Source: an uncultured Chloroflexota bacterium (GTDB lineage Bacteria; Chloroflexota; UBA11872; UBA12225). From it: DNA of 64,000 nt. How positions within the stretch are numbered: position 1 is the first letter of the stretch; each line of letters begins with the position of its first letter. Location: the NCBI GenBank assembly GCA_902805635.1, contig CADCTC010000001.1, forward strand, positions 1-64,000. Direction: 5' to 3'. The translations under genes were made by a program, and so were the position numbers. The notes below the pieces were generated by a model. That model saw only the letters and a program-made list of their open reading frames with translations, ran no database searches and was not told where the DNA came from. This document shows, one piece after another, positions 1 to 64,000 of this stretch.

Positions 1-303
1 GATGGTGAGGTTTCGCCGGCAGATCCATGCGAAGTCCGTCTCTATTCCCGACCTTCTACCGCGGTCGCGGTGACAAATAGTGGCGATAACAACATCCCCG
101 CCGCCAGCGTTTCAAATACACGCTAATGAGTATCTTGGGCTACAAATGGCTACAAATGGCTACAAAAACCACCACTGTCGCTTCTGCGAGTTCCCACCCG
201 CTGGACACGTTAGCGTGTTATTTCGCTCACAAATAGTCACAAAGGATCACAAGCAGCGATCCACGGGCGGCGTTCCTGGTCCGCACCACTGACGCGCTTC
301 CCG
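1..303. other. Intergenic left edge, no convincing gene
   Basis: I see no supported coding sequence here. The 70-codon frame at 80-292 has no domain, no ribosome binding site and is full of the short repeats described in the next entry, so I treat it as chance. The stretch is noticeably richer in A and T than the genes around it. Confidence 0.6.
140..256. repeat. Two arrays of 10-bp phased direct repeats
   Basis: Positions 140-169 hold three units beginning CTACAAA (the first two are identical, CTACAAATGG). Positions 227-256 hold three units beginning TCACAA, again exactly 10 bp apart. A 10-bp period places each unit on the same face of the helix, as in protein-binding arrays. The function is unknown. 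A similarly phased but different array lies at 26480-26519. Confidence 0.6.
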
Positions 304-1425
304 TTACAGCCAGCCGCTGCTCAAGTCCATGATCCCCGCCTCGCGCGGCCACCACACGTCGAACGTGCTCGTCAGGTCAATCGCCCGCCCTTCCTTGGCC
401 GAGCGATACGCCATCATCTGCTGCTCCGCGATGTGCAGCCCCACCTCGATCCCGCAGTGCAGCGGCCCCACCTTTCGGATAGCCCGCGCGAAGTGCGCCA
501 CGATCTCCCCTTCCACATCGGGCGGCGGTACCGGTACCGCATAACAGTTCGGGATACCAAGGTATTCGATCGGCTCGCTCTCCGGCGGCGCCTTCAGGTC
601 GCTCTTCACCACCAGCGGCCGGCCGTAGCGCGACAGGAAGATCGCCCCCTTCCGCCCGTGCAGCACCGTCCCGTTGGTCATGTACGACCGGGCCCAGATC
701 GAATGCACCTGCGCCTGCTGCCCCGTCTCGTACTCCAGCAGGATCGATACGTTGTCGTCTACCCCCGACTCCACCTTCCCGCCGTCCCCCGTCAGCCGGT
801 GTGGGATCAGCTGGTTCACCAGCGCCGTGATCCGCTTCGCCGGTCCCATCAGCGCCGCCACCCGCGCCAGCGGGTACACCATGGTGTCCAGCATCGCGCC
901 GCCCTCGGCCTCGGCGCTGTAGTACCAGTTCGAGCGCGGTGGCCCGCCGAACGACAGCTCGGCCTCGATCCCCGTGATCTTACCCAGGTACTCCTCGCGC
1001 GCGTACTCCAGCGCCGTCAGGAACGCAGGGTTGTCCACGTACGGCAGCGCCACCAGCGTCACGTCTGGCTGCGCGCGCGCCGCCTCTCCCAGCTCCAGCG
1101 CCTGCTCCCACCGTGTGGTCAGCGGCTTCTCCACCAGCACGTGCTTGCCGGCGCGCACCGCGTCCGCCGCCATCGTCGCGTGCAGCGCGTGGGGCGTCGT
1201 GATCACCACCCCGTCCACCCCAGAGTCATCCAGGAGCCGCCGGTAGTCGGTGTACCACCGGTCGCAGCCGCGCTCTTCCGCCTTGGCCCGCGCGCTCTCC
1301 TCGTGCGCCGCGCACGTCGCCACGAACCGCACCGCCTTCCCGCGTGCATTCAGCTGCTCTGCCTGGTCAAAGAACCGCTTGCTGATCTGCCCGCACCCAA
1401 TCATCCCCAACCTGATCTCGTCCAC
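304..1425 (-). CDS. Gfo/Idh/MocA family oxidoreductase
   Basis: NAD(P)-dependent sugar or polyol dehydrogenase of the Gfo/Idh/MocA family, 373 aa, cytoplasmic. It opens with the Rossmann motif GMIGCGQISKRF and carries the family EKP motif (HVLVEKPL), whose lysine acts in hydride transfer. The frame is open up to 1509, but I chose the GTG at 1425 because a perfect GGAGGAA lies 5 nt upstream (1431-1437) and the family fold starts right there; the extra 28 residues of the longer form look unrelated. It is divergent from hicA. In this context, next to an apiosidase-like hydrolase and an apionate-lactonase-like protein, a D-apiose 1-dehydrogenase is an attractive guess, but the family is too broad to fix the substrate from sequence. 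Confidence 0.85.
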   Translation of the reverse strand: MDEIRLGMIGCGQISKRFFDQAEQLNARGKAVRFVATCAAHEESARAKAEERGCDRWYTDYRRLLDDSGVDGVVITTPHALHATMAADAVRAGKHVLVEKPLTTRWEQALELGEAARAQPDVTLVALPYVDNPAFLTALEYAREEYLGKITGIEAELSFGGPPRSNWYYSAEAEGGAMLDTMVYPLARVAALMGPAKRITALVNQLIPHRLTGDGGKVESGVDDNVSILLEYETGQQAQVHSIWARSYMTNGTVLHGRKGAIFLSRYGRPLVVKSDLKAPPESEPIEYLGIPNCYAVPVPPPDVEGEIVAHFARAIRKVGPLHCGIEVGLHIAEQQMMAYRSAKEGRAIDLTSTFDVWWPREAGIMDLSSGWL

Positions 1426-1470
1426 GTCGCTTCCTCCGGTGCCCAGTTCGCTCTCCAGCACCGAGCCTGG

Positions 1471-1497
1471 TTGTAGCACGGCTGCTGCTCGTATGAT
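1471..1497 (+). promoter_or_regulatory. Possible promoter for hicAB
   Basis: TTGTAG (1471-1476) and TATGAT (1492-1497) are separated by 15 bp, and the hicA ATG follows 14 nt after the -10. The 9-mer GTATGATGG recurs at the candidate operator at 10883-10900. The -35 match is partial. Confidence 0.35.
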
Positions 1498-1511
1498 GGA
1501 AGTGGTCACCC

Positions 1512-1724
1512 ATGCCGCCGAAGATTCGTGATCTGAAAGCGTCGCTCCGACGAGCAGGCTTCACCGAGCGGCCGGGCAAAGGTAGCCACACCGTATGGAG
1601 TCACCCGGCGCTGCAGAGGCGCATCACCATCTCCGGCGGTGATGGCGACGATGCCAAGCCATACCAGCAGCGCGACACGAGGGACGCACTGGCAGATGTC
1701 GCAGACGCCGGCAGGAGCAACTGA
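1512..1724 (+). CDS. hicA: HicA-family mRNA interferase toxin
   Basis: Small (70 aa) toxin of a type II toxin-antitoxin pair; HicA proteins have a dsRBD-like fold and cleave mRNA. The N-terminal pattern (lysine-rich start, LRRAGF, then KGSHTVW with the catalytic-type histidine at about residue 26) and the VTISG-like stretch with DDAK match the HicA family. The stop codon overlaps the start of the next gene by one base (TGATG), the usual coupled arrangement. A weak GGAAG at 1498-1502 may serve as ribosome binding site. Confidence 0.85.
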   Translation: MPPKIRDLKASLRRAGFTERPGKGSHTVWSHPALQRRITISGGDGDDAKPYQQRDTRDALADVADAGRSN

Positions 1725-1954
1725 TGGCCAAACCAGGTACCGAGTCTCGCTACGCGCTTGTCATCGAGTGGAGCCCGGAGGACGAGGCGTTTGTCGTCAC
1801 CGTCCCGGACCTCCCCGGCTGCCGAACGCACGGAGCTTCCTATGAGGACGCGGTGCGCCAGGCACAAGACGCCATCGACAGCTGGATCGATGCAGCCAGG
1901 GCCGACGGTGAGCCGGTGCCGGAGCCACGGACGTTCGCCGACTCCGTTGCGTAG
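1724..1954 (+). CDS. hicB: HicB-family antitoxin (short form)
   Basis: 76-aa partner of HicA. The core pattern YALVIEWSPEDEAFVVTVPDLPG followed by GxSYEDAVRQAQDAI is the partial RNase H-like fold that binds and blocks HicA. AGGAG at 1713-1717 lies 6 nt before the ATG. The protein ends shortly after the fold, so it lacks the C-terminal HTH or ribbon-helix-helix domain that many HicB proteins use to bind their own promoter; autoregulation may therefore be absent or need the complex. Confidence 0.85.
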   Translation: MAKPGTESRYALVIEWSPEDEAFVVTVPDLPGCRTHGASYEDAVRQAQDAIDSWIDAARADGEPVPEPRTFADSVA

Positions 1955-1957
1955 CAT
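1952..1957 (+). promoter_or_regulatory. -10 hexamer for a leaderless transcript
   Basis: TAGCAT ends 6 nt before the GTG start at 1964, and there is no Shine-Dalgarno sequence. It overlaps the hicB stop codon. The same 6-nt spacing recurs before several other genes in the window. Confidence 0.4.
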
Positions 1958-1963
1958 CACGCC

Positions 1964-2800
1964 GTGACAATTTCTACCGCTAGCAGCTCCCGCACTCCCG
2001 TCATCGAGTGGAACGCCCACATCTTTAGCCGGGATACCAGCCGCTATCCCTTTCACGACCGCGCCGTCTACAAGCCCAACGCCGACCGCCTGAACGACGA
2101 CCCGCTCTCGGATTACCTCAAGCGATTGGACGACGAGCAGATCGACCGCGCGGTCATCGTCCACCCCGAGCCGTACGGTGACGACCACCGTCTGATCCTG
2201 GATTGCCTCCAGCGCGAGCCCGACCGGCTGCGCGGCACCTGCCTCTACTACCCCGATGACGCACAGGCGCCCCAGAAGATCGCCGCCCTGGTGCGCCAGG
2301 AGCCGCGTATCGTCGCGCTGCGCTTCCACGCCCACCGCGGCAAGGAGCAGTACCTCAACAACTTCGACGACGAAGGCGTGCGCGCCCAGTGGAAGGCAGC
2401 CGCCGACCTCGGCTTGATCGTCGAGCTGCACATCGGCCCCAACTACGCGGCCCAGGCCGCTGCCCGCATCAAGGAATACCCCAAGGTCCCGGTCCTGATC
2501 GACCACCTGGCCGAGCCGCACATGGGCAACCCCATTGAGTACGCCGAGGTACTGGCGCTGGGCCGCCTGCCCAACGTCTACATGAAGCTCTCCGGCCTGA
2601 ACCACTTCGCCAAAGATGCCCCCCAGTACGAGAGCGCCCTGAACTTCACGCGTCTCGTCGCCGACGCCTTCGGTCCCGACCAGATGGTCTGGGGCTCCGG
2701 CACCCCTTCAATCGTGGATACCCACCTCGCTCACTTCTCCGCCTCCGACCGCGCCAAGGTCAAGGGCGGCACCATCACCCGCCTGCTCAACTGGAACTGA
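1964..2800 (+). CDS. Amidohydrolase-related TIM-barrel protein with altered metal site
   Basis: 278-aa protein of the amidohydrolase-2 type (COG3618-like lactonases and decarboxylases). Landmarks are the first strand EWNAHIFS at residues 15-22, the middle histidines (ALRFHAH, ELHIGP, IDHLAEPH) and the last strand MVWGSGTPS near residues 241-249. In active family members these ends read DxHxH and WGSDxP; here the second histidine is phenylalanine and the aspartate is glycine. The rest of the barrel is intact and the gene has no frameshift, so it may be a subfamily with a different metal requirement rather than a dead gene. In a sugar-acid cluster a lactonase role would fit. The GTG start is supported by the -10-like hexamer 6 nt upstream. 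Confidence 0.75.
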   Translation: MTISTASSSRTPVIEWNAHIFSRDTSRYPFHDRAVYKPNADRLNDDPLSDYLKRLDDEQIDRAVIVHPEPYGDDHRLILDCLQREPDRLRGTCLYYPDDAQAPQKIAALVRQEPRIVALRFHAHRGKEQYLNNFDDEGVRAQWKAAADLGLIVELHIGPNYAAQAAARIKEYPKVPVLIDHLAEPHMGNPIEYAEVLALGRLPNVYMKLSGLNHFAKDAPQYESALNFTRLVADAFGPDQMVWGSGTPSIVDTHLAHFSASDRAKVKGGTITRLLNWN

Positions 2801-2833
2801 CGACAGCTTCTCGCCCAGGACGATGACGCCAGG

Positions 2834-2880
2834 CCCCTCTCCTGTGGGAGAGGGGTGGCCGAAGGCCGGGGTTAGCTCCT
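2834..2880. repeat. CCTCTCCC double-hairpin repeat, copy 1
   Basis: A perfect 9-bp stem, CCCCTCTCC with GGAGAGGGG and a TGTG loop (2834-2855), is followed by GGCC-gaa-GGCC and then GGGGTTAGC. The same two-hairpin layout occurs at 22696-22736 and 59694-59745. Confidence 0.8.
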
Positions 2881-2893
2881 CCAAGGAACACCC

Positions 2894-3622
2894 ATGACTC
2901 TCCAACCGCAGATCGAAGCCTGGGTCAATGTCGAGATCGGCACGCCAGCGCAGCCGCAGCTGGTGCGCTGGAGCATCTGGTACCCGCCAGGATCCGACCG
3001 AGGCGGCAAGCGTGGCACCGTCTACGAAAGCTACCTGCTGCGCGTGTCCGGTGGCTTCGTCCTTATCGATCCCGCCCGCCCTCCTTCGAGCGCCGAAGGC
3101 CACCTCCGCGCCATCGCCGAGGCCACCGGCGGCGCCCCGCTGGGCTCCATCCTCACCAACGACATGCACGAGCGCGACGCGTACTCCGTGCGCCGCGAGT
3201 TCGGCGTCCTCGTCTGGGCACCCATGGCCGGGCAAGGCGACTACGAGGGCACGCCGGATCGCTTCTACGCTGACGGTGACCGGCTACCGGGTGGTCTGAC
3301 CGCCATCAAGATCGACGGTCCGTTCCCCGGTGATACCGCCCTGCTCGGCCAGACCCCCGACGGCACCCGCGTGCTCTTCACCGCCGATATGGTGCTCGGC
3401 CAGCGCAACGAGCACGACCAGCGCGAGGGTCTTGGCCGCGACGAGCCCGGCCTTTACCTGCATGGTATCGGCAGCCACCCGCGCGGCTCCCAGGACATGG
3501 CCGTCTTCAAGACCAGCCTACGCCGCTTGCTAGAGCACGACTTCGACATCGTCTGTCCCGCCCACGGCCGCCCCTTCCGCGACACCCCCAAGGCGGCGCT
3601 TGAAAGGTTGTTGTCGGCATAG
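2894..3622 (+). CDS. Metallo-beta-lactamase-fold-like protein
   Basis: 242-aa cytoplasmic protein that looks like a divergent MBL-fold hydrolase: the strand GGFVLIDPARPPSS followed by a helix, SILTNDMHERDAY where HxHxDH is expected, LFTADMVLG where the bridging aspartate lies, and a terminal CPAHGRPF where the last histidine ligand lies. The first metal motif is degenerate (one histidine, H92, and D95), so activity and metal content are uncertain. AAGGA at 2883-2887 supports the ATG. It follows the amidohydrolase gene on the same strand, separated only by a repeat, and may be co-transcribed. Substrate unknown. Confidence 0.55.
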   Translation: MTLQPQIEAWVNVEIGTPAQPQLVRWSIWYPPGSDRGGKRGTVYESYLLRVSGGFVLIDPARPPSSAEGHLRAIAEATGGAPLGSILTNDMHERDAYSVRREFGVLVWAPMAGQGDYEGTPDRFYADGDRLPGGLTAIKIDGPFPGDTALLGQTPDGTRVLFTADMVLGQRNEHDQREGLGRDEPGLYLHGIGSHPRGSQDMAVFKTSLRRLLEHDFDIVCPAHGRPFRDTPKAALERLLSA

Positions 3623-3656
3623 GCCGTGTGAACCGCTCTCGGCACCTGCCTCTCAC

Positions 3657-3757
3657 TGTCATTCCGAGCGCAGCGAGGAATCCGGGCCGCACACTTGTAG
3701 CGACGGCCACCGGCATCTACCCTCGGCTCTGATCCCTCGCTGCGCTCGCGATGACGG
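3657..3757. repeat. TGTCATTCCGAG inverted-repeat element, copy 1
   Basis: About 101 bp bounded by inverted arms of some 26 bp (3657-3682 and 3731-3757), each containing CGAGCGCAGCGAGG or its complement. It sits between two convergent genes and codes for nothing recognisable. Related elements are at 12154-12275 and 36903-37003. Confidence 0.75.
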
Positions 3758-3787
3758 GGAACCACTCTGTCTGAATGCAAACACACC

Positions 3788-4591
3788 TCACAGCCCCAGC
3801 AGCTTCGCCAGCGTGTCGTCGGTGGGCACCAGCGCCACGGCGCGGATGGGGGAGGCGTCCAAGTCCTTGATCGGCAGCGGCATGCCGATGAAGAAGAACC
3901 GATCGCGGGGGATGCCGCCCAGGTTGCGCATGCACTCGATCATCGTCACTTCCTGGTCCTTGCGGAAGAAGAGGTTGTGCAGCGGGTACTCCTTGCCGCG
4001 CGGCCCGCGCACCTCGAACCCCGACGAATCGGTGCCCAGCGCCTTGATCTTGCGGTCCTCGATCAGCCACTGCGCCGCCTCTTCTGAGACGTACGGTCGG
4101 TCGTGCGAGTGCGGCGTGCGGTAGAGGTTGTCGCGCCCCTGCCACATGAAGACCAGGTCGCCCTCGCGGATGCCACCCGCCTTTTCCGCGGCCGCTTTGA
4201 AGTCTTCCAACGTGATCGCCTCGTTGGTCTGCTTGTGGCGCAGATCCACCCGCACCGCCGGGCCGATGAAATGGTCCAGCGAGAAGTCGGACGTGTCCTT
4301 GCCGTCCGCGTAGAAGTGGCGCGCCGCCTCGGCGTGCGTCCCCACGTGCGACCAGAACGACACGTCCGACTGGATGTCCCCTGTCGCCGTCTTGCGCTCC
4401 CCCCGCTCCCTCACGTCCAACGCGTACTGCTCGTCCCCCGGCCTCAGCCGGTGTGTCAGGTCCACCACCACGTACCCTGGCCCCCGCAGCGGCTCCGCCT
4501 GCGCCTGCAGCCGCTCTGTGGTCTCTTCGCGCACGTGGGATAGATCGCCCGTGGCCCCGAGCCCCGCGCTGGTCGCATCGATAATTGTCAT
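3788..4591 (-). CDS. Cyclase family protein (kynurenine-formamidase-like)
   Basis: 267-aa metal-dependent hydrolase of the putative cyclase family (PF04199 type), which includes bacterial kynurenine formamidase and other amide or lactone hydrolases. The metal-binding signature HVGTHAEAARHF (family HxGTHxDxPxHF, with glutamate in place of aspartate) is present, as are the VDLTH start of the fold and ALGTDSSGFE. The start overlaps the stop of the upstream kinase gene by 4 bp (ATGA), so the two are translationally coupled; it is the last gene of the hydrolase-kinase-cyclase operon. In this catabolic setting a sugar lactone or ester is as likely a substrate as formylkynurenine; no other kynurenine pathway gene is present. 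Confidence 0.8.
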   Translation of the reverse strand: MTIIDATSAGLGATGDLSHVREETTERLQAQAEPLRGPGYVVVDLTHRLRPGDEQYALDVRERGERKTATGDIQSDVSFWSHVGTHAEAARHFYADGKDTSDFSLDHFIGPAVRVDLRHKQTNEAITLEDFKAAAEKAGGIREGDLVFMWQGRDNLYRTPHSHDRPYVSEEAAQWLIEDRKIKALGTDSSGFEVRGPRGKEYPLHNLFFRKDQEVTMIECMRNLGGIPRDRFFFIGMPLPIKDLDASPIRAVALVPTDDTLAKLLGL

Positions 4592-5676
4592 GAGATTGCT
4601 GTACCTTGCTTGGTGAATAGTGTTGTCATAAGAGCATCATCGCCGGTGAGCACGGCTGCTCCCGGCACGGCGAGCGCAGGCTGCCACACCGCGCCGCCGC
4701 TCGCGTTGATAGCAGCCGCCACGGCTTCGGCGTTAGAGGAGGCGCACAGGGCCACCATGATGCCGCCGCCCCCTGAACCCGACAGCTTGGCCCCGTATGC
4801 GCCGGCTGCCAGTGCCGCGTCGATCAGCCCCTCCAGCTCCGGGGTGGAGACGCCAATCTTCTCCAGCACCAGTTGGTTCAGGGTCATGAGCCGCCCCAAC
4901 TGCGGCCACTCCCCCGCTGCCAGCGCCGGCTGCGCCGCCCGCGAGAGCAGCCCGATGCTCTCGAAATAGCGCATCCGGCCGCCGGGGTTCTCCGCCAGCC
5001 AGCGCCGCACGCGCGAGTTCACTTCACTCGTGGCGGCAATGACTCCCGTGTTGCCGATCACCAGGCACAGGTCTTCGTGGTAGGCCACCGGCTCCCCTAG
5101 GCCCCGCTCCGCCGTGAAGCGGATCACGCCGCCACACAGCGCCGTCTGCGAGTCCAGCCGGGAGGCGACGCCACCGTGCGCGACGATGTCGCCGCGGTGT
5201 GCCCAGTCCGCGGTGCGCTCCCGATCCGCGCTGCACCCGATCCACGTCGCCAGCGCCGTTGCCAGCGCGGCGTACGCCGCTCCGCCCGATCCCAGTCCCG
5301 ACGACTGTGGTATGCCGCTGTCGAACGATACCTCCAGCCCCTCCGGCAGGTCCGCTCCTAGCGCCGTCGCCAGGATGTACTGCTGCGGCGCGAAGAAGTC
5401 GCTGCCCGCCAGGGCCCGCACCGCCTCATATTCCTCGGCGGCCCGCCAGCGATCAACGCTCTGGCCGAGCGCCAGCACCGCCTCGCGCGCCACCCGGTGC
5501 TCCGTCTGCCCCGGTGCATCGCTGCGAAACGTCACGCCTGGGCTGCCGGTCAGGCTAAGGCGGCACGTCGCGTAGAGCGCCACGCTCGTCGCCAGGGCCG
5601 GCTGGCCCCGGTTGATGGCGTGCTCGCCGAACAGGATCACCTTCCCCGGCGCGCGCGCCACGACCTCGTTCGCCAA
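4588..5676 (-). CDS. GHMP kinase, probable mevalonate kinase
   Basis: 362-aa GHMP-family small-molecule kinase. It begins with ARAPGKVILFGEHAINRG, the mevalonate kinase N-terminus, and has the ATP-binding loop PQSSGLGSGGAA (usually PxGAGLGSSAA), a VASRLDSQTALCGG stretch that aligns with the catalytic aspartate region, the STSEVN-type motif (AATSEVNSRVR) and the C-terminal KLSGSGGGGIMVAL loop with GVSTPELEGL upstream. These fit mevalonate kinase better than galactokinase. It starts 1 nt after the glycoside hydrolase stop and overlaps the cyclase gene, so it is embedded in a carbohydrate operon with no other mevalonate pathway gene nearby. A sugar substrate therefore remains possible. Confidence 0.7.
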   Translation of the reverse strand: MANEVVARAPGKVILFGEHAINRGQPALATSVALYATCRLSLTGSPGVTFRSDAPGQTEHRVAREAVLALGQSVDRWRAAEEYEAVRALAGSDFFAPQQYILATALGADLPEGLEVSFDSGIPQSSGLGSGGAAYAALATALATWIGCSADRERTADWAHRGDIVAHGGVASRLDSQTALCGGVIRFTAERGLGEPVAYHEDLCLVIGNTGVIAATSEVNSRVRRWLAENPGGRMRYFESIGLLSRAAQPALAAGEWPQLGRLMTLNQLVLEKIGVSTPELEGLIDAALAAGAYGAKLSGSGGGGIMVALCASSNAEAVAAAINASGGAVWQPALAVPGAAVLTGDDALMTTLFTKQGTAIS

Positions 5677-5677
5677 C

Positions 5678-7321
5678 TCAGGCGGCCCTCAAGATCAGCA
5701 CCCAGTCTTCTTCATCCGGCGATCGCAGCGTCACCTGCCCGTGCTCAACTTGGCCCATATTGCTGCGTGTCCCGTCGCGGGGGTTGACCCATGTGGCGAT
5801 CAAGCCCGCAGCCAGGGATGACGTGTCAAGCCGCAGCTCCCCGCCTGCCGCCAGGTAGAGCACCGCTACCTGCCCGTCCCCAGTGCGACCGGCAGTGACG
5901 TAGCGCAGCACGTCGGTCTGCCCTTCCGGACCGGTGTAGGGGTGGCCGCGCAGCAGATCCTGCGCCGGGCGTAGCGTCCACCACGGCACCGAGGCAAAGA
6001 CGTCGTGCAGGTGCTTCATCTGCTGTGCGCCCGGCAGGTGCAGTGCTTCGCGCCAGTGCTTGGAGACGCCGGTGTACGGGTGCGCCACCGGGGTGGTGCC
6101 GCCGGGGTCCCAGCCCCACACGCCGTGGCCGCCGTACGTTACCCCCGCGGTGGGCGAAACCAGCAAGCTCCAGTAGTTCGCCCGGCGCACGTGTACCGCC
6201 GGGTGGCGCTCCTTCGATTGGTAGGAGACGTGGTCCTCGTACGGGGACTCGATGTTCATCACCACTTTGCCCGACACGTCGGGCCACTCGGTGGCCGGTG
6301 GACCTTCCACGATCCAGCGCCACGTTTCTTCGTCGTCGCCGTGGCCGCTCTGGTAGCCCACGATGTCCAGCCACGGCTCGTCCTTGAATTCGTGGCCGAC
6401 CCACGTCTTTCCGCCGGGGTGAACCATCGTCGGGGCGCGCTGCTCGCGGTCGGTCTCGCCGAACACCGCCTGCCCGATCCGCCGCCAGCGTGCCGCCTCC
6501 TCGTCCAGGTACTTGCCGTCGCCGTTGAGGATCCAGATCACCGGGTGGGCGTGCCAGCGCGCCACCTGGTAGCGCGCCAGAAGCGCGCAGTCCGCTTCAG
6601 ACAGCACGTTGCCGGGGTTGGTCTCGTTGAACTGCCCGCCCTTGATCGCCCACAGCAGCACCGGCACGCCCACGATCCCCGCGGCCGAGAGCGCGTCCTG
6701 GCGCTCGTCGAGCCGCTGGAAAAAGCCTGGGTTGAGCCGGTCGAGCGTGTCACCGCCCCAATAGGCCGGGCCGCTTGGTCCGCCCTCCGGCGCCGTTCGC
6801 CAGTGTGTGGAGACGTACTGCGTGGCAGTAAAGCCCTGCTCCCAGCGCACCTGCAGGTAGTAGTCCCAGTCCTCCTCGCCGGCCAGCATCGGGCCGTTCC
6901 AGGCCGTATCCGCCAGGAAGAACCACGGCGTGCCGTCGGCGTGGACCAGGTGCCGGCCGTCCTCCGCGACCCGGATGGGGCCGTGCAGGTACAGCGGGTT
7001 ATCGCCATCGTACGCCACGCACTCGAACGTCCCCGCCGTCGCCGCCCCGGCCAGCTCACCCGATTCCTCGGCATCCGCCGTGAGCGTGTACTCCCAGCGT
7101 CCCACCTCATCCGGCGAGAACCGTACCCGCCACGTCGTGCCCCCATCCCAGAACCCCGGCACGCTGCGGCGCTGTCCCGACGGCCCCGTGAAGTCTCCCT
7201 CTGCCCGCACGCCGCGCAGCGGGTCGACCTCGCCCTCCAGCTCCATTTCGATACTCGCCTCAAAGCGCCCCCACGTGTGCACGCGCTGCGCGGGCCGTTG
7301 GCCACGTTCCATCTGACTCAT
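5678..7321 (-). CDS. DUF5060/DUF4038 glycoside hydrolase, apiosidase-like
   Basis: 547-aa predicted glycoside hydrolase without a signal peptide, so cytoplasmic. Residues about 10-105 form a beta-sandwich (WDGGTTWRVRFSPDEVGRW, DUF5060-like). A (beta/alpha)8 barrel of the DUF4038 apiosidase-like type follows from about 118 (FFLADTAWNGP, QYVSTHWR, WILNGDGKY, VMNIESPYED). The aspartate of LNGDGKY and the glutamate of NIESPYE sit where the acid/base and nucleophile of this clan (GH140 apiosidases) are found; this placement is my inference. First gene of an operon with the kinase and cyclase. Cytoplasmic location implies that it acts on imported oligosaccharides or glycosides. Confidence 0.75.
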   Translation of the reverse strand: MSQMERGQRPAQRVHTWGRFEASIEMELEGEVDPLRGVRAEGDFTGPSGQRRSVPGFWDGGTTWRVRFSPDEVGRWEYTLTADAEESGELAGAATAGTFECVAYDGDNPLYLHGPIRVAEDGRHLVHADGTPWFFLADTAWNGPMLAGEEDWDYYLQVRWEQGFTATQYVSTHWRTAPEGGPSGPAYWGGDTLDRLNPGFFQRLDERQDALSAAGIVGVPVLLWAIKGGQFNETNPGNVLSEADCALLARYQVARWHAHPVIWILNGDGKYLDEEAARWRRIGQAVFGETDREQRAPTMVHPGGKTWVGHEFKDEPWLDIVGYQSGHGDDEETWRWIVEGPPATEWPDVSGKVVMNIESPYEDHVSYQSKERHPAVHVRRANYWSLLVSPTAGVTYGGHGVWGWDPGGTTPVAHPYTGVSKHWREALHLPGAQQMKHLHDVFASVPWWTLRPAQDLLRGHPYTGPEGQTDVLRYVTAGRTGDGQVAVLYLAAGGELRLDTSSLAAGLIATWVNPRDGTRSNMGQVEHGQVTLRSPDEEDWVLILRAA

Positions 7322-7363
7322 TTCTGCGTCCTGAGCGAATTTGTGTCTGGATGCCCTAACGGG

Positions 7364-8083
7364 TCAGCGGGCCTCGCGCGCCTGGGTGAGCGTGGTCTCC
7401 GCCTCGTCCAGGTGCGCCTGCATGGCGCGCCGGGCGGCGGCTGCGTCCCCTGTCTCCACGGCAGCAAATACCGCCACGTGGTGCGTCAGCGCGTTGGCCG
7501 GCGTGCCCGGCAGCCGGTGCGCCTGGCGGCGCGCGTCCAGCAGCGCGTCCTGCATGGCGCCGAGCAGCATCGGCATGAGTGGGTTGCCGCTGGCCACCGC
7601 GAGCGTGTCGTGGAAGCGCACATCCGCTTGCGACCAGCCTTCCGGCTCGCCGCGCCGCGCACGCATCTCCTCGATAGCCTCGCGCAACGCCGCCAGGTCA
7701 CGTTCGGTGCGCCGGGCAGCGGCCATGCCCGCGATCTCCACCTCCAGCAGCCGCCGCGCTTCGAGCACGTGCGCCCACGTGACCCCGGCGCCCGAGACCT
7801 GCATCGCCAGACCCAGCAGCTCCGACGCCGGCGCGGCCGAAGCATGGCGCACCCAAGTCCCGCCGCCAGAGCGCACCTCCAGCAGCCCTTTGGCCTCCAG
7901 AGAGCGCACGGCCTCACGCACCGCTGTGCGGCTGACGCCGAACTGCTCGCACAGCTGGCGCTCCGCAGGCAGCTTCTCGCCCGCCAGCAAGCGTCCCTGT
8001 GCGATCTGGCCGGAGATCGCATCGGCCACCTGGTCCGCCAGCTTCGGCTGCCGCTGCACAGTGGCGAAGACGGACTCAGTCAT
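7364..8083 (-). CDS. GntR family regulator, FadR subfamily
   Basis: 239-aa transcription factor. Residues about 14-75 form the winged helix of GntR proteins (LPAERQLCEQFGVSRTAVREAV, then LEAKGLLEVRSGGGTWVR). The rest is an all-helical FCD ligand-binding domain (VLEARRLLEVEIAGMAAAR, RFHDTLAVASGNPLMPML). FCD proteins usually sense sugar acids or other carboxylates. It overlaps the upstream epimerase gene by 8 bp and lies between that gene and the glycoside hydrolase operon, making it the likely local regulator. A 7-bp inverted repeat of GntR type at 10883-10900 is a candidate operator. Confidence 0.9.
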   Translation of the reverse strand: MTESVFATVQRQPKLADQVADAISGQIAQGRLLAGEKLPAERQLCEQFGVSRTAVREAVRSLEAKGLLEVRSGGGTWVRHASAAPASELLGLAMQVSGAGVTWAHVLEARRLLEVEIAGMAAARRTERDLAALREAIEEMRARRGEPEGWSQADVRFHDTLAVASGNPLMPMLLGAMQDALLDARRQAHRLPGTPANALTHHVAVFAAVETGDAAAARRAMQAHLDEAETTLTQAREAR

Positions 8084-9098
8084 CGACGCCGTCCAGGTCG
8101 CTATCTAGCCGTTCGCCCAGGTGCTCCCATGCCGCTATGACGCGGTCCTGCCACGGGTCGCCATCACTCGCGTCGATGATGCCGCGCTCGTCCAGCCACG
8201 CGGCGTTGCGCCGCACGCCCTCCACAAAGGGAATGGTGTAGCGGAAACCCAGGTCTCGCCGCGCGTTCGACGTGTCGAATATGTTGTTGAAGCGGAAGTT
8301 CTCCGCGATGATCTTTGCCCGGCGCGGCAGCGCGCGCGCCAGCACGTCGGTCGGGATGTGCACGATGCGCGGCGGCGGCGCGCCCAGCCCCTCGGCGGCG
8401 CGCTCGGTGTACTGATCCCAGGTCATCCACTCCTCGCCGGTCACGTTGTACCCCTTGCCATACGTGACCGTGTTGCCGGTGGCACCCAGAAAGCCGCGCG
8501 CCACGTCGTCGATGTGGCAGGCCACCCAGAGGCTGCTGCCGTCACCGTGCACGATCACCGGCTTGCCCTGGCGCAGCCGTTTCCACGCGCCGCCGCCACG
8601 GCCAAAGACGTGGATGAAGTCCCGCCCCTCGCCGTAGGTCTGCGCCGGTCGTAGTATGGTGACCGGCACGTCGCCGCGCGCGTGCGCCGCCATCAAGATG
8701 CGCTCGCACTCGGCCTTGTCGCGGCCGTACTTGCTGGTGCCGCCCAGCGGCGCGTCGTCGGGGATGGGGAAGCGCTGCGCGGGCTTCTCGAACACGTCCA
8801 CGGTGGAGCAGAAGATCAGCTGCGCGGTACGGCCACGCACTGCGCGCGCCAGACTCTCAGCTTCTTCCGGCAGGAAGCAGATCATGTCGATGACACAGTC
8901 AAAGCGCCCCGCCTTCGCGATCTGTGCTTCGAACGCCGCGAAGTCCTTGCGGTCGCCGTGGATGGTGCGCGCCCCCGCTGGGACGCGCACTTCGCTCTGG
9001 CCGCGGTTGTAGAGCGTCACCTCGTCGCCGCGCTCCAGTAGCTGACGCGTCATCGACGTGGAGATCAGCCCCGTGCCGCCGATGATGAGAACCTTCAT
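8076..9098 (-). CDS. NAD-dependent epimerase/dehydratase
   Basis: 340-aa extended short-chain dehydrogenase. The N-terminal dinucleotide motif VLIIGGTGLIS and the active-site pair in SKYGRDKAE (YxxxK) are intact, with a well-defined substrate half (TLYNRG, EWMTWDQYTE). Such proteins act on nucleotide sugars or free sugar derivatives. It lies between the ABM-like gene and the GntR regulator in a same-strand series, consistent with co-expression. A second, distinct epimerase is at 17128-18057. Substrate not predictable. Confidence 0.85.
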   Translation of the reverse strand: MKVLIIGGTGLISTSMTRQLLERGDEVTLYNRGQSEVRVPAGARTIHGDRKDFAAFEAQIAKAGRFDCVIDMICFLPEEAESLARAVRGRTAQLIFCSTVDVFEKPAQRFPIPDDAPLGGTSKYGRDKAECERILMAAHARGDVPVTILRPAQTYGEGRDFIHVFGRGGGAWKRLRQGKPVIVHGDGSSLWVACHIDDVARGFLGATGNTVTYGKGYNVTGEEWMTWDQYTERAAEGLGAPPPRIVHIPTDVLARALPRRAKIIAENFRFNNIFDTSNARRDLGFRYTIPFVEGVRRNAAWLDERGIIDASDGDPWQDRVIAAWEHLGERLDSDLDGVDD

Positions 9099-9111
9099 GC
9101 TCGTGCGTGTC

Positions 9112-9465
9112 CTACTGCTCGTCGAAGAGGTACGCGGTGAAAAGCCACTTGGTGCCAGGCGGCATCTTGAGCGGCTTCTCCAGCGGCGGCCACGCGCCCA
9201 CGTGCCCCGGCGCCTCGCTCCACGCGTGGCGCTGCTCCTCGCTCTCGAACACCTGGATCAGGCGGTAGTTCAGCTGCGTGGGTGTGTCCCCCACGTTGGC
9301 CTGGCGCAGCTTGAGCAGGCGCCCCTCAATAAATCCCGGCGCCTGGCTCACCCGCGGCAGCCACTCGTTGCGCCACGCATCCACGAATTCCTGCTCGCGC
9401 CCCTCGTCCACCAGAAAATCGGTGTGCAGCTGGATTCCCCGCCCCGCCTGTGTCGCTTGTGCCAC
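9112..9465 (-). CDS. Small ABM/Dabb-like ferredoxin-fold protein
   Basis: 117-aa protein with the layout of antibiotic-biosynthesis-monooxygenase-like or stress-responsive dimeric alpha-beta barrel proteins: a first strand (IQLHTDFLVDEGREQEFVDAW), a helix, then PGFIEGRLLKLRQ and YRLIQVFESEEQRHAW. In catabolic clusters such proteins are often small mutarotase-like or monooxygenase-like accessory proteins. The start is GTG, with GAGGAG 6 nt upstream. It lies between the epimerase and the solute-binding protein on the same strand. Confidence 0.6.
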   Translation of the reverse strand: MAQATQAGRGIQLHTDFLVDEGREQEFVDAWRNEWLPRVSQAPGFIEGRLLKLRQANVGDTPTQLNYRLIQVFESEEQRHAWSEAPGHVGAWPPLEKPLKMPPGTKWLFTAYLFDEQ

Positions 9466-9487
9466 GTTGTTCTCCTCGTCCTGATCG

Positions 9488-10825
9488 TTATTTCTTCTTG
9501 AGCAGGTCGTTGATCTGCCCCTTCACTTCGCCGATCGCCTGCGCCGCCGTCTTCTCGCCGGCATACACGCTGGTGTAGGCGGCGCCGAAGACCTTCTGGA
9601 TCTCGGTGGACTGCGACGGGTAGATCGTCGGCCGCACCTTGTTGATCGTCTCGGTGTAGACCGGCACGCTCTGCCACGGGTACAGCGTGCGTGCGAAGTC
9701 CGGCGAACTGACCGTGGACTTGTGCCACGGCACCGTCACCCGGTCCGCCAGAAACATCTTCTCGGCTTCCACGCTGGACTGGTAGCTGGCGTATTCCCAG
9801 GCGGCGTCCTGGTGCTTGCTGCCCTTCATGATGTGGATGCCGAACGGCACGTTGCGGATCACACGCCCCGCCTTGCCGGTGGGCATCGCGACCACTCCCT
9901 TCTCGAATGGCGCGTCCGCGAAGTCCTGGATCACCGCGTTGGTGGTGATGAACGTGCCAATGCGACCGGCCTGGAAGCTGGACCCTTGCCCAAGCTCCTT
10001 CTTCTCATCGGGATTCATCGATACGCGGTGCTTGGTGGTCAGGTCAGCCTGGAACTGGATCGCGTCGAGCGAGTCCTTGGAGTCCAGCAGCGTGTTCTGC
10101 ACCGCCTTGTCCCACACGTCGCCACCCATGGGCCACAGGAACGCCAGCTGGATGTCCCAGTTGGCCCAAAACCAGTCGATTGCCCAGACCTTCTGCTCGC
10201 CGCCGCCGGCCACCAGCTGCTTTGACATGTCCAGGAACGAGTCCCAGGTCCACTTGCCCTCGCGCTCGTACTGGTCCGGCGTCTTCACGCCGCGCTGCTG
10301 GAACAACGACTTGTTGAAGTACAGCGCGTGCGGGGCCGAGTTGTTGGGCAGGTAATACTGCTTGCCCTCCTGCTCGTAGTAGCCCCACAGGTTGGGAAGG
10401 ATGTCCGGCGCGTTCTTCTTGTCCTTCTTGATCTGCTCGTCCAGCGGCTGCAGCGCACCCGCGTCCAGCAGCGGCCGCGAGTCGCGTGGGTGCGCGACGC
10501 ACAGGTCGGGCGGAGTGCCTGCCGCTGCTTGCGCCAGCACCGCGGTATAGAGCGGGTTGGGCGAGTCGTACGTCGCGGTGATGGGGCCGCCACGGGCGTT
10601 AAATGCCTGGGTGACCTTTTTCTCCACCGCGTAGAAGCCCACGTTGTTCACGCCACTTGCGTGCCGCAGTGCCACCGGCGCCTGAGTCGCACTCGGCTGC
10701 GCGCCGCCGCTTGCCGCCGGCCCACACGCCGCTCCCAAGATGCCGCTGCCGCCGGCGGCCAGTGCCCCCATCCCCAATCTACGCCGCGTCACTCCGCGCT
10801 GCCCTGGTGCTGCCTTTCCCCTCAT
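9488..10825 (-). CDS. Extracellular solute-binding lipoprotein, family 1 (sugar ABC transporter type)
   Basis: 445-aa substrate-binding protein. The N-terminus has a twin-arginine-like stretch (VTRRRLGMGALAAGG) and a lipobox ending LGAAC, so it should be a membrane-anchored lipoprotein, possibly exported folded by Tat. The body has the family-1 fold: ITATYDSPNPLYTAVLAQAAAGTPPDL, the VWAIDWFWANW aromatic patch, and PFGIHIMKGSKHQDAAWEYASYQSS near the end. An AGGAGGGA site lies about 9 nt before the ATG. No permease or ATPase gene is in the window, so its membrane partners are encoded elsewhere. Divergent from the alcohol dehydrogenase gene, sharing a control region. Confidence 0.85.
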   Translation of the reverse strand: MRGKAAPGQRGVTRRRLGMGALAAGGSGILGAACGPAASGGAQPSATQAPVALRHASGVNNVGFYAVEKKVTQAFNARGGPITATYDSPNPLYTAVLAQAAAGTPPDLCVAHPRDSRPLLDAGALQPLDEQIKKDKKNAPDILPNLWGYYEQEGKQYYLPNNSAPHALYFNKSLFQQRGVKTPDQYEREGKWTWDSFLDMSKQLVAGGGEQKVWAIDWFWANWDIQLAFLWPMGGDVWDKAVQNTLLDSKDSLDAIQFQADLTTKHRVSMNPDEKKELGQGSSFQAGRIGTFITTNAVIQDFADAPFEKGVVAMPTGKAGRVIRNVPFGIHIMKGSKHQDAAWEYASYQSSVEAEKMFLADRVTVPWHKSTVSSPDFARTLYPWQSVPVYTETINKVRPTIYPSQSTEIQKVFGAAYTSVYAGEKTAAQAIGEVKGQINDLLKKK

Positions 10826-10882
10826 GCCGCGTGTCTCCCTCCTGATTCGCTGTCCAACACACCAGCCGCCCTCAACCGGTCG

Positions 10883-10900
10883 TGGTATGATGGCATACCA
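10883..10900. promoter_or_regulatory. Candidate GntR operator overlapping a -10 box
   Basis: TGGTATG and CATACCA form a perfect 7-bp inverted repeat with a 4-bp centre. TATGAT (10886-10891) inside it can act as a -10 toward the dehydrogenase. FadR-type regulators bind TGGT/ACCA palindromes of this kind, and such a regulator is encoded at 7364-8083. It sits in the 199-bp divergent gap between the solute-binding protein and the dehydrogenase. Confidence 0.5.
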
Positions 10901-11024
10901 AAACGGTGGTGTCCAGCAACGTCACACGGGCTCGCCATGTGGGGGATACGGTAGGCTTCCGACCCACAGAGCAGACCGGCAAGTCCGCCCAATACGCCTG
11001 CCCGGATATCAAGGAGACCTACAC

Positions 11025-12050
11025 ATGCGCGCTGCCGTGACCGTTGCCCCGCGCCGAATTGAAGTCAAGGAGCTGCCCGACCCCACGCCTGCGCCGGACG
11101 AAGCGCTGCTGCGCGTGGAGGTCGCCGGCATCTGCGGCTCCGACCTGCACATGTTCGACGGCACCAACCCGTACGCCAACTTCCCCCTCACGCAGGGCCA
11201 CGAGTTCTCGGCGCGCGTCGTGGCGCTCGGATCCGCCTACCAGGGCGCCGTCAAGCCGGGTGACCGCGTGACGGTGGAGCCCCTGATCTACTGCGGCGAG
11301 TGCTTTCCCTGCCGGCACGGCCGCCCCAACTGCTGCGTGCGCCTGAAGGTGCTCGGCGTGCACACCGACGGTGCGTTTGCCGAGATGATCTCGGTCAAGT
11401 CGCGCGCCCTGTTCCCGGCCGGCAGCCTGGACGCCGAGCTGACCGCGCTGGTGGAGCCGGTCTCCATTGGCATGCAGGTAGTTACGCGCGGCCAGGTCAC
11501 AGGCGACGACACCGTGGTGGTCTACGGCGCCGGCGTCATCGGCCAGGCGACGCTGGTGTGCGCCCGCGACCGCGGCGCGCGCGTGCTGGTGGTGGACAAG
11601 CTGCCGTCGCGCCTGGAGCTGGCCAGGAAGCTGGGCGCCGAGGCAACCGCCGAGGCCGGCCGCGAAGACGTGGCGAAGGTGATCGCCGACTGGACCAACG
11701 GCGAAGGCCCGGCCGTGGCGGTGGACGCCACCGGCGTGCCCGCGGTCATCCGCGCCGCCATCGACGCGGTGGCGCCCTCCGGCCGCATCGTCATCGTCGG
11801 CATCTCCGACCAGGAGGTATCCATTCCGGTGATCCAGTTCTCGCGCAAGGAGCTCACCATCGTCGGCTCGCGCAACAACGCGGGGGTATTCGGCCAAGCG
11901 CTCGACCTGGTGCAGCGCCTCAACGACCGCCTGCGCGTCCTCGTGACCCACCGCTTCCCACTCGACCAGGCCCAAGACGCCCTCGACCTGGCGCTCGACC
12001 GCCCCCAGCACGCCGAAAAGGTGCTGCTCACGATCACCGACACCAAGTAG
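11025..12050 (+). CDS. Zinc-binding alcohol dehydrogenase (MDR, sorbitol/threonine dehydrogenase type)
   Basis: 341-aa medium-chain dehydrogenase oxidising a secondary alcohol of a polyol, sugar or sugar acid with NAD(P). Catalytic zinc ligands are visible as C37 (CGSD) and H59-E60 (GHEF). The structural zinc lobe has C90, C93, C96 and C104. The nucleotide motif is GAGVIGQATL. The frame is open further upstream, but AAGGAG at 11011-11016 and the start of the family fold fix the ATG at 11025. Divergent from the solute-binding lipoprotein across a region with a GntR-like operator, so probably part of the same regulon. Confidence 0.9.
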   Translation: MRAAVTVAPRRIEVKELPDPTPAPDEALLRVEVAGICGSDLHMFDGTNPYANFPLTQGHEFSARVVALGSAYQGAVKPGDRVTVEPLIYCGECFPCRHGRPNCCVRLKVLGVHTDGAFAEMISVKSRALFPAGSLDAELTALVEPVSIGMQVVTRGQVTGDDTVVVYGAGVIGQATLVCARDRGARVLVVDKLPSRLELARKLGAEATAEAGREDVAKVIADWTNGEGPAVAVDATGVPAVIRAAIDAVAPSGRIVIVGISDQEVSIPVIQFSRKELTIVGSRNNAGVFGQALDLVQRLNDRLRVLVTHRFPLDQAQDALDLALDRPQHAEKVLLTITDTK

Positions 12051-12153
12051 CGGCCGGCGCCAGTGGGCGTGCTTCCGATCCACCAGATGGGCCAGCTCGG
12101 CGTGCTGCCTGCCGGCCAGGCTCACTGTCAGCCACTTGACGAGTCGCAGGGGC

Positions 12154-12275
12154 TGTCATCCCGAACGAAGTGAGGGATCTCGACACGCGCGACGAGATTC
12201 CTTGCCCCTTTGCTCCGCCCCCTGACGCCCTGCGCGCTTGCTGCGCAAGTGCTCGGTTGTCTGCTCGGAATGACA
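12154..12275. repeat. TGTCATTCCGAG inverted-repeat element, copy 2, with a nested hairpin repeat
   Basis: About 122 bp with 11-bp near-perfect terminal inverted repeats (TGTCATCCCGA and TCGGAATGACA). Inside it, about 12225-12260 is a second repeat with a CTTGC-tgc-GCAAG hairpin flanked by ACGCCCTGCGC and TGCTCGGTTGT. The same flanks with a different but still paired stem occur in the helicase gene at about 24149-24184. Confidence 0.75.
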
Positions 12276-12304
12276 GTGGCCCCGCGTGTTCTGGAGACGA
12301 ATGA

Positions 12305-14308
12305 ATGTCCTCTTCACCCGCGCTTTCGCCCCGCGTGCTCCGCTACGGCACGGACGCGCCGCTGCCGGAGGCGCGCGTGCTGCGCGCCGGGCCATGGCGC
12401 GTGACGCTGGAGAACGGCGCCCTGCGCTACCTCACGCTGGCGCTGCCCGCCGGCGACGTGGACGACGTGGAGGTGGTGCGCGGCATCTACGTCGCGGTGC
12501 GCGACCACAACTGGGCCACCATCGCGCCGCGCTTCACGCGCTACGACGTGGACGAGCGGAGCGACTCGTTCACCGTGCGCCTCACCGTCGAGCACACCGA
12601 GCGCGAGATCGATTTCACCTGGGAAAGCACGATCGAGGGCACTGCCGACGGCCGCCTCGTCTATGAAATGGACGGCCACGCGCGCAGCACGTTCCGGCGC
12701 AACCGGATCGGCTTCTGCGTCCTGCACCCGATGGAAGCTGCGGGCACTCGCCTGGAGGTGGAGCACCCCGACGGCCGCAGTGATTCGGGCGTCTTTCCGG
12801 AGGCAATCTCGCCGCACCAGCCGTTCTTCGACATCGTCGCCATGCGCCAGCAGGTGGCGCCGAACGCCGAAGTGGAGGTGCGCTTCGAGGGCGACGTGTT
12901 CGAGATGGAGGACCAGCGCAACTGGACCGACGCGTCGTTCAAGACATACTGCACCCCGCTCGCGCTGCCGTACCCGGTGGAGGTGAAGGCGGAAGAGCGT
13001 GTCCGACAGCGAGTGGAGATTGTGGTTCGGGCCGCTGGAGCGGGAAACAAGCCTCCGCGCCACGTTTCTAAGGCCACGTCGGCGACGGTAGCTGTGGGCG
13101 ACCAACCGATGGGGGTACTGCCGCCAATCGGCCTGCAAGTCGCCTCCCACGGTCAGCCGCTCTCCACACGCGACATCGACGCGCTGCGCCGGCTGCGCCT
13201 CGCTCATCTGCGGGTGAACCTGGACCTCACGCGGCCAGACTGGGAAACGCGGCTGCATCAGGCGTCCGCGGAAGCGCATGCGTTGGGCGCGGCGCTGGAG
13301 ATTGAGGCGGTGTGCGGCGACACCGGCGCCGGCATTGACGCCCTCGCGGCGACGCTGGCGTCGAAGCTCCCGGGCGCTCGCCTGGCGCGCGTGCTGGTCT
13401 TCCCCAGGACCGGCGTCGTCACCACCGAGCCGGTCATGCGACGTGCGCGGGAAGCCTTCCGCGCGGCGCGGCTGGATGTGCCCCTCGGCGGCGGGACGCG
13501 TGCCGACTTCGTCAACGCCAACCGCGCGCAGCTGCTGGTCGAGCAGATGGACGTGTTCGGCTACGCCATCAACCCGCAGGTACACGCCTTCGACAACGCC
13601 TCGCTGGTCGAGACACTGGCCGCGCAGGCGGTCACCGTGGACAACGCACGCCGGCTCGTGGGTGGTCGACCCGTCGCCGTGGGGCCAGTCACGCTGCGGC
13701 AGCGCCTCAACCCGGCCGCGAGCGGGCCTGAGCCCGAGCCGGCACCAGGTCAGCTGCCGGACAGGGTAGACGTGCGCCAGATGTCGCTCTTCGGCGCGGG
13801 CTGGACTCTAGGCAGCATCCGCCGTCTCGCCTCGGCCGGGGCAGCATCGCTGACCTACTTCGAGACCACCGGGTGGCTCGGCGTGATGGAGCGTACGGAG
13901 GGTTTCGCCGAACACCCGGCATTTCCGTCGTTCGCCGGGATGCTGTTCCCGGTCTACCACGTCTTCGCGGCGATTGGAGTGCTGCTGGCGACGGGCGTGC
14001 CGGTGGAGGTGCTTCCCGTCACCACGACTCCGGCACTCGCCGTGGAGGCGCTGGTACTTAGGGCCGGGAACCAGGTGCTGGTGATGGTGGCCAACCTTAC
14101 GGGCGCAAACCAGCAGGTGAAGGTGACTGGCTGTCCCCTGATGGGGCCAGAAGTGCGTCTGATGGACGAAGTGGCTGACGAGCTAATGTTTCGTGACCAC
14201 CGGGGGCTGCGGGGGCCAATTGCCATGGGTCCGGTACCCGAGCTGCAACTGGACCTACGCCCGTATGCAGTGGCGATCATTCCTGGGCGGGCACACCCGC
14301 GCGGGTAA
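12305..14308 (+). CDS. D-apionate lactonase-like protein
   Basis: 667-aa cytoplasmic protein. The N-terminal third matches my recollection of the ApnL family: [47 protein letters not shown], and above all [20 protein letters not shown] followed by PLALPYP. ApnL hydrolyses D-apionolactone to D-apionate in apiose catabolism. The C-terminal part is a barrel-like domain ([40 protein letters not shown]) ending in a small beta domain, like a degenerate glycosidase. GGAG at 12293-12296 supports the ATG. No downstream apionate pathway enzyme (oxidoisomerase, kinase, RuBisCO-like protein) is in the window, so the exact lactone is uncertain. Confidence 0.7.
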
Positions 14309-14323
14309 GGGCGCAGGCCACTT

Positions 14324-14331
14324 CCTACAAT
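14324..14331 (+). promoter_or_regulatory. CCTACAAT -10 element before malate synthase
   Basis: TACAAT at 14326-14331 lies 20 nt before the GTG start and just ahead of its Shine-Dalgarno site. The octamer CCTACAAT recurs before queC, the histidine kinase, the iron alcohol dehydrogenase and the second epimerase. I see no good -35. Confidence 0.45.
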
Positions 14332-14351
14332 CCTCCCCGAGGAGTACAGGA

Positions 14352-15956
14352 GTGACCCAAACCCAGACCATCCCCGGCGTCGAGCTGCGGGGGCCGCAGA
14401 GCGAGCGCGCCGCCGAGGTGCTGACGCCGGAGGCGCTAGCCTTCGCCGTCGAGCTGCAGCGGAAGTTCGGCGCGACGCGCGAGGCGCTGCTGCGCGCGCG
14501 CCAGGAGCGCCAGGCCGCGTTTGACGGCGGCGCGCTGCCGGGCTTCCTGCCGGAAACGCGCCACGTGCGCGAGGGCGATTGGCGTGTGGCGCCGGTGCCG
14601 GCCGACTTGCAGAACCGGCGGGTGGAGATCACCGGCCCAGTGGACCGCAAGATGATGATCAACGCGCTCAACTCGGGCGCGCCCGCCTTCATGGTGGACT
14701 TCGAGGACTCCAACACGCCGTCGTGGGACAACCTGCTGGACGGACACGTCAATCTGACCGACGCCATCGAGCGCACCATCGAGTTCCACCAGGACGACGG
14801 GCGGGTCTACCGGCTGGGAGAGAAGCCGGCGGTGATGCTGCTGCGCCCGCGGGGCTGGCACCTGCCGGAGAAGCACGTGCTGGTGGACGGGCAGCCGATG
14901 TCCGGCAGCCTGTTCGACTTCGGCGTCTACGTCCACCGCAACGCGAAGCGGCTGCTCGACAAGGGCTCAGGCCCGTACTTCTACCTGCCTAAGCTGGAGA
15001 GCCACCTGGAGGCACGCCTCTGGAACGACGTGTTCGCGTTCGCGCAGGAGCGGCTGGGCATCCCGAAGGGCACGGTCAAGGCGACAGTGCTGATCGAGAC
15101 GCTGCCGGCCGCGTTCGAGATGGAGGAGATCCTCTACGAGCTGCGCGATCACTCGGCCGGGCTGAACGCCGGGCGCTGGGACTACATCTTCAGCTGCATC
15201 AAGAAGCTGCGCAACCATGCGGACAAGGTGCTGCCCGACCGCGTGCAGGTGACCATGACGGTGCCGCACATGCGCGCCTACACCGAGCTGCTGGTCAAGA
15301 CCTGCCACAAGCGCGGCGCCTTCGCCATGGGCGGCATGGCCGCCTTCATCCCCAGCCGGCGCAACCCCGAGATCAACGCCACGGCGCTGTCCCGCGTGCG
15401 CGAGGACAAGGAGCGCGAGTCGCGCGACGGCTTCGACGGCACGTGGGTGGCGCACCCGGACCTGGTGCCGGTGGCGCTTGAGGTGTTCGATGGTGTGCTG
15501 GGCGAGCGCCCCAATCAGCTGGAGAAGCAGCGCCCGGACGTGCAGGTGACCGAGCAGCAGCTGCTGGCGTTCGACGTGCCCGGCGGCGCCGTCACTGAGG
15601 CCGGCGTGCGCTTGAACATCAGCGTCGGCATCCAGTACATCGAGTCCTGGCTGCGCGGCAACGGCGCGGCGGCGATCAACAACCTCATGGAGGACGCCGC
15701 CACGGCCGAGATCTCACGCGCCCAGGTGTGGCAGTGGATCCGCCACGGCGTGCGCCTTTCGGAGGGCCAGCCCGTCACGCGCGAGCTGGCGCGGCAATAC
15801 TTGCACGAAGAGGTGCAGGCGCTGCGCCAGGCGTGGGGCGACGCCCTGGTGGCCAAGAGCCGCCTGGACGACGCCGCCCGCCTGTTCGAGCAGGTCGCCC
15901 TCGACGAGCACTTCGTCGAGTTCCTGACGCTGCCCGCCTACGAGCAACTGGCCTAA
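14352..15956 (+). CDS. aceB: Malate synthase A
   Basis: 534-aa enzyme condensing glyoxylate with acetyl-CoA to malate, cytoplasmic. Family hallmarks: [46 protein letters not shown], the acidic [20 protein letters not shown] block, GRWDYIFS, and [11 protein letters not shown]. The frame is open far upstream, but GAGGAG at 14339-14344 lies 7 nt before the GTG at 14352 and gives the standard length of about 530 residues. No isocitrate lyase is present, so it may serve glyoxylate or glycolate released by sugar-acid breakdown rather than the glyoxylate shunt. It ends overlapping the convergent PhyH gene by 4 bp. Confidence 0.93.
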
Positions 15957-17011
15957 TCGTCGTCGTTGATCGGTTGCGCCTGCTTGCCCCAGTTGCCGTA
16001 GACGTTGAGCTTCTCCACACCGGCCTCGCCTGCCTCCTCCGTGCCCCCGTTGCCAGCAGCCTGCGGTGCCGCCGGCGCCGCCGGTGAGGCGGGGGCGAAT
16101 GACTGGGCTGCCTGGTCCTGGGCGGCCAGGCGGCGCTGGATGGCGGTGTTGAGCTTGGGGTCGCCGTAGACCTCCAGCTTCTCCTCGCTCAGCTTGGGGC
16201 GCACCCCGTGCACCATCAGCCCCGGCCGGCCAAGACCCTGGCCACTCAGCTGGGTGTTGTTGGGATCGCGGTAGCCCAGGCGCATCACGCGTCGCCAGCG
16301 CGGCCGGCGGTTGAGCGACGAGCCGTGGATGGTGTGGATGCTGAAGAAGACCACGTCGCCCGCTTCGGCCGGGCAGGACACCGCGTCTTCGATGCGGTAG
16401 ACCTTCTGGTCCAGGTGCGGTGAGCCCTCCATGTTGTGGACCAGCGGGCCGAGTCTATGGCTGCCGTCCAGGAACTTGAGGCAGCCGCCGTCTTCGTCCG
16501 CGCCGTCCACGTGCAGGATGGCGTCGATGTAGCGCCCGTCCTCATGGGGGTAGAAGGGGTGGTCCTGGTGCATGGGGAACGGGGCGCCGAAGTCCGGCCC
16601 CTTGGCGTGCAGCGTGGCGTGGTGGAACTCCACCGCCGGACCGAGCAGGTCGGCCAGCGACTTCACCAGGCGCTCCTTGAGGATCGCGCGCATCCAGGAG
16701 GCGGCAAACATCTCGATCTCGTGCAGCGCCACCAGTACGCTCTGCTGCTCTTCCTCGGGGCTCATCAGCTGCTGGCGCCACGGACCGGACCAGCCCTTGC
16801 CCCGCGTGGCGAAGTTCTCGATGACGTAGTCGAGCTCGTCCGAGAGCTCGCGGATCTCCTCAGGCGAGTAGACGCCGCGCAGCCGCAGGAACCCGTGCTG
16901 GTTGTAGAAATCGATCTCTTCGCGCGTCAGCGCCAGCGGCGGCGCCGCTGTTCGCGCGCCGTGTGCGCCGTTCCCCTGCTGCCTGTTCATCGCGCCAGCC
17001 GTCGCCACCAT
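15953..17011 (-). CDS. Phytanoyl-CoA dioxygenase (PhyH) family protein
   Basis: 352-aa Fe(II)/2-oxoglutarate oxygenase. The facial triad is visible: HQD in [11 protein letters not shown] supplies H and D, and the distal histidine lies in [12 protein letters not shown], followed by the arginine-rich strand that binds 2-oxoglutarate (RRVMRLGY). The C-terminal 50 residues are alanine-rich and look disordered. I chose the ATG at 17011 because AGGAGGG (17022-17028) precedes it; the frame also opens at 17059 with no usable ribosome binding site. Bacterial members hydroxylate varied small molecules, so the substrate is unknown. Convergent with malate synthase, divergent from the second epimerase. 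Confidence 0.85.
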
Positions 17012-17063
17012 CGTCGTGTGTCCCTCCTGGCCCACTGTGCCCGCTGTGGGGTTGGTCACATCC

Positions 17064-17069
17064 TACAAT
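17064..17069 (+). promoter_or_regulatory. TACAAT -10 element before the second epimerase
   Basis: TACAAT within CCTACAAT lies in the divergent gap and would give a leader of about 50 nt to the ATG at 17128. Confidence 0.35.
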
Positions 17070-17127
17070 GGCGCGACTGGGCGTGCAGGCGGTCTCAAAG
17101 GCCGGCACGAGCGGAAAGTACGAGCAG

Positions 17128-18057
17128 ATGGCAAAGAACGCGCTGGTGATCGGCGGAGCGGGGTTCCTTGGGACCGGCATCGTGCGCGAGCTGGTGGCGG
17201 CCGGTTGGGACGTGGCGGTGCTGGGGCGTGGGAATAAGCGGCTGTTGGTGGACGGCGTGGGCTACGTCCGCGCCGACCGCAGCCAAGCCGGCGCACTGGC
17301 GGCGGCGCTCGCCGGCCGCAGCTACGACCTGGTGGTCGATTGCGCCGCCTACAAGGCCCCCGATGCCGAGGACGCGGTACGAGCATTCACCGGCACGGCG
17401 GGCCACTACGTCTTCATCAGCACGGACTTCGTCTACGCGCCGGGCTATGAAGGACCGTTCCCCATCTCGGAGGACGCGCCGAAGGAGACCGCGGCGGCGT
17501 ACGGCACCGGCAAGCTGGCGTGCGAGGCGGTGCTGGCGCGGGCGTGGGCCGAGGCACGCCTCCCGGCCACGACACTCCGGCCGCCGCACATCATGGGGGC
17601 TGGCAAGGAGCTAGGCAGTGGCTCCGTCCAGGGGCGCGACAAGCAGCTGCTGGTGCACCTGCGCGATGGCACTGGCGAGCACGTCACGCTGCTATCTGAA
17701 GGGCAGCTGCTGATCCAGCCGGTGCTGCATCGTGAGGTGGGCACCTGCATCGCGCACATCGCCGGCAACGATCAGGCGTTCGGGCAGGTCTTCAACTGCG
17801 CAGGACCGGAGTGCGTGACGACACGGCGCTACTACGAGGTGATCGCCGAACGGATCGGCGTGCCGCTGGCCACGACCTCTATGGAGGTGAGCGCCTATCT
17901 CTCCCGGTGGCCGGAGCGCGCCGCGTTCGCGCGCCACCGCATGTACGACACCAGCCGCCTAACCCAGCTCACCGGCTACCGGCCCCGGTGGCGTCTGGCC
18001 GATGCCATTGCCGAGACAGTGGCGTGGATGGAGCAGGCCAAGCGCGAGGCTGCCTAG
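17128..18057 (+). CDS. NAD-dependent epimerase/dehydratase
   Basis: 309-aa extended SDR. The dinucleotide loop VIGGAGFLGTGIVREL begins at about residue 6, the serine-threonine strand is FISTDFVYAP, and the catalytic pair lies in AAYGTGKLACE (YxxxK). The domain begins directly after this ATG, which is why I prefer it to the upstream in-frame starts at 16963 and 17068. The C-terminal half (CAGPECVTTRRYYEVIAERIG) resembles sugar-nucleotide epimerase-like proteins of catabolic clusters. Substrate unknown. It is only distantly similar to the epimerase at 8076-9098. Confidence 0.85.
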   Translation: MAKNALVIGGAGFLGTGIVRELVAAGWDVAVLGRGNKRLLVDGVGYVRADRSQAGALAAALAGRSYDLVVDCAAYKAPDAEDAVRAFTGTAGHYVFISTDFVYAPGYEGPFPISEDAPKETAAAYGTGKLACEAVLARAWAEARLPATTLRPPHIMGAGKELGSGSVQGRDKQLLVHLRDGTGEHVTLLSEGQLLIQPVLHREVGTCIAHIAGNDQAFGQVFNCAGPECVTTRRYYEVIAERIGVPLATTSMEVSAYLSRWPERAAFARHRMYDTSRLTQLTGYRPRWRLADAIAETVAWMEQAKREAA

Positions 18058-18073
18058 CCAACGTTCCGCCCGG

Positions 18074-18128
18074 TCCGTCCGCCCTGAGCTGGTCAGAGGG
18101 CGTGGTTCGACAAGCTCACCACGAACGG
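18074..18128. repeat. TTCGACAAGCTCA repeat, copy 1
   Basis: Contains GCCCTGAGCTGGTCAGAGGGC followed by TTCGACAAGCTCACCACGAACGG in two inverted-like halves. The same motifs occur in reversed order at 47068-47146. It separates two convergent genes. Confidence 0.65.
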
Positions 18129-18146
18129 CACCTGTGTGCCAAGCGG

Positions 18147-19058
18147 CTAACGCCCGAGCGGTGGGCCGGCACGCCGGGCGGCGCGGTCGCGGCCTTCTCC
18201 CTCAGAGTGCGTCAAGGTGAAGCCGAGACCGTCGGCCGGCTGCTCGGCGCCGGCGGTGAGGCGGGCGGCGCGCCCGCGCAGGTGGGTGTAGAGCAGGAGG
18301 TAGCCCTCGCCCAGCGGGTCGGGCCGCACGTCATCGTCAAGCAGCGTGTCAGCGGTGGTGATGACACCGTCTATCCCAGTGATCCCCGACTGGGCGCTAA
18401 TGGCGGCAATCCATGCATCGGGCGGACCGACGAGCGTGATGCGCGTGGTGCGGCCGGGGCCGGAGATCACCAGCGTGACTGGCTCGGGCAGCGGCGCCAC
18501 GGGCGACATGCCCATCGTGACGGCGCGCGTACCGGACAGGTCTTGGGTGGCGGCGGTCGGCGTGCCGGTCGAGGTGCTGGTGGGTGTGATCGTCGATAGC
18601 AGGGGTGTTGCGGTCACAGTGGCTGCCAGAGTTGGTGTGGGCGAATCTGCGGCCGGCGAGGGCGATTGAGCCGGCGCAGCCGGGCTCAGCTGCGTGGGAG
18701 ACGCTGTGACGCTGGCGCTTGGCGTGGGTGGCGCTGTTATGACGGTAGGCGGTGTGGCCGGCGGCGTCAGCGTGGCGGGTGGAGAAGACGTTGGCGTGGA
18801 CGAGGGCGTCACAGTGGCAGTAATCGGCATTGTTGTGCGAGTTGACGTGGGGGACGAAGGGATAGGGATCGATGACGCGGTGGCGAGGGGGGTGTGTGCC
18901 GCGGTCGCAGGTGAAGCGATTGACGGCGCCTGACTCGTGGCTGCCGGCGTGCCATCGGCGAGCGGGCTTGCCAGCGCAGATCCCGGCCGCATGAGCGCCG
19001 CCGCCAGGAGCGTGGCGGCGGCACGGCGGATCAGCAGCGGGAGCGACGGGGCGCGCAC
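18147..19058 (-). CDS. Secreted protein with a long Ser/Thr/Pro-rich region
   Basis: 303-aa protein of unknown function. An N-terminal signal (LLIRRAAATLLAAALMRPGSALA) is followed by about 120 residues that are nearly all S, T, P, A and V, typical of an extracellular stalk. A small beta-rich domain (EPVTLVISGPGRTTRITLVGPPDAW, then DGVITTADTLLDDDVRPDPLGEGYLLLYTHL) forms the C-terminus. It may sit on the cell surface and be heavily glycosylated; that is inference. No motif suggests an enzyme. It lies 15 bp downstream of the iron alcohol dehydrogenase gene on the same strand, so could be read through from it. Confidence 0.6.
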   Translation of the reverse strand: MRAPSLPLLIRRAAATLLAAALMRPGSALASPLADGTPAATSQAPSIASPATAAHTPLATASSIPIPSSPTSTRTTMPITATVTPSSTPTSSPPATLTPPATPPTVITAPPTPSASVTASPTQLSPAAPAQSPSPAADSPTPTLAATVTATPLLSTITPTSTSTGTPTAATQDLSGTRAVTMGMSPVAPLPEPVTLVISGPGRTTRITLVGPPDAWIAAISAQSGITGIDGVITTADTLLDDDVRPDPLGEGYLLLYTHLRGRAARLTAGAEQPADGLGFTLTHSEGEGRDRAARRAGPPLGR

Positions 19059-19073
19059 GGGACGTGTCGCTTG

Positions 19074-20291
19074 TTAATACGAGCGGCGGTACACATCCAG
19101 TACGGCTTCCGGGGTGGGACGGCGCGGATTGTTATCGATCAGGCGTGCGGCGGAGAGCGCGCCCTCGACGAAGTGGGCCAGCGCGTCCTCCGACACGCCC
19201 ACTTCGCGCAGGCCGGCGGGCAGGCCCACGTCGCGGCACAGGCGGCGCACGGCTTCGACGCCGCGTTGCGCCGCGTCATACACGGAGAGGCCGACCACCT
19301 GCTCACCCATCGCTTCGGCAACGCGCGCCATCTTGGCCAGGTCGGCCACCATGTTGTATTCCAGCACCGCGGGCAGGAGCAGCGCGTTGGCCATGCCGTG
19401 CGGCACGTGGTACGCGCCGCCAAGGGGGTACGCCATGGCATGGCACAGGCCGGTGCCAGCGTTGGTGATGGCGATTCCGGCGTAGAAGCTGCCCAGCGCC
19501 TGACCGGTGCGCGCGGCGCGGTCACCACCGCGGGTGACGGCGCCGCGCAGGTTGGCGGCGATCAGGCGGATCGACTCCAGCGCGTACAGGTCGGTGTGCG
19601 GGGTGGCCTTCACGGCGACGTAGCTCTCGATGGCGTGGGTCAGCGCGTCGATGCCGGATGCGGCGGTGACGGTGGCGGGGACACCCAGCGTCAGGTCGGG
19701 GTCTACGATGGCGACCTGGGCAAAGAGGCGATGGCTGACGACTCCTGCCTTGAGGCGGCGCTCCTCGTCGCCGAAGATGGCGTTTGGCGTGATCTCCGCG
19801 CCGGTGCCGGCGGTGGTGGGCACGTGGATCAGCGGCAGGCCGGTGTTGGGCACCAGCTCCACACCGAAGTAGCGCGAGACCGGGCCAGGGTTCGCCGAGC
19901 GTAGCGAGAGCGCCTTGGCGGTGTCCATGGCGCTGCCGCCGCCGACGCCGATGATGGCGTCGTAGCCGCCGGGACTGCCGGCGGGCGCGGCGCCGAGCGT
20001 GGCGTCATAGGCGCGCTCGACCCCGGCCACCGTCGGCTCGGGCTGCACCTCCTCGTACGTGCCGGTGGAGATCCCGGCGGCTTCGAGCAGCTCTCGCACG
20101 CGGCTGGAGATGCCGGCCCTGGTGACGCCGGGGTCGGTGACGATCAGCGCGTGTCTGGTGCCGAGACGTTTCGCCTCGACGCCGATCTGCTCGACGGCGC
20201 CCGCGCCGAAGAGCTGCGCCGGCGGCACGCGGAAGGGGTAGACGGTGTCCGGGACGCGCTCCGGCAGGCGGGCAATGGAAGGGCTAGTCAT
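19074..20291 (-). CDS. Iron-containing alcohol dehydrogenase
   Basis: 405-aa group III (Fe-dependent) dehydrogenase using NAD(P). The cofactor loop GVGGGSAMDTAKAL and the metal-site signature CHAMAYPLGGAYHVPHGMANALLLP are complete, with the glycine-rich and histidine spacing of the family. Close relatives act on lactaldehyde, 1,3-propanediol or maleylacetate. I chose the ATG at 20291; a GTG at 20297 is also in frame. A TACAAT hexamer 8 nt upstream and the absence of a Shine-Dalgarno site suggest a leaderless or nearly leaderless mRNA. Divergent from the PHP gene with a gap of about 40 bp. Confidence 0.9.
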   Translation of the reverse strand: MTSPSIARLPERVPDTVYPFRVPPAQLFGAGAVEQIGVEAKRLGTRHALIVTDPGVTRAGISSRVRELLEAAGISTGTYEEVQPEPTVAGVERAYDATLGAAPAGSPGGYDAIIGVGGGSAMDTAKALSLRSANPGPVSRYFGVELVPNTGLPLIHVPTTAGTGAEITPNAIFGDEERRLKAGVVSHRLFAQVAIVDPDLTLGVPATVTAASGIDALTHAIESYVAVKATPHTDLYALESIRLIAANLRGAVTRGGDRAARTGQALGSFYAGIAITNAGTGLCHAMAYPLGGAYHVPHGMANALLLPAVLEYNMVADLAKMARVAEAMGEQVVGLSVYDAAQRGVEAVRRLCRDVGLPAGLREVGVSEDALAHFVEGALSAARLIDNNPRRPTPEAVLDVYRRSY

Positions 20292-20299
20292 GGGCACGC

Positions 20300-20305
20300 A
20301 TTGTA
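20300..20305 (-). promoter_or_regulatory. TACAAT -10 element for the iron alcohol dehydrogenase
   Basis: Reads CCTACAAT on the minus strand and ends 8 nt before the ATG at 20291. No ribosome binding site lies between. Confidence 0.5.
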
Positions 20306-20319
20306 GGTGAGAAGTACCG

Positions 20320-20325
20320 CATACT
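20320..20325 (+). promoter_or_regulatory. CATACT -10 element for the PHP gene
   Basis: CATACT ends exactly 6 nt before the ATG at 20332, again without a ribosome binding site, and lies back to back with the divergent TACAAT element. Confidence 0.4.
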
Positions 20326-20331
20326 CACGCG

Positions 20332-21351
20332 ATGCCACAGCTTGCCAACCCATTCGGCGCCGCGGGAAGCTGGTTCCGCGGCAACCTGCACTGCCACACC
20401 ACCGAGTCCGACGGCGCGATGCCACCCGACCGGCTGGTGGCGCATTACTCGTACGCGGGGTGGGACTTCCTGGCGATCACCGACCACTGGAAGGTGACCA
20501 CCTTCCCGGAGGGGACCGCGCTGCCGGACATCACGCTGCTGCCGAGCATCGAGATCGGGACTGCTGCCGGCTCCACCCGGGCTGGTACCAACTATCACGT
20601 GGTGGGGATCAACGTACAAGAGGAGCTGCCGCGCCGCGAGGAAACCGGGCCGGCAGCGGCGCAGTGGTACGTGGACGCCATCCGCGAACAGGGCGGCGAG
20701 GCGCACATCGCCCACGCCTACTGGAGCGGGCTGCGGCTGGAAGACCTGGCGGCAGTGAAGGGCTGCTACGCGCTGGAGGTCTACAACGCCGATACCGAGG
20801 TCCACATCGGGCGTGGCCTCTCGGCGGCGGTATGGGATGACCTGCTGACGGAACGGCTGCCGTGGTGCGCGGTGGCGGTGGACGACTGCCACCGGCCGGG
20901 GTACGACAGCCTGCGCGCCTGGACGGTGGTGCGGGCGCCGGACCGCTCGCCGGAGGCGTTGATGGACGCGCTGCGCGCTGGCCACTTCTACGCCAGCAAC
21001 GGCCCCGAGATCCTGGACGTGCGCTGGGAGCCTGAGGGGACGCGCAACGGCGTGCCCTACGGCGGCGCGGTGACTGTGCGCTGTAGCCCGGTGCGGTCGG
21101 TGTCGCTGGTGGCGGATGCAACGCGCGGCTCGCGGGTGAATGCCGGCCCGTTCGGCATGACGCAGCGCGCACGCCGCCTGCGCGGCGAGACGGGACGCCC
21201 GGAGGGCGTGCTGGAGGGCGAGCTACTCACCGGCGCGGAGCTCCAGCTGCAGGGCAACGAGCGCTACGTGCGCGTGCAGGTGGAGGACGCGCTGGGCCGC
21301 TGCGCGTGGACCAACCCCCTCTTCGTCAGGACAATAGAGGAAGAGGGGTAG
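20332..21351 (+). CDS. PHP-domain metallohydrolase (CehA/McbA-like)
   Basis: 339-aa PHP-fold phosphoesterase or amidohydrolase-like protein. Metal-binding positions are easy to follow: GNLHCHTTESDG (HxH), ITDHW, PSIEIG, HIAHAYW and VAVDDCHR. After about residue 225 a beta-sandwich follows (GVPYGGAVTVRCSPVRSVSLVADA), as in CehA-type proteins. There is no signal peptide. The substrate is not predictable; polyol phosphates or esters are possible. Its stop codon lies in a GGGGTA-gt-TACCCC palindrome shared with the stop of the convergent helicase gene. Confidence 0.85.
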   Translation: MPQLANPFGAAGSWFRGNLHCHTTESDGAMPPDRLVAHYSYAGWDFLAITDHWKVTTFPEGTALPDITLLPSIEIGTAAGSTRAGTNYHVVGINVQEELPRREETGPAAAQWYVDAIREQGGEAHIAHAYWSGLRLEDLAAVKGCYALEVYNADTEVHIGRGLSAAVWDDLLTERLPWCAVAVDDCHRPGYDSLRAWTVVRAPDRSPEALMDALRAGHFYASNGPEILDVRWEPEGTRNGVPYGGAVTVRCSPVRSVSLVADATRGSRVNAGPFGMTQRARRLRGETGRPEGVLEGELLTGAELQLQGNERYVRVQVEDALGRCAWTNPLFVRTIEEEG

Positions 21352-24300
21352 TTACCCCGTCCAGAACAGCGAGCTGCCGTCGCGCACGAAGCCGGCGTCT
21401 TCCAGGATGCTGGCGTCGGACGCATGAGCCACTTCTGTACCCTGCCAGCGATCCACGGTGAGGCGCCGGGCGGGCGACGGGAGGCGGTCGGTCCACCAGT
21501 CGGCGAGCGCGCTCAGGCACGCGACGGCGGCGGGGTGGCCTTCCAGCGCCTGGACCGACGCGCCGGACTCGTCCAGCGTCATTGCGGCGACCGGCTCACC
21601 GTGGTGGGCGGCCACGGCGGCGGAGGGCACTCGCGCGAAACGCAGGCGCGTGCCCCACTCGTCGGTGCCGAACAGCTGGGCAGGATCAACCGCGCTCAGC
21701 ACGAGCGGGGCACGTTCGCCGTCTGCTGAAGTGGCGCTGACAAACGCTGGCGCCTGATCGCCGCCGGACGAGGCGACGGCGCGCACCTGCTCGACGGCCT
21801 GAGGCAGCGCGAACTGGGCGCCGGGCAGCCCTTCCACGAAGTAGCCGCGCCGGACCTCTCCGCGCACTTCTAGGCGGGCCAGCGCGGCGTACAGCGCGTC
21901 CCACCGGAAGACCGGGGATTCTCGCTCCAGGCAGGCCCGTGTGACGACGCCCCAGCGCTCGAGCAGCACGCGCGCCCGCCGCTGCACCAGCTCGTCCTCC
22001 GTGAGCGGCTTCCCGAGCAGGCTCGCCCGGTGGACGAGCGACCAGCGGCCCGTCCAGGCCGAGCCAACGCCGGTGCTGCGACCGTCTACGGCACGAGGCA
22101 ATTCGTTGGCCAGGCGCGCGGCCACGGTGTCCCGAGCGCGGCGCTTGGCCTCGCGCCAGCGCAGCGGTGTCATCGTCCGCGATCGATCGTCGGTCCGGCC
22201 AAGGCGTTCCGCCAGCTGCGCTTCCAGGCTGCTGCGCAGGCCGGGCCGCTGCGCCGCCGGCGGCTCGAACCCCAGCACGGCGTGCAGCGCGGCCAGGGTG
22301 TCGTTAGTGACCAGGCCCGCTAAGACAAGCTCCACGAGCGCCGCCTGTGCCGCGGTGCGCGTGAGGCCGGCGCCGTCGCAGATGTCCGGCAGCAGCGCGG
22401 CGCCTTCTTCCTGGAGGAAGCCGCGCACGGCGCGCGCATCTTCGCTCAGCTCTTGGAGCGCAGCGTCGTCCGGCCGGCGCGGCAGGAACAGGTTGCCCTC
22501 ACCACGCGAGAAGAATCGCACGCGGGCGCGGCGGGGATCACGCCCGCCCTCGGCGGTCCACAGCACCTCTCCGGACTGGCAGCGCTCGGCCAGCTCGGCG
22601 GGATCGAAGGCGGCAATGCGTGCCGGCAGCACGTCCCGCTCCCAGGCGATGCCCGACACCGCGAGGCCGCGCAGCTGCTTGAGTGTGGCCATAAGCCTCT
22701 CCCCCTGGGAGAGGCCGCCCGTGGGGCGGGTGAGGGCAGCGCCGGCATGGGAGCCAACGCCCTGCCACTGAGCCAGGAACTCGGCGTAGGCAGACAGCGA
22801 GACGGCCCGCACTTCCTTGCGCAGCATCGAGAGCGTGCGCCGGTGCATCTGCTCCAGCGCGCGCCGGTCCACCGACTGCTCAGGGCCGTCCGCGGTGAAC
22901 CGGCCAGACAAGACATCCTCGCGGAGCTCGTCGAGCGCACGGCGCACCGCCGTCTCGGTCAGGCCGTAGCGTTGGGCCAGCTGATCGACCGTGACCGGAC
23001 CGGAGTGCGAGAGGAAGCGGCGCAGGACCGGCACGGGGCGGTGCGCCAGGTCGTCGTAGTCCGCGGCGCGCTCGGCGCTCACCCAGCGCGGCTGGCCGGC
23101 GATCTCACGCTGCAGCGCGCGGCCGCGTGCGGACAGCTGCGCCAGCCAATCGCTGTAGTCGTCGGATGACGCGCGGGTGGCGATCTCGTCTTCGGTCAGA
23201 TCGCCTTGCTCGTAGAGCAGCTGGGCCAGCTCCTCGGCGCTGCGCGCGCGCGTCTCCGGTGTGGTGCGGCTGGCCTGGGTGAGCACCTGCGAGACCGCGT
23301 CGGGCTTCAGGAGGTCGACCAACGTGCCATCTTGGAGGAGGTCGGCCAGCAGGGCGCGGTTGAGGCTGAGGGCGGCCAGCTGCGTCTCGCCGCGTGGCTG
23401 GTCGAACTCGTAGACGTAGCGCATGGCGAAGCGGTAGTCCAGGCCGGCCGCCAGTGAAGACGGGCGCTGCGACTCGTGCCGCACCACCCGGATGGCGCCG
23501 TTGGACACGCCGTCGAGCACCTCGGCCAGGCCGGGCAGGTCCATCACGTCGCGCAGGCAGTCGCGGTAGGTCTCCAGCAGGATGGGGAAATCGTCGAAAC
23601 GCTGCACCGCCTGCAGCAGGTCCTTCGCCTTCAGGCGTGAGAGCCACAGCGGCGTGCGCCGGCCGCCCGCCTCGCGGGGCAGGAGCAGCGCGCGCGCCGC
23701 GTTCATGCGGAACTGCGCGCCAAACACCGGAGAGGCCGGCAGCTCCTTCAAGAGGTACTCGCGCGCGTCCTGGCTGGCGAGCCCCGCCACTAGGTCGAGC
23801 GGCGGCGCGGCGTCGGAGTCCTGGAAGCGCAGCAGGATGCCGTCGTCGCCCGGCGTGACCTGCGCTTCCACGCCGGTGCGCTCACGGATGGCGCCGGCCA
23901 GGGCGATGCCCCAGGGGCCGTTGACCCGACCCCCGAACGGCGAGTGGACCACGATCCTGGGCGCGCCGACCTCGTCCTCGTACGACTCCACGACGATGGT
24001 CTGGTCGGTGGCGATGTGGCCGACCGCGTCCAGCTGGCGAGTGAGGTGGGTCACGACGAGGACCAGGCAGTTCCGGTCGAGGGCGCACTCGCGGCGCAGG
24101 AAGTGGAGGAGTTGAAAGGACTGAGGACTGACGCCCCCCTGCCCGCTAACGCCCTGCGCTCCCGCTTCGCGGGTGCTCGGTTGTTGGACTGCGGACTGAG
24201 TGAGCGTCTCCTCCATCTCGGCGTCCGTCAGAGCGAGCAGGGCTTCGAGATCCTCGGGGGCGCACGCCTGGATGAGGGTGGCGACTTCGCGGCGGAAGGC

Positions 24301-26316
24301 GCCGATGCGCTGGCCCAGGTCGTAGGGGCGCCAGGGGAAGTCGCCTCGCCAGAAGGGCATGCGCGGCATCTCGCCGGAGGCCGGCTCAGCGATGACGCGG
24401 TCTTCGGTGATCTCCAGCGCGCGCCAGACCTGCGACCCGAGCAGGAAGGCGTCTCCCACGCGCGTCTCGAAGACGAACTCCTCGTCGAGCTCGCCGACGG
24501 TGGAGCGGCGGTCGGGCAGCACGAGCTTGTACATGCCGCGGTCGGGGATGGTGCCGCCGCTCTGGATCGCGGTGAGGCGGGTGCCGGGGAGGGCGGTCAG
24601 CAGGTCGTTCACCCGGTCCCACGACACGCGCGGGCGCAGCGCGCCGGAGACGGCGGTGGGGTACTTGCCGGAGAGCATCTCGAGCACGGCGCGAAAGGCC
24701 GGCTCTGAAAGCGACCGGAACGGGTAGGCGCCGCGCACGCAGTGATAGAGGTACGCGGAGGTCCAGTCCTCGACGGCGACCATCGCGGTGACGTGCTGGG
24801 CCAGGATGTCGAGCGGGTCTTCGGGGGTGCTGGTGCTCTCGATTTCGCCGGCCAGCATGCCGCGCGCGACGGCGGCGGCTTCCACCACGTCGTCCGCGAA
24901 AGTGGGGAAGATACGGCCCTTGGGCGTCTGCCCCACCAGGTGGCCGCTGCGGCCGACGCGCTGCAGGCCGGCGCCGACCGACTTTGGCGACTGCAGGTGC
25001 ACCACCAGGTCGATCTCGCCGATGTCGATGCCGAGCTCCAGGGAAGACGTGGCGACCAGCGCGGGGAGCGTGCCCGCTTTGAGCGCGCCCTCCATCTCCA
25101 GGCGGGCGGCCTTGCTCATGCTGCCGTGGTGCGCGCGGATGGGCTGCAGCCCGGCGGCCTCCAGCGCCTGGGTATCGATGCCAGCCGCGAACATGCCGAT
25201 GTCAGCGAGCTCAGGGCGAAGAGACGCCTGGGCGGGCGAGGCAGCCAGGACACCGGGTAACGGTGCACGGTCGTCAGGGGATTTGTCTTGGAGATTCGCC
25301 TTTTTCCGCTCGAGACGCTGTTCATTGAGACGGTCGGCGGTGCGCTCGGCCAGGCGGCGATTGTTGCAGAACACCAGGGTCGTTCTGTGCTGCTCCACCA
25401 AATCGACCGCCTGGGGGACCACCAGCGACCAGACCGAGTTGCCGGGGATGGTGCGGAAGTCGTCGGTGGGGCAGACGACGCGCAGGTCCATCGGCTTGCG
25501 AGTGCCGGCGTCCACGATCGTGACCGGACGCGGTTGGTGGTCTCCGCCTTCTATGGGTGCCTGTCCGCCGAGGAAGCGAGCGGCGTTCTCCAGCGGACGC
25601 ACGGTGGCGGAGAGACCAATGCGCTGCGGCGGGCGAGCGCAGAGGCGTTCCAGCCGCTCGAGCGAGAGCGCCAGGTGGGCGCCGCGCTTGGTGCCGACGA
25701 GGGTGTGGATCTCGTCCAGGATGACGGTGTGCACCGAGGCGAAGAGCCCGCGCGCGCGCTCGGCAGTGAGCATGAGGTAGAGCGACTCGGGGGTGGTGAT
25801 GAGGATGTGCGGCGGGCGGCGCAACATGGCCTCGCGATCGCGGGACGGCGTGTCGCCGGTGCGCACCGCCACACGGACCTCCGGCGCCGCCACGCCGAGG
25901 CGCTGTGCCTCACGCTGAATGCCGGTGAGGGGGACCTGCAGGTTGCGCTCGACGTCGTTGTTGAGCGCCTTGAGAGGAGAGACGTAGACCACGCGAATGC
26001 CTGCGTTGGTCTTGTCACCGGCGGTCGGCGCTGCGTTCCGCTTCCGTCGCCGGTGTCGCGGCCCAGTGTCGCCGGCGTCCGCCTCGCGCTTACGCTCCGC
26101 TTCGTCGTGCTCTTCGCGCAGCTCGCGGTGGAGCACGTCGAGGCTCCAGAGGAAGGCGGTGAGCGTCTTGCCGCTGCCGGTGGGAGAGAGGATCAGCGCG
26201 TGCTCGCCGCGAGCGATGACCGGCCAGCCCTGCGCTTGCGGCGGCGTCGGCGTGCCGAAGGCGCCGGCAAACCAGGCGGCGACGGGCGGCGAGAAGAGCG
26301 AGAGCGGACCCTCCAC
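21352..26316 (-). CDS. lhr: Lhr-type ATP-dependent helicase
   Basis: 1654-aa superfamily 2 DNA helicase. Residues below are numbered from the GTG at 26316. Walker A is SPTGSGKT (about 44-51), the DEIH box lies near 201-204, then LSATVRP, HHGSM and the QxxGRxGR-like motif (LQRVGRSGH). Winged-helix and Lhr-core domains follow, then a long C-terminal domain, giving the length of mycobacterial and E. coli Lhr (about 1510-1540) plus extra inserts. Two inserts, at about residues 706-733 and 1194-1207, are encoded by palindromic genome repeats. The frame also opens with ATG at 26334, but TACACT ends 6 nt before this GTG. The role is probably DNA repair, as in mycobacteria. Confidence 0.92.
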   Translation of the reverse strand: MEGPLSLFSPPVAAWFAGAFGTPTPPQAQGWPVIARGEHALILSPTGSGKTLTAFLWSLDVLHRELREEHDEAERKREADAGDTGPRHRRRKRNAAPTAGDKTNAGIRVVYVSPLKALNNDVERNLQVPLTGIQREAQRLGVAAPEVRVAVRTGDTPSRDREAMLRRPPHILITTPESLYLMLTAERARGLFASVHTVILDEIHTLVGTKRGAHLALSLERLERLCARPPQRIGLSATVRPLENAARFLGGQAPIEGGDHQPRPVTIVDAGTRKPMDLRVVCPTDDFRTIPGNSVWSLVVPQAVDLVEQHRTTLVFCNNRRLAERTADRLNEQRLERKKANLQDKSPDDRAPLPGVLAASPAQASLRPELADIGMFAAGIDTQALEAAGLQPIRAHHGSMSKAARLEMEGALKAGTLPALVATSSLELGIDIGEIDLVVHLQSPKSVGAGLQRVGRSGHLVGQTPKGRIFPTFADDVVEAAAVARGMLAGEIESTSTPEDPLDILAQHVTAMVAVEDWTSAYLYHCVRGAYPFRSLSEPAFRAVLEMLSGKYPTAVSGALRPRVSWDRVNDLLTALPGTRLTAIQSGGTIPDRGMYKLVLPDRRSTVGELDEEFVFETRVGDAFLLGSQVWRALEITEDRVIAEPASGEMPRMPFWRGDFPWRPYDLGQRIGAFRREVATLIQACAPEDLEALLALTDAEMEETLTQSAVQQPSTREAGAQGVSGQGGVSPQSFQLLHFLRRECALDRNCLVLVVTHLTRQLDAVGHIATDQTIVVESYEDEVGAPRIVVHSPFGGRVNGPWGIALAGAIRERTGVEAQVTPGDDGILLRFQDSDAAPPLDLVAGLASQDAREYLLKELPASPVFGAQFRMNAARALLLPREAGGRRTPLWLSRLKAKDLLQAVQRFDDFPILLETYRDCLRDVMDLPGLAEVLDGVSNGAIRVVRHESQRPSSLAAGLDYRFAMRYVYEFDQPRGETQLAALSLNRALLADLLQDGTLVDLLKPDAVSQVLTQASRTTPETRARSAEELAQLLYEQGDLTEDEIATRASSDDYSDWLAQLSARGRALQREIAGQPRWVSAERAADYDDLAHRPVPVLRRFLSHSGPVTVDQLAQRYGLTETAVRRALDELREDVLSGRFTADGPEQSVDRRALEQMHRRTLSMLRKEVRAVSLSAYAEFLAQWQGVGSHAGAALTRPTGGLSQGERLMATLKQLRGLAVSGIAWERDVLPARIAAFDPAELAERCQSGEVLWTAEGGRDPRRARVRFFSRGEGNLFLPRRPDDAALQELSEDARAVRGFLQEEGAALLPDICDGAGLTRTAAQAALVELVLAGLVTNDTLAALHAVLGFEPPAAQRPGLRSSLEAQLAERLGRTDDRSRTMTPLRWREAKRRARDTVAARLANELPRAVDGRSTGVGSAWTGRWSLVHRASLLGKPLTEDELVQRRARVLLERWGVVTRACLERESPVFRWDALYAALARLEVRGEVRRGYFVEGLPGAQFALPQAVEQVRAVASSGGDQAPAFVSATSADGERAPLVLSAVDPAQLFGTDEWGTRLRFARVPSAAVAAHHGEPVAAMTLDESGASVQALEGHPAAVACLSALADWWTDRLPSPARRLTVDRWQGTEVAHASDASILEDAGFVRDGSSLFWTG
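22696..22736. repeat. CCTCTCCC double-hairpin repeat, copy 2, inside the helicase gene
   Basis: CCTCTCCC-cct-GGGAGAGG (22696-22714) is followed by CCGCCC with GGGCGG and a GTG-containing loop (22715-22729), then GTGAGGG. It is the same layout as the intergenic copies, yet it is read in frame and encodes LTRPTGGLSQGER of the helicase. Confidence 0.8.
24118..24199. repeat. Hairpin repeat inside the helicase gene
   Basis: About 82 bp bounded by doubled heptads, GGACTGAGGACTGA on the left and GGACTGCGGACTGA on the right. The core has ACGCCCTGCGC, a CCCGC-ttc-GCGGG hairpin (24161-24173) and TGCTCGGTTGT, shared with 12225-12260. It is read in frame and encodes QQPSTREAGAQGVSGQGG of the helicase. 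Confidence 0.75.
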
Positions 26317-26322
26317 GTCGCT

Positions 26323-26328
26323 AGTGTA
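26323..26328 (-). promoter_or_regulatory. TACACT -10 element for lhr
   Basis: On the minus strand TACACT ends exactly 6 nt before a GTG at 26316, favouring that start and a leaderless mRNA over the ATG at 26334. Confidence 0.4.
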
Positions 26329-26334
26329 GTACAT

Positions 26335-26731
26335 GCGTTCTACCGCCTGTCACTCACCGTCTGCGCATGTGACCAGGAGTTGGGACGGGCGCTGCAAAGG
26401 CTTGGTCCGGGTGTGCGATCTGGAACGCGTGGCCGAGTACGGGATTGGGCCGCTGCAGCGTACCGACAGGTGCCGAAGCGTGGCAGAACGTGGCAAAACG
26501 TGGCAGCTGGTGACAGGAGAACGAGCAGTTCCTATCTGGTAGAGATGATTTGATCTTCCAAATAGCGTTTTGGCTGATTTGGTCACGACCGGCGCGCTAC
26601 GCGCAGGGCACGGGTGGTAGCGGCAGAGGCAGCGGTGTGGCATGAGCTCATTATAGTACGGGTGTTCTAGAGTGATCTAAACGTGGTCGGATTGGCGGCA
26701 GGTGCGGTCGGCCGGGGGTGGGATGGTGGTG
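26335..26731. other. Intergenic region between lhr and crcB, no gene seen
   Basis: About 400 bp without a convincing coding frame. It contains the phased array at 26480-26519 and an A/T-rich patch at about 26541-26580. The frames that cross it run antisense into lhr and have shadow-like composition. Confidence 0.55.
26480..26519. repeat. 10-bp phased direct repeat array
   Basis: Four consecutive 10-bp units start at 26480, 26490, 26500 and 26510 (GTGGCAGAAC, GTGGCAAAAC, GTGGCAGCTG, GTGACAGGAG). It resembles in period, but not in sequence, the arrays at 140-256. Confidence 0.6.
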
Positions 26732-27115
26732 CTAGCGTAGGGCAAGGGCTCGTGCGACGGCGATGCCGGCCAGGCAGGCGAGCAGGCTCAGCGCGTTGCT
26801 GCCGATGACGTAGGCGGCTGCCTGGCGCCAGGCGCCGGACTCGGCAAGGGCAAGCACCTCGTAGGAAAAGGAGGAGAAGGTGGTGTAGCCACCGAGGAAG
26901 CCGACGACCAGGAACAGGCGCAGGGCGGGATTGCCGTCTGAGCGAGCGGTGAGCAGGGTGAGCAGGACTCCGATGGCGAAACTGCCGCTGACGTTGATGA
27001 GCAGCGTGTGCAGCGGGAAGGACGTGCCGGCGCGTGCGCCGATCCACGCGCCGAGCGCGTAGCGAACGGCAGCGCCCAGGCCGCCGCCCAGGAAAACCCA
27101 AAGAGCGGCTGACAC
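26732..27115 (-). CDS. crcB: Fluoride efflux channel CrcB/Fluc
   Basis: 127-aa membrane protein with four hydrophobic segments that forms dimeric fluoride channels. Signature stretches are GGGLGAAVRYALG, the pore asparagine in LLINVSGSFAIG, and GFLGGYTTFSSFSYE with the phenylalanines that line the pore. The frame is open to 27256, but the family fold begins at the GTG at 27115 and this gives the usual length of about 125 residues; the extra 47 residues are arginine-rich and unlikely to be translated. Divergent from the RND operon. I looked for a fluoride riboswitch upstream and did not find one. Confidence 0.88.
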   Translation of the reverse strand: MSAALWVFLGGGLGAAVRYALGAWIGARAGTSFPLHTLLINVSGSFAIGVLLTLLTARSDGNPALRLFLVVGFLGGYTTFSSFSYEVLALAESGAWRQAAAYVIGSNALSLLACLAGIAVARALALR

Positions 27116-27308
27116 GTCAGGTCGAACGAGCCGTTGGGGTGAGTGGCGAGTGCCTGTGGGTGCGACAGACAGTGCCCGGCTGTCGGCTCGCCGCCGGGTG
27201 TCCAGACGCGGTAGGAGTTCGGTCAGTGACCTCCTGAGAGCACCTTTAACGGACATTTAACCGCTGTGACGGTGGTAGACGGTCCTGGTAGCTTGCGGTT
27301 ACGCGCGT

Positions 27309-27324
27309 GGAATACGATCATTCC
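27309..27324. promoter_or_regulatory. Possible operator upstream of the RND operon
   Basis: GGAAT-acgatc-ATTCC is a short inverted repeat that overlaps a -10-like TACGAT (27313-27318). A further hairpin, CCCTGC-acgga-GCAGGG, lies in the leader at 27379-27395. Arms are short, so this may be chance. Confidence 0.25.
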
Positions 27325-27426
27325 TGCTGCGGAGCCTGTCACCCTGACGGTTGCGCCGCAGAGGGATGGCTAGGGCCGCCCTGCACGGAGCAGGGTGACC
27401 CGCGTGATTCAAGCCGGAGGAACTGG

Positions 27427-31014
<3,588 letters not shown>

Positions 31015-31060
31015 TGGTTTGCCTAAGTAGCACCCAATCCGGCTGGAGGAGCCGTTACGC

Positions 31061-33412
31061 ATGACACGCAGAGGTATTCGTCCGGTGAGCGCGCGGCACG
31101 CTGTGGCGGCGATGTCCCTGGCGGCGCTGGTGGCGCCGGCGCTGGCCGCCTGTGCGGCGCCGGGCCAGCCACAGGCAGGGCAGCCGGCGGCTCAGGCTGC
31201 GCCACAGGGCATCGCGGTTTCTACTATCAAGGTGGCGCGTGACACGCTGGTGTCTAATGCCAGCTACGGCGGCTCTATCCAGCCAAAGGCGCAGGTGAGC
31301 ATCCTGCCGCGTACCGCGGGGCGCATCATCAGCCTCCCGGTGGAGATCGGCTCGCGCGTCAAGGCGGGCGACATGCTGGCGGAGCTCGATCACACCACGA
31401 TCGATGCGCAGGTGGCGCAAGCGCGGGCCAACGTGAACAACTCCCTGGCCGCCCTGGCGCTGGCGCAGTCCCGTCTGCAGACTATCCTGGCCGGCGCTAA
31501 GTGGGAAGACGTGGCGGTGACCGAAGCGCAGGTGGAGGCCGCGCGCATCCGCGTGGCGCAGGCCATGGCCGGCGTGCGCGCGGAGGACGTGCGCTCCGCG
31601 GAGTCGGCGGTGGTGTCCGCGCAGGCGCGGCTGGACGCGGCGCAGACCGGACCGCGCATAGAAGACATCCTGGCTGGGCAAGCGCAGGTAGATACCGCGC
31701 GCAACCGGCTGAACCAGGTGCTGGCAGCCGGGCGCGTAGAGGACGTGCGCGCGGCGGAGGCAACGCTGGCGGCGGCCAGGGCGCGCTTGCAGCAGCTTGA
31801 GAACCCGTTGCCACCACGCCAGGAAGATGTGCTGGCGGCGCGGGCGGCGTGGGACCAGGCGAAGGTGCGGCTGGCGCAAGTGCTCGACTCCGGCACCGGC
31901 CAGGGCGTGACGGCGCGGCCGCGCGCCGAAGACATTGCCACCCTGGAGCTGCGCGTGCAGCGCGCCCAGGCGGCTGTGGACAAGGCAATCGCCGACCGCC
32001 AGAAATTGCCTACCAGCGGCGCCGGTGCGTCAACCGTCCAGCAGCTGGACCTGGCAGTGACGCAAGCGCAGCTAGATCTGCGTATCGCGCAGAACGACTT
32101 GCTCAAGGCCCGGCAGACCGGTCCCACCGATTGGGAGGTGCGGGTGCTGGAAGTGGCCGAGCAAACGGCCAAGGCCAACTACGAGAAAGTGCTGAACGTG
32201 GCGCCGTCGACTCCGAGCGACCTGGCCGCCGCGCGTTCGGCGGTGGATACCGCGGTGGCGAACATCGAGAAGCTGAAGAGCGTGACGCCGTTCGACATCG
32301 AGGCGGCGCAGCAGGCGCTCAATCAGGCTGAGGCGAACCTGGCCAAGGTCAAGAACCCCGATCAGACATCCGCCGTGGCGCAGGCGCAGGCGGCGCTCGA
32401 TCAGGCAGTGGCGGCGCTGGACAAGGCGCGCACGCCGTCGCAGTTCGACATCGACGCGGCGCAAGCAGCGCTGACCCAGGCCGAAGCGTCGCTGGCGAGT
32501 CGGAAGAACCAGTTCAGCGAGTTCGACCGGCGCGGCGCCGAGGCATCGGTGGCGCAGGCGCAGGCGGCGGTGGAGCAGCAGCAGGCTGCGCTCGCCATTC
32601 AGCAGGCTAACCTGGCGGAGGCGTTCGTGCGGGCGCCGTTCGACGGCATCATCTCCGAGCGGGCGGTTTCTGAGGGATCTGTGGTGGCGGCCAACACCAC
32701 GCTGATGACCCTGATGTCCAACGAGACCGATATCGCGCTCAACGTGGAGGAGGCGCACATCGCCAGGTTCCAGGAGAGCGCGCCGGCCACGTTCACCGTA
32801 AACGCGTTCCCTGGCGAGCAGTTCAAGGGCATGGTGACCAGTGTGTTCCCCAGCGCCGATCCGCGCAGCCGCACATTCACCGTGAAGGTGAAGCCGGAAG
32901 ACCAGGACGGCAGGCTGCGGCCGGGCATGTTCGCGCAGTTGGTGGTGACGCTGGAGCGTCGCGAGAACGTGAACGTCATCCCGCGTGAGGCGATCGTGCT
33001 GCGCAACGATCGGCCGTTCGTCTTCACCGTGGGTGACAACGCCGCGGTGCTGAAGCAAGTGGAGCTGGGAATGCAGGACGACAGGCGCGCCGAGGTGCGC
33101 ACCGGCCTGCAGACCGGGGAAGACATAGTCGTCTCCGGCCAGGCAACGCTGCGTGACAAGGACACCGTGCGGGTTATCCCCGTGGGTGGCGCGCGACCGC
33201 AGGGCGGGCAGGCCGGCGGTCAGGGAGCTGGTGCTCCCGCTGGTGGCGGTCAGGGTGCACCCGCCGGTCAGGGTGCTGCCGCCGGCGGGCAGCAGGGTGC
33301 CGCGGGCGCTCAGGGCACGCCCGGCGCCCAAGGCCAGCGGCCGCAGGGCACGCCCGGCGCAGGCGGCCAGGCCCCGCAGGGCGGGCAGCAAGCGCCGCGA
33401 CCGGGGGGATAG
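31061..33412 (+). CDS. HlyD/RND periplasmic-type adaptor lipoprotein with a long coiled coil
   Basis: 783-aa membrane-fusion protein, about twice the usual length. Signal and lipobox end at APALAAC (Cys31), so it is a lipoprotein. A biotinyl-lipoyl-like half (QVSILPRTAGRIISLPVEIGSRVKAGDMLAELD) leads into a helical hairpin from about 110 to 525. In it a 26-residue unit beginning E-D-(V/I) repeats at 149, 175 and 201, with longer versions at 227, 255 and 290. The second lipoyl half (AFVRAPFDGIISERAVSEGSVV) and a beta-barrel follow. The last 75 residues are Gly/Gln/Pro-rich. It lies 46 bp downstream of the pump, certainly one operon. No TolC-like gene is nearby. Confidence 0.9.
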   Translation: MTRRGIRPVSARHAVAAMSLAALVAPALAACAAPGQPQAGQPAAQAAPQGIAVSTIKVARDTLVSNASYGGSIQPKAQVSILPRTAGRIISLPVEIGSRVKAGDMLAELDHTTIDAQVAQARANVNNSLAALALAQSRLQTILAGAKWEDVAVTEAQVEAARIRVAQAMAGVRAEDVRSAESAVVSAQARLDAAQTGPRIEDILAGQAQVDTARNRLNQVLAAGRVEDVRAAEATLAAARARLQQLENPLPPRQEDVLAARAAWDQAKVRLAQVLDSGTGQGVTARPRAEDIATLELRVQRAQAAVDKAIADRQKLPTSGAGASTVQQLDLAVTQAQLDLRIAQNDLLKARQTGPTDWEVRVLEVAEQTAKANYEKVLNVAPSTPSDLAAARSAVDTAVANIEKLKSVTPFDIEAAQQALNQAEANLAKVKNPDQTSAVAQAQAALDQAVAALDKARTPSQFDIDAAQAALTQAEASLASRKNQFSEFDRRGAEASVAQAQAAVEQQQAALAIQQANLAEAFVRAPFDGIISERAVSEGSVVAANTTLMTLMSNETDIALNVEEAHIARFQESAPATFTVNAFPGEQFKGMVTSVFPSADPRSRTFTVKVKPEDQDGRLRPGMFAQLVVTLERRENVNVIPREAIVLRNDRPFVFTVGDNAAVLKQVELGMQDDRRAEVRTGLQTGEDIVVSGQATLRDKDTVRVIPVGGARPQGGQAGGQGAGAPAGGGQGAPAGQGAAAGGQQGAAGAQGTPGAQGQRPQGTPGAGGQAPQGGQQAPRPGG

Positions 33413-33436
33413 TCTGCTCTTGGTCTGACTACCAGT

Positions 33437-34090
33437 CTACGTTGAGCTTTGAAGGGGCCTCCCGGCGTTGACCGGTGGGCCCCTTCTCTTTGCCTGCCAG
33501 CGGGCGGCGGTACGCACTACCAACGGGAGGCGCAGGGCGAGCAGCAGGGCGGTGATGGCGCCGTAGGTGAGCGGCTCGATACTTGCGGCGCCACCTTTCG
33601 AGAACCAGAGGAAGTGGAGCACCGCCAGCGGCACCACCAGGTACATGGCCTGGTGGAGGCGGCGCCAGCGCTTGCCCAGGCGGCGCTGCCAGCCCCTGGT
33701 CGACGTAATCGCGAGTGGCGCGAGAAGGACGAACGCGCTGAAGCCGGCGAGCACGTAGCGCTTCTCGAAGACCGCCTCCCGGATGAGCTCCCAGTCCAGG
33801 CCGTAGTCCAGCACGCCGAAGATGAGGACGTGCAGTACCGCGTAGAAGAAAGCATACAGGCCGAGAGTGCGCCGCACGGGCACCGCCTGGCGCAAGCCCA
33901 GCAGGCGGTTGGCCGGCGTGCAGGCGAGGGTGAGCACCAGGAGGATCAGCGCCGCGATCCCGGTGCGGTGGGTGATCTCCTGGATGGGGTTGGCGGTGAG
34001 CTGCCGCCGATAGCCATGCCAGAGCAGCTGCGCGAACGGCGCCAGCGCCGCCAGGTGGACGGCGATCCGGAGCCAGAGCGGTTGCCGCAC
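33437..34090 (-). CDS. msrQ: Heme-binding membrane subunit MsrQ
   Basis: 217-aa cytochrome b-type membrane protein (ferric-reductase-like domain) that feeds electrons to MsrP for repair of oxidised methionine outside the membrane. Hydrophobic segments include IAVHLAALAPFAQLLW, GIAALILLVLTLACTP, TLGLYAFFYAVLHVLIF and the heme-binding region RLHQAMYLVVPLAVLHFLWF. It lies 13 bp downstream of msrP, in the same operon. Its last codons overlap the terminator of the convergent RND operon. Confidence 0.9.
   Translation of the reverse strand: MRQPLWLRIAVHLAALAPFAQLLWHGYRRQLTANPIQEITHRTGIAALILLVLTLACTPANRLLGLRQAVPVRRTLGLYAFFYAVLHVLIFGVLDYGLDWELIREAVFEKRYVLAGFSAFVLLAPLAITSTRGWQRRLGKRWRRLHQAMYLVVPLAVLHFLWFSKGGAASIEPLTYGAITALLLALRLPLVVRTAARWQAKRRGPPVNAGRPLQSST
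33451..33490 (+). terminator. Rho-independent-like terminator of the RND operon
   Basis: GAAGGGGCC (33451-33459) pairs with GGCCCCTTC (33478-33486), with an inner CCGG/CCGG pairing, and TCTCTTT-rich sequence follows on the plus strand. It lies inside the 3' end of the convergent msrQ coding region. Confidence 0.7.
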
Positions 34091-34103
34091 GGTGGGACGC
34101 GGC

Positions 34104-35111
<1,008 letters not shown>

Positions 35112-35202
35112 GGATTTGATGATCTCTCCATCTCATCATACGTGCAAGCGCACTACAGAGATGACTGCGTCACCCAGCAGCTGAGCCCAGCCGCGGACGC
35201 AC

Positions 35203-35310
35203 TTAGCCGCGGGCGAGGACGGCGGTGGCCTGGGTGCCGATCTCCATGCACGCCTGGCGCAGCGTCTTCTTCATGGTGAAGGCGTCAGTGAGGGCTGGTA
35301 CGTGGCTTCC
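35203..35310 (-). pseudogene. Likely 3' remnant of a lost gene
   Basis: Reading the minus strand, the frame ending in TAA at 35203-35205 encodes about 35 residues of protein-like sequence (HVPALTDAFTMKKTLRQAC, then MEIGTQATAVLARG). There is no promoter, Shine-Dalgarno site or intact start upstream of it, and it sits alone in a 371-bp gap between msrP and the CAP gene. I read it as the C-terminal scrap of a deleted gene. The parent family is not recognised. A short peptide starting at the ATG at 35274 is the alternative. Confidence 0.35.
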
Positions 35311-35482
35311 ATGGGGTACTCCCTGCCGAGGCCGTACCGTACACCCTTGCTCGCCGCCAAATCAAGCGTCAGGGGCGCAAGTACCACCGGGACCGGGACC
35401 ATGACTCTGTGCCGTAGCGAAGGATGGCCGCCGTTCTTCCTACGCCGTCACCCCCCGCGGATGAGCGGCGTATCAACGTGCG

Positions 35483-36859
35483 ATGTCGCTTTATCGCCGT
35501 CTCTTTCTTGCCGGGCCGCTCGGACTGCTCAGCGCGGCGGCGCTCCGCGCACCGGGTCGGATCCTGGCAAACGAAAATACGTCTGACGCGATCGCCGCGG
35601 CCGGAGCCGGAGTGCAGCCGGTGCCGGCTGAGGACTCCGCCTTGGCGCTGATCAACGCTTACCGCGCAGCTGCGGGAGTCGCCTCCGCGCAACTGCATCC
35701 GGCGCTGGGCCACTTGCACCGGCTGGCGGTGACGCTGACGTGCTTGACTTCGCTGCTCGCATTTGGCGCTGTGCAGCCGCTGCCGGCGTCGGCGGCTTCG
35801 GATGAGGTGGCGCAGGTAGTTGCGCTGACGAACGCGGAGCGGCAAAAGGCGGGACTGCAGCCGCTGCGGCCGAATGATCAGCTTGGCGCGGCAGCGCAGG
35901 GATACGCGGTGGTGCTAGCCACGGGCGAGTGCTGGGCGCATACCTGTGGGCCGGAGCCGGACTTCGCCAAGCGGGCGGCCATTGCAGGCTACATGGGGTG
36001 GTCGGGGCTGGCGGAGAACATCGCCGCCGGGCAGCGCACGCCGGAGGCGGTGGTTCGTTCCTGGATGAACTCAGAAGGACACCGCAAGAACATCCTCAAT
36101 CCATCGTTCAGCGAAATCGGCGTGGGTGTGGCGTCGGGCGGCCGCATGGGCATCTATTGGGCGCAGGAGTTCGGCGCGCGGCGCGATGCGCCGGCAGATC
36201 GCCTCCAGGTGCAGATGCCGCAGGGGCAGGTCTCGCAGCCGGTGCGGCCCCGCACGACTCCGGCTCCTGCGCCGAGCACTGCCGGCAGGCAGCCGGCGCC
36301 CGCGCCCGCGGCGCCGGCCCCTGCAGCTGCGCCAGTCGCGTCGGTGTCAACCGCGCCTGAGGGTGTGGCTGAGATTCCACCTGCTGCCGCGCTTGAAACG
36401 GCGCCGGTATCGGCGGAGGCGGCGCTGGCGGCGTCGCTGGGCATGAGCACGCTGGAGTTGCAGTCGCTGAACCTCATTAACCTGGACCGTATGAGCCGGG
36501 GCGTAGCGCCGCTGACGTGGGACCCGCAGCTGGCGGAAGTGGCGCGTGGACACGCGCGGGAGATGATGGAGACGGGCAGCGTGGGTCATTCCGGCGCCGA
36601 TGGGAGCACACCGCTGGAGCGCATGCGCCGCGGCGGCGTGCGCGTGACGTGGGGTGGCGAGAACGTGTGGACCTTCCGGGGCCGGGTGCCCCACGAGGGA
36701 CCGAACACGATGCACGCCGCGATGATGGACGAGCCGCACGAGCCAGGCCTCTGGAACCACATCGCGAACATCCTGCTGCCGACCTACAAGCGAGTGGGGA
36801 TCGGAATCGTGGTGTCGGAGCGTGGCGTGCAGTACCTGGTGGAGAACTTCGCGGATTAG
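35483..36859 (+). CDS. Multi-CAP-domain secreted protein, apparent gene fusion
   Basis: 458-aa protein. Residues 1-29 look like a signal peptide. Residues 52-75 (ALALINAYRAAAGVASAQLHPAL) are only the first helix of a CAP/SCP-PR1 domain. The fold stops there and a second signal-like segment follows at 78-103 (LHRLAVTLTCLTSLLAFGAV... ending ASA), then a full CAP domain (about 107-215: LTNAERQKAGL, GECWAHTCG, ENIAAG, WMNSEGHRKNIL), a Pro/Ala linker, and a second full CAP domain (about 325-455: LINLDRMSRGVAPL, HSGADGSTP, GENVW). This looks like a deletion that joined two secreted CAP genes. Translation might instead start at the TTG at 35714. Role: extracellular, function unknown. Confidence 0.8.
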   Translation: MSLYRRLFLAGPLGLLSAAALRAPGRILANENTSDAIAAAGAGVQPVPAEDSALALINAYRAAAGVASAQLHPALGHLHRLAVTLTCLTSLLAFGAVQPLPASAASDEVAQVVALTNAERQKAGLQPLRPNDQLGAAAQGYAVVLATGECWAHTCGPEPDFAKRAAIAGYMGWSGLAENIAAGQRTPEAVVRSWMNSEGHRKNILNPSFSEIGVGVASGGRMGIYWAQEFGARRDAPADRLQVQMPQGQVSQPVRPRTTPAPAPSTAGRQPAPAPAAPAPAAAPVASVSTAPEGVAEIPPAAALETAPVSAEAALAASLGMSTLELQSLNLINLDRMSRGVAPLTWDPQLAEVARGHAREMMETGSVGHSGADGSTPLERMRRGGVRVTWGGENVWTFRGRVPHEGPNTMHAAMMDEPHEPGLWNHIANILLPTYKRVGIGIVVSERGVQYLVENFAD

Positions 36860-36902
36860 GCGGTGCAGCCGGGCGTTCCGTCCGCCGCGCGAGAGAGTCG
36901 CC

Positions 36903-37003
36903 TGTCATCCCGAGCGCAGCGAGGGATCGGGACCGCCTATGGATGCTGGAGGCCGTCGGCCGAGTGGTGCGGCTCGGATTCCGAGCGCAGCGAGGAATGA
37001 CGG
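36903..37003. repeat. TGTCATTCCGAG inverted-repeat element, copy 3
   Basis: About 101 bp. The left arm (36903-36928) matches copy 1. The right arm ends in AATGACGG as expected, but its GC-rich core, CCGAGCGCAGCGAGG, is in the same orientation as the left arm instead of inverted, as if the core had flipped. Confidence 0.7.
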
Positions 37004-37032
37004 ACGGCTCACCGTTGCGTACGCGGCACACC

Positions 37033-37038
37033 TACAAT
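37033..37038 (+). promoter_or_regulatory. TACAAT -10 element for queC
   Basis: TACAAT in CCTACAAT ends 6 nt before the GTG at 37045. There is no ribosome binding site, so the transcript is probably leaderless. Confidence 0.5.
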
Positions 37039-37044
37039 CCGCGG

Positions 37045-37839
37045 GTGATCGGAGTCTCGACAACCACCCAGGTCGTGCCGCTGACCGAGTCTGTGCTCGA
37101 TCCGGGGGCGCGGCGGCGGTTTGGCGTGGTGCTACTGTCCGGAGGGCTCGACTCGACGACGGTGACGGCGGTGGCGCGGGGGCAGGGATACGAGCTGCTG
37201 GCGGTGACGGTGCACTATGGCCAGGCGCACCGGCGGGAGGGGCTGGCGGCGGAGGCGGTGGCGCGGGAGCTGGGGATCGCGCAGCGGATCGTGGACGTGT
37301 CGTTCTTCCGTGACCTGGCGTGGTACTCCGCGCTGACTCAGCCGGACCGCTTTGGGCTTCCGGGCGACCGTTCCACTGACGACATGGCGGCAGACGTACC
37401 GATCACGTACGTGCCGCTGCGTAACACGTTTCTCCTGACGCTAGGGGCGGCGCTGTTGGAGAGTCAGGCACTGCATGCCATTGAAAAAGAGGGCGCAGCA
37501 CCGGCGGCGGTGGAGGCGACGCTGTTCATCGCGGCGAACGCGGTGGACTACAGCGGGTACCCGGACTGCCGGCCGGAGTTCTACGCGGCGGCGGTGGAAA
37601 CCCTGCGGCTGGGGAGCAAGCTGGGCACCCAGTACGGCGTTCCGTTCCGGGTAGAGACGCCGCTGATCGCGCTCTCCAAGGCGGACGTCGTGCGCCTGGC
37701 GGTGGAAAGCGGCGCGCCGCTGGCACACACCTGGAGCTGCTACCAGGGAGGTGAACGACCCTGCGGGCGCTGCGACTCGTGCCTGCTGCGCGCCAAGGGC
37801 TTCGCCGAGGCGGGCGTGGCCGATCCGGCACTTGGTTAG
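37045..37839 (+). CDS. queC: 7-cyano-7-deazaguanine synthase QueC
   Basis: 264-aa ATP-dependent enzyme that turns 7-carboxy-7-deazaguanine into preQ0 in the queuosine pathway. The PP-loop LLSGGLDSTTVTAVA is near the N-terminus, and the C-terminal zinc site is complete (WSCYQGGERPCGRCDSCLLR). The frame runs on upstream through a repeat, but the GTG at 37045 sits 6 nt after TACAAT and just ahead of the fold. The family is usually about 220-240 aa; the central stretch around YVPLRNTFLLTLGAALLES and the VEATLFIAANAVDYSGYPDC block are typical. No other queuosine gene is nearby. Confidence 0.93.
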   Translation: MIGVSTTTQVVPLTESVLDPGARRRFGVVLLSGGLDSTTVTAVARGQGYELLAVTVHYGQAHRREGLAAEAVARELGIAQRIVDVSFFRDLAWYSALTQPDRFGLPGDRSTDDMAADVPITYVPLRNTFLLTLGAALLESQALHAIEKEGAAPAAVEATLFIAANAVDYSGYPDCRPEFYAAAVETLRLGSKLGTQYGVPFRVETPLIALSKADVVRLAVESGAPLAHTWSCYQGGERPCGRCDSCLLRAKGFAEAGVADPALG

Positions 37840-37855
37840 GCGCCGCGCATCACTA

Positions 37856-38644
37856 TCACCACATGACTACGCCGCCATCCACGTTGATGGCCTGGCCGGT
37901 GATGGAGCGGCTGCCCTCGGAGGCGAGGAAGCTGACCAGCGGCGCGATGTCTTCGGGCACCTCGGTACGCCCCAGCGGGCTGCGCGGCGCCTGCTCTTTG
38001 AAAAGCTGGCCTGGCGCCTTGCCCAGGCGCTTGCCACGTTCGGCGTCGATGTGCCGCCACATGTCGGTGTCTACGACGCCGGGGCAATAGCAGTTGACGG
38101 TGATGCCGTGCTCGCCAAACTCCCAGGCGGCGCTGCGCACCATGCCGATGACGGCGGCCTTGCTGGCCTGATAGTGCGCCTGGAAGGGGGATCCCATCTT
38201 GCCGGCAATAGACGCGGTGGCAAGCAGGCGCCCGCCGCCACCCTGCGCGATCAGCTGTTGTGCCGCCACCTTAAAAGAGAGGAATACGCCGCGCACGTTC
38301 ACGGCGAACATGCGGTCCCAGTCCTCCACCGCCAGCTCCACGATAGGCGCCACGTGGATGATGCCGGCGTTGGCCACCATCACGTCCAGTCGGCCGAGCT
38401 CGGCCACGGTGCGGGTCACCAGCTCCCGCTGGCTTGCCTCATCCGTCACGTCTACGTGCGCGCCCAGAACGCGTGCGCCTGTCTCGCGCAGCGCGGCGGC
38501 GGCCTCTTCAGCGCCCGCGCCGTTGAGGTCGGCTATCGCCACGGCGGCGCCATCCGCCGCGAGCTGGGCGGCTATAGCCCTGCCGATGCCGCGCGCGGCG
38601 CCTGTGACGATGGCGACCTTCCCCGCGAGTGTGTCAGTTGTCAT
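37856..38644 (-). CDS. SDR family oxidoreductase
   Basis: 262-aa classical short-chain dehydrogenase. It has the TGAARGIGRAI cofactor loop, NAG in MVANAGIIH, the catalytic serine strand TASIAGKMGSP and YQASK (YxxxK). The late CPGVVDTDMWRHI region resembles sorbitol or glucose-1-dehydrogenase-like SDRs. I start it at the ATG at 38644 with GAGAGG upstream; the frame also opens at 38719. It is convergent with queC, 16 bp away. Substrate unknown, possibly a polyol. Confidence 0.88.
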   Translation of the reverse strand: MTTDTLAGKVAIVTGAARGIGRAIAAQLAADGAAVAIADLNGAGAEEAAAALRETGARVLGAHVDVTDEASQRELVTRTVAELGRLDVMVANAGIIHVAPIVELAVEDWDRMFAVNVRGVFLSFKVAAQQLIAQGGGGRLLATASIAGKMGSPFQAHYQASKAAVIGMVRSAAWEFGEHGITVNCYCPGVVDTDMWRHIDAERGKRLGKAPGQLFKEQAPRSPLGRTEVPEDIAPLVSFLASEGSRSITGQAINVDGGVVMW

Positions 38645-38811
38645 GCTGGTGCATCCTCTCTTTCTACTGTTTCCGGCGCAAGGGTAGCCGGCGACGTGGC
38701 TGACGGGGGGACGGTCCACGACAGTCTCGCCCCAACCCTCACACCGTGGGATGGCACAAGTCCTGCGGTCTCACCTGCCGACTTCTACACCGGGTAAGGC
38801 GAGGCAAAACG

Positions 38812-39252
38812 ATGAAGATTCGGGACGTGATGACGCGGGACGTGGAGGTGATCCACCCCAACGCGACGCTGGCCGAGGCGGCCGAGAAGATGCGCGACCT
38901 CAATGTGGGGCCGCTGCCGGTCTGCGATGGTACGACGGTGTTGGGCATGGTGACCGACCGCGACATCACCATCCGGGCGACGGCCGCAGGGCACGACCCC
39001 ACTTCGACCAAGATCCGTGACGCCATGACGCCCGACGTGGTCTACGTCTATGACGACCAGGACGTGGACGAGGCGGCCACGGTGATGGGGGAGAAGCAGA
39101 TCCGCCGCGTGATCGTGCTCAACCGCGAGAAGCGACTAGTGGGGATCGTCGCCATGGCGGACCTGGCGGTGGACGGCAACAAGGACAAGCTCACCGGCCA
39201 GACGCTGGAGAGCATCTCGGAGCCGGCGCAGCCCAACCGGGCGACGAAATAG
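38812..39252 (+). CDS. CBS-domain protein
   Basis: 146-aa cytoplasmic protein made of two CBS domains in tandem (about 4-58, MKIRDVMTRDVEVIHPNATLAEAA; about 66-125, KIRDAMTPDVVYVYDDQDVDEAA). CBS pairs bind adenosine nucleotides and act as energy sensors. Each repeat has the GMVTDRDI-type or GIVAMADLA motif at its end. The frame is open upstream to 38746, but the fold begins at this ATG, with GAGG just before it. It precedes the YflT-like gene by 48 bp, so the two may form a stress operon. Confidence 0.9.
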   Translation: MKIRDVMTRDVEVIHPNATLAEAAEKMRDLNVGPLPVCDGTTVLGMVTDRDITIRATAAGHDPTSTKIRDAMTPDVVYVYDDQDVDEAATVMGEKQIRRVIVLNREKRLVGIVAMADLAVDGNKDKLTGQTLESISEPAQPNRATK

Positions 39253-39300
39253 ACTGACAGAACGTCGCAACGGAACATAGAGAAGTAGAGGACGGAGAAG

Positions 39301-39879
39301 ATGATGGCGCGCGAGGATGCGGCGAGCGTTCGGACGGCAGACCCGACGGCCGGCAGCGGACTGGCGGGGGCGGTGCCGAGCCTGGTGGCGCGGACGGTGG
39401 TGGGCGTATTTAGCGATCACGCAGCGGTAGAGCAGGCGTACCGCGACCTGGCGGGGGCCGGCTTCCGGGCGGAAGACGTCTCCGTGGTGCGGCAGGGGGA
39501 GCCGGCGCCACAAATGGGGGCCGGCGAGACTCAGAGCGCAACGGGGGCCGCCACGGGGGCCACCGCGGGGGCGGTACTGGGCGGCATCGTGGGACTGGCG
39601 GCGCTGGCCATTCCAGGTATCGGCCCGTTCCTTGCGGCTGGACCGATCGCGACGGCGCTGGGCGCGGCGCTGACCGGCGGCGCGTTAGGCGGGCTGGTCG
39701 GCTCGTTCGCAGGCCTGGGCATCCCAACCGAGCATGCCCAGGAGTACGAGGCGGCGGTACGGGGCGGTGGGACGTTCATCTCGGTCAAGACCGAAGGTGG
39801 CGAAGCGGCCGGGCGCGTGGAAGAGCTGCTGCGCCGCCACGGTGCAGAAAAGGTCTCGTCCTACCAGCCGGCGCTGTAG
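39301..39879 (+). CDS. General-stress YflT-like protein with glycine-zipper membrane segment
   Basis: 192-aa protein. Residues about 30-60 (ARTVVGVFSDHAAVEQAYRDLAGAGF) match the start of heat-induced stress protein YflT-like and similar DUF domains. A long Gly/Ala segment at about 80-140 (TGATAGAVLGGIVGLAALAIPGIG, ALTGGALGGLVGSFAGLGIP) can form a helical hairpin in or at the membrane. The C-terminus (EYEAAVRGGGTFISVKT, EELLRRHGAEKVSSYQ) closes the split ferredoxin-like domain. GGAGAAG precedes the ATG. Follows the CBS gene. Precise role unknown; stress association is by family. Confidence 0.75.
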   Translation: MMAREDAASVRTADPTAGSGLAGAVPSLVARTVVGVFSDHAAVEQAYRDLAGAGFRAEDVSVVRQGEPAPQMGAGETQSATGAATGATAGAVLGGIVGLAALAIPGIGPFLAAGPIATALGAALTGGALGGLVGSFAGLGIPTEHAQEYEAAVRGGGTFISVKTEGGEAAGRVEELLRRHGAEKVSSYQPAL

Positions 39880-39905
39880 TTTCCGCCGCCGGGTGGCTCA
39901 CTGGC

Positions 39906-39936
39906 ACACTCACCAGTCTACGAAGATGGTGAGTGT
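39906..39936. promoter_or_regulatory. Inverted repeat across the solute-binding protein start codon
   Basis: ACACTCACCA (39906-39915) and TGGTGAGTGT (39927-39936) are perfect 10-bp inverted arms with an 11-nt loop. The start codon A is the last loop base, and its TG lies in the right arm. As RNA this would bury the start; as DNA it could be an operator. Confidence 0.55.
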
Positions 39937-41362
39937 CAGGACGGCCGGCACGTCTCGACGCCGCGTGGTGGCAACTGTGGTCGCGCTGGCGTGCGCGCCG
40001 TTGGCGGCCGCGTGTGGTGGGGAGCCGGCGGTGGCACCGGCGCAGGCGACCCCCGCCCGGCGGGCCAGCCTCTACACGGTGCGCCTGTCTACGTGGGGCA
40101 ATGAGCCGGACCGGGCGCTGTATGAAGCGGTCACTGCCGACTTCAACGCCGCGCACGGCGACGTCCAGGTGGCGGCGGAGCACGCCGTCACGCACGGGCT
40201 GGATGACCATGCGTACCACGCGCGGTTCGCCGCCGCGGTAGCGGAGGGCACGGTGGCGGACGTGGCGCACTTCCGGGGCTGGACCTGGCAGCCATACGCG
40301 GCGCGCGGGATGCTGCACCCGCTCAACGAGCTGGCGGCGCGCGACCGCTGGACGCTGCCGTGGGGGAGCGACGACGCCTACGAGCTGCAGTCGCGCTTCC
40401 GCGGCAAGCGCTACTTCGCGCCGTCGTCGGCGGCGCCACAGCTACTGTGGCTCGCCGTGGGCCGGTTCCGGCAGGCGGGGCTCGCGCTGCCGCGCTCCGA
40501 CTGGACGTACGCCGACTTTCAGGACGCGGCGCGCCGCCTCACCGGAGCGGTAGATGGAAGGCCGGTGTTCGGCTATCAGTGGCACCGTGGCTACCGGCGC
40601 AACATGCCGTGGTGGCGCATGCACGGGCAGCTGGAATGGGACCGCGTGGCCGAGCCGCGGCGCGCTGTGTGGACCGCTCCGGCAGTGGTGGAAGCCTTCC
40701 AGTATCAGCTGTACGACAGCCAATACAAGCTGGGCGTCTCCCCGACGCAGGCTCTGCTGCGCGCGGAGCCTGAGGCATACCGGATCGAGCAGGGCGGTGT
40801 GGCAATGGTGGTGGACGGGCCGCCTGATGCGGTCGGTGCGAAAAGGACGGGCGGTGACGCACCAGACGTGCGGAACGAAGGTGAGACTCGCGCTGGTGGT
40901 GGAACGATAACGCTGGACGTACAGACCTTACCGCGAGGCAAGGCGTCTCGGCCCCAGCACCTGAACCTCCTGGAGGGGCAGGTGATGACGCGCACTAGCA
41001 AGGACCGTGACGCCGCGTGGGAGGTGATGAAGTGGCTCGGCGACGAGCGCGCCCAGCGACGCGTGGTGGAGAGCGGGCGGATGTGCCACACAGCGGACCT
41101 GTGCCGCACCCTGTGGCTGCCGGTTGCGCGACGCGCTAATCGGGTGGCCAACCTCGACGCGTTCGTGCGCGCCATGGAGGGATCAACAATGTACCTGGTG
41201 GGGGAGCTGCAGGAGGAGGCGTTGGACCGCAATGCGGGGCTGGGGGCCGCCCTGGATGCGATCCGCGATGGCGCCCTCACGGCCAAGCAGGCGCTGGAGC
41301 CGCTCCAGGCGCGGCTCCAGCAGACGTTGGACTCGTTCTGGGCCGCCCAGCAGGGGCGCTGA
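39926..41362 (+). CDS. Extracellular solute-binding lipoprotein
   Basis: 478-aa predicted ABC transporter substrate-binding protein. The signal TSRRRVVATVVALACAPLAAAC ends in a lipobox, so it is a lipoprotein. The body has the family-1 topology: LYTVRLSTWGNEPDRALYEAV, VADVAHFRGWTWQPYAARGMLHPLNELA, and the DAAWEVMKWLGDERAQRRVVESG late motif. The signal only makes sense from the ATG at 39926, although the frame is open from 39734. No permease gene is nearby; ligand unknown. Confidence 0.8.
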   Translation: MVSVRTAGTSRRRVVATVVALACAPLAAACGGEPAVAPAQATPARRASLYTVRLSTWGNEPDRALYEAVTADFNAAHGDVQVAAEHAVTHGLDDHAYHARFAAAVAEGTVADVAHFRGWTWQPYAARGMLHPLNELAARDRWTLPWGSDDAYELQSRFRGKRYFAPSSAAPQLLWLAVGRFRQAGLALPRSDWTYADFQDAARRLTGAVDGRPVFGYQWHRGYRRNMPWWRMHGQLEWDRVAEPRRAVWTAPAVVEAFQYQLYDSQYKLGVSPTQALLRAEPEAYRIEQGGVAMVVDGPPDAVGAKRTGGDAPDVRNEGETRAGGGTITLDVQTLPRGKASRPQHLNLLEGQVMTRTSKDRDAAWEVMKWLGDERAQRRVVESGRMCHTADLCRTLWLPVARRANRVANLDAFVRAMEGSTMYLVGELQEEALDRNAGLGAALDAIRDGALTAKQALEPLQARLQQTLDSFWAAQQGR

Positions 41363-41556
41363 CCTTCCCATCCAGAGGGCGGCGCCACGGCACGCCATGG
41401 GCACACGCAGGGGCGCTACGTCACGATAGTGCCCAGGGTGACGGGTGGTTGCAGAAGCTTTGGCATAGATTCAGTTACGGCCCAGTCGCGGCTCGGTTAA
41501 GTGGCATACCGCCTGCACTTGCAGTGCTGTGAAGGCGCGACGACTGCGCCAGCACC

Positions 41557-41850
41557 ATGAACCAGGCCGATCCTGGCGAGTCAAAATCAATGCAGTCCAT
41601 GCCATCTAACTTTTCAAGCTACAGCGACTACGCGCAGCGCGAGCGCAGCAGTCAGCGGATGAACGACACGCCGCACCCTGCCGATGCCGAGCTGGCCGCG
41701 TCGCTCCGGCGCCTGCACGAGCTGCGCATGGCGGCACTCGCCGGCGGGCACTACGACGCCGATGAGTTCGACGATGCGGTGCTGGCGTTCCGCCGCGCGT
41801 GGGACGATTCTCAGGATAGCGCTGTGCCTGACCGGCGCCGCGTAGCCTGA
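41557..41850 (+). CDS. Small hypothetical protein
   Basis: 97-aa acidic protein. The C-terminal half (ELAASLRRLHELRMAALAGGHYDADEFDDAVLAFRRAW) has a helix, G-x-Y and helix pattern reminiscent of the tail of the anti-sigma-28 factor FlgM, which is also about 97 aa. The N-terminal part is polar and probably disordered. The similarity is weak and positional only. The start is uncertain: ATG codons at 41557, 41590 and 41659 are all in frame. About 190 bp upstream are free of genes. Confidence 0.45.
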   Translation: MNQADPGESKSMQSMPSNFSSYSDYAQRERSSQRMNDTPHPADAELAASLRRLHELRMAALAGGHYDADEFDDAVLAFRRAWDDSQDSAVPDRRRVA

Positions 41851-41963
41851 GCGGCAATCACTTGCCGAGTGGCATGCCGGGCGGCGGGTTGTAGACTCCA
41901 GAGAGACCTCTACCGAGGACCACTTCCCCGGCAACGCCCGGAGCTCAGGAGCACCGCAGCCGC

Positions 41964-42332
41964 ATGGCCAGAACGCTCAGTGACACCCTCATCATTGCGA
42001 TGATTGAAGCCGCTACCCGCCTTACCGCGGGGCGCGGGCCCATTGGACCAGGCAGCGCCGGCGCGGCCGCCGCGGCCGCCGGCGGCGCAGTGGCCGCTCC
42101 TGCGACGGGTGAGACCGGCGCCACCGCCAATACGATCCCTCCTGCAACCGGCACCGGCTCTGGTGGTTCGGGCGGCGCAGGTGGCGCCGCCGGCGCGCCG
42201 GGCGGCGAGCAGGACCCGCGCACGGCGGAGCAGGTGGCCGCGGACTTCCGAACGATCTACGCGCAGATCGAGGACGTCGTGCGCGTCTCGGCCGAGCAAG
42301 AAACCAAGAGCGTCGGCTTCGCGCCCCGCTAG
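41964..42332 (+). CDS. Hypothetical protein with a Gly/Ala linker
   Basis: 122 aa. A short helical start (SDTLIIAMIEAATRL) is followed by about 60 residues of Gly, Ala, Thr and Pro, and then a helical C-terminus (EQVAADFRTIYAQIEDVVRVSAEQE). AGGAG at 41947-41951 precedes the ATG at some distance. The codon pattern looks coding, but no family is recognised. Confidence 0.45.
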   Translation: MARTLSDTLIIAMIEAATRLTAGRGPIGPGSAGAAAAAAGGAVAAPATGETGATANTIPPATGTGSGGSGGAGGAAGAPGGEQDPRTAEQVAADFRTIYAQIEDVVRVSAEQETKSVGFAPR

Positions 42333-42379
42333 ACGATTCGCCCTGTCGGCCCGGCTTGGTGCCGGCGGTCAAACGTGAT

Positions 42380-43789
42380 CTAGCCGACGCTTTCGATCCG
42401 CAGCACGTTGGCGAGCTCGCGGACGGTACCCAGCGCAGTGAGTTCGCGCACCGCGGCCTGCATGTCCGCCTCGCGGGCCGGGTGGGTGACGATCACCAGC
42501 TCGGCCGCGCCGGCGGACTGGTCGGTCTCCTTCTGAATGCAGGAGGCGATGCTGATGCGGTGGTCGCCGAACACCTGGGCGATGTTGGCCAGCACTCCGG
42601 GTTGGTCGGCCACCCAGAGGCGCACGTAGTAGCGCGTCTCCAGCGCGTCCATTGGGCGCACGGGCAGCCGTCCGGCGTAGTGGAAGGGGATGCGGTTGGC
42701 TACGCCGGCGTTCAGGTTGTGCGCCACGTCAATTACGTCCGACACGACGGCGCTCGACGTCGGCTCGGCGCCGGCGCCGCGGCCGTAGAAGAGCACGTTG
42801 CCCACCAGGTCCCCCTGCACGTGGACGGCGTTGAAGACGCCGTTCACGCCGGCCAGCAAGAAGTCGTGCGCGATGAGCGCCGGGTGGACGCGCACCTCGA
42901 CGGTGTCTCCGGATGGGGTGCCGATGCGCCGGCCGATGGCGAGCAGCTTGATGACGTAGCCCAGCTCGCGCGCGTAGCGGAAGTCGGCGGCGCGCAGACG
43001 GGTGATCCCCTCGCGGTAGATCTCATCCGGTGGCACCTGAGTGCGGAACGCCAGCGAAGCGAGGATGGCCAGCTTGTAGGCCGCGTCGATTCCGTCGACG
43101 TCGTTGGTGGGATCGGGTTCCGCGTAGCCTAGGGATTGCGCCTCGGCCAGCGCGGGGGCGAAGTCCATGCCGTCCTGGGTCATGCGGGTCAGGATGTAGT
43201 TGGTGGTGCCATTGATGATGGCGTGGACCTGGCGCACTTCGTTGGCCACTAGGTCCTGCCGGAAGACTCCGATCAGCGGGATACCGCCGCCGACGCTGGC
43301 CTCGTAGTAGACGTCCACGCCACGCTCGCGCGCGGCCTGGAGGATCTCCACGCCGTGTGTCGCCATCAGGTCCTTGTTGCCCGTCACCACGTGCTTGCCC
43401 GACCCGATCGCACGCAGCACGTACTCGCGCGCGGGGTTGATGCCGCCCATGAGCTCCACCACGATGTCGATCTCAGGGTCATCCAGCACCGACGAAGGAT
43501 CGGTGGTCAGGATGGCGGCGGGCAGCTCTACGCTGCGCGCGCGCGCGGGATCACGCACCAGCACACGGCGCAGCACAAGGGCGCGGCCAATCTCTTCCGC
43601 CAGAGCGGCGGACTTCTGCGACAGCAGCCGGGCGACGCCGCCGCCCACGTTGCCTAGGCCGAGCATGCCAACCTGGATGGGGCGCGAGCCATGAGCAGCG
43701 TGAGCAGCAGCGCCCGCGCCGTGGGCCGCTGTGGGCGCCGCGTTTGGGAACTGGGGATGTGGTTGGGAGGGCACGTTGGTGGTAGTCAT
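42380..43789 (-). CDS. hom: Homoserine dehydrogenase
   Basis: 469-aa enzyme of the threonine, methionine and isoleucine branch that reduces aspartate semialdehyde to homoserine. The first 35 residues are a Pro/Ala/His-rich extension. GMLGLGNVGGGVARLL begins the nucleotide domain. The catalytic domain has VTGNKDLMATHG, EASVGGGIPLI, INGTTNYILTRM and the GYAEPDPTNDVDGIDAAYKLAILA block. An ACT domain (VRLWVADQPGVLANIAQVFGDHRISIAS) closes the protein and is expected to give feedback control by threonine. Its ATG overlaps the GNAT stop by one base (TGATG), so the two are coupled. Confidence 0.95.
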   Translation of the reverse strand: MTTTNVPSQPHPQFPNAAPTAAHGAGAAAHAAHGSRPIQVGMLGLGNVGGGVARLLSQKSAALAEEIGRALVLRRVLVRDPARARSVELPAAILTTDPSSVLDDPEIDIVVELMGGINPAREYVLRAIGSGKHVVTGNKDLMATHGVEILQAARERGVDVYYEASVGGGIPLIGVFRQDLVANEVRQVHAIINGTTNYILTRMTQDGMDFAPALAEAQSLGYAEPDPTNDVDGIDAAYKLAILASLAFRTQVPPDEIYREGITRLRAADFRYARELGYVIKLLAIGRRIGTPSGDTVEVRVHPALIAHDFLLAGVNGVFNAVHVQGDLVGNVLFYGRGAGAEPTSSAVVSDVIDVAHNLNAGVANRIPFHYAGRLPVRPMDALETRYYVRLWVADQPGVLANIAQVFGDHRISIASCIQKETDQSAGAAELVIVTHPAREADMQAAVRELTALGTVRELANVLRIESVG

Positions 43790-44607
43790 CAGAGTCGGGC
43801 GGAGAAGAATACGGCGACCTCGTGGTCGCTGTAGCAGCAGTCGTTGAAGCCGCAGAAGGCAAAGCCGGTCTTTTGGAGCAGGCGCAGGGCCGGGTAGTTG
43901 CGCGCCGGGGCATCGGCGATGAGGCGCGCAGCACCCTGGGCGCCGGCCCATCGTTTCGCCTCGGCGATCAGCCGGCCGCCCACGCCCTTGCGCCGGTGGG
44001 CTCGGTCCACCACCAGCGCGCGGAGATAGGCGTTCTCGTCGCGCGGGGCACACGCCACCGAGACGTACCCCACCACCTGGCTGGGCATGGACCCTGGGGG
44101 GCGCTGCCCTGCCGGCGCCGGTGGCAGGCTGAGCTGAACGCTGGAGGCGCCGCGGCCGGAGCGCACGGCGTGGCTCCAGGGCGGAACGGCGTCAAGCGCC
44201 GCGCGTAGCTCGTGCTGCGGGATGGGCGCTGCCTGAGATGCGCGGTTAGAAGGACTGGAGGGACCGCCGACCTCTACCTCCTCCGCTACCAGCCAGAGCA
44301 AGCCGCGGCGCTGGCCGCCGGCCGGCAACGTGGGCGGGCGGTGCGGCGCGATCAAGGTCAGCTCGCGGGGCAGGCGGAGCTGACGGAAGCTCACTCGGAC
44401 CTCTTCACTGTCCTGGCGCGTATCCAGCTGCCAGATGTGGGTAGTGGTGTACGCGCCGTCCAGCAGCGTGCAGGCGGGCGCATCGGCGGCGGTGGCGGCG
44501 CGCACGACGATCTCGCGCCGCATGCGCGTGCGTGTGGACGGACGCGGCAGGCGACTCTTGGACAACACTCGCGCCGAGGGCGCGTCGGGCTCAGGTAGGG
44601 AAACCAT
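43789..44607 (-). CDS. GNAT family N-acetyltransferase
   Basis: 272-aa acetyltransferase. The acetyl-CoA motif is clear late in the protein (YLRALVVDRAHRRKGVGGRLIAEAKRWA), followed by the GFAFCGFNDCCY terminal strand. The first 150 residues are longer than in most GNATs, with a Gly/Pro/Ser-rich loop in the middle. Start uncertain: the ATG at 44607 is chosen, but the fold could begin at 44523 (MRREIVVRAATAADAPAC). Substrate unknown. Confidence 0.75.
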   Translation of the reverse strand: MVSLPEPDAPSARVLSKSRLPRPSTRTRMRREIVVRAATAADAPACTLLDGAYTTTHIWQLDTRQDSEEVRVSFRQLRLPRELTLIAPHRPPTLPAGGQRRGLLWLVAEEVEVGGPSSPSNRASQAAPIPQHELRAALDAVPPWSHAVRSGRGASSVQLSLPPAPAGQRPPGSMPSQVVGYVSVACAPRDENAYLRALVVDRAHRRKGVGGRLIAEAKRWAGAQGAARLIADAPARNYPALRLLQKTGFAFCGFNDCCYSDHEVAVFFSARL

Positions 44608-44715
44608 AGGGGGACCGTGGCGCTGCGATGTTGCGATTGCAGTCGCACGGGGTGACGCGCCGGAGGGCACTCTACCACGGCCTCTTAGGGCCGTACAACG
44701 GTTTGGGACCACTCT

Positions 44716-45183
44716 CTAAACGGGTGGCTGCTGGTCCCCACCGCCGGTGCCTGCCTCACCGCCGGCGCCCGCGCCACTGCCGGCGGCCTGCTCGCGCCGG
44801 CGGCGGCGCTTGCGGGTTCCATCCTGGCTCTCCTGGCTGCCCTGACCGCCCTGACCGGGGTTGGCCGCAGCGTCGCCGGAGCGTGCGTTCTGGTGCGCCC
44901 CAGAGTAGCGCTGGACGGGAGGGCGCGCCGGGTAGATGCCTTGCACGACGCGCGCCTTGATATTGGGGTTGAGGTCGAGTCCGACCCGACCCTCGTGCCA
45001 CAGCTGCCCGACTACGTCGGCGGCGTCCTGGGGCAGGCCGATGTAACACGTGCCCTCGCTGGACCTGATCGCCGCGGCGCCGTCTACGTCCATGGTGAAC
45101 AGGCGCCGGATATCGGATATTGACGCATAGGGCCGGCTCTGGATGTAGCCCCAGAGGTTGCCTTTGGTGATTCGTTTGGCCAC
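44716..45183 (-). CDS. Conserved-looking hypothetical protein
   Basis: 155 aa. The first 85 residues form a compact, mixed domain (KGNLWGYIQSRPYASISDIRRLF, GTCYIGLPQDAADVVGQLWHEGRVGLDL). The tail is Gly/Gln/Arg-rich with an RKRRRRRE patch, which suggests binding to nucleic acid or another acidic partner. GTG start 6 nt after the dehydratase stop, so it is co-transcribed with that gene. No family recognised. Confidence 0.55.
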   Translation of the reverse strand: MAKRITKGNLWGYIQSRPYASISDIRRLFTMDVDGAAAIRSSEGTCYIGLPQDAADVVGQLWHEGRVGLDLNPNIKARVVQGIYPARPPVQRYSGAHQNARSGDAAANPGQGGQGSQESQDGTRKRRRRREQAAGSGAGAGGEAGTGGGDQQPPV

Positions 45184-45189
45184 GCCGAC

Positions 45190-47001
45190 CTACGTCCTCA
45201 GATCCTTGCTCATCGCGGCGGCGCGCCGGGCGTCTTCAGGGTCGCCGAGCAGGAAGTCGAAGTCGCAGCCCTGCGGCGCCTGGAGCACGTGGTCCAGGAA
45301 GAGGCGGCCGTAGCCACGGCGGTAGGCCGGGGCGGGCAGCGTGTGCTCGGCCAGACGGCGCGCCAGCTCGTCGTCGGAGATCAGCAGCTGCAAGCGCCGG
45401 TTGGGCACGTCCAGCTCTATCTCATCTCCGGTGCGCACGGCAGCGAGCGGTCCCCCAATGGCCGATTCTGGCGCTACGTGCAGCACGATGGTCCCGAACG
45501 ACGTGCCGCTCATGCGGGCATCGGAGATGCGCACCATGTCGCGGATGCCCTGCTGGAGCAGCTTACGGGGGATCGGTAGGTTGCCCACCTCCGGCATGCC
45601 CGGCGCGCCGACGGGCCCCTGGTTCTGCAGCACCAGCACGGTGTCGGCGGTGACATCCAGGTCGGGGTCGTCGATCTTGGAGGCGAGCTCGGCCAGCGAT
45701 CCAAAAACGAGCGCCTTGCCCCGGTGCTTCAATAAATTTGGTGAGGCGGCCACGTGCTTGATGACGGCACCGTCCGGGCAGAGGTTGCCGCGCAGGATGG
45801 CCAGCCCGCCTTCAGCATCGAGCGGCTGAGCGCGCGAGGCGACCACCTCGCGGATGCGCTCGGCGAACGTGCCTCGCCCCTCCACGGTGGGCGCGGCGGC
45901 GAGGTTCTGGCGCACGGTCTGGCCAGTCACCGTCAGGCAGTCGCCGTGCAGCAGCGGCTCTAGCTCCTTCATCACCAGGGGGACTCCGCCCACCTCGAAG
46001 AGCGCTTCCATCTGGAACTTGCCTGAGGGTCGGAGGTTGGCCAGCCAAGGCGTGGTGCGCGAGAGCTCGTCGAACAGATCGAGCGGCAGCTCCACGCCCA
46101 GGCGCCCGGCGATGGCGACTAGGTGCACCACCGCGTTGGTGGACCCGCCGACGGCGTGCAAGACTCGGATGGCGTTCTCGAACGCCTCACGCGTCATCAC
46201 CTGCGATGGGCGGATGCCTTCACGCGCCAGCTTCACGATCTGCCGGCCTGACGCCTCAGAGAAGCGGAGGCGACGGCTGTCCGGCGCGGGGATGGCCGCG
46301 CCGCCCGGCAGCATCATGCCCAGCGCCTCGGCGCACGCCGCCATGGTGGAGGCGGTGCCCATCACCATGCAGTGGCCCTCGGAGCGCGCCAAGTTGTTTT
46401 CCAGCTCGCGCATGGTGTCGGCAGTCACGGCGCCCGCACGGTACTCGGTCCAGTAGCGCCGGCAGTCGGTGCACGCGCCCAGGTCTTGTCCTTCGTAGCG
46501 GCCGTTGAGCATGGGGCCGCTGGTGACCATCAGCGCGGGCACGTCGGCGCTGCCGGCGCCCATTAGCTGGGCGGGGGTGGTCTTGTCGCAGGCGGCCAGC
46601 AGCACCACGCCGTCCAGCGGCTGGGCGCGGATCATCTCCTCAGTGTCCATCGCCGCCAGGTTGCGGAACAGCATGCTGCTGGGGCTGACGAAGACTTCGC
46701 CGATGGAGATGGTGGGGAACTCCAGCGGCAAGCCACCGGCCTGCAGCACGCCGCGCTTGACCGCCTCGGCCACGTCCTTGAGGCGGTGGTTGCAGTGGTT
46801 CAGCTCGGAGTAGGTGTTGCAGATGCCGATGATGGGGCGGTCGAGGTCGTCGTCGTCATAGCCCATCGCCTTGGTGAAGGCGCGGTGGATGAAGCTGGCG
46901 ACGTCGTTGCTTCCGTACCACGCCTCGCCGCGGCGACGGAACGTGCCGGAAGTGGTGCCGGCGCCTGCCACGGGCGCCGGATTGGGTCGGGGGAAGGTCA
47001 T
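45190..47001 (-). CDS. IlvD/Edd family dehydratase, probably for sugar acids
   Basis: 603-aa [Fe-S]-dependent dehydratase. Cluster cysteines lie in NTYSELNHCN, LLAACDKTTPAQLMGAGSADVP and GACTDCRRYW; the mobile loop GHCMVMGTASTMAACAEALGMMLPG is typical. The opening RRRGEAWYGSNDVASFIHRAF is closer to pentonate dehydratases (arabonate and xylonate type) than to the isoleucine-valine enzyme IlvD, so I favour a role in sugar-acid catabolism, which would fit the left part of the window. A branched-chain amino acid role cannot be excluded. Followed by the hypothetical gene. Confidence 0.85.
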   Translation of the reverse strand: MTFPRPNPAPVAGAGTTSGTFRRRGEAWYGSNDVASFIHRAFTKAMGYDDDDLDRPIIGICNTYSELNHCNHRLKDVAEAVKRGVLQAGGLPLEFPTISIGEVFVSPSSMLFRNLAAMDTEEMIRAQPLDGVVLLAACDKTTPAQLMGAGSADVPALMVTSGPMLNGRYEGQDLGACTDCRRYWTEYRAGAVTADTMRELENNLARSEGHCMVMGTASTMAACAEALGMMLPGGAAIPAPDSRRLRFSEASGRQIVKLAREGIRPSQVMTREAFENAIRVLHAVGGSTNAVVHLVAIAGRLGVELPLDLFDELSRTTPWLANLRPSGKFQMEALFEVGGVPLVMKELEPLLHGDCLTVTGQTVRQNLAAAPTVEGRGTFAERIREVVASRAQPLDAEGGLAILRGNLCPDGAVIKHVAASPNLLKHRGKALVFGSLAELASKIDDPDLDVTADTVLVLQNQGPVGAPGMPEVGNLPIPRKLLQQGIRDMVRISDARMSGTSFGTIVLHVAPESAIGGPLAAVRTGDEIELDVPNRRLQLLISDDELARRLAEHTLPAPAYRRGYGRLFLDHVLQAPQGCDFDFLLGDPEDARRAAAMSKDLRT

Positions 47002-47067
47002 AGGGCCTGATCCTCGGAAGGAGACTTCGGCCCGATGGTAGCGCCTTGGCAGCGGCTTCCAGCGTCC

Positions 47068-47146
47068 CCGTTCGTGGTGAGCCCCTTCGGCTTCGCTCAG
47101 GACAGGCTTGTCGAACCATGCCCTTCGACAAGCTCAGGGCGAACGG
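47068..47146. repeat. TTCGACAAGCTCA repeat, copy 2
   Basis: About 79 bp from CCGTTCGTGGTGAGC to GCTCAGGGCGAACGG, with inverted ends and TTGTCGAA/TTCGACAA in the middle. It lies between the dehydratase start and the CHAP gene stop. The other copy is at 18074-18128. Confidence 0.7.
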
Positions 47147-47161
47147 ACTTGGTGAGACTAG

Positions 47162-47647
47162 CTAGGCTGTGGCGTCTACGACTTCTTCCGTTGCAGCGAG
47201 GGCGCCTGGCCGATGGACGAACTGGTAGCCGGGCCGCAGGGGGAACACTTGTAGATGTTCGCCCGTGCCGTAGGGCCAGTTCTCGTGACGAACGAGCACG
47301 GTGCCGTTGTCATTGACCGCGGCGACGACGCCGACGTGGCCAACGCCGCTGGCGCCGTAGTAGCCTGGCGGCCAGGACATCACCGCGCCCGCGCTGGGGG
47401 TGTCATTGACCAGGAACCCCTGGCGGCCCAGCGAGGAGGCCACACCGGCGGCGTTGGAGCCGCTCTCGATGGCGCGGCGGTACTGGCCCCAGAAGGGATC
47501 GCGCAGCACGACGTTGACGCAGTTATAGGCGAAGGCGGGGGCAGGGTTAGAGAGCGATGCGGCCGCGGCGGTGGAGCCGAACAGGGCGGCAGCCAGCAGT
47601 GAGCCGGTGGACCGGCGCGTGTGGGTACGAGTGAACGATGAACGCAA
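47162..47647 (-). CDS. Secreted CHAP-domain peptidoglycan amidase/endopeptidase
   Basis: 161-aa exported protein: a signal peptide ending APAFA, then a small CHAP domain with the catalytic cysteine C43 (YNCVNVV), H104 (GVGHVGVV) and the HENWPYG motif (E122, N123). CHAP enzymes cleave peptidoglycan peptides. There is no wall-binding domain. The start codon is TTG, with a strong AAGGAGG 5 nt upstream. That Shine-Dalgarno site is fully buried in a 10-bp hairpin (47648-47678), so translation is probably regulated. Confidence 0.85.
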   Translation of the reverse strand: MRSSFTRTHTRRSTGSLLAAALFGSTAAAASLSNPAPAFAYNCVNVVLRDPFWGQYRRAIESGSNAAGVASSLGRQGFLVNDTPSAGAVMSWPPGYYGASGVGHVGVVAAVNDNGTVLVRHENWPYGTGEHLQVFPLRPGYQFVHRPGALAATEEVVDATA

Positions 47648-47678
47648 TACGTCCTCCTTGGAAGGTGCGGAGGACGTA
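47648..47678 (-). promoter_or_regulatory. Hairpin sequestering the CHAP ribosome binding site
   Basis: Perfect 10-bp arms, 47648-47657 and 47669-47678, with an 11-nt loop. On the mRNA the second arm is GGAGGACGTA, which contains most of the Shine-Dalgarno and runs up to the TTG. Further upstream lie two more small palindromes, CACTAG-gg-CTAGTG (47718-47731) and GACCACC/GGTGGTC (47744-47763). Confidence 0.65.
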
Positions 47679-47767
47679 ATGCTAGGTGCGCGATTGTTCT
47701 CGGTCGAACCGTTAGCCCACTAGGGCTAGTGCTTAGGAGCCATGACCACCAGCGGTGGTGGTCGTAC

Positions 47768-49297
47768 TTAGATCTCCAGCGCCTCGGCTTCGGCGACCGC
47801 GGCCGCTTGCTTGATCGACTCAGACAGGGTGGGGTGTGAGACGATGGTGTCGATCAGCTCGCGGCTGGTGCCTTCCAGCACCTTGTAGGGAGTGATCTGC
47901 GAAAGCAGCTCGGTCGCTTCCGGGCCGATGATGTGGCAGCCCAGGATCTCCCCATACTTGGCGTCCACTACCAGGCGCACGACGCCCTCTGTATCGTTTT
48001 CGGCCACGGCCTTGCCGAGCGCGCTGAACGGAAATTCGCCGACCTTGACCTCGTGCCCCTGCTCCTTGGCTTGCGCCTCGGTGAGGCCGATGGCCGCCAC
48101 CTGCGGGTTGCAGAAGATGGGGCGCGGCACGTCGTTGTATTTGATGGGGTGGACCGGCTTTCCGGCGATGGCGTCGGCGGCGAGGTGCCCCTCGGCAGAG
48201 GCGGTGTGCGCCAGCCCGAACGGTGTGGCAGCCACGTCGCCGATGGCCCACACGCCGGGCACATTGGTAGCCATCGTCTGGTCCACCTTGACGTAACCGC
48301 GCTCCAGCTGCACGCCCAACGCTTCCAGGCCCAGGTTGTCGGTGTTGGGCAGGGTTGCCACCGAGATCAGGCAGCGATCCACCTGCAGCGTCTCCTGCTT
48401 GCCCTCGCGGCTGTACACCACGTTGGCGCCGTCGCCTTCTTTCTTGGCAGATTCGACCTTGGCGTTGAGCAGCAGCTTGATCCCCTGGCGCTCGAAGGAG
48501 CGCTGGAGCACCTGCGTCACCTTGGGGTCCTCGCGGCCGGCCAGCAGCGCGCCGGCCGCCTCTACGATGGTGACCTCGCAGCCGTACGAGCGGAAGACGG
48601 TGGCCATCTCGCAGCCGATCACGCCGCCGCCGACGATGGCGATCTTCTCCGGCTTGCGCCGGTCCACGATCAACTGCCAGACGTGCTGCACGCGCTCGCC
48701 GTCGACCTCCATGCCGGGGAACAGGCGTGGGCGTGCGCCGGTGGCGATGATGATGTTCTTGGCCTTCACCTGCTGCGGCTGGCCGCCTTGCGTGCCCTCG
48801 GCGCTCTGGCCGCCCGCGGGCGTGACGCTGATGGTGTCCTTGGCAGTGATCTTGGCTTCGCCGCGGATGTAGTCCAGCTTGTGCTTGCGGATCAGGAACT
48901 CCAATCCCTTGACCATGCGCGACACCACCTGGCGGCTGCGGTCCACGGCCACGCCGTAGTCGGCTTTCCAGTCGCCCACCTCGATGCCCCACGTCTTGGC
49001 GTCGCGCAGGCCGCGCAGTACCGAGGCATTTTTGAGCAGCGCCTTGGAGGGGATGCAGCCCACGTTGAGGCACACGCCGCCGAGCCACTCGCGGTCGATC
49101 ATCGCGGTGCGCAGGCCGTTTTGCGCCGCGCGAAAGGCGGCGATGTAGCCGCCGGGGCCGGCGCCAATGACGACTACGTCATAGATGCCTGAGGGCTCGG
49201 TGGTTGGCGCGCGGGACGGCTGCCCCGCTGGGGCGGCGGGGAGCGCCGAGGGGGACGGTTCGCCCGTGCTGGGCGAAGAAGGTGCGGATTGGGTCAT
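47768..49297 (-). CDS. lpdA: Dihydrolipoamide dehydrogenase (E3)
   Basis: 509-aa flavoprotein disulfide oxidoreductase that reoxidises the lipoyl groups of the pyruvate dehydrogenase E2. The first 40 residues are a Pro/Ser-rich extension, then the FAD site VVIGAGPGGYIAA and the redox pair CLNVGC. The NAD site is IVGGGVIGCEMA and the GDVAATPFGLAH helix follows. The C-terminal dimer motif is SHPTLSESI. It ends the operon E1alpha-E1beta-E2-E3, 66 bp after E2. Confidence 0.95.
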   Translation of the reverse strand: MTQSAPSSPSTGEPSPSALPAAPAGQPSRAPTTEPSGIYDVVVIGAGPGGYIAAFRAAQNGLRTAMIDREWLGGVCLNVGCIPSKALLKNASVLRGLRDAKTWGIEVGDWKADYGVAVDRSRQVVSRMVKGLEFLIRKHKLDYIRGEAKITAKDTISVTPAGGQSAEGTQGGQPQQVKAKNIIIATGARPRLFPGMEVDGERVQHVWQLIVDRRKPEKIAIVGGGVIGCEMATVFRSYGCEVTIVEAAGALLAGREDPKVTQVLQRSFERQGIKLLLNAKVESAKKEGDGANVVYSREGKQETLQVDRCLISVATLPNTDNLGLEALGVQLERGYVKVDQTMATNVPGVWAIGDVAATPFGLAHTASAEGHLAADAIAGKPVHPIKYNDVPRPIFCNPQVAAIGLTEAQAKEQGHEVKVGEFPFSALGKAVAENDTEGVVRLVVDAKYGEILGCHIIGPEATELLSQITPYKVLEGTSRELIDTIVSHPTLSESIKQAAAVAEAEALEI

Positions 49298-49363
49298 GGA
49301 AGGGTGCTTTCTAGGGATGACTAGTGCGGCGACTGTGCCTGCGTACCCGGGCCGGCTGGCCAG

Positions 49364-50713
49364 TTACATCACCAGCGTCAGCGGGTGCTCCAACAGGCGC
49401 TTGAGCTCCACCAGGAAATCGGCGGCATAGACGCCGTCGGCGGCGCGGTGGTCCACGGAGATGGTGACGCGCATGACGGTGCGCACTTCGACGCGGCCGT
49501 CACGCACCACCGCCTTCAGCGCGGCGGCGCCGACCGCCAGGATGCCGACTTGCGGCGGGTTGATCACGGCCTGGAACTCGTCGATGCCCCAACGGCCAAG
49601 GTTGCTCACGGCAAAGGTGCCGCCAGAGAAATCGTCGGGCCCTGGCTTGCCGCCCTGGATGCGGGCATAGAGCTCTTTGGCCTCGCGTGCGATCTGCCCC
49701 AGGGGCTTGCGGTCCACGTCCTTCACCACGGGGACCATGAGGCCCTGCTCGCCGGGAACCGCGACGGTCAGGTTGACCTGGTTGAAGATGCGCAGCCGGG
49801 GTGGATTGCCATCCATAAAGTGGGCGTTGAGGTCTCGATACTTGCGCAGTGCAAGGGCAGTGGCCTTGAGCACCAGGTCATTGACCGACAGCCGTGACGG
49901 TTCGTCCTCGATTAGGTCGTTGAGCTGCTTGCGCAGCGCCATGGCCGCATCCATCTCGATCTCCATGGTGAGATAGATGTGCGGCGCGCCGGGCTTACTG
50001 AGCGCCAGGTTGCGTGCGATGGCCTGGCGCACGCGGTTGAGCTCGCGGTCTTCAAAGGGTGCGCCTGCCGGAGCAGTGGAAGTGGTTGCCTGCGCCGTCT
50101 GCGGGGTCGGGGCGCTTGGGCCACGCTTGGCTGCCTCTTCTACGTCCTGACGCACGATCCTCCCGCCGGGACCGCTGCCGCGTCCGGCGAGGGCGCGCAG
50201 GTCCACGCCCGCTTGCTCGGCCATGACGCGGGCCAGTGGAGATGCCTTGACGTCACCCGCGTCTGGGGTGGGCTCCTGTGGCATGGCCGTGGACGTCTCG
50301 CCCGCATCAGCAGACGAGCGAGTGCCCGCGCTCCCGGCGGCGTCAGCGGCAGGCGCCTCACGGGTCGGCGCCACGACGGCAGGGGGGATGGCCTCCGCCT
50401 CGGCGGGTGGCGCGGCTGCCGGGGCGGCTGCGCCGTCGGCCGGGGACTGGTACGCCGAGGTGTCTACCTGCTCGCCGTTCTTCGCGAGCACACCGACGAC
50501 GGTGCCGACGGGCGCGCTGCCGCCATCGGGCAGGAGGATCTTGGCCAGGATGCCGTCATGGTAGGAGTTGAGCTCCATGGTGGCCTTGTCGGTCTCCACC
50601 TCCATGATGACGTCGCCGGTCTTGACCGCGTCGCCTTCCTTTTTCAGCCACCGGGCGATGGTCCCCTCCTGCATCGTGTCGGAGAGGCGCGGCATGACGA
50701 TCTCTTCTGGCAT
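49364..50713 (-). CDS. Dihydrolipoamide acetyltransferase (E2)
   Basis: 449-aa core of the pyruvate dehydrogenase complex. The N-terminus is a single lipoyl domain with the lipoylated K43 in VETDKATM. A flexible Ala/Pro linker follows, then the peripheral subunit-binding domain (ASPLARVMAEQAGVDLRALAGRGSGPGGRIV). The catalytic acyltransferase domain ends with VDHRAADGVYAADFL, where HxxxDG is the active site. The ATG at 50713 is 4 nt after the E1beta stop, and the frame further upstream belongs to E1beta. A 2-oxo-acid complex other than pyruvate is possible, but the E1 pair looks like pyruvate dehydrogenase. Confidence 0.93.
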   Translation of the reverse strand: MPEEIVMPRLSDTMQEGTIARWLKKEGDAVKTGDVIMEVETDKATMELNSYHDGILAKILLPDGGSAPVGTVVGVLAKNGEQVDTSAYQSPADGAAAPAAAPPAEAEAIPPAVVAPTREAPAADAAGSAGTRSSADAGETSTAMPQEPTPDAGDVKASPLARVMAEQAGVDLRALAGRGSGPGGRIVRQDVEEAAKRGPSAPTPQTAQATTSTAPAGAPFEDRELNRVRQAIARNLALSKPGAPHIYLTMEIEMDAAMALRKQLNDLIEDEPSRLSVNDLVLKATALALRKYRDLNAHFMDGNPPRLRIFNQVNLTVAVPGEQGLMVPVVKDVDRKPLGQIAREAKELYARIQGGKPGPDDFSGGTFAVSNLGRWGIDEFQAVINPPQVGILAVGAAALKAVVRDGRVEVRTVMRVTISVDHRAADGVYAADFLVELKRLLEHPLTLVM

Positions 50714-50717
50714 GTGA

Positions 50718-51803
50718 CTATCTCGCGGCCGCCACTGCCTGGCTGCCCTGACCCGAGGCGCTGCCGTTGCTGCCGTTGGCGCTGCCGCCTCCGGAGCCGC
50801 CGACGCCGCGCCGGAGCATGCCGCTCTCGTGCAGGAGCGCCTGGGCGGCCTGGTAGATCTTCTCGTCGTTGACGAGCGCGGCGCGCTCCAGCGGGCGGGC
50901 ATAGGGCATGGGCACCTCGGCGCCGCCGAAGCGCTCTACCGGCGCGTCCAGGTCGGAAAAACAAGCGCGCTGAATGCGCGCCGCCAGCTCGGCGCTGACG
51001 CCGTAGGAGGGCCAGCCTTCCTCCACGCACAGCGCGCGATGCGTCTTGCGTACCGACTTGGCGACCGTCTCCATGTCGAACGGACGCAGGCTGCGCAGGT
51101 CGATCACCTCGGCGCTGATGCCCTCTTTCTCAAGCCGGTCGGCCAGCTTCAGCGCGCGCACCACGGCGTACGAGTGGGCAATCACCGTCAGGTCGGTGCC
51201 TTCGCGCGCCACGTCGGCTACGCCAATCGGGATGGTGTACTCGCCTTCCGGCACCTCGCCGCGCGTGGCGTACAGCGGCAGGCTTTCCAAGAAGAGCACC
51301 GGGTCGTTGTCGCGGATGGCGCTCTTGAGCAGCCCCTTGGCGTCGCGCGGCGTCGCGGGCGCCACCACCTTGAGTCCGGGTGTGTTGGCAAACCACACCT
51401 CGAAGCTCTGCGAGTGCTGGGCGGTGAGCTGGCCGCCGCCACCACCTGGGGTGCGGATCACCAGCGGCACGGTGGACTCACCACCGAACATGTAGCGCAC
51501 CTTGGCGGCATGGTTGATGACCATGTCCATCGCCACCAGGATGAAGTTGAGGGTCATGATCTCCACCACCGGGCGCAGGCCCAGCATGGCGGCGCCGACG
51601 GCCGCGCCGACGAAGCCCTCCTCGGCGATTGGGGTATCACGCACGCGCTTGGCGCCGAACTCCTGGAAGAGGCCCTCGGTCACCTTGGAGGGGGTGATGG
51701 TCACCTTGCCAATCTCTTCCCCCATCACGAAGACGTTCTCGTCTCGCCGCATCTCCTCGCGTAGGGCCTGCTGAAGGGCCTCGCGATACGTCATCTGTGC
51801 CAT
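50718..51803 (-). CDS. pdhB: Pyruvate dehydrogenase E1 beta subunit
   Basis: 361-aa beta subunit of the thiamine-diphosphate enzyme. Landmarks are MTYREALQQALREEM, VFVMGEEIGKV, DTPIAEEGFVGAAVGAAMLGLRPVVEIM and PGGGGGQLTAQHSQSFE, with the C-terminal transketolase domain (EVIDLRSLRPFD, VEEGWPSYGV). A Gly/Ser-rich tail of 35 residues extends the usual length. The frame opens earlier, at 52103, but only this ATG starts the fold. The 163-bp gap to E1alpha holds a GC-rich hairpin. Confidence 0.95.
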   Translation of the reverse strand: MAQMTYREALQQALREEMRRDENVFVMGEEIGKVTITPSKVTEGLFQEFGAKRVRDTPIAEEGFVGAAVGAAMLGLRPVVEIMTLNFILVAMDMVINHAAKVRYMFGGESTVPLVIRTPGGGGGQLTAQHSQSFEVWFANTPGLKVVAPATPRDAKGLLKSAIRDNDPVLFLESLPLYATRGEVPEGEYTIPIGVADVAREGTDLTVIAHSYAVVRALKLADRLEKEGISAEVIDLRSLRPFDMETVAKSVRKTHRALCVEEGWPSYGVSAELAARIQRACFSDLDAPVERFGGAEVPMPYARPLERAALVNDEKIYQAAQALLHESGMLRRGVGGSGGGSANGSNGSASGQGSQAVAAAR

Positions 51804-51906
51804 GTGTCCTGTGTACCTCTCGGGCCGGCGCGCGCTTCGCAGCGGACAGCCGGCAATGTGGGGCTTCGCGCCGGGGCTTCGCCTGAACGGTGGCGTGCTC
51901 CCGTAG

Positions 51907-51935
51907 CGGGCCGGGCGCCGGTAGGTCCCGGCCCG
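51907..51935. other. GC-rich hairpin between E1alpha and E1beta genes
   Basis: CGGGCCGGG and CCCGGCCCG are perfect 9-bp arms with an 11-nt loop. Being inside the operon and without a T-run, it is more likely an mRNA stability, processing or attenuation element than a terminator. Confidence 0.5.
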
Positions 51936-51966
51936 GAGCGTGCGAGTGGCTAATGTGTTCCTTAGT

Positions 51967-53106
51967 TCAGTTCCCGCGCGCTCCGGCGCCCTGCCCCGGT
52001 GGCGGCGAGGGCAGCGTGGGTGGCGCGGGGGTGGCGCTCCAATCGGCCGCGATGCTGCGCTCGCCATATGGCGCGCCAATCGCCATGCGCGCGAACTGCT
52101 CATCGCCTTCCGCGCCGTACATGTGCTGGTACAGCGCGGCCGGGTCGGGGTCGGGGCTCTGGAGCGAGAAGTCGATGGCGTCCTGGACCTCCTGCTCCAC
52201 TTCCGCAGCCACCGCCTGCGCCGCTGCGTCGTCCAGCAGGCCGCGCTCGCGCAGCTTCTGGCCGAACAGGATCAGCGGGTCGCGCCGCTTCCAGGACTCG
52301 ATCTCTTCCGGCGTGCGGTACCCCTTGCCGGGGTCGGCCACTGAGTGGCCGGTGTACCGGTACGTCAGGCACTCCAGGACGCACGGCTGGCGCTCGTCAC
52401 GCGCCAGGCGCATCAGGCGCACCGCCGCCTCGCGCACCGCCAGCAGGTCCTGGCCGTCTACACGCTCGGCGGGCATGCGGTACGAGGCGGCGCGCTTGTA
52501 GAGCTCCGGCTCGGCCGACCCGCGCTCCACCGACGTGCCCATGCCGTACCGGTTATTGGTGATGACGGTGAGCAGGGGCAGGTTCCAGACGCCGGCAATA
52601 TTGAGCGACTCGTGGAAGGCGCCGATGTTCACGGCGGCGTCGCCCAGCATGCACATCACAGCGCCGGGACTGTCTTTGTAGTCCAGCGCCAGCGCCGCGC
52701 CGGCGGCGATGGGCACCTGGCCGCCGACGATGCCCCAGCCGCCGAGGAAATGGCGCTGGACGTCCAGCATGTGCATGGAGCCGCCCCGGCCGTGGACCAT
52801 GCCGGTCTCCTTGCCGAACAGCTCGGCCATGGCGGCGCGCGTGCTGGCGCCGACCGCCAGCGCTACCCCGTGGTCGCGGTAGCTGGTGATGACGTAGTCG
52901 TCGGCCTGCAGCGCGGAAACCAGGCCGACCACGGTGGCTTCTTCGCCGATGTTGTTGTGGAGGTAGCCGCCAATGCGGTCGCGCGTGTATTGCTCTTCGG
53001 CGCGCTCCTCAAAGCGGCGAATGAGGGCCATCAGCCGGTAGAGGCGGCGCAGCTCATCATCCGGCAGGCTCTCTGTACGCTGGTGGGACTGTTGGGCGGT
53101 GCTCAT
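51967..53106 (-). CDS. pdhA: Pyruvate dehydrogenase E1 alpha subunit
   Basis: 379-aa alpha subunit that holds thiamine diphosphate. The cofactor motif GDAAVNIGAFHESLNIAGVWNLPLLTVITNN is complete, along with YRDHGVALAVG, GRGGSMHMLD and the phosphorylation-loop region YTGHSVADPGKGYR. I start it at the ATG at 53106; the frame opens at 53130. The last 25 residues (Pro/Gly-rich, LPSPPPGQGAGARGN) look like peptides encoded by genome repeats of the CCTCTCCC type. First gene of the operon with E1beta, E2 and E3. Confidence 0.95.
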   Translation of the reverse strand: MSTAQQSHQRTESLPDDELRRLYRLMALIRRFEERAEEQYTRDRIGGYLHNNIGEEATVVGLVSALQADDYVITSYRDHGVALAVGASTRAAMAELFGKETGMVHGRGGSMHMLDVQRHFLGGWGIVGGQVPIAAGAALALDYKDSPGAVMCMLGDAAVNIGAFHESLNIAGVWNLPLLTVITNNRYGMGTSVERGSAEPELYKRAASYRMPAERVDGQDLLAVREAAVRLMRLARDERQPCVLECLTYRYTGHSVADPGKGYRTPEEIESWKRRDPLILFGQKLRERGLLDDAAAQAVAAEVEQEVQDAIDFSLQSPDPDPAALYQHMYGAEGDEQFARMAIGAPYGERSIAADWSATPAPPTLPSPPPGQGAGARGN

Positions 53107-53189
53107 TTGACCGTATCTTCTGTACCACATTGTGCAACGCGCCCTAAGTGCGTCACAAGTCGAGTTTGGGATTTACGAGTGTTGCAGCG

Positions 53190-53432
53190 ATGGCAGCGAT
53201 GTCGGAACGGTCGCCACAGACGCTGATCGAAACGGGCCTCGGGCACTACCGGCAGGCACGGCTGTGGCGATCGCGCTGGGAAACCATGGACGCCCTCAGC
53301 AGGGCGCGGGCCGCGTTCAGCCAGGCGGGCAGAACCGAGGCGGCGCAGTTCTGCGAAGACGTGCGCCGGCAAGTGGAGGCAGGCGGCACGGACGAGCTGC
53401 CGCCGCTGCCGGCGGCACTGCTGTCTGGCTAG
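53190..53432 (+). CDS. Small hypothetical helical protein
   Basis: 80 aa, rich in Ala, Arg and Glu, with a TPR-like helical stretch (TLIETGLGHYRQARLWRSRWETMDALSRARAAFSQAG). The frame opens with GTG at 53148, but the ATG at 53190 starts a more protein-like stretch. Divergent from the pyruvate dehydrogenase operon and convergent with the response regulator gene. Function unknown. Confidence 0.45.
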   Translation: MAAMSERSPQTLIETGLGHYRQARLWRSRWETMDALSRARAAFSQAGRTEAAQFCEDVRRQVEAGGTDELPPLPAALLSG

Positions 53433-53440
53433 CGTGCGGT

Positions 53441-54205
53441 TTACGCCATGCCCCCCAGCAGGCCGCGCGTCACGGCCTGGACGGCGGCCTGGGTGCGGTC
53501 GCTGACTTGCATCTTCTGGAGGATGTGCTCCAGGTGGGTCTTCACGGTCGCGACACTCACGGAGAGGCGGGCGCCGATCTCCTTGTTGCTCATGCCGGCG
53601 GCGATCAGCTGCAGCACCTCCAGCTCGCGCGGGGTGAGCCGCTCCGGGCCGGTGCCGCCCGTGCCGCGCATGGACGGGCCGCTGGTCTGTTGGGCATCCG
53701 CTGCCAGCTGACGGAGGAACTTGCCCACCACCTCCTGGTTGAGCAGCGAGCCGCCGTCCATCACGGTGTGGATGGCGTCCAGCAGGTCCGGGCCGGCCAC
53801 GTCTTTGAGCACGTAGCCGCTGGCCCCGGCCTTGACCGCCTCGAAGAGGTACTCCGGGTTCTCATACATGGTCAGCATGATGACGCTCGTCTCGGGCGCC
53901 ACCTGCTTGACCTGCCTGGTGGCGGTGATGCCGTCACCATCCGCCATGCGGATGTCCATCAGCACAATGTTGGGCCGCAGCCGCTCCACCGCCCCAACCG
54001 CCTCGCGTCCGCTGCGCGCCTCACCTACCACGTCTATCTCCGGGTCGGTGGACAGCACCGCGCGCAGGCCCTCGATCACAAGGTGATGGTCGTCCACGAG
54101 TAAGACGCGGACAGGCTGCCCGGCGCCCTGGCTGCCCTGGCTGCCCTGGCCGGCGGGAGCGCCTTGCCCGTTCTGCGCCTGTCGCTCATTGGCCGTGCTG
54201 GTCAT
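53441..54205 (-). CDS. NarL/FixJ family response regulator
   Basis: 254-aa DNA-binding response regulator. A Gln/Gly-rich start precedes the receiver domain (about 31-150), with acidic residues VDDHH, the phosphoacceptor D84 (VLMDIRM) and the lysine of SGYVLKD. A LuxR-type HTH follows (about 188-248: LTPRELEVLQLIAAGMSNKEIGARLSVSVATVKTHLEHIL). The ATG lies 20 nt inside the kinase gene, so the pair is translationally coupled. It will act with the histidine kinase directly upstream. Confidence 0.95.
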   Translation of the reverse strand: MTSTANERQAQNGQGAPAGQGSQGSQGAGQPVRVLLVDDHHLVIEGLRAVLSTDPEIDVVGEARSGREAVGAVERLRPNIVLMDIRMADGDGITATRQVKQVAPETSVIMLTMYENPEYLFEAVKAGASGYVLKDVAGPDLLDAIHTVMDGGSLLNQEVVGKFLRQLAADAQQTSGPSMRGTGGTGPERLTPRELEVLQLIAAGMSNKEIGARLSVSVATVKTHLEHILQKMQVSDRTQAAVQAVTRGLLGGMA

Positions 54206-56162
54206 TCTCGTTGTCCTCACGCTGCGCGTCGGCCCCATCAAACGGGTCTGAATCGCCCTGCGGTCCCGGCACAGGGACCGCGCCCGGCTGCCCGTCTGGT
54301 GCCGGCCATCCCGAGAAGGCGCCACTGGCGGTCACGACGGCGCCGCCGCTGGCCACCGATTCCGGCTCACCGCCGCCGTTGATGCCGGCGTGGCCGGGCA
54401 GCGCGCGGCTCTCCCCATCGCCGTTGAAGTTGAACGGGAACGGCGTCGCCGGGTCGGCCCCTTCGGGTATGGGAAGTGAGACCCGAACGATGGTACCTGT
54501 CCCGACCGCGCTCTCGATCTGGAACGTTCCGCCCAGGAGGTTGGCGCGCTCCCGCATGCCGTGCAGACCCACGTGGCGGCCGGCCTCGCCATTGCCTGTC
54601 ACGCGTCCATCCACGGTCGCCACGTCGAAGCCGCTGCCCCAGTCCTGCACCTCGATGTGGAGTGTGCTGCCGTCGCGGCGCAGCTCCACGCGGGCGCGCC
54701 GGGCGTCGCCGTGGCGGCGGGCGTTAGTCAGCGCCTCCTGGATGATGCGGTAGGCGGTCACCTCGACGGTCGCCGGCATGCGCTCCTTGCCGGTGTCTTC
54801 CACCAGGTCCACCTGCCAGCCCAGGTCGTCGCGCATGGACTGGATGTGCAGCTGCAGCGCCGGGACCAGGCCCAGGTCGTCCAGCTCCGCCGGCCGCAGA
54901 CCGGCGATGACCTTGCGCACCTCCTCGATGGACTTCTGCATCATGAACAGGCCCTTGGCGAGCGCGCCGTCAGCGCGCTGGTCCTGGCGCTGGTGCAGCA
55001 TGCCGAAAGTCTGCAGGTGCTGGTGCGCGCTGACCATTAGCTGCGCCAGGCCGTCATGGATGTCGTATGCGACGCGGCGCTGCTCTTCTTCCTGCGCCTG
55101 GATCATGCGCTCCACCAGGTCCTGCAGGTGGCGCTCCTTCTCGCGGACCTGCTGGTACAGCTTGGCATTCTCGATGGCGATGGCGGCCTGGGTCGCCAGG
55201 CCGTTGAGCAGGTGGCTCTCGTCGTAACGTGGCGCTGCGCCGCGCGAGTACACCTCCAGCGTGCCGATCACCTTCTGGCGCACCTTGAGCCCGATGCACC
55301 AGCCGGTGACGGGCGGGATGCCCAGCGGGCGCAGCGCGCCATCGCGCAGCACGGCGCTGATGGTCAGGCGGGCGCCCTGCGTCACCCGGTAGGAGAGCCA
55401 GTCGGCGGCGCCGCCGGTCTCGGCCAGCACCACCGATTCACCGGCGTCACCCATGCCGGTGATAAGGCAGCAGTCTGCGTGGGTCAGCCGCCGCCCCATC
55501 TCCAATATGCCGTCCAGCACCTCGCGGATCTCCAGGCTGGACGATATGGCCTGCCCGGCACCGTACAGCGTGAGCAGCTCGTCGAGCGATCGTTCAAGCT
55601 GCTCGTGGAGCTGCGCGTTCTCCACGGCCGGCGTGATAGTCCCGCCGATGGCCTGCAGCACGTCCACATCTTCGGGCGCCAGGGGCTGCTGGTACTCCGC
55701 CGCCGCCAGGAAGAGTGCGCCCAGCGGGCGGTGGCGCGCCGTGGTCAGCGGCACCATGAGGTACGCGCCGGGGTAGCCGCTTGTGCACACCGGCGGCGCA
55801 TCGCCAAGCGGGACCGGGTGCTGCAGCACCCGGCGCTCGGCGGTGGCCTGCTCGTAGAGACCCATCAACTGGCTGCGCACCACACTGCCGACCGGCAGCC
55901 GGTCGATCCCACCGGACAGCGGGTCACCTAGCGTGGCACGGACCACCAGGCGGTCGCCTGCCGGGGTCTGCACCAGGCCAAGACCAACCTTCAGCCCGCT
56001 GAACGCCAGGGCGTGGTCGAGCGCGGTGCGGAGCAGCTCCTCCAGCTCACGTTCGCCGGCCAGCGCCGTCTGGGCGGCCAGCAAGGCGCGCAAGCGCTCC
56101 GCGTCGCCGCGCGCGGCACGAAACGGGTGGAAAAGGGTCCGCCCGCGGCGCGTCGCGCTCAT
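54186..56162 (-). CDS. Cytoplasmic GAF-domain sensor histidine kinase (NarX/DegS type)
   Basis: 658-aa kinase without membrane segments. Two GAF domains occupy about 28-185 and 195-335 (VENAQLHEQL and IAIENAKLYQQV end them). A short coiled coil leads to the HisKA_3 domain with the phosphorylated H369 in RRVAYDIHDGLAQLM. The HATPase domain has the N-box IIQEALTNARRHGDA and HVGLHGMRERANLLGG. The last 90 residues are Pro/Gly-rich. A CCTACAAT element 8 nt before the ATG suggests a near-leaderless transcript. The ligand of the GAF domains cannot be read from sequence. Confidence 0.95.
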   Translation of the reverse strand: MSATRRGRTLFHPFRAARGDAERLRALLAAQTALAGERELEELLRTALDHALAFSGLKVGLGLVQTPAGDRLVVRATLGDPLSGGIDRLPVGSVVRSQLMGLYEQATAERRVLQHPVPLGDAPPVCTSGYPGAYLMVPLTTARHRPLGALFLAAAEYQQPLAPEDVDVLQAIGGTITPAVENAQLHEQLERSLDELLTLYGAGQAISSSLEIREVLDGILEMGRRLTHADCCLITGMGDAGESVVLAETGGAADWLSYRVTQGARLTISAVLRDGALRPLGIPPVTGWCIGLKVRQKVIGTLEVYSRGAAPRYDESHLLNGLATQAAIAIENAKLYQQVREKERHLQDLVERMIQAQEEEQRRVAYDIHDGLAQLMVSAHQHLQTFGMLHQRQDQRADGALAKGLFMMQKSIEEVRKVIAGLRPAELDDLGLVPALQLHIQSMRDDLGWQVDLVEDTGKERMPATVEVTAYRIIQEALTNARRHGDARRARVELRRDGSTLHIEVQDWGSGFDVATVDGRVTGNGEAGRHVGLHGMRERANLLGGTFQIESAVGTGTIVRVSLPIPEGADPATPFPFNFNGDGESRALPGHAGINGGGEPESVASGGAVVTASGAFSGWPAPDGQPGAVPVPGPQGDSDPFDGADAQREDNENDQHGQ

Positions 56163-56170
56163 CCGGCCAG

Positions 56171-56176
56171 ATTGTA
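56171..56176 (-). promoter_or_regulatory. TACAAT -10 element for the histidine kinase
   Basis: On the minus strand CCTACAAT ends 8 nt before the ATG at 56162; no ribosome binding site is visible. Confidence 0.45.
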
Positions 56177-56206
56177 GGTGCGATTTCGCACAGGGCCAGT
56201 GACCGG

Positions 56207-56212
56207 TACTCT
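56207..56212 (+). promoter_or_regulatory. TACTCT -10 element for the NUDIX gene
   Basis: TACTCT ends exactly 6 nt before the ATG at 56219, again with no ribosome binding site. Confidence 0.4.
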
Positions 56213-56218
56213 GGTGTG

Positions 56219-56719
56219 ATGCGTCTGGCGTACAACCACTCGCTGCTGCCGCGGCTGGCGCCCGTGTGGCGCCGCTTGCCGGACTGGCTGCAGTGGCGCG
56301 TGATGTGGTTACTGAATGCCAAGTTCTCGGTTGGCGTCTCAGGTGTGGTGTTTGACGATGCGGGGCGGGTGCTGGTGCTCAAGCACACGTTCCGGCGCCG
56401 CTATCCGTGGGGGCTGGTCAGTGGCTGGGTGAAGGGCGGTGAGCCGCTGGAGGCGGCGTTGCTACGCGAGATAGCGGAGGAAACCAAGCTCTCCATTACC
56501 GTGGAGCGCCTGCTGATGGTGCGCTGCGACCGCCTCCACCTGGCCCTGGAGGCGGTCTACCTGTGCCGCTCGGTCGGTGGCGCATTCGTGCCTAGCAACG
56601 AGATCACCGAGGCGCGCTGGTGCCACCCTGACGCGCTGCCCGAAGGCGTCCACCCGCACCACGGGCCGCTGATCCGCCACGCGGCGGCGATTCGTGGACA
56701 TTTGGGTGGCAGGGCCTAA
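56219..56719 (+). CDS. NUDIX hydrolase
   Basis: 166-aa pyrophosphohydrolase. The NUDIX box is complete: GWVKGGEPLEAALLREIAEETKLS matches Gx5Ex7REUxEExGU with the last glycine replaced by lysine. The N-terminal 35 residues (LLPRLAPVWRRLPDWLQWRVMWLL) are amphipathic and may touch the membrane. The frame opens at a GTG at 56216; the ATG 3 nt on is placed 6 nt after TACTCT. Substrate (nucleotide or nucleotide sugar) unknown. Its stop codon is part of the flagellin promoter. Confidence 0.9.
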   Translation: MRLAYNHSLLPRLAPVWRRLPDWLQWRVMWLLNAKFSVGVSGVVFDDAGRVLVLKHTFRRRYPWGLVSGWVKGGEPLEAALLREIAEETKLSITVERLLMVRCDRLHLALEAVYLCRSVGGAFVPSNEITEARWCHPDALPEGVHPHHGPLIRHAAAIRGHLGGRA

Positions 56720-56743
56720 AGATTCCGCCGGGACCGCCGAACA
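56717..56743 (+). promoter_or_regulatory. Sigma-28 (FliA) flagellar promoter
   Basis: TAAAGATT (56717-56724), then exactly 11 nt, then GCCGAACA (56736-56743). The sigma-28 consensus is TAAAGTTT-N11-GCCGATAA. The -35 box starts with the TAA stop of the NUDIX gene. The flagellin ATG is at 56754. Confidence 0.85.
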
Positions 56744-56753
56744 TCACAGTGGA

Positions 56754-58265
56754 ATGCCCGTCTACCTGGACCTGTCGGTCGCGAATAACCTGGCCCTTGG
56801 TGGACTGCGCACGCAGCAGAGCGCCTTCTCGGACACCGTCAGCCGGTTGACGTCCGGGCTGCGCCTGACAACGGCCGGCGACGACCTGGCGGCGTTCATG
56901 AAGGGCGTGCGCCTGGACAACCGCGAGCGCGGCTGGATTACCGCCAGCCAGAACATCCAGAACGGCATGTCCCTGCTGGAGACCGCCGACGGCGGGGCCA
57001 GCACCATCCAGGACACGCTGGGGCGCATCCGCGAGCTGGCCGTAGAAGCTGCTAACGGCGTCTACTCCGACGAAGAGCGCGCGGTCATCAACAATGAGAT
57101 GACCCGCCTGCGCCAGCACGTCTTTGACACCATCGACAACACCACCTTCAATGGCGACCAGGTGCTCCGCGGCACCGGCACCGTCCCGCCGCCCTTCATC
57201 GACCTGGGGCTAGTGGTCCCCACCCCGGCCACCAACCCTGGCCATACCGCGCAGACTCAGAGCGGCAGCTATGTAGTGGACATTACCGCGACGGCGCAGC
57301 GGGGCTACGCGCTGGGCAGCCAGCCGGCCACGGCGTTTCCCGGCGGCGAGCCACCGACGGTGTTGACCATCACCACCGACCTTGGCACCGCCACCGCCGT
57401 GATCACCGACGCCGACCCGCCGGCATCGTGGCCCGGCATCATCGGCGCGGCCGCGGCCGCTATCGGTGTGACGGCCGAAATCACCACGGCGGCAACTGTC
57501 CTCCATGACAACACCCAGGTGGATCCCGTTGGCACGGGCTTCCTGCTGCTGCGCACGACAGGCCTCGGCACCGCTTCCACCGTCACCGTCTCCACCAACA
57601 AGTTCGTAGACAGCACTGGCTTCACGGTGACACCGGTGGCCGGCGGCGGCATCGACATGCAGGGCACGCTCAACGGCCAGCCCTTCATCGCCAACGGCCT
57701 ACGCATCACCGGCGCGGCCAATGCCGGCGGTGCTGCCGGGCTGAGCTTCGACTTTGCTGCCCCGCCCCCCTTCGGCGCTGCCGGCCTGGTGGAGGTGGAG
57801 ATCGCCGCGGAAGACGTGACCGACTTCAACCACGTCGTGCAGATGGCCCCCGACTACCAGGACGAGCACCTGGTGAAGATCCCGTCCTTCCGGCTTGGCT
57901 TCCTGGCCGGCAGCGGCGTGGATACGCTGGGCACGTTGGACCTGACGACTCAGGCCGGCGCGCTGGCCGCGCTGGGCGTGCTGGACTCGGCCAGCGACCA
58001 AGTAAGCGACGCGCGCGCCACCATCGGGTCGCACCTCCAGGCGCTGCAAGGCGAGCTGACGCTGGCCGAGAACGGTGCATACAACGCCAGCCTGGCCAAC
58101 TCGCGCATCACCGACGCGGACATGGCGGCCGAAGCGACCAACCTGGCGCAGGCACAGCTGGCGCAGCAGACGAGCACCTCGGTGCTCCAGGCGATCCAGG
58201 CGCAGTCCTCCGCGTCGCTGGACTTCGTGGTGCAGATGCTCCAGTCCAGCCCGCTCCAGCCGTAG
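56754..58265 (+). CDS. fliC: Flagellin
   Basis: 503-aa filament protein, exported by the flagellar apparatus without a cleaved signal. The N-terminal D0/D1 helices (SVANNLALGGLRTQQSAFSDTVSRLTSGLRLTTAGDD, then GMSLLETADGGASTIQDTLGRIRELAVEAANG) and C-terminal D1/D0 helices (RATIGSHLQALQGEL, SRITDADMAAEATNLAQAQLAQQTSTSVLQAI) are typical. The central region (about 150-400) is a Thr/Ala/Val-rich beta domain that differs between species. The usual SAKDDAAG near residue 50 is TTAGDDLAAF here. The sigma-28 promoter just upstream shows late-class flagellar control. No other flagellar gene is in the window. Confidence 0.93.
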   Translation: MPVYLDLSVANNLALGGLRTQQSAFSDTVSRLTSGLRLTTAGDDLAAFMKGVRLDNRERGWITASQNIQNGMSLLETADGGASTIQDTLGRIRELAVEAANGVYSDEERAVINNEMTRLRQHVFDTIDNTTFNGDQVLRGTGTVPPPFIDLGLVVPTPATNPGHTAQTQSGSYVVDITATAQRGYALGSQPATAFPGGEPPTVLTITTDLGTATAVITDADPPASWPGIIGAAAAAIGVTAEITTAATVLHDNTQVDPVGTGFLLLRTTGLGTASTVTVSTNKFVDSTGFTVTPVAGGGIDMQGTLNGQPFIANGLRITGAANAGGAAGLSFDFAAPPPFGAAGLVEVEIAAEDVTDFNHVVQMAPDYQDEHLVKIPSFRLGFLAGSGVDTLGTLDLTTQAGALAALGVLDSASDQVSDARATIGSHLQALQGELTLAENGAYNASLANSRITDADMAAEATNLAQAQLAQQTSTSVLQAIQAQSSASLDFVVQMLQSSPLQP

Positions 58266-58376
58266 TCGCCGCCCTTTATCAGGGGCGCTCACTTCTTGTA
58301 AGATGAAGACGCGCCGCTGGCGCCCGGGAGTGAGCGGGCGCAGCCGGCCGATTACGCCACCTGGGGTGTCCGACGG

Positions 58377-59687
58377 ATGCGCCGCCTGCCTGTAACCACG
58401 TCCCTTGCTCTTGCTGCCCTGCGCCAACCCCGCCGCCGCGTGCTCGCGTCCGCCGCGAGCACCGGTCTGCTGCTCCCGTTTGCCGGCCGTATGCCGGCTG
58501 CGCTGGCGCAGACCACCGGCACGCCCAGCGTAGCCACCGCCGCCACAGTTGCGGATGCGGTGCCGGACTGGCCGATCCCAGAGGGCCATTTCTACACGCA
58601 GACGGCTCCAGAGACGGCGCCGAAGGACACCGGCTTCACGGTCGATAACGCCGGCGGGATCGGCCTGTGGCGCGACTACCGCACCCTGGGCGGGCCGGCG
58701 CAGCTGGGCTACCCCGTGTCGTCGCGCTTCGATACCGGCGGCGAGACCTACCAGGCCACCCAGGCCGCGCTGCTGTCCTGGAACGCGGCTGCCGGACGGG
58801 TGGAGATTCACCCGGTGTTCCGCACCCTGGCGGAGATCGACCTGGACGGGCTACTGGAAGCGCGCGGCATCCCGCCGACTGACCCGGAGCTGATCGAGGA
58901 CCCGGCACTGCCGGATGAGACCCGGCTGAGCTGGCTGACGAACCCGTACCTGGCTATCGCGTACCGCGGGGCGGCCGAAGGCGACGGGCAGCGTCGGTAT
59001 GGCCTGCCGATGAGCCGCCCGCTGCGCTACGGGCCCTACCTGGCGCAGCGGTTCGACAATGCGGTGCTGCAGCTGTGGCTGGACGACGTGTCGGGCATCT
59101 CCGCGGGCACCGTTACGCTGGCGCAGGTTGGGGAGTTGCTGCGCGAGGTGGAGCTGATCCCGGAGCACGCACTCCAGCCGCACGCTGCCCCTGCGCCGCG
59201 ACCGGCTCCCATACCGCCGACCGCGATCGTGCCGGCGGTTGCCGGCGCCGCGCCGGCATCGCAGGTGAACGGCAAGCACCTCGTCGTTTCGTTGAGCCGG
59301 CAGTGGTTCTTTGCCTATGAGGATGGGCGGTTGGAGTACAACGGCCCGGTCACCACTGGCCGGCCGGAGCTGCTGACGCCGGTGGGTCGGTTCACCATCA
59401 TGAGTCGCAGCTCACCGTTCACGTTTGTCTCGCCATGGGGGCGGGGCTCGCCCTTCTGGTACGAGACGGCTACCTCCAGCTACGCCATGCAGATCACCAG
59501 CAACGGCATTTTCCTGCACGACGCGCCCTGGCGCCCCTACAACGGGCCGGGGACCAACGTGCCGCATACCGACCCGGACGGTGTTTGGCGCACCGGCTCG
59601 CACGGCTGCATCAACATGCGGTTGGGCGACGCCGCCTGGACCTTCCGGTGGGCGCCGGTGGGCACTCGCGTCGACGTCATCTCGTAA
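58377..59687 (+). CDS. Secreted L,D-transpeptidase (YkuD domain)
   Basis: 436-aa exported enzyme that forms or edits 3-3 peptidoglycan crosslinks. An N-terminal signal with several arginines (RQPRRRVLASAASTGLLLPF) and cleavage near ALAQ is followed by about 210 residues of unknown fold with a W/Y-rich pattern (GLWRDYRTLGGPAQLGYPVS, PVFRTLAEIDL) and a Pro/Ala linker. The YkuD domain from about 300 (KHLVVSLSRQWFFAYEDGRL) has the catalytic SHGCINM with Cys411 near the end. Likely cell wall maintenance; located outside the membrane. Confidence 0.9.
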   Translation: MRRLPVTTSLALAALRQPRRRVLASAASTGLLLPFAGRMPAALAQTTGTPSVATAATVADAVPDWPIPEGHFYTQTAPETAPKDTGFTVDNAGGIGLWRDYRTLGGPAQLGYPVSSRFDTGGETYQATQAALLSWNAAAGRVEIHPVFRTLAEIDLDGLLEARGIPPTDPELIEDPALPDETRLSWLTNPYLAIAYRGAAEGDGQRRYGLPMSRPLRYGPYLAQRFDNAVLQLWLDDVSGISAGTVTLAQVGELLREVELIPEHALQPHAAPAPRPAPIPPTAIVPAVAGAAPASQVNGKHLVVSLSRQWFFAYEDGRLEYNGPVTTGRPELLTPVGRFTIMSRSSPFTFVSPWGRGSPFWYETATSSYAMQITSNGIFLHDAPWRPYNGPGTNVPHTDPDGVWRTGSHGCINMRLGDAAWTFRWAPVGTRVDVIS

Positions 59688-59693
59688 CCGGCT

Positions 59694-59745
59694 CCCTCTT
59701 CCTGTGTGGGAGAGGGGGCTATCCGTCTGATGGCGGATGGGGATT
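59694..59745. repeat. CCTCTCCC double-hairpin repeat, copy 3
   Basis: CCCTCTTCC with GGGAGAGGG around a TGTGT loop (59694-59716), then ATCCG with CGGAT (59721-59738), then GGGG. It has the same layout as copies 1 and 2 with different second stems, directly downstream of the transpeptidase gene. Confidence 0.7.
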
Positions 59746-59800
59746 TCCGTCCGCTGCCTGATGCGCGGCCGCGTGACGCGGCGCGAGACTTTGGCGAGAG

Positions 59801-60274
59801 ATGATGGAACCGCCCCGCGCCTTCTCGCTGCCGGTGACCGCGCCGCCGCGTGCGGCCGGGCCGTGGCCGCGCCGCGTGCTGCTGGTAGGGGGCGACTCGG
59901 TGGTGACGCGCACGCTGCTGATCTATCTCCGTAAGGAGGGTGTGGACGCGGCCATCGTCTCCGACGAGCCGTCGTCGTGGACGGGTGAGCTCGGCGGCCG
60001 GCCGCATGGTGGCGCTGCCCAGGCGATCATCCTTTCCCCCGGCATCACCGGCAGCCAGCGGTCTACGCTGTGCCGGCGGCTACGGCACGACACGCGCTTC
60101 GGGCACGTGCCCATCCTAGCGCTGCGTGACGCAGGAGACGAAGCGCCGGCGGTGCGGGCCGGTGGGGCGGGTGTGATTGCTGCCTCAGCTGGACCTGGAA
60201 GCGTAGACGGCCGCCTCTGCCTTTTGTGCAGGGCGGAGCGCAGGGGCGCGCTTAGCGTGACGCGCGGAGGTTGA
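59801..60274 (+). CDS. Receiver-like protein lacking the phosphoacceptor
   Basis: 157 aa. Residues about 24-135 have the alternating strands and helices of a response-regulator receiver (RRVLLVGGDSVVTRTLLIYLRKEGVDAAIV, VPILALRDAGDE), but the acidic pocket is reduced to one aspartate, and the phosphoacceptor strand reads AIILSPGITG with serine instead of aspartate. It is thus a pseudo-receiver if it is one at all. The C-terminal 25 residues are irregular and could include readthrough of non-conserved sequence. No output domain. Confidence 0.5.
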   Translation: MMEPPRAFSLPVTAPPRAAGPWPRRVLLVGGDSVVTRTLLIYLRKEGVDAAIVSDEPSSWTGELGGRPHGGAAQAIILSPGITGSQRSTLCRRLRHDTRFGHVPILALRDAGDEAPAVRAGGAGVIAASAGPGSVDGRLCLLCRAERRGALSVTRGG

Positions 60275-60401
60275 AGGGGGCGGGTAGTCGCGGCCGTGCG
60301 TCCGGCGATGACCGCGCACCGGCACGCGGTGCGGTAAGCAGTCCTCAGCGCCACGTGAGATTGGCGTCGCCGGTGACTCCCCGCACGCCGCAAATCACTG
60401 T

Positions 60402-60407
60402 TAGAGT
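60402..60407 (+). promoter_or_regulatory. TAGAGT -10 element
   Basis: TAGAGT ends 7 nt before the ATG at 60415, with no ribosome binding site between. Confidence 0.35.
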
Positions 60408-60414
60408 CTGGTGA

Positions 60415-60681
60415 ATGGGCGCTGACAACGGCGGGGACGCCGGTGAGGCGGAGACGCCGGGGAATCAGCTGCTGGCCGCGCTCGGCCTGACGCGGGGTGA
60501 GGCAGCCGAGGTGCTGCATCAGCACTTGATGACGCGCCGGAAGCGCGTGCTTCGCCCGAGCGGTCCCGCATCGTCCGCGGAGCTGGTGCAGGTGTTGCGC
60601 ACGTACGCCGCACGCAAGGCGGCGTTTGGCGAGCTGTTGCGACAGGGCAAGCTGCCACCCCGCTCCTCGGACCTACCGTAG
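60415..60681 (+). CDS. Small hypothetical protein
   Basis: 88 aa. A helical central part (NQLLAALGLTRGEAAEVLHQHLMTRRKRVLRP, then ELVQVLRTYAARKAAFGELLRQGKL) resembles a small DNA- or protein-binding helix bundle. No family recognised. It directly precedes guaA with its own -10-like element. Confidence 0.5.
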   Translation: MGADNGGDAGEAETPGNQLLAALGLTRGEAAEVLHQHLMTRRKRVLRPSGPASSAELVQVLRTYAARKAAFGELLRQGKLPPRSSDLP

Positions 60682-60722
60682 CGCGCCTAGAACGAACGTC
60701 CGGCATGTCCGCGGCCGCAGAC

Positions 60723-60728
60723 TAGAAT
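60723..60728 (+). promoter_or_regulatory. TAGAAT -10 element for guaA
   Basis: TAGAAT ends 10 nt before the guaA ATG at 60739, so the leader would be only a few bases. No ribosome binding site is visible. Confidence 0.4.
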
Positions 60729-60738
60729 TTGTCCAGTC

Positions 60739-62376
60739 ATGGCCGCCGTTGTGCCCCCCATCGTTCAGCCGGCACAGCACGGCCACGTGGCCACGCTAGC
60801 GCCGCACCGGGAGACGATCGTCATCCTGGACTTCGGCTCGCAGTACAGCCGGCTCATCGCGCGGCGCGTGCGTGAGTGCCGCGTCTACTGCGAGCTGCTG
60901 CCGTGGGACGCGCCGGCGGAGCGCATCCGCGAGCTGGCGCCTAAGGGCATCATCCTCTCGGGCGGGCCATCCAGCGTCTACGAGGCGGGGGCGCCCACGC
61001 TGCCCCACGTGGCGCTGGAGCTGGGCGTGCCGGTGCTGGGCATCTGCTACGGCATGCAGCTCCTGGCGCACCGCCTGGGCGGGCGCGTGGTGCCGGGCGA
61101 CCGGCGCGAGTACGGCCACGCGGTGCTGGACGTCCGGGACGGCGGACACGCGCTGTTCAGCGGCCTGGCGTCGGCGCCCTCGGTGTGGATGAGCCACGGC
61201 GACCAGGTGTCCGAGGTGCCGCCCGGCTTCACTGCGCTGGCCAGCACGCCGACGTGTCATTACGCCGCCATGGCCGGTGTGCTGCCGGGCGGCGCGCCGG
61301 TGCTGGGCATCCAGTTCCATCCGGAGGTAGCGCACACGCCACAAGGGCTGACGCTGCTCCAAAACTTCTGCTACACGCTGTGTGGCTGCGAGTCGACCTG
61401 GACGCCCGGCTCGTTCATCGCCGAGGCCGTCGAGCGCATCCAGGCGGAAGTTGGCTCGGCGCGCGTGCTGTGCGGCGTCTCGGGCGGCGTCGATTCGTCG
61501 GTGGCGGCGGCGCTGATCCACCGTGCTGTCGGCGACCAGCTGACCTGCGTCTTCGTGGACAACGGTCTGCTGCGCAAGGACGAGGCAACCACGGTGGTGC
61601 GCACCTTCCGCGAGCACCTGGGCTTCAAGCTGAGCCACGTCGATGCGGGCGAGGACTTCCTGGAGTACCTCAGTGGCGTCACCGACCCGGAGCAAAAACG
61701 ACGCGTGGTAGGTGAGCGCTTCATCCGCACGTTTGAGCGCGAAGCCCGTACCTTGGCGGCGCAGGAAGGCACGTTCGACTTCCTGGCCCAAGGCACGCTC
61801 TACCCCGACGTGATCGAGTCGGCCACACCCGGCGCAGACGAGACCAAGGCGGCGGCGAAGATCAAGACCCACCACAACGTGGGCGGGCTGCCCAAGGATT
61901 TGGGCTTCAAGCTGATCGAGCCACTGCGCTACCTCTTTAAAGACGAAGCGCGCGCCGTTGGCACCGAGCTGGGCCTGCCCGATGAAATCGTGTGGCGCGA
62001 CCCGTTCCCCGGCCCCGGCCTCTCCGTGCGCGTGCTGGGCGAAGTCACCGACGAGAAGTTGGCCGTGCTCCGTGAGGCCGACGCCATCTGGGTGGAAGAG
62101 ATCAAGGCGGCCAGCCTGTATCGCGGGCTGGGCCAGGTCTTCGCCGTGCTGACCGATTCCCGCAGCACCGGGGTGATGGGCGACTACCGCACCTACGGCC
62201 AGGTGGTCGCGCTGCGCGCCATCACCACCGACGACTACATGACCGCCGACTGGGCGCGCATCCCCTATGAAGTCCTGGGCCGCGCCGCCAACCGGATCGT
62301 GAACGAAGTCAAGGGCGTTAACCGCGTGGTCTACGACGTGACGTCCAAGCCGCCCGGCACGGTGGAATGGGAGTAG
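60739..62376 (+). CDS. guaA: GMP synthase (glutamine-hydrolysing)
   Basis: 545-aa two-domain enzyme that converts XMP to GMP. The class I glutamine amidotransferase domain (about 28-215) has [11 protein letters not shown], the nucleophile in [10 protein letters not shown] and the catalytic histidine in [10 protein letters not shown]. The ATP pyrophosphatase domain follows with [16 protein letters not shown], and the dimer domain with [16 protein letters not shown] and the family C-terminus [16 protein letters not shown]. The first 28 residues are an extension. It lies 10 bp ahead of purD, starting a purine cluster. Confidence 0.97.
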
Positions 62377-62386
62377 TGCGCCTTCA

Positions 62387-63652
62387 ATGAAGGTTTTGGT
62401 GGTTGGGTCGGGCGCGCGCGAGCACGCGCTGGCCTGGGCGGCCGCGCGCAGCCCGGTAGTGTCTTCGGTGGTCCTGGCGCCGGGCAATGGAGGCACCGCG
62501 CCAAACGTGGCGGTAGACCCCATGAACGGAGCCGCGGTCGTCGCGGCGGCCCGTGAGGCCAGGGCGGACCTGGTGATCGTCGGCCCGGACGACCCGCTGG
62601 CGGCCGGCGTGGTGGACGCGCTCCAGGCGTCGGGCATCCGCGCCTTCGGCCCCACCGCGGCGGCGGCGCAGATAGAGGCGTCCAAGGTGTGGTCCAAGGA
62701 CTTCATGCGCCGTTACGGAATCCCGACGGCGCCGCACGAGTCCTTTGACGACCTGCGCGCCGCGCATGCGTTCATCGACCGGCAAGCTGGTCCCCTGGTG
62801 GTGAAAGCAGACGGGCTGACGCGCGGCAAGGGCGTCATCGTCTGCGATACCTCGGACGAGGCGCACCAGGCGCTGGACCAGGTGATGGAGCAGCGCGCCT
62901 TTGGCGCCGGCGGCGCACGCGTGGTGATCGAGCAGCGGCTGAGTGGAGAAGAAGCGTCGGTCTTCGCGCTGTGCGACGGCGAGACCGCGCTGCCGTTCGA
63001 GGCGGGGCGCGACCACAAGCGCATCTTCGATGGCGACCGCGGCCCCAACACCGGCGGCATGGGCGCCTACAGCCCAACGCGCCTGGTCCCGCCCGACGTA
63101 CTTGACGACGTCATGGAGCGCATCGTGCGGCCCACGATACGCGGCCTGGCGGCGGAGGGACGGCCGTTTACCGGCTTCCTGTACGCCGGGCTGATGTTCA
63201 CGGCGGACGGTCCGCAGGTGATCGAGTTCAACGCCCGGATGGGCGATCCCGAAGCACAGGTGATCCTGCCCCGGCTGGAGAGTGACCTGGTGGAAGCCAT
63301 CCAGGCGGCGGTTGACGGGAAGTTGGCCGGCGTGCGCCTGCGTTGGAGCCAGCGGCACGCGTGTGGCGTCTGCCTCGCCTCGGCGGGGTACCCGGAGACG
63401 GTGCGTGATGGTGTGCCCATTGTCGGCCTGGACCGGCTGCCGCCCGGCGCGCTCGTCTTCCACGCCGGCAGCGAGCGGCGCGGCGACCGGGTTTTCAGCA
63501 AGGGCGGCCGCGTGCTCACGGTCGTGGGGCAGGCCGACTCGTTGGTCGAGGCGCGCGCCGGGGCGTACCGGCTGGCCGAGCAGATCAGCTTCGAGGGTGC
63601 GCACTACCGTAAGGACATCGGCGCGCGTGAGCTGGCGCTCGCCGCGGCCTGA
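62387..63652 (+). CDS. purD: Phosphoribosylamine-glycine ligase
   Basis: 421-aa ATP-grasp enzyme, second step of de novo purine synthesis. It starts MKVLVVGSGAREHALAWAA and has GPDDPLAAGVVDAL, SKVWSKDFMRRYGIPTAP, the lysine of PLVVKADGLTRGKGV, and the EFNARMGDPEAQVILPRL metal and nucleotide site. The C-terminal rudiment hybrid domain (FSKGGRVLTVVGQADSLVEARAGAY) is complete. Length is standard. It lies between guaA and purC, all on the plus strand. Confidence 0.97.
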   Translation: MKVLVVGSGAREHALAWAAARSPVVSSVVLAPGNGGTAPNVAVDPMNGAAVVAAAREARADLVIVGPDDPLAAGVVDALQASGIRAFGPTAAAAQIEASKVWSKDFMRRYGIPTAPHESFDDLRAAHAFIDRQAGPLVVKADGLTRGKGVIVCDTSDEAHQALDQVMEQRAFGAGGARVVIEQRLSGEEASVFALCDGETALPFEAGRDHKRIFDGDRGPNTGGMGAYSPTRLVPPDVLDDVMERIVRPTIRGLAAEGRPFTGFLYAGLMFTADGPQVIEFNARMGDPEAQVILPRLESDLVEAIQAAVDGKLAGVRLRWSQRHACGVCLASAGYPETVRDGVPIVGLDRLPPGALVFHAGSERRGDRVFSKGGRVLTVVGQADSLVEARAGAYRLAEQISFEGAHYRKDIGARELALAAA

Positions 63653-63669
63653 TCGAGGACAAAATCAGC

Positions 63670-64000
63670 GTGACGACCCAAACACTGCCCGCCGGAATCA
63701 GTGAAACCAGCCTTCCGGGCCTGGTGCGCTTCGCGCGCGGCAAAGTGCGCGACATCTATGCCGTTGGCGATGACCAACTGGTGATCGTCACGACAGACCG
63801 CGTCTCCGCCTTCGACGCCGTGATGCAAACGCCGATCCCGGAGCGCGGCAAGGTGCTGACTCAGCTCTCTGCCTTCTGGTTCGCGGAGACGCAGCACCTG
63901 GTGCCGAACCATCTGCTCTCCACCGACGTGAGCGCATTCCCCGCTCAGGTGCAGGGCCAATCGGATATGCTGGCGGGCCGCGGCATGCTGGTGCGCCGCA
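63670..64000 (+). CDS. purC: SAICAR synthase PurC, 5' part
   Basis: The window ends inside this gene; about 110 codons are seen. The enzyme joins CAIR and aspartate to SAICAR. The N-terminus GLVRFARGKVRDIYAVGDDQLVIV followed by TTDRVSAFDAV and the GKVLTQLSAFWF helix is diagnostic. Start is GTG, with GAGGA at 63655-63659. It follows purD by 17 bp and probably shares its mRNA. The 3' part lies beyond the right edge. Confidence 0.93.
   Translation, partial: MTTQTLPAGISETSLPGLVRFARGKVRDIYAVGDDQLVIVTTDRVSAFDAVMQTPIPERGKVLTQLSAFWFAETQHLVPNHLLSTDVSAFPAQVQGQSDMLAGRGMLVRR

Follow-up and report, generated by a model that had tools for sequence, protein, structure and literature searches.

Apiose is a widespread branched sugar, present in plant cell walls (rhamnogalacturonan II, apiogalacturonan) and in many plant glycosides. 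An oxidative D-apiose pathway with RuBisCO-like proteins (RLPs) is attributed to Carter et al. (2018, Nat Chem Biol), as cited in PMC6302742. The window analysed here is a 64,000 nucleotide stretch from an uncultured Chloroflexota bacterium, and it carries part of a gene set which shares with that pathway the types of hydrolase, dehydrogenase, lactonase (ApnL), importer and regulator. The lower parts also correspond in enzyme type, each with a single oxidoreductase, kinase and metal TIM-barrel enzyme. However, ApnO, OiaK and the RLP (OiaX) are absent, and a GHMP kinase, a D-2-hydroxyacid dehydrogenase (2HADH) and a barrel resembling ribulose-phosphate epimerase (Rpe-like) are found instead. 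We consider the region to belong to a variant of the oxidative D-apiose pathway which works without an RLP and phosphorylates D-apionate directly, and assign this reading a probability of roughly 0.6. No description of such a variant was found in openly accessible papers. The following features of the window are relevant:

304-1509, minus strand: Gfo/Idh/MocA dehydrogenase (Gfo), 26% identical to a canonical cluster Gfo; not an ApsD orthologue, membership of the set doubtful
3788-4591, minus strand: PF04199 "cyclase", a metal-dependent hydrolase (Pfam), its start overlapping the end of the kinase gene
4588-5676, minus strand: mevalonate-kinase-like GHMP kinase, 362 aa (TIGR00549); proposed branched sugar-acid (D-apionate) kinase
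5678-7321, minus strand: DUF5060/DUF4038 apiosidase-like glycoside hydrolase, 547 aa (PF13204, DUF5060 and Collagen_bind_2 in Pfam)
7364-8083, minus strand: GntR/FCD regulator (Pfam)
8076-9098, minus strand: extended SDR of the NAD epimerase family (Pfam), overlapping the regulator gene
9488-10825, minus strand: ABC sugar-binding lipoprotein (SBP_bac_1; PF01547, 113 bits)
10883-10900, no strand: palindrome TGGTATG-ATGG-CATACCA in the divergent SBP/ZnADH promoter, a candidate FCD operator
11025-12050, plus strand: zinc-dependent medium-chain dehydrogenase (ZnADH; Pfam/NCBIfam), adjoining ApnL
12305-14308, plus strand: ApnL homologue (D-apionate lactonase family), 667 aa (NCBIfam NF049900)
14193-15956, plus strand: malate synthase A (TIGR01344, 805 bits), peripheral
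15953-17059, minus strand: PhyH-family dioxygenase (Pfam), peripheral

All the genes listed in the original prediction are open reading frames of the families it named, according to Pfam and NCBIfam profiles, and its assignment to Chloroflexota fits with the finding that one close relative is a Herpetosiphonaceae. The kinase and the cyclase, located between the hydrolase and the Gfo, had gone unmentioned there and are core members of the set. For ZnADH the better start is 11025, an ATG following AGGAG. No permease genes adjoin the binding-protein gene. The six-base arms of the palindrome recur upstream of ApnL in another genome (G203, L057:250).

The profile search identified 12305-14308 clearly as ApnL, as had been predicted (NF049900, 329 bits, E=5.7e-98), although the score falls below the equivalog cut-off of 750 bits. 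The ApnL of a complete canonical cluster within the phylum likewise reached only 338 bits. ApnL was found in just 18 of 400 genomes of the phylum, and the match in the window is therefore not due to chance; homologues also occurred in 236 of 72,556 plasmid records. In the ApnL tree, sequences of this phylum and of Abditibacteriaceae were separated from the proteobacterial ones with 100/100 support. The ApnLs of kinase-type clusters were not resolved as a single clade, and thus the ApnL sequence alone cannot separate the two lower routes. An AlphaFold model of ApnL, built from three sequences, was set aside as poor (mean pLDDT 52).

The suggestion that 5678-7321 is apiosidase-like also held, with 229 bits to PF13204 ("Apiosidase"), a family wider than the proven apiosidases, and 71 bits to DUF5060. 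With phmmer, the apiosidase 8t9w was matched at E=5e-26 and 3kzs/5msy at E=2e-22. The hydrolase shares the PF13204 domain and the positions of the catalytic Asp and Glu with GH140 apiosidases (BT1012; 8t9w), but differs from them in possessing a DUF5060 N-terminal domain. The putative catalytic acids, D268 and E358, were invariant in an alignment of seven homologues. Identity reached about 58% with homologues from the same family only, and was 26-31% with the other aligned cluster hydrolases. Nor did the hydrolase prove to lie apart from apiosidases, as a DUF4038 homologue is located in a canonical rhizobial apiose cluster. A role of the region in the use of apiosides, apiose or a very similar branched sugar is thus supported, as was predicted.

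There is an appreciable but clearly minor chance that the true substrate is some other sugar or acid, branched or lactone-forming (e.g. hamamelose-like), degraded by paralogues of the apiose enzymes. The sub-threshold ApnL score, the identity of only about 26% between the hydrolase and its rhizobial cluster counterpart, and the occurrence of ApnL homologues without an RLP in other settings (Mesorhizobium ciceri L010 and G211 L056) favour this reading. However, the canonical-cluster ApnL scores the same, the hydrolase of the Herpetosiphonaceae cluster (L075) has 402 bits to the Apiosidase model, and three Gfos linked to sets of this kind are 38-44% identical to the dehydrogenases of canonical, proteobacterial apiose clusters. 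The ApnL clusters of M. ciceri pMc1192 and G211 likewise contain ApnL, an FCD regulator, an ABC binding protein and a 2-hydroxyacid dehydrogenase-like gene, but neither a GHMP kinase nor an Rpe-like gene; the M. ciceri cluster, unlike the kinase-type sets, includes an HpcH/HpaI aldolase.

The proposal that the Gfo at 304-1509 is the apiose dehydrogenase did not stand, as its identity with the apiose-cluster dehydrogenases is only about 26%. Nor was an ApsD-type apiose dehydrogenase detected elsewhere in the window genome, where a cluster Gfo query had 88 matches, the best of them 35% identical.

The canonical lower genes were sought in whole genomes. ApnO, OiaK and the RLP were absent from the window genome (G000), from G002, which is of the same family, from G180 (noise-level matches only) and from the Abditibacteriaceae genome (L074), while the same searches recovered all three in the canonical relative G364. 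PF00016 (RuBisCO-like) was absent from G000, G002, G004, G180 and G400. A RuBisCO_large homologue was present in the genome of L075 and in G203, which we count against our main reading. Since the window assembly is 89% complete and consists of 327 contigs, apnO, oiaK and the RLP gene of a canonical pathway might have been lost with the missing sequence, or have diverged beyond detection. This explanation is very unlikely and largely refuted, as the three genes are also missing, noise aside, from a 99% complete genome in two contigs (G180) and from two more, and were found in G364; on the strength of G180, incompleteness of the window MAG was rejected as the cause. The original prediction had left the lower route as either new or encoded elsewhere. 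The first option is supported, whereas the second is opposed by the lack of RLP, ApnO and OiaK in both the genome and its 99% complete relative.

Full sets recurred in an Abditibacteriaceae, in a Herpetosiphonaceae and in further members of the window's phylum. These computations directly establish which genes make up the set, that it recurs and that the canonical lower genes are missing. The order in L074 is Gfo-ApnL-SDR-kinase-cyclase-[Rpe::2HADH fusion]-ZnADH-SDR, and in L075 it is Gfo-SDR-kinase-cyclase-[Rpe::2HADH]-DUF4038, with ApnL, ABC, FCD and SDR genes in addition. G180 has FCD-Gfo-DUF5060-SBP-perm-perm-kinase-cyclase-Rpe-2HADH-ApnL-ZnADH and G305 has DUF4038-kinase-cyclase-Rpe-2HADH-SDR, while in G203 and G002 the set is split. 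The cyclase occurs in six of the seven sets; the window copy is 63% identical to that of L074, which also follows the kinase gene. The extended SDR is 56% identical to its homologues in L074 and L075, and the regulator has homologues in the L075, G180 and G203 clusters (47, 44 and 37% identical, respectively). ZnADH is 42% identical to its L074 homologue, and in G180 and G305 it is a direct or close neighbour of ApnL. The kinase and Rpe-like clades occupied exactly the same five of the 400 genomes, all within the 18 with ApnL, a count in which four of the five had fed the search alignments, leaving G305 and the 395 absences as the independent part.

The kinase would be labelled as mevalonate kinase by TIGR00549, with 189.9 bits against an equivalog cut-off of 163. 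It has the fold family, the catalytic Lys and Asp and the motif-1 His in common with mevalonate kinases (TIGR00549; Leishmania major, Methanosarcina mazei). That it is an ordinary mevalonate kinase, placed here by chance, is nonetheless scarcely credible, and we rejected this reading. In a tree with 72 mevalonate kinases, the kinase and its closest kin formed a separate clade of seven (support 100/99), all of them from genomes with ApnL; the neighbours were the same in two phyla. HMG-CoA reductase was not found by genome search in G000, G002 or G180, so that three tested genomes carrying a clade kinase lack the mevalonate pathway; it was present in G203. No clade member was detected among the 72,556 plasmid records. 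The C3-methyl pocket of mevalonate kinase is lined by Val28 and Val202 in L. major (LmMK) numbering (PMC1851959). All seven clade members have Asn at the equivalent positions (N22 and N220), where 71 of the 72 mevalonate kinases have Val, while the equivalents of Lys18, His25 and Asp155 are retained. The window kinase also differs in that the next residue is Arg (mostly Tyr in mevalonate kinases) and in carrying additional sequence between residues 60 and 105. Its neighbours and its pocket residues suggest a branched sugar acid as the putative substrate, and the steps placed after it below are likewise predictions.

The genomes with the kinase clade also carry the Rpe-like barrel. It belongs to the barrel family of ribulose-phosphate 3-epimerase (PF00834) and keeps the first His-x-Asp and a later His. 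However, a residue that should be catalytic is missing: the second catalytic Asp, which precedes GG in VDGG, is replaced by Ala in six of six proteins, and the NPGFGGQ loop by RVTGEGxRG. In the window genome the gene is unlinked (at C121), yet 69% identical to that of L074. The 2HADH is linked in five of the seven sets, in two of them fused to the barrel, and is similar to glyoxylate reductase (259 bits) and phosphoglycerate dehydrogenase. The Rpe::2HADH query had 29 matches in the window genome, none a clearly orthologous dehydrogenase.

Taken together, the gene set probably degrades apiose by a route for which we found no description, with the kinase and the Rpe-like enzyme seeming to replace the RuBisCO-like steps. 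Within the cell, the hydrolase would free D-apiose from apiosides that had been imported. Next, a dehydrogenase, the Gfo in full clusters and perhaps ZnADH in the window, would yield D-apionolactone, whose ring ApnL would open to D-apionate. The GHMP enzyme may place a phosphate on a primary hydroxyl of D-apionate, and its partners, the 2HADH and the Rpe-like barrel, would substitute for ApnO, OiaK and OiaX. Oxidation at C2 and a carbon-skeleton step, most likely a ketol rearrangement with decarboxylation via an enediolate, would lead to a tetrulose phosphate. More tentatively, the two Val-to-Asn changes may have made the C3-methyl pocket fit for a hydroxymethyl group, so permitting phosphorylation of D-apionate, with the 2HADH and the Rpe-derived barrel (fused in some sets) then carrying out oxidation, rearrangement and decarboxylation; in this specific form the scheme is possible rather than likely. 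Apionate has one backbone carbon fewer than mevalonate and is hence not an exact analogue.

The phospho-acid might instead undergo retro-aldol cleavage to dihydroxyacetone phosphate and glycolate, the latter oxidised to glyoxylate for the neighbouring malate synthase. The position of malate synthase, adjoining ApnL in the window and nearby in G002, is consistent with such a scheme, as is the similarity of the 2HADH to glyoxylate reductase and phosphoglycerate dehydrogenase. We regard it as improbable, however, as none of the other five clusters had a recognisable malate synthase, and a bond next to a carboxylate is chemically difficult to break when no carbonyl is adjacent. Malate synthase, PhyH and IlvD/Edd had originally been proposed as a replacement route. 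The first two are shared with G002 alone, a genome of the same family (72% and 78% identical, respectively), and no IlvD/Edd was seen in related clusters, the window copy (45190-47001) lying 31 kb away from ApnL, so this proposal was abandoned.

If the RLP-independent reading is correct, it would add a lower route to apiose oxidation, in which non-orthologous enzymes replace RuBisCO-like chemistry, and give bacteria another way of using apiose that needs no RuBisCO-like protein. Three recurrent, misnamed enzymes (the "mevalonate kinase", the "epimerase" and the "cyclase") would gain functions. As the kinase passes a curated cut-off, automatic annotation would credit the genome with a step of the mevalonate pathway that it does not have. 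The kinase would also provide an example of a biosynthetic pocket which two substitutions have perhaps adapted to a sugar acid of catabolism.

The window starts at base 1 of its contig (128,788 bases), so no sequence lies to its left; the assembly (6.1 Mb, 327 contigs) is 89% complete. The genes named in the original prediction of an apiose-type pathway were all present, each in the family stated (ORF, Pfam and NCBIfam profile checks). Two minus-strand genes had been overlooked: a kinase gene following the hydrolase gene with almost no gap, and a "cyclase" gene whose start overlaps the kinase gene end.

Features of the window
1964-2800, Amidohydrolase_2 protein, lactone-hydrolase-like, nearest to 4-sulfomuconolactone hydrolase
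2894-3622, metallo-beta-lactamase-fold protein
3788-4591, minus strand, PF04199 cyclase
4588-5676, minus strand, GHMP kinase
5678-7321, DUF5060/DUF4038 hydrolase
10883-10900, perfect palindrome with 7-base arms (TGGTATG-ATGG-CATACCA) in a divergent promoter
12305-14308, ApnL
45190-47001, IlvD/Edd protein

The predicted ApnL matched its family profile (NF049900, E=5.7e-98) over nearly the full protein length. It scored 329 bits against an equivalog cut-off of 750, which we consider narrow since the ApnL of a full canonical apiose cluster in the same phylum (genome G364, with RuBisCO-like protein (RLP), OiaK and ApnO homologues adjoining) reaches just 338. The hydrolase scored 229 bits to Pfam Apiosidase and aligned to solved apiosidases. 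Its D268 and E358, unchanged across seven aligned homologues, occupy what we take to be the acid/base and nucleophile positions of apiosidase BT1012. In Rhizobium johnstonii pRL12 (locus L009, 14780-16300), a DUF5060/Apiosidase hydrolase lies within an OiaX-OiaK-ApnO-Gfo-ApnL cluster, a placement that supports the link between DUF5060 proteins and apiose.

ApnL was present in 18 of 400 genomes of the phylum, in neighbourhoods of several types, among them the canonical type A (G364) and type B, with the kinase.

Type B gene sets (2HADH, D-2-hydroxyacid dehydrogenase; FCD, GntR/FCD regulator; Rpe, ribulose-phosphate 3-epimerase)
Window: cyclase, kinase, DUF4038, FCD, extended SDR, binding protein, ZnADH, ApnL
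G002 (same family): PhyH, citrate-lyase-like, malate synthase, ApnL, DUF4038, kinase, Rpe-like
L074 (Abditibacteriaceae MAG): Gfo, ApnL, SDR, kinase, cyclase, Rpe::2HADH fusion, ZnADH, extended SDR
L075 (Herpetosiphonaceae MAG), group 1: ApnL, binding protein, two permeases, FCD, extended SDR
L075, group 2: Gfo, SDR, kinase, cyclase, Rpe::2HADH, DUF4038 (402 bits)
G180 (99% complete, two contigs): FCD, Gfo, DUF5060/DUF4038, binding protein, two permeases, kinase, cyclase, Rpe, 2HADH, ApnL, ZnADH
G305: DUF4038, kinase, cyclase, Rpe, 2HADH, SDR; ZnADH and ApnL on a separate contig
G203: pieces spread over three contigs

ApnL, the kinase and an Rpe-like gene occurred in all seven type B genomes tallied, the cyclase in six, and 2HADH, DUF4038 and ZnADH in five each. 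The Rpe-like gene of the window's genome lies outside the window (contig C121, 77368-78072) and is 69% identical to the L074 Rpe domain. Kinase-clade and Rpe-like-clade profiles matched the same 5 of 400 genomes, all among the 18 with ApnL; as four of the five had supplied profile sequences, the independent points are G305 and 395 absences, and the very small chance values computed should be read with that in mind, not literally. In G004, a DUF4038 gene (L070, 519-2300) is followed by a cluster-type kinase gene truncated to its initial ~40 codons, and a genome search found no ApnL; this is possibly a decayed cluster.

The window kinase scored 190 bits against the mevalonate kinase model TIGR00549 (cut-off 163). 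Against that identity stand a separate clade, an Asn pocket and the absence of HMG-CoA reductase from searches of the window's genome, G002 and G180, for which control genomes gave the expected result. A branch with 100/99 support separated the seven cluster kinases from the 72 mevalonate kinases included in the tree. When the kinase alignment was used to scan the genome collection, two close kin emerged (58% and 55% identical), both adjoining ApnL. Identity fell to 27-37% for the other 78 matches listed, of which the ones examined or included in the tree resemble ordinary mevalonate kinases. The cluster kinases retain the catalytic Lys and Asp together with the motif-1 His. In a phmmer alignment, N22 and N220 correspond to Val28 and Val202 of the mevalonate kinase from Leishmania major (chain numbering minus 3 giving published numbers, verified on Lys18, His25 and Thr198). 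His25, Val28 and Val202 form the pocket around the C3 methyl of mevalonate in the crystal structure (PMC1851959). Both Val positions were Asn in 7/7 cluster kinases and Val in 71/72 mevalonate kinases. On this evidence, the cluster kinase is not a mevalonate kinase. At the branch carbon, D-apionate carries hydroxymethyl and hydroxyl groups, and mevalonate methyl and hydroxyl. From the Asn pocket, this hydroxymethyl in place of the methyl, the gene neighbours and the chemistry, we infer D-apionate as the substrate.

In all six aligned Rpe-like proteins the first His-x-Asp is conserved, as is the later His. Ala replaces the VDGG Asp, a metal ligand and the second acid/base in Rpe, and the NPGFGGQ loop reads RVTGEGxRG. 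With these residues two-base epimerase activity is unlikely; decarboxylation, rearrangement or cleavage by a metal-enediolate enzyme would be compatible with them. Fusion of the barrel to 2HADH suggests that the two act in consecutive steps.

Genome searches found no RuBisCO large subunit or RLP in the window's genome, G002, G004, G180 or the L074 genome, and no ApnO or OiaK in the window's genome, G002 or the L074 genome; G180 gave only noise-level matches to these two. The same searches detected all three in G364, whose cluster (L060) reads ApnL-x-Gfo-RLP-OiaK-ApnO. The L075 genome and G203 each carry a RuBisCO_large homologue, outside the cluster. In both the canonical lower pathway and the proposed type B route the enzymes are of the same three kinds (oxidoreductase, kinase, metal TIM barrel) and come from different families. 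At Mesorhizobium ciceri pMc1192 (L010) and G211 (L056), ApnL accompanies a 2-hydroxyacid dehydrogenase-like gene, a NanR/FCD regulator and an ABC binding protein, and L010 also carries an HpcH/HpaI-type aldolase. No RLP was seen near ApnL in either neighbourhood, and such clusters perhaps represent yet another lower route.

The palindrome at 10883-10900 is a candidate FCD operator; the same 6-base arms lie 5′ of ApnL in G203 (L057:250), and the FCD genes of G180 and L075 have related TGGT..CCA palindromes nearby. The IlvD/Edd protein, nearest to PRK06131 (852 bits) and scoring 780 against the L-arabinonate dehydratase model (cut-off 882), is likely a pentonate dehydratase and not biosynthetic IlvD. 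The genes at 1964-2800 and 2894-3622 sit between the Gfo and cyclase genes, and no counterparts were seen in related clusters. The cyclase itself might be a lactone hydrolase.

We found no description of a type B apiose variant in the open-access literature, and earlier mention elsewhere is possible. Steps as far as D-apionate would follow known enzymology. The kinase, oxidation at C2 and skeleton chemistry would then take the place of ApnO, OiaK and OiaX. The main chemical rival is a retro-aldol cleavage to DHAP and glycolate, with glycolate feeding malate synthase. The type B lower route would most likely end in a tetrulose phosphate.
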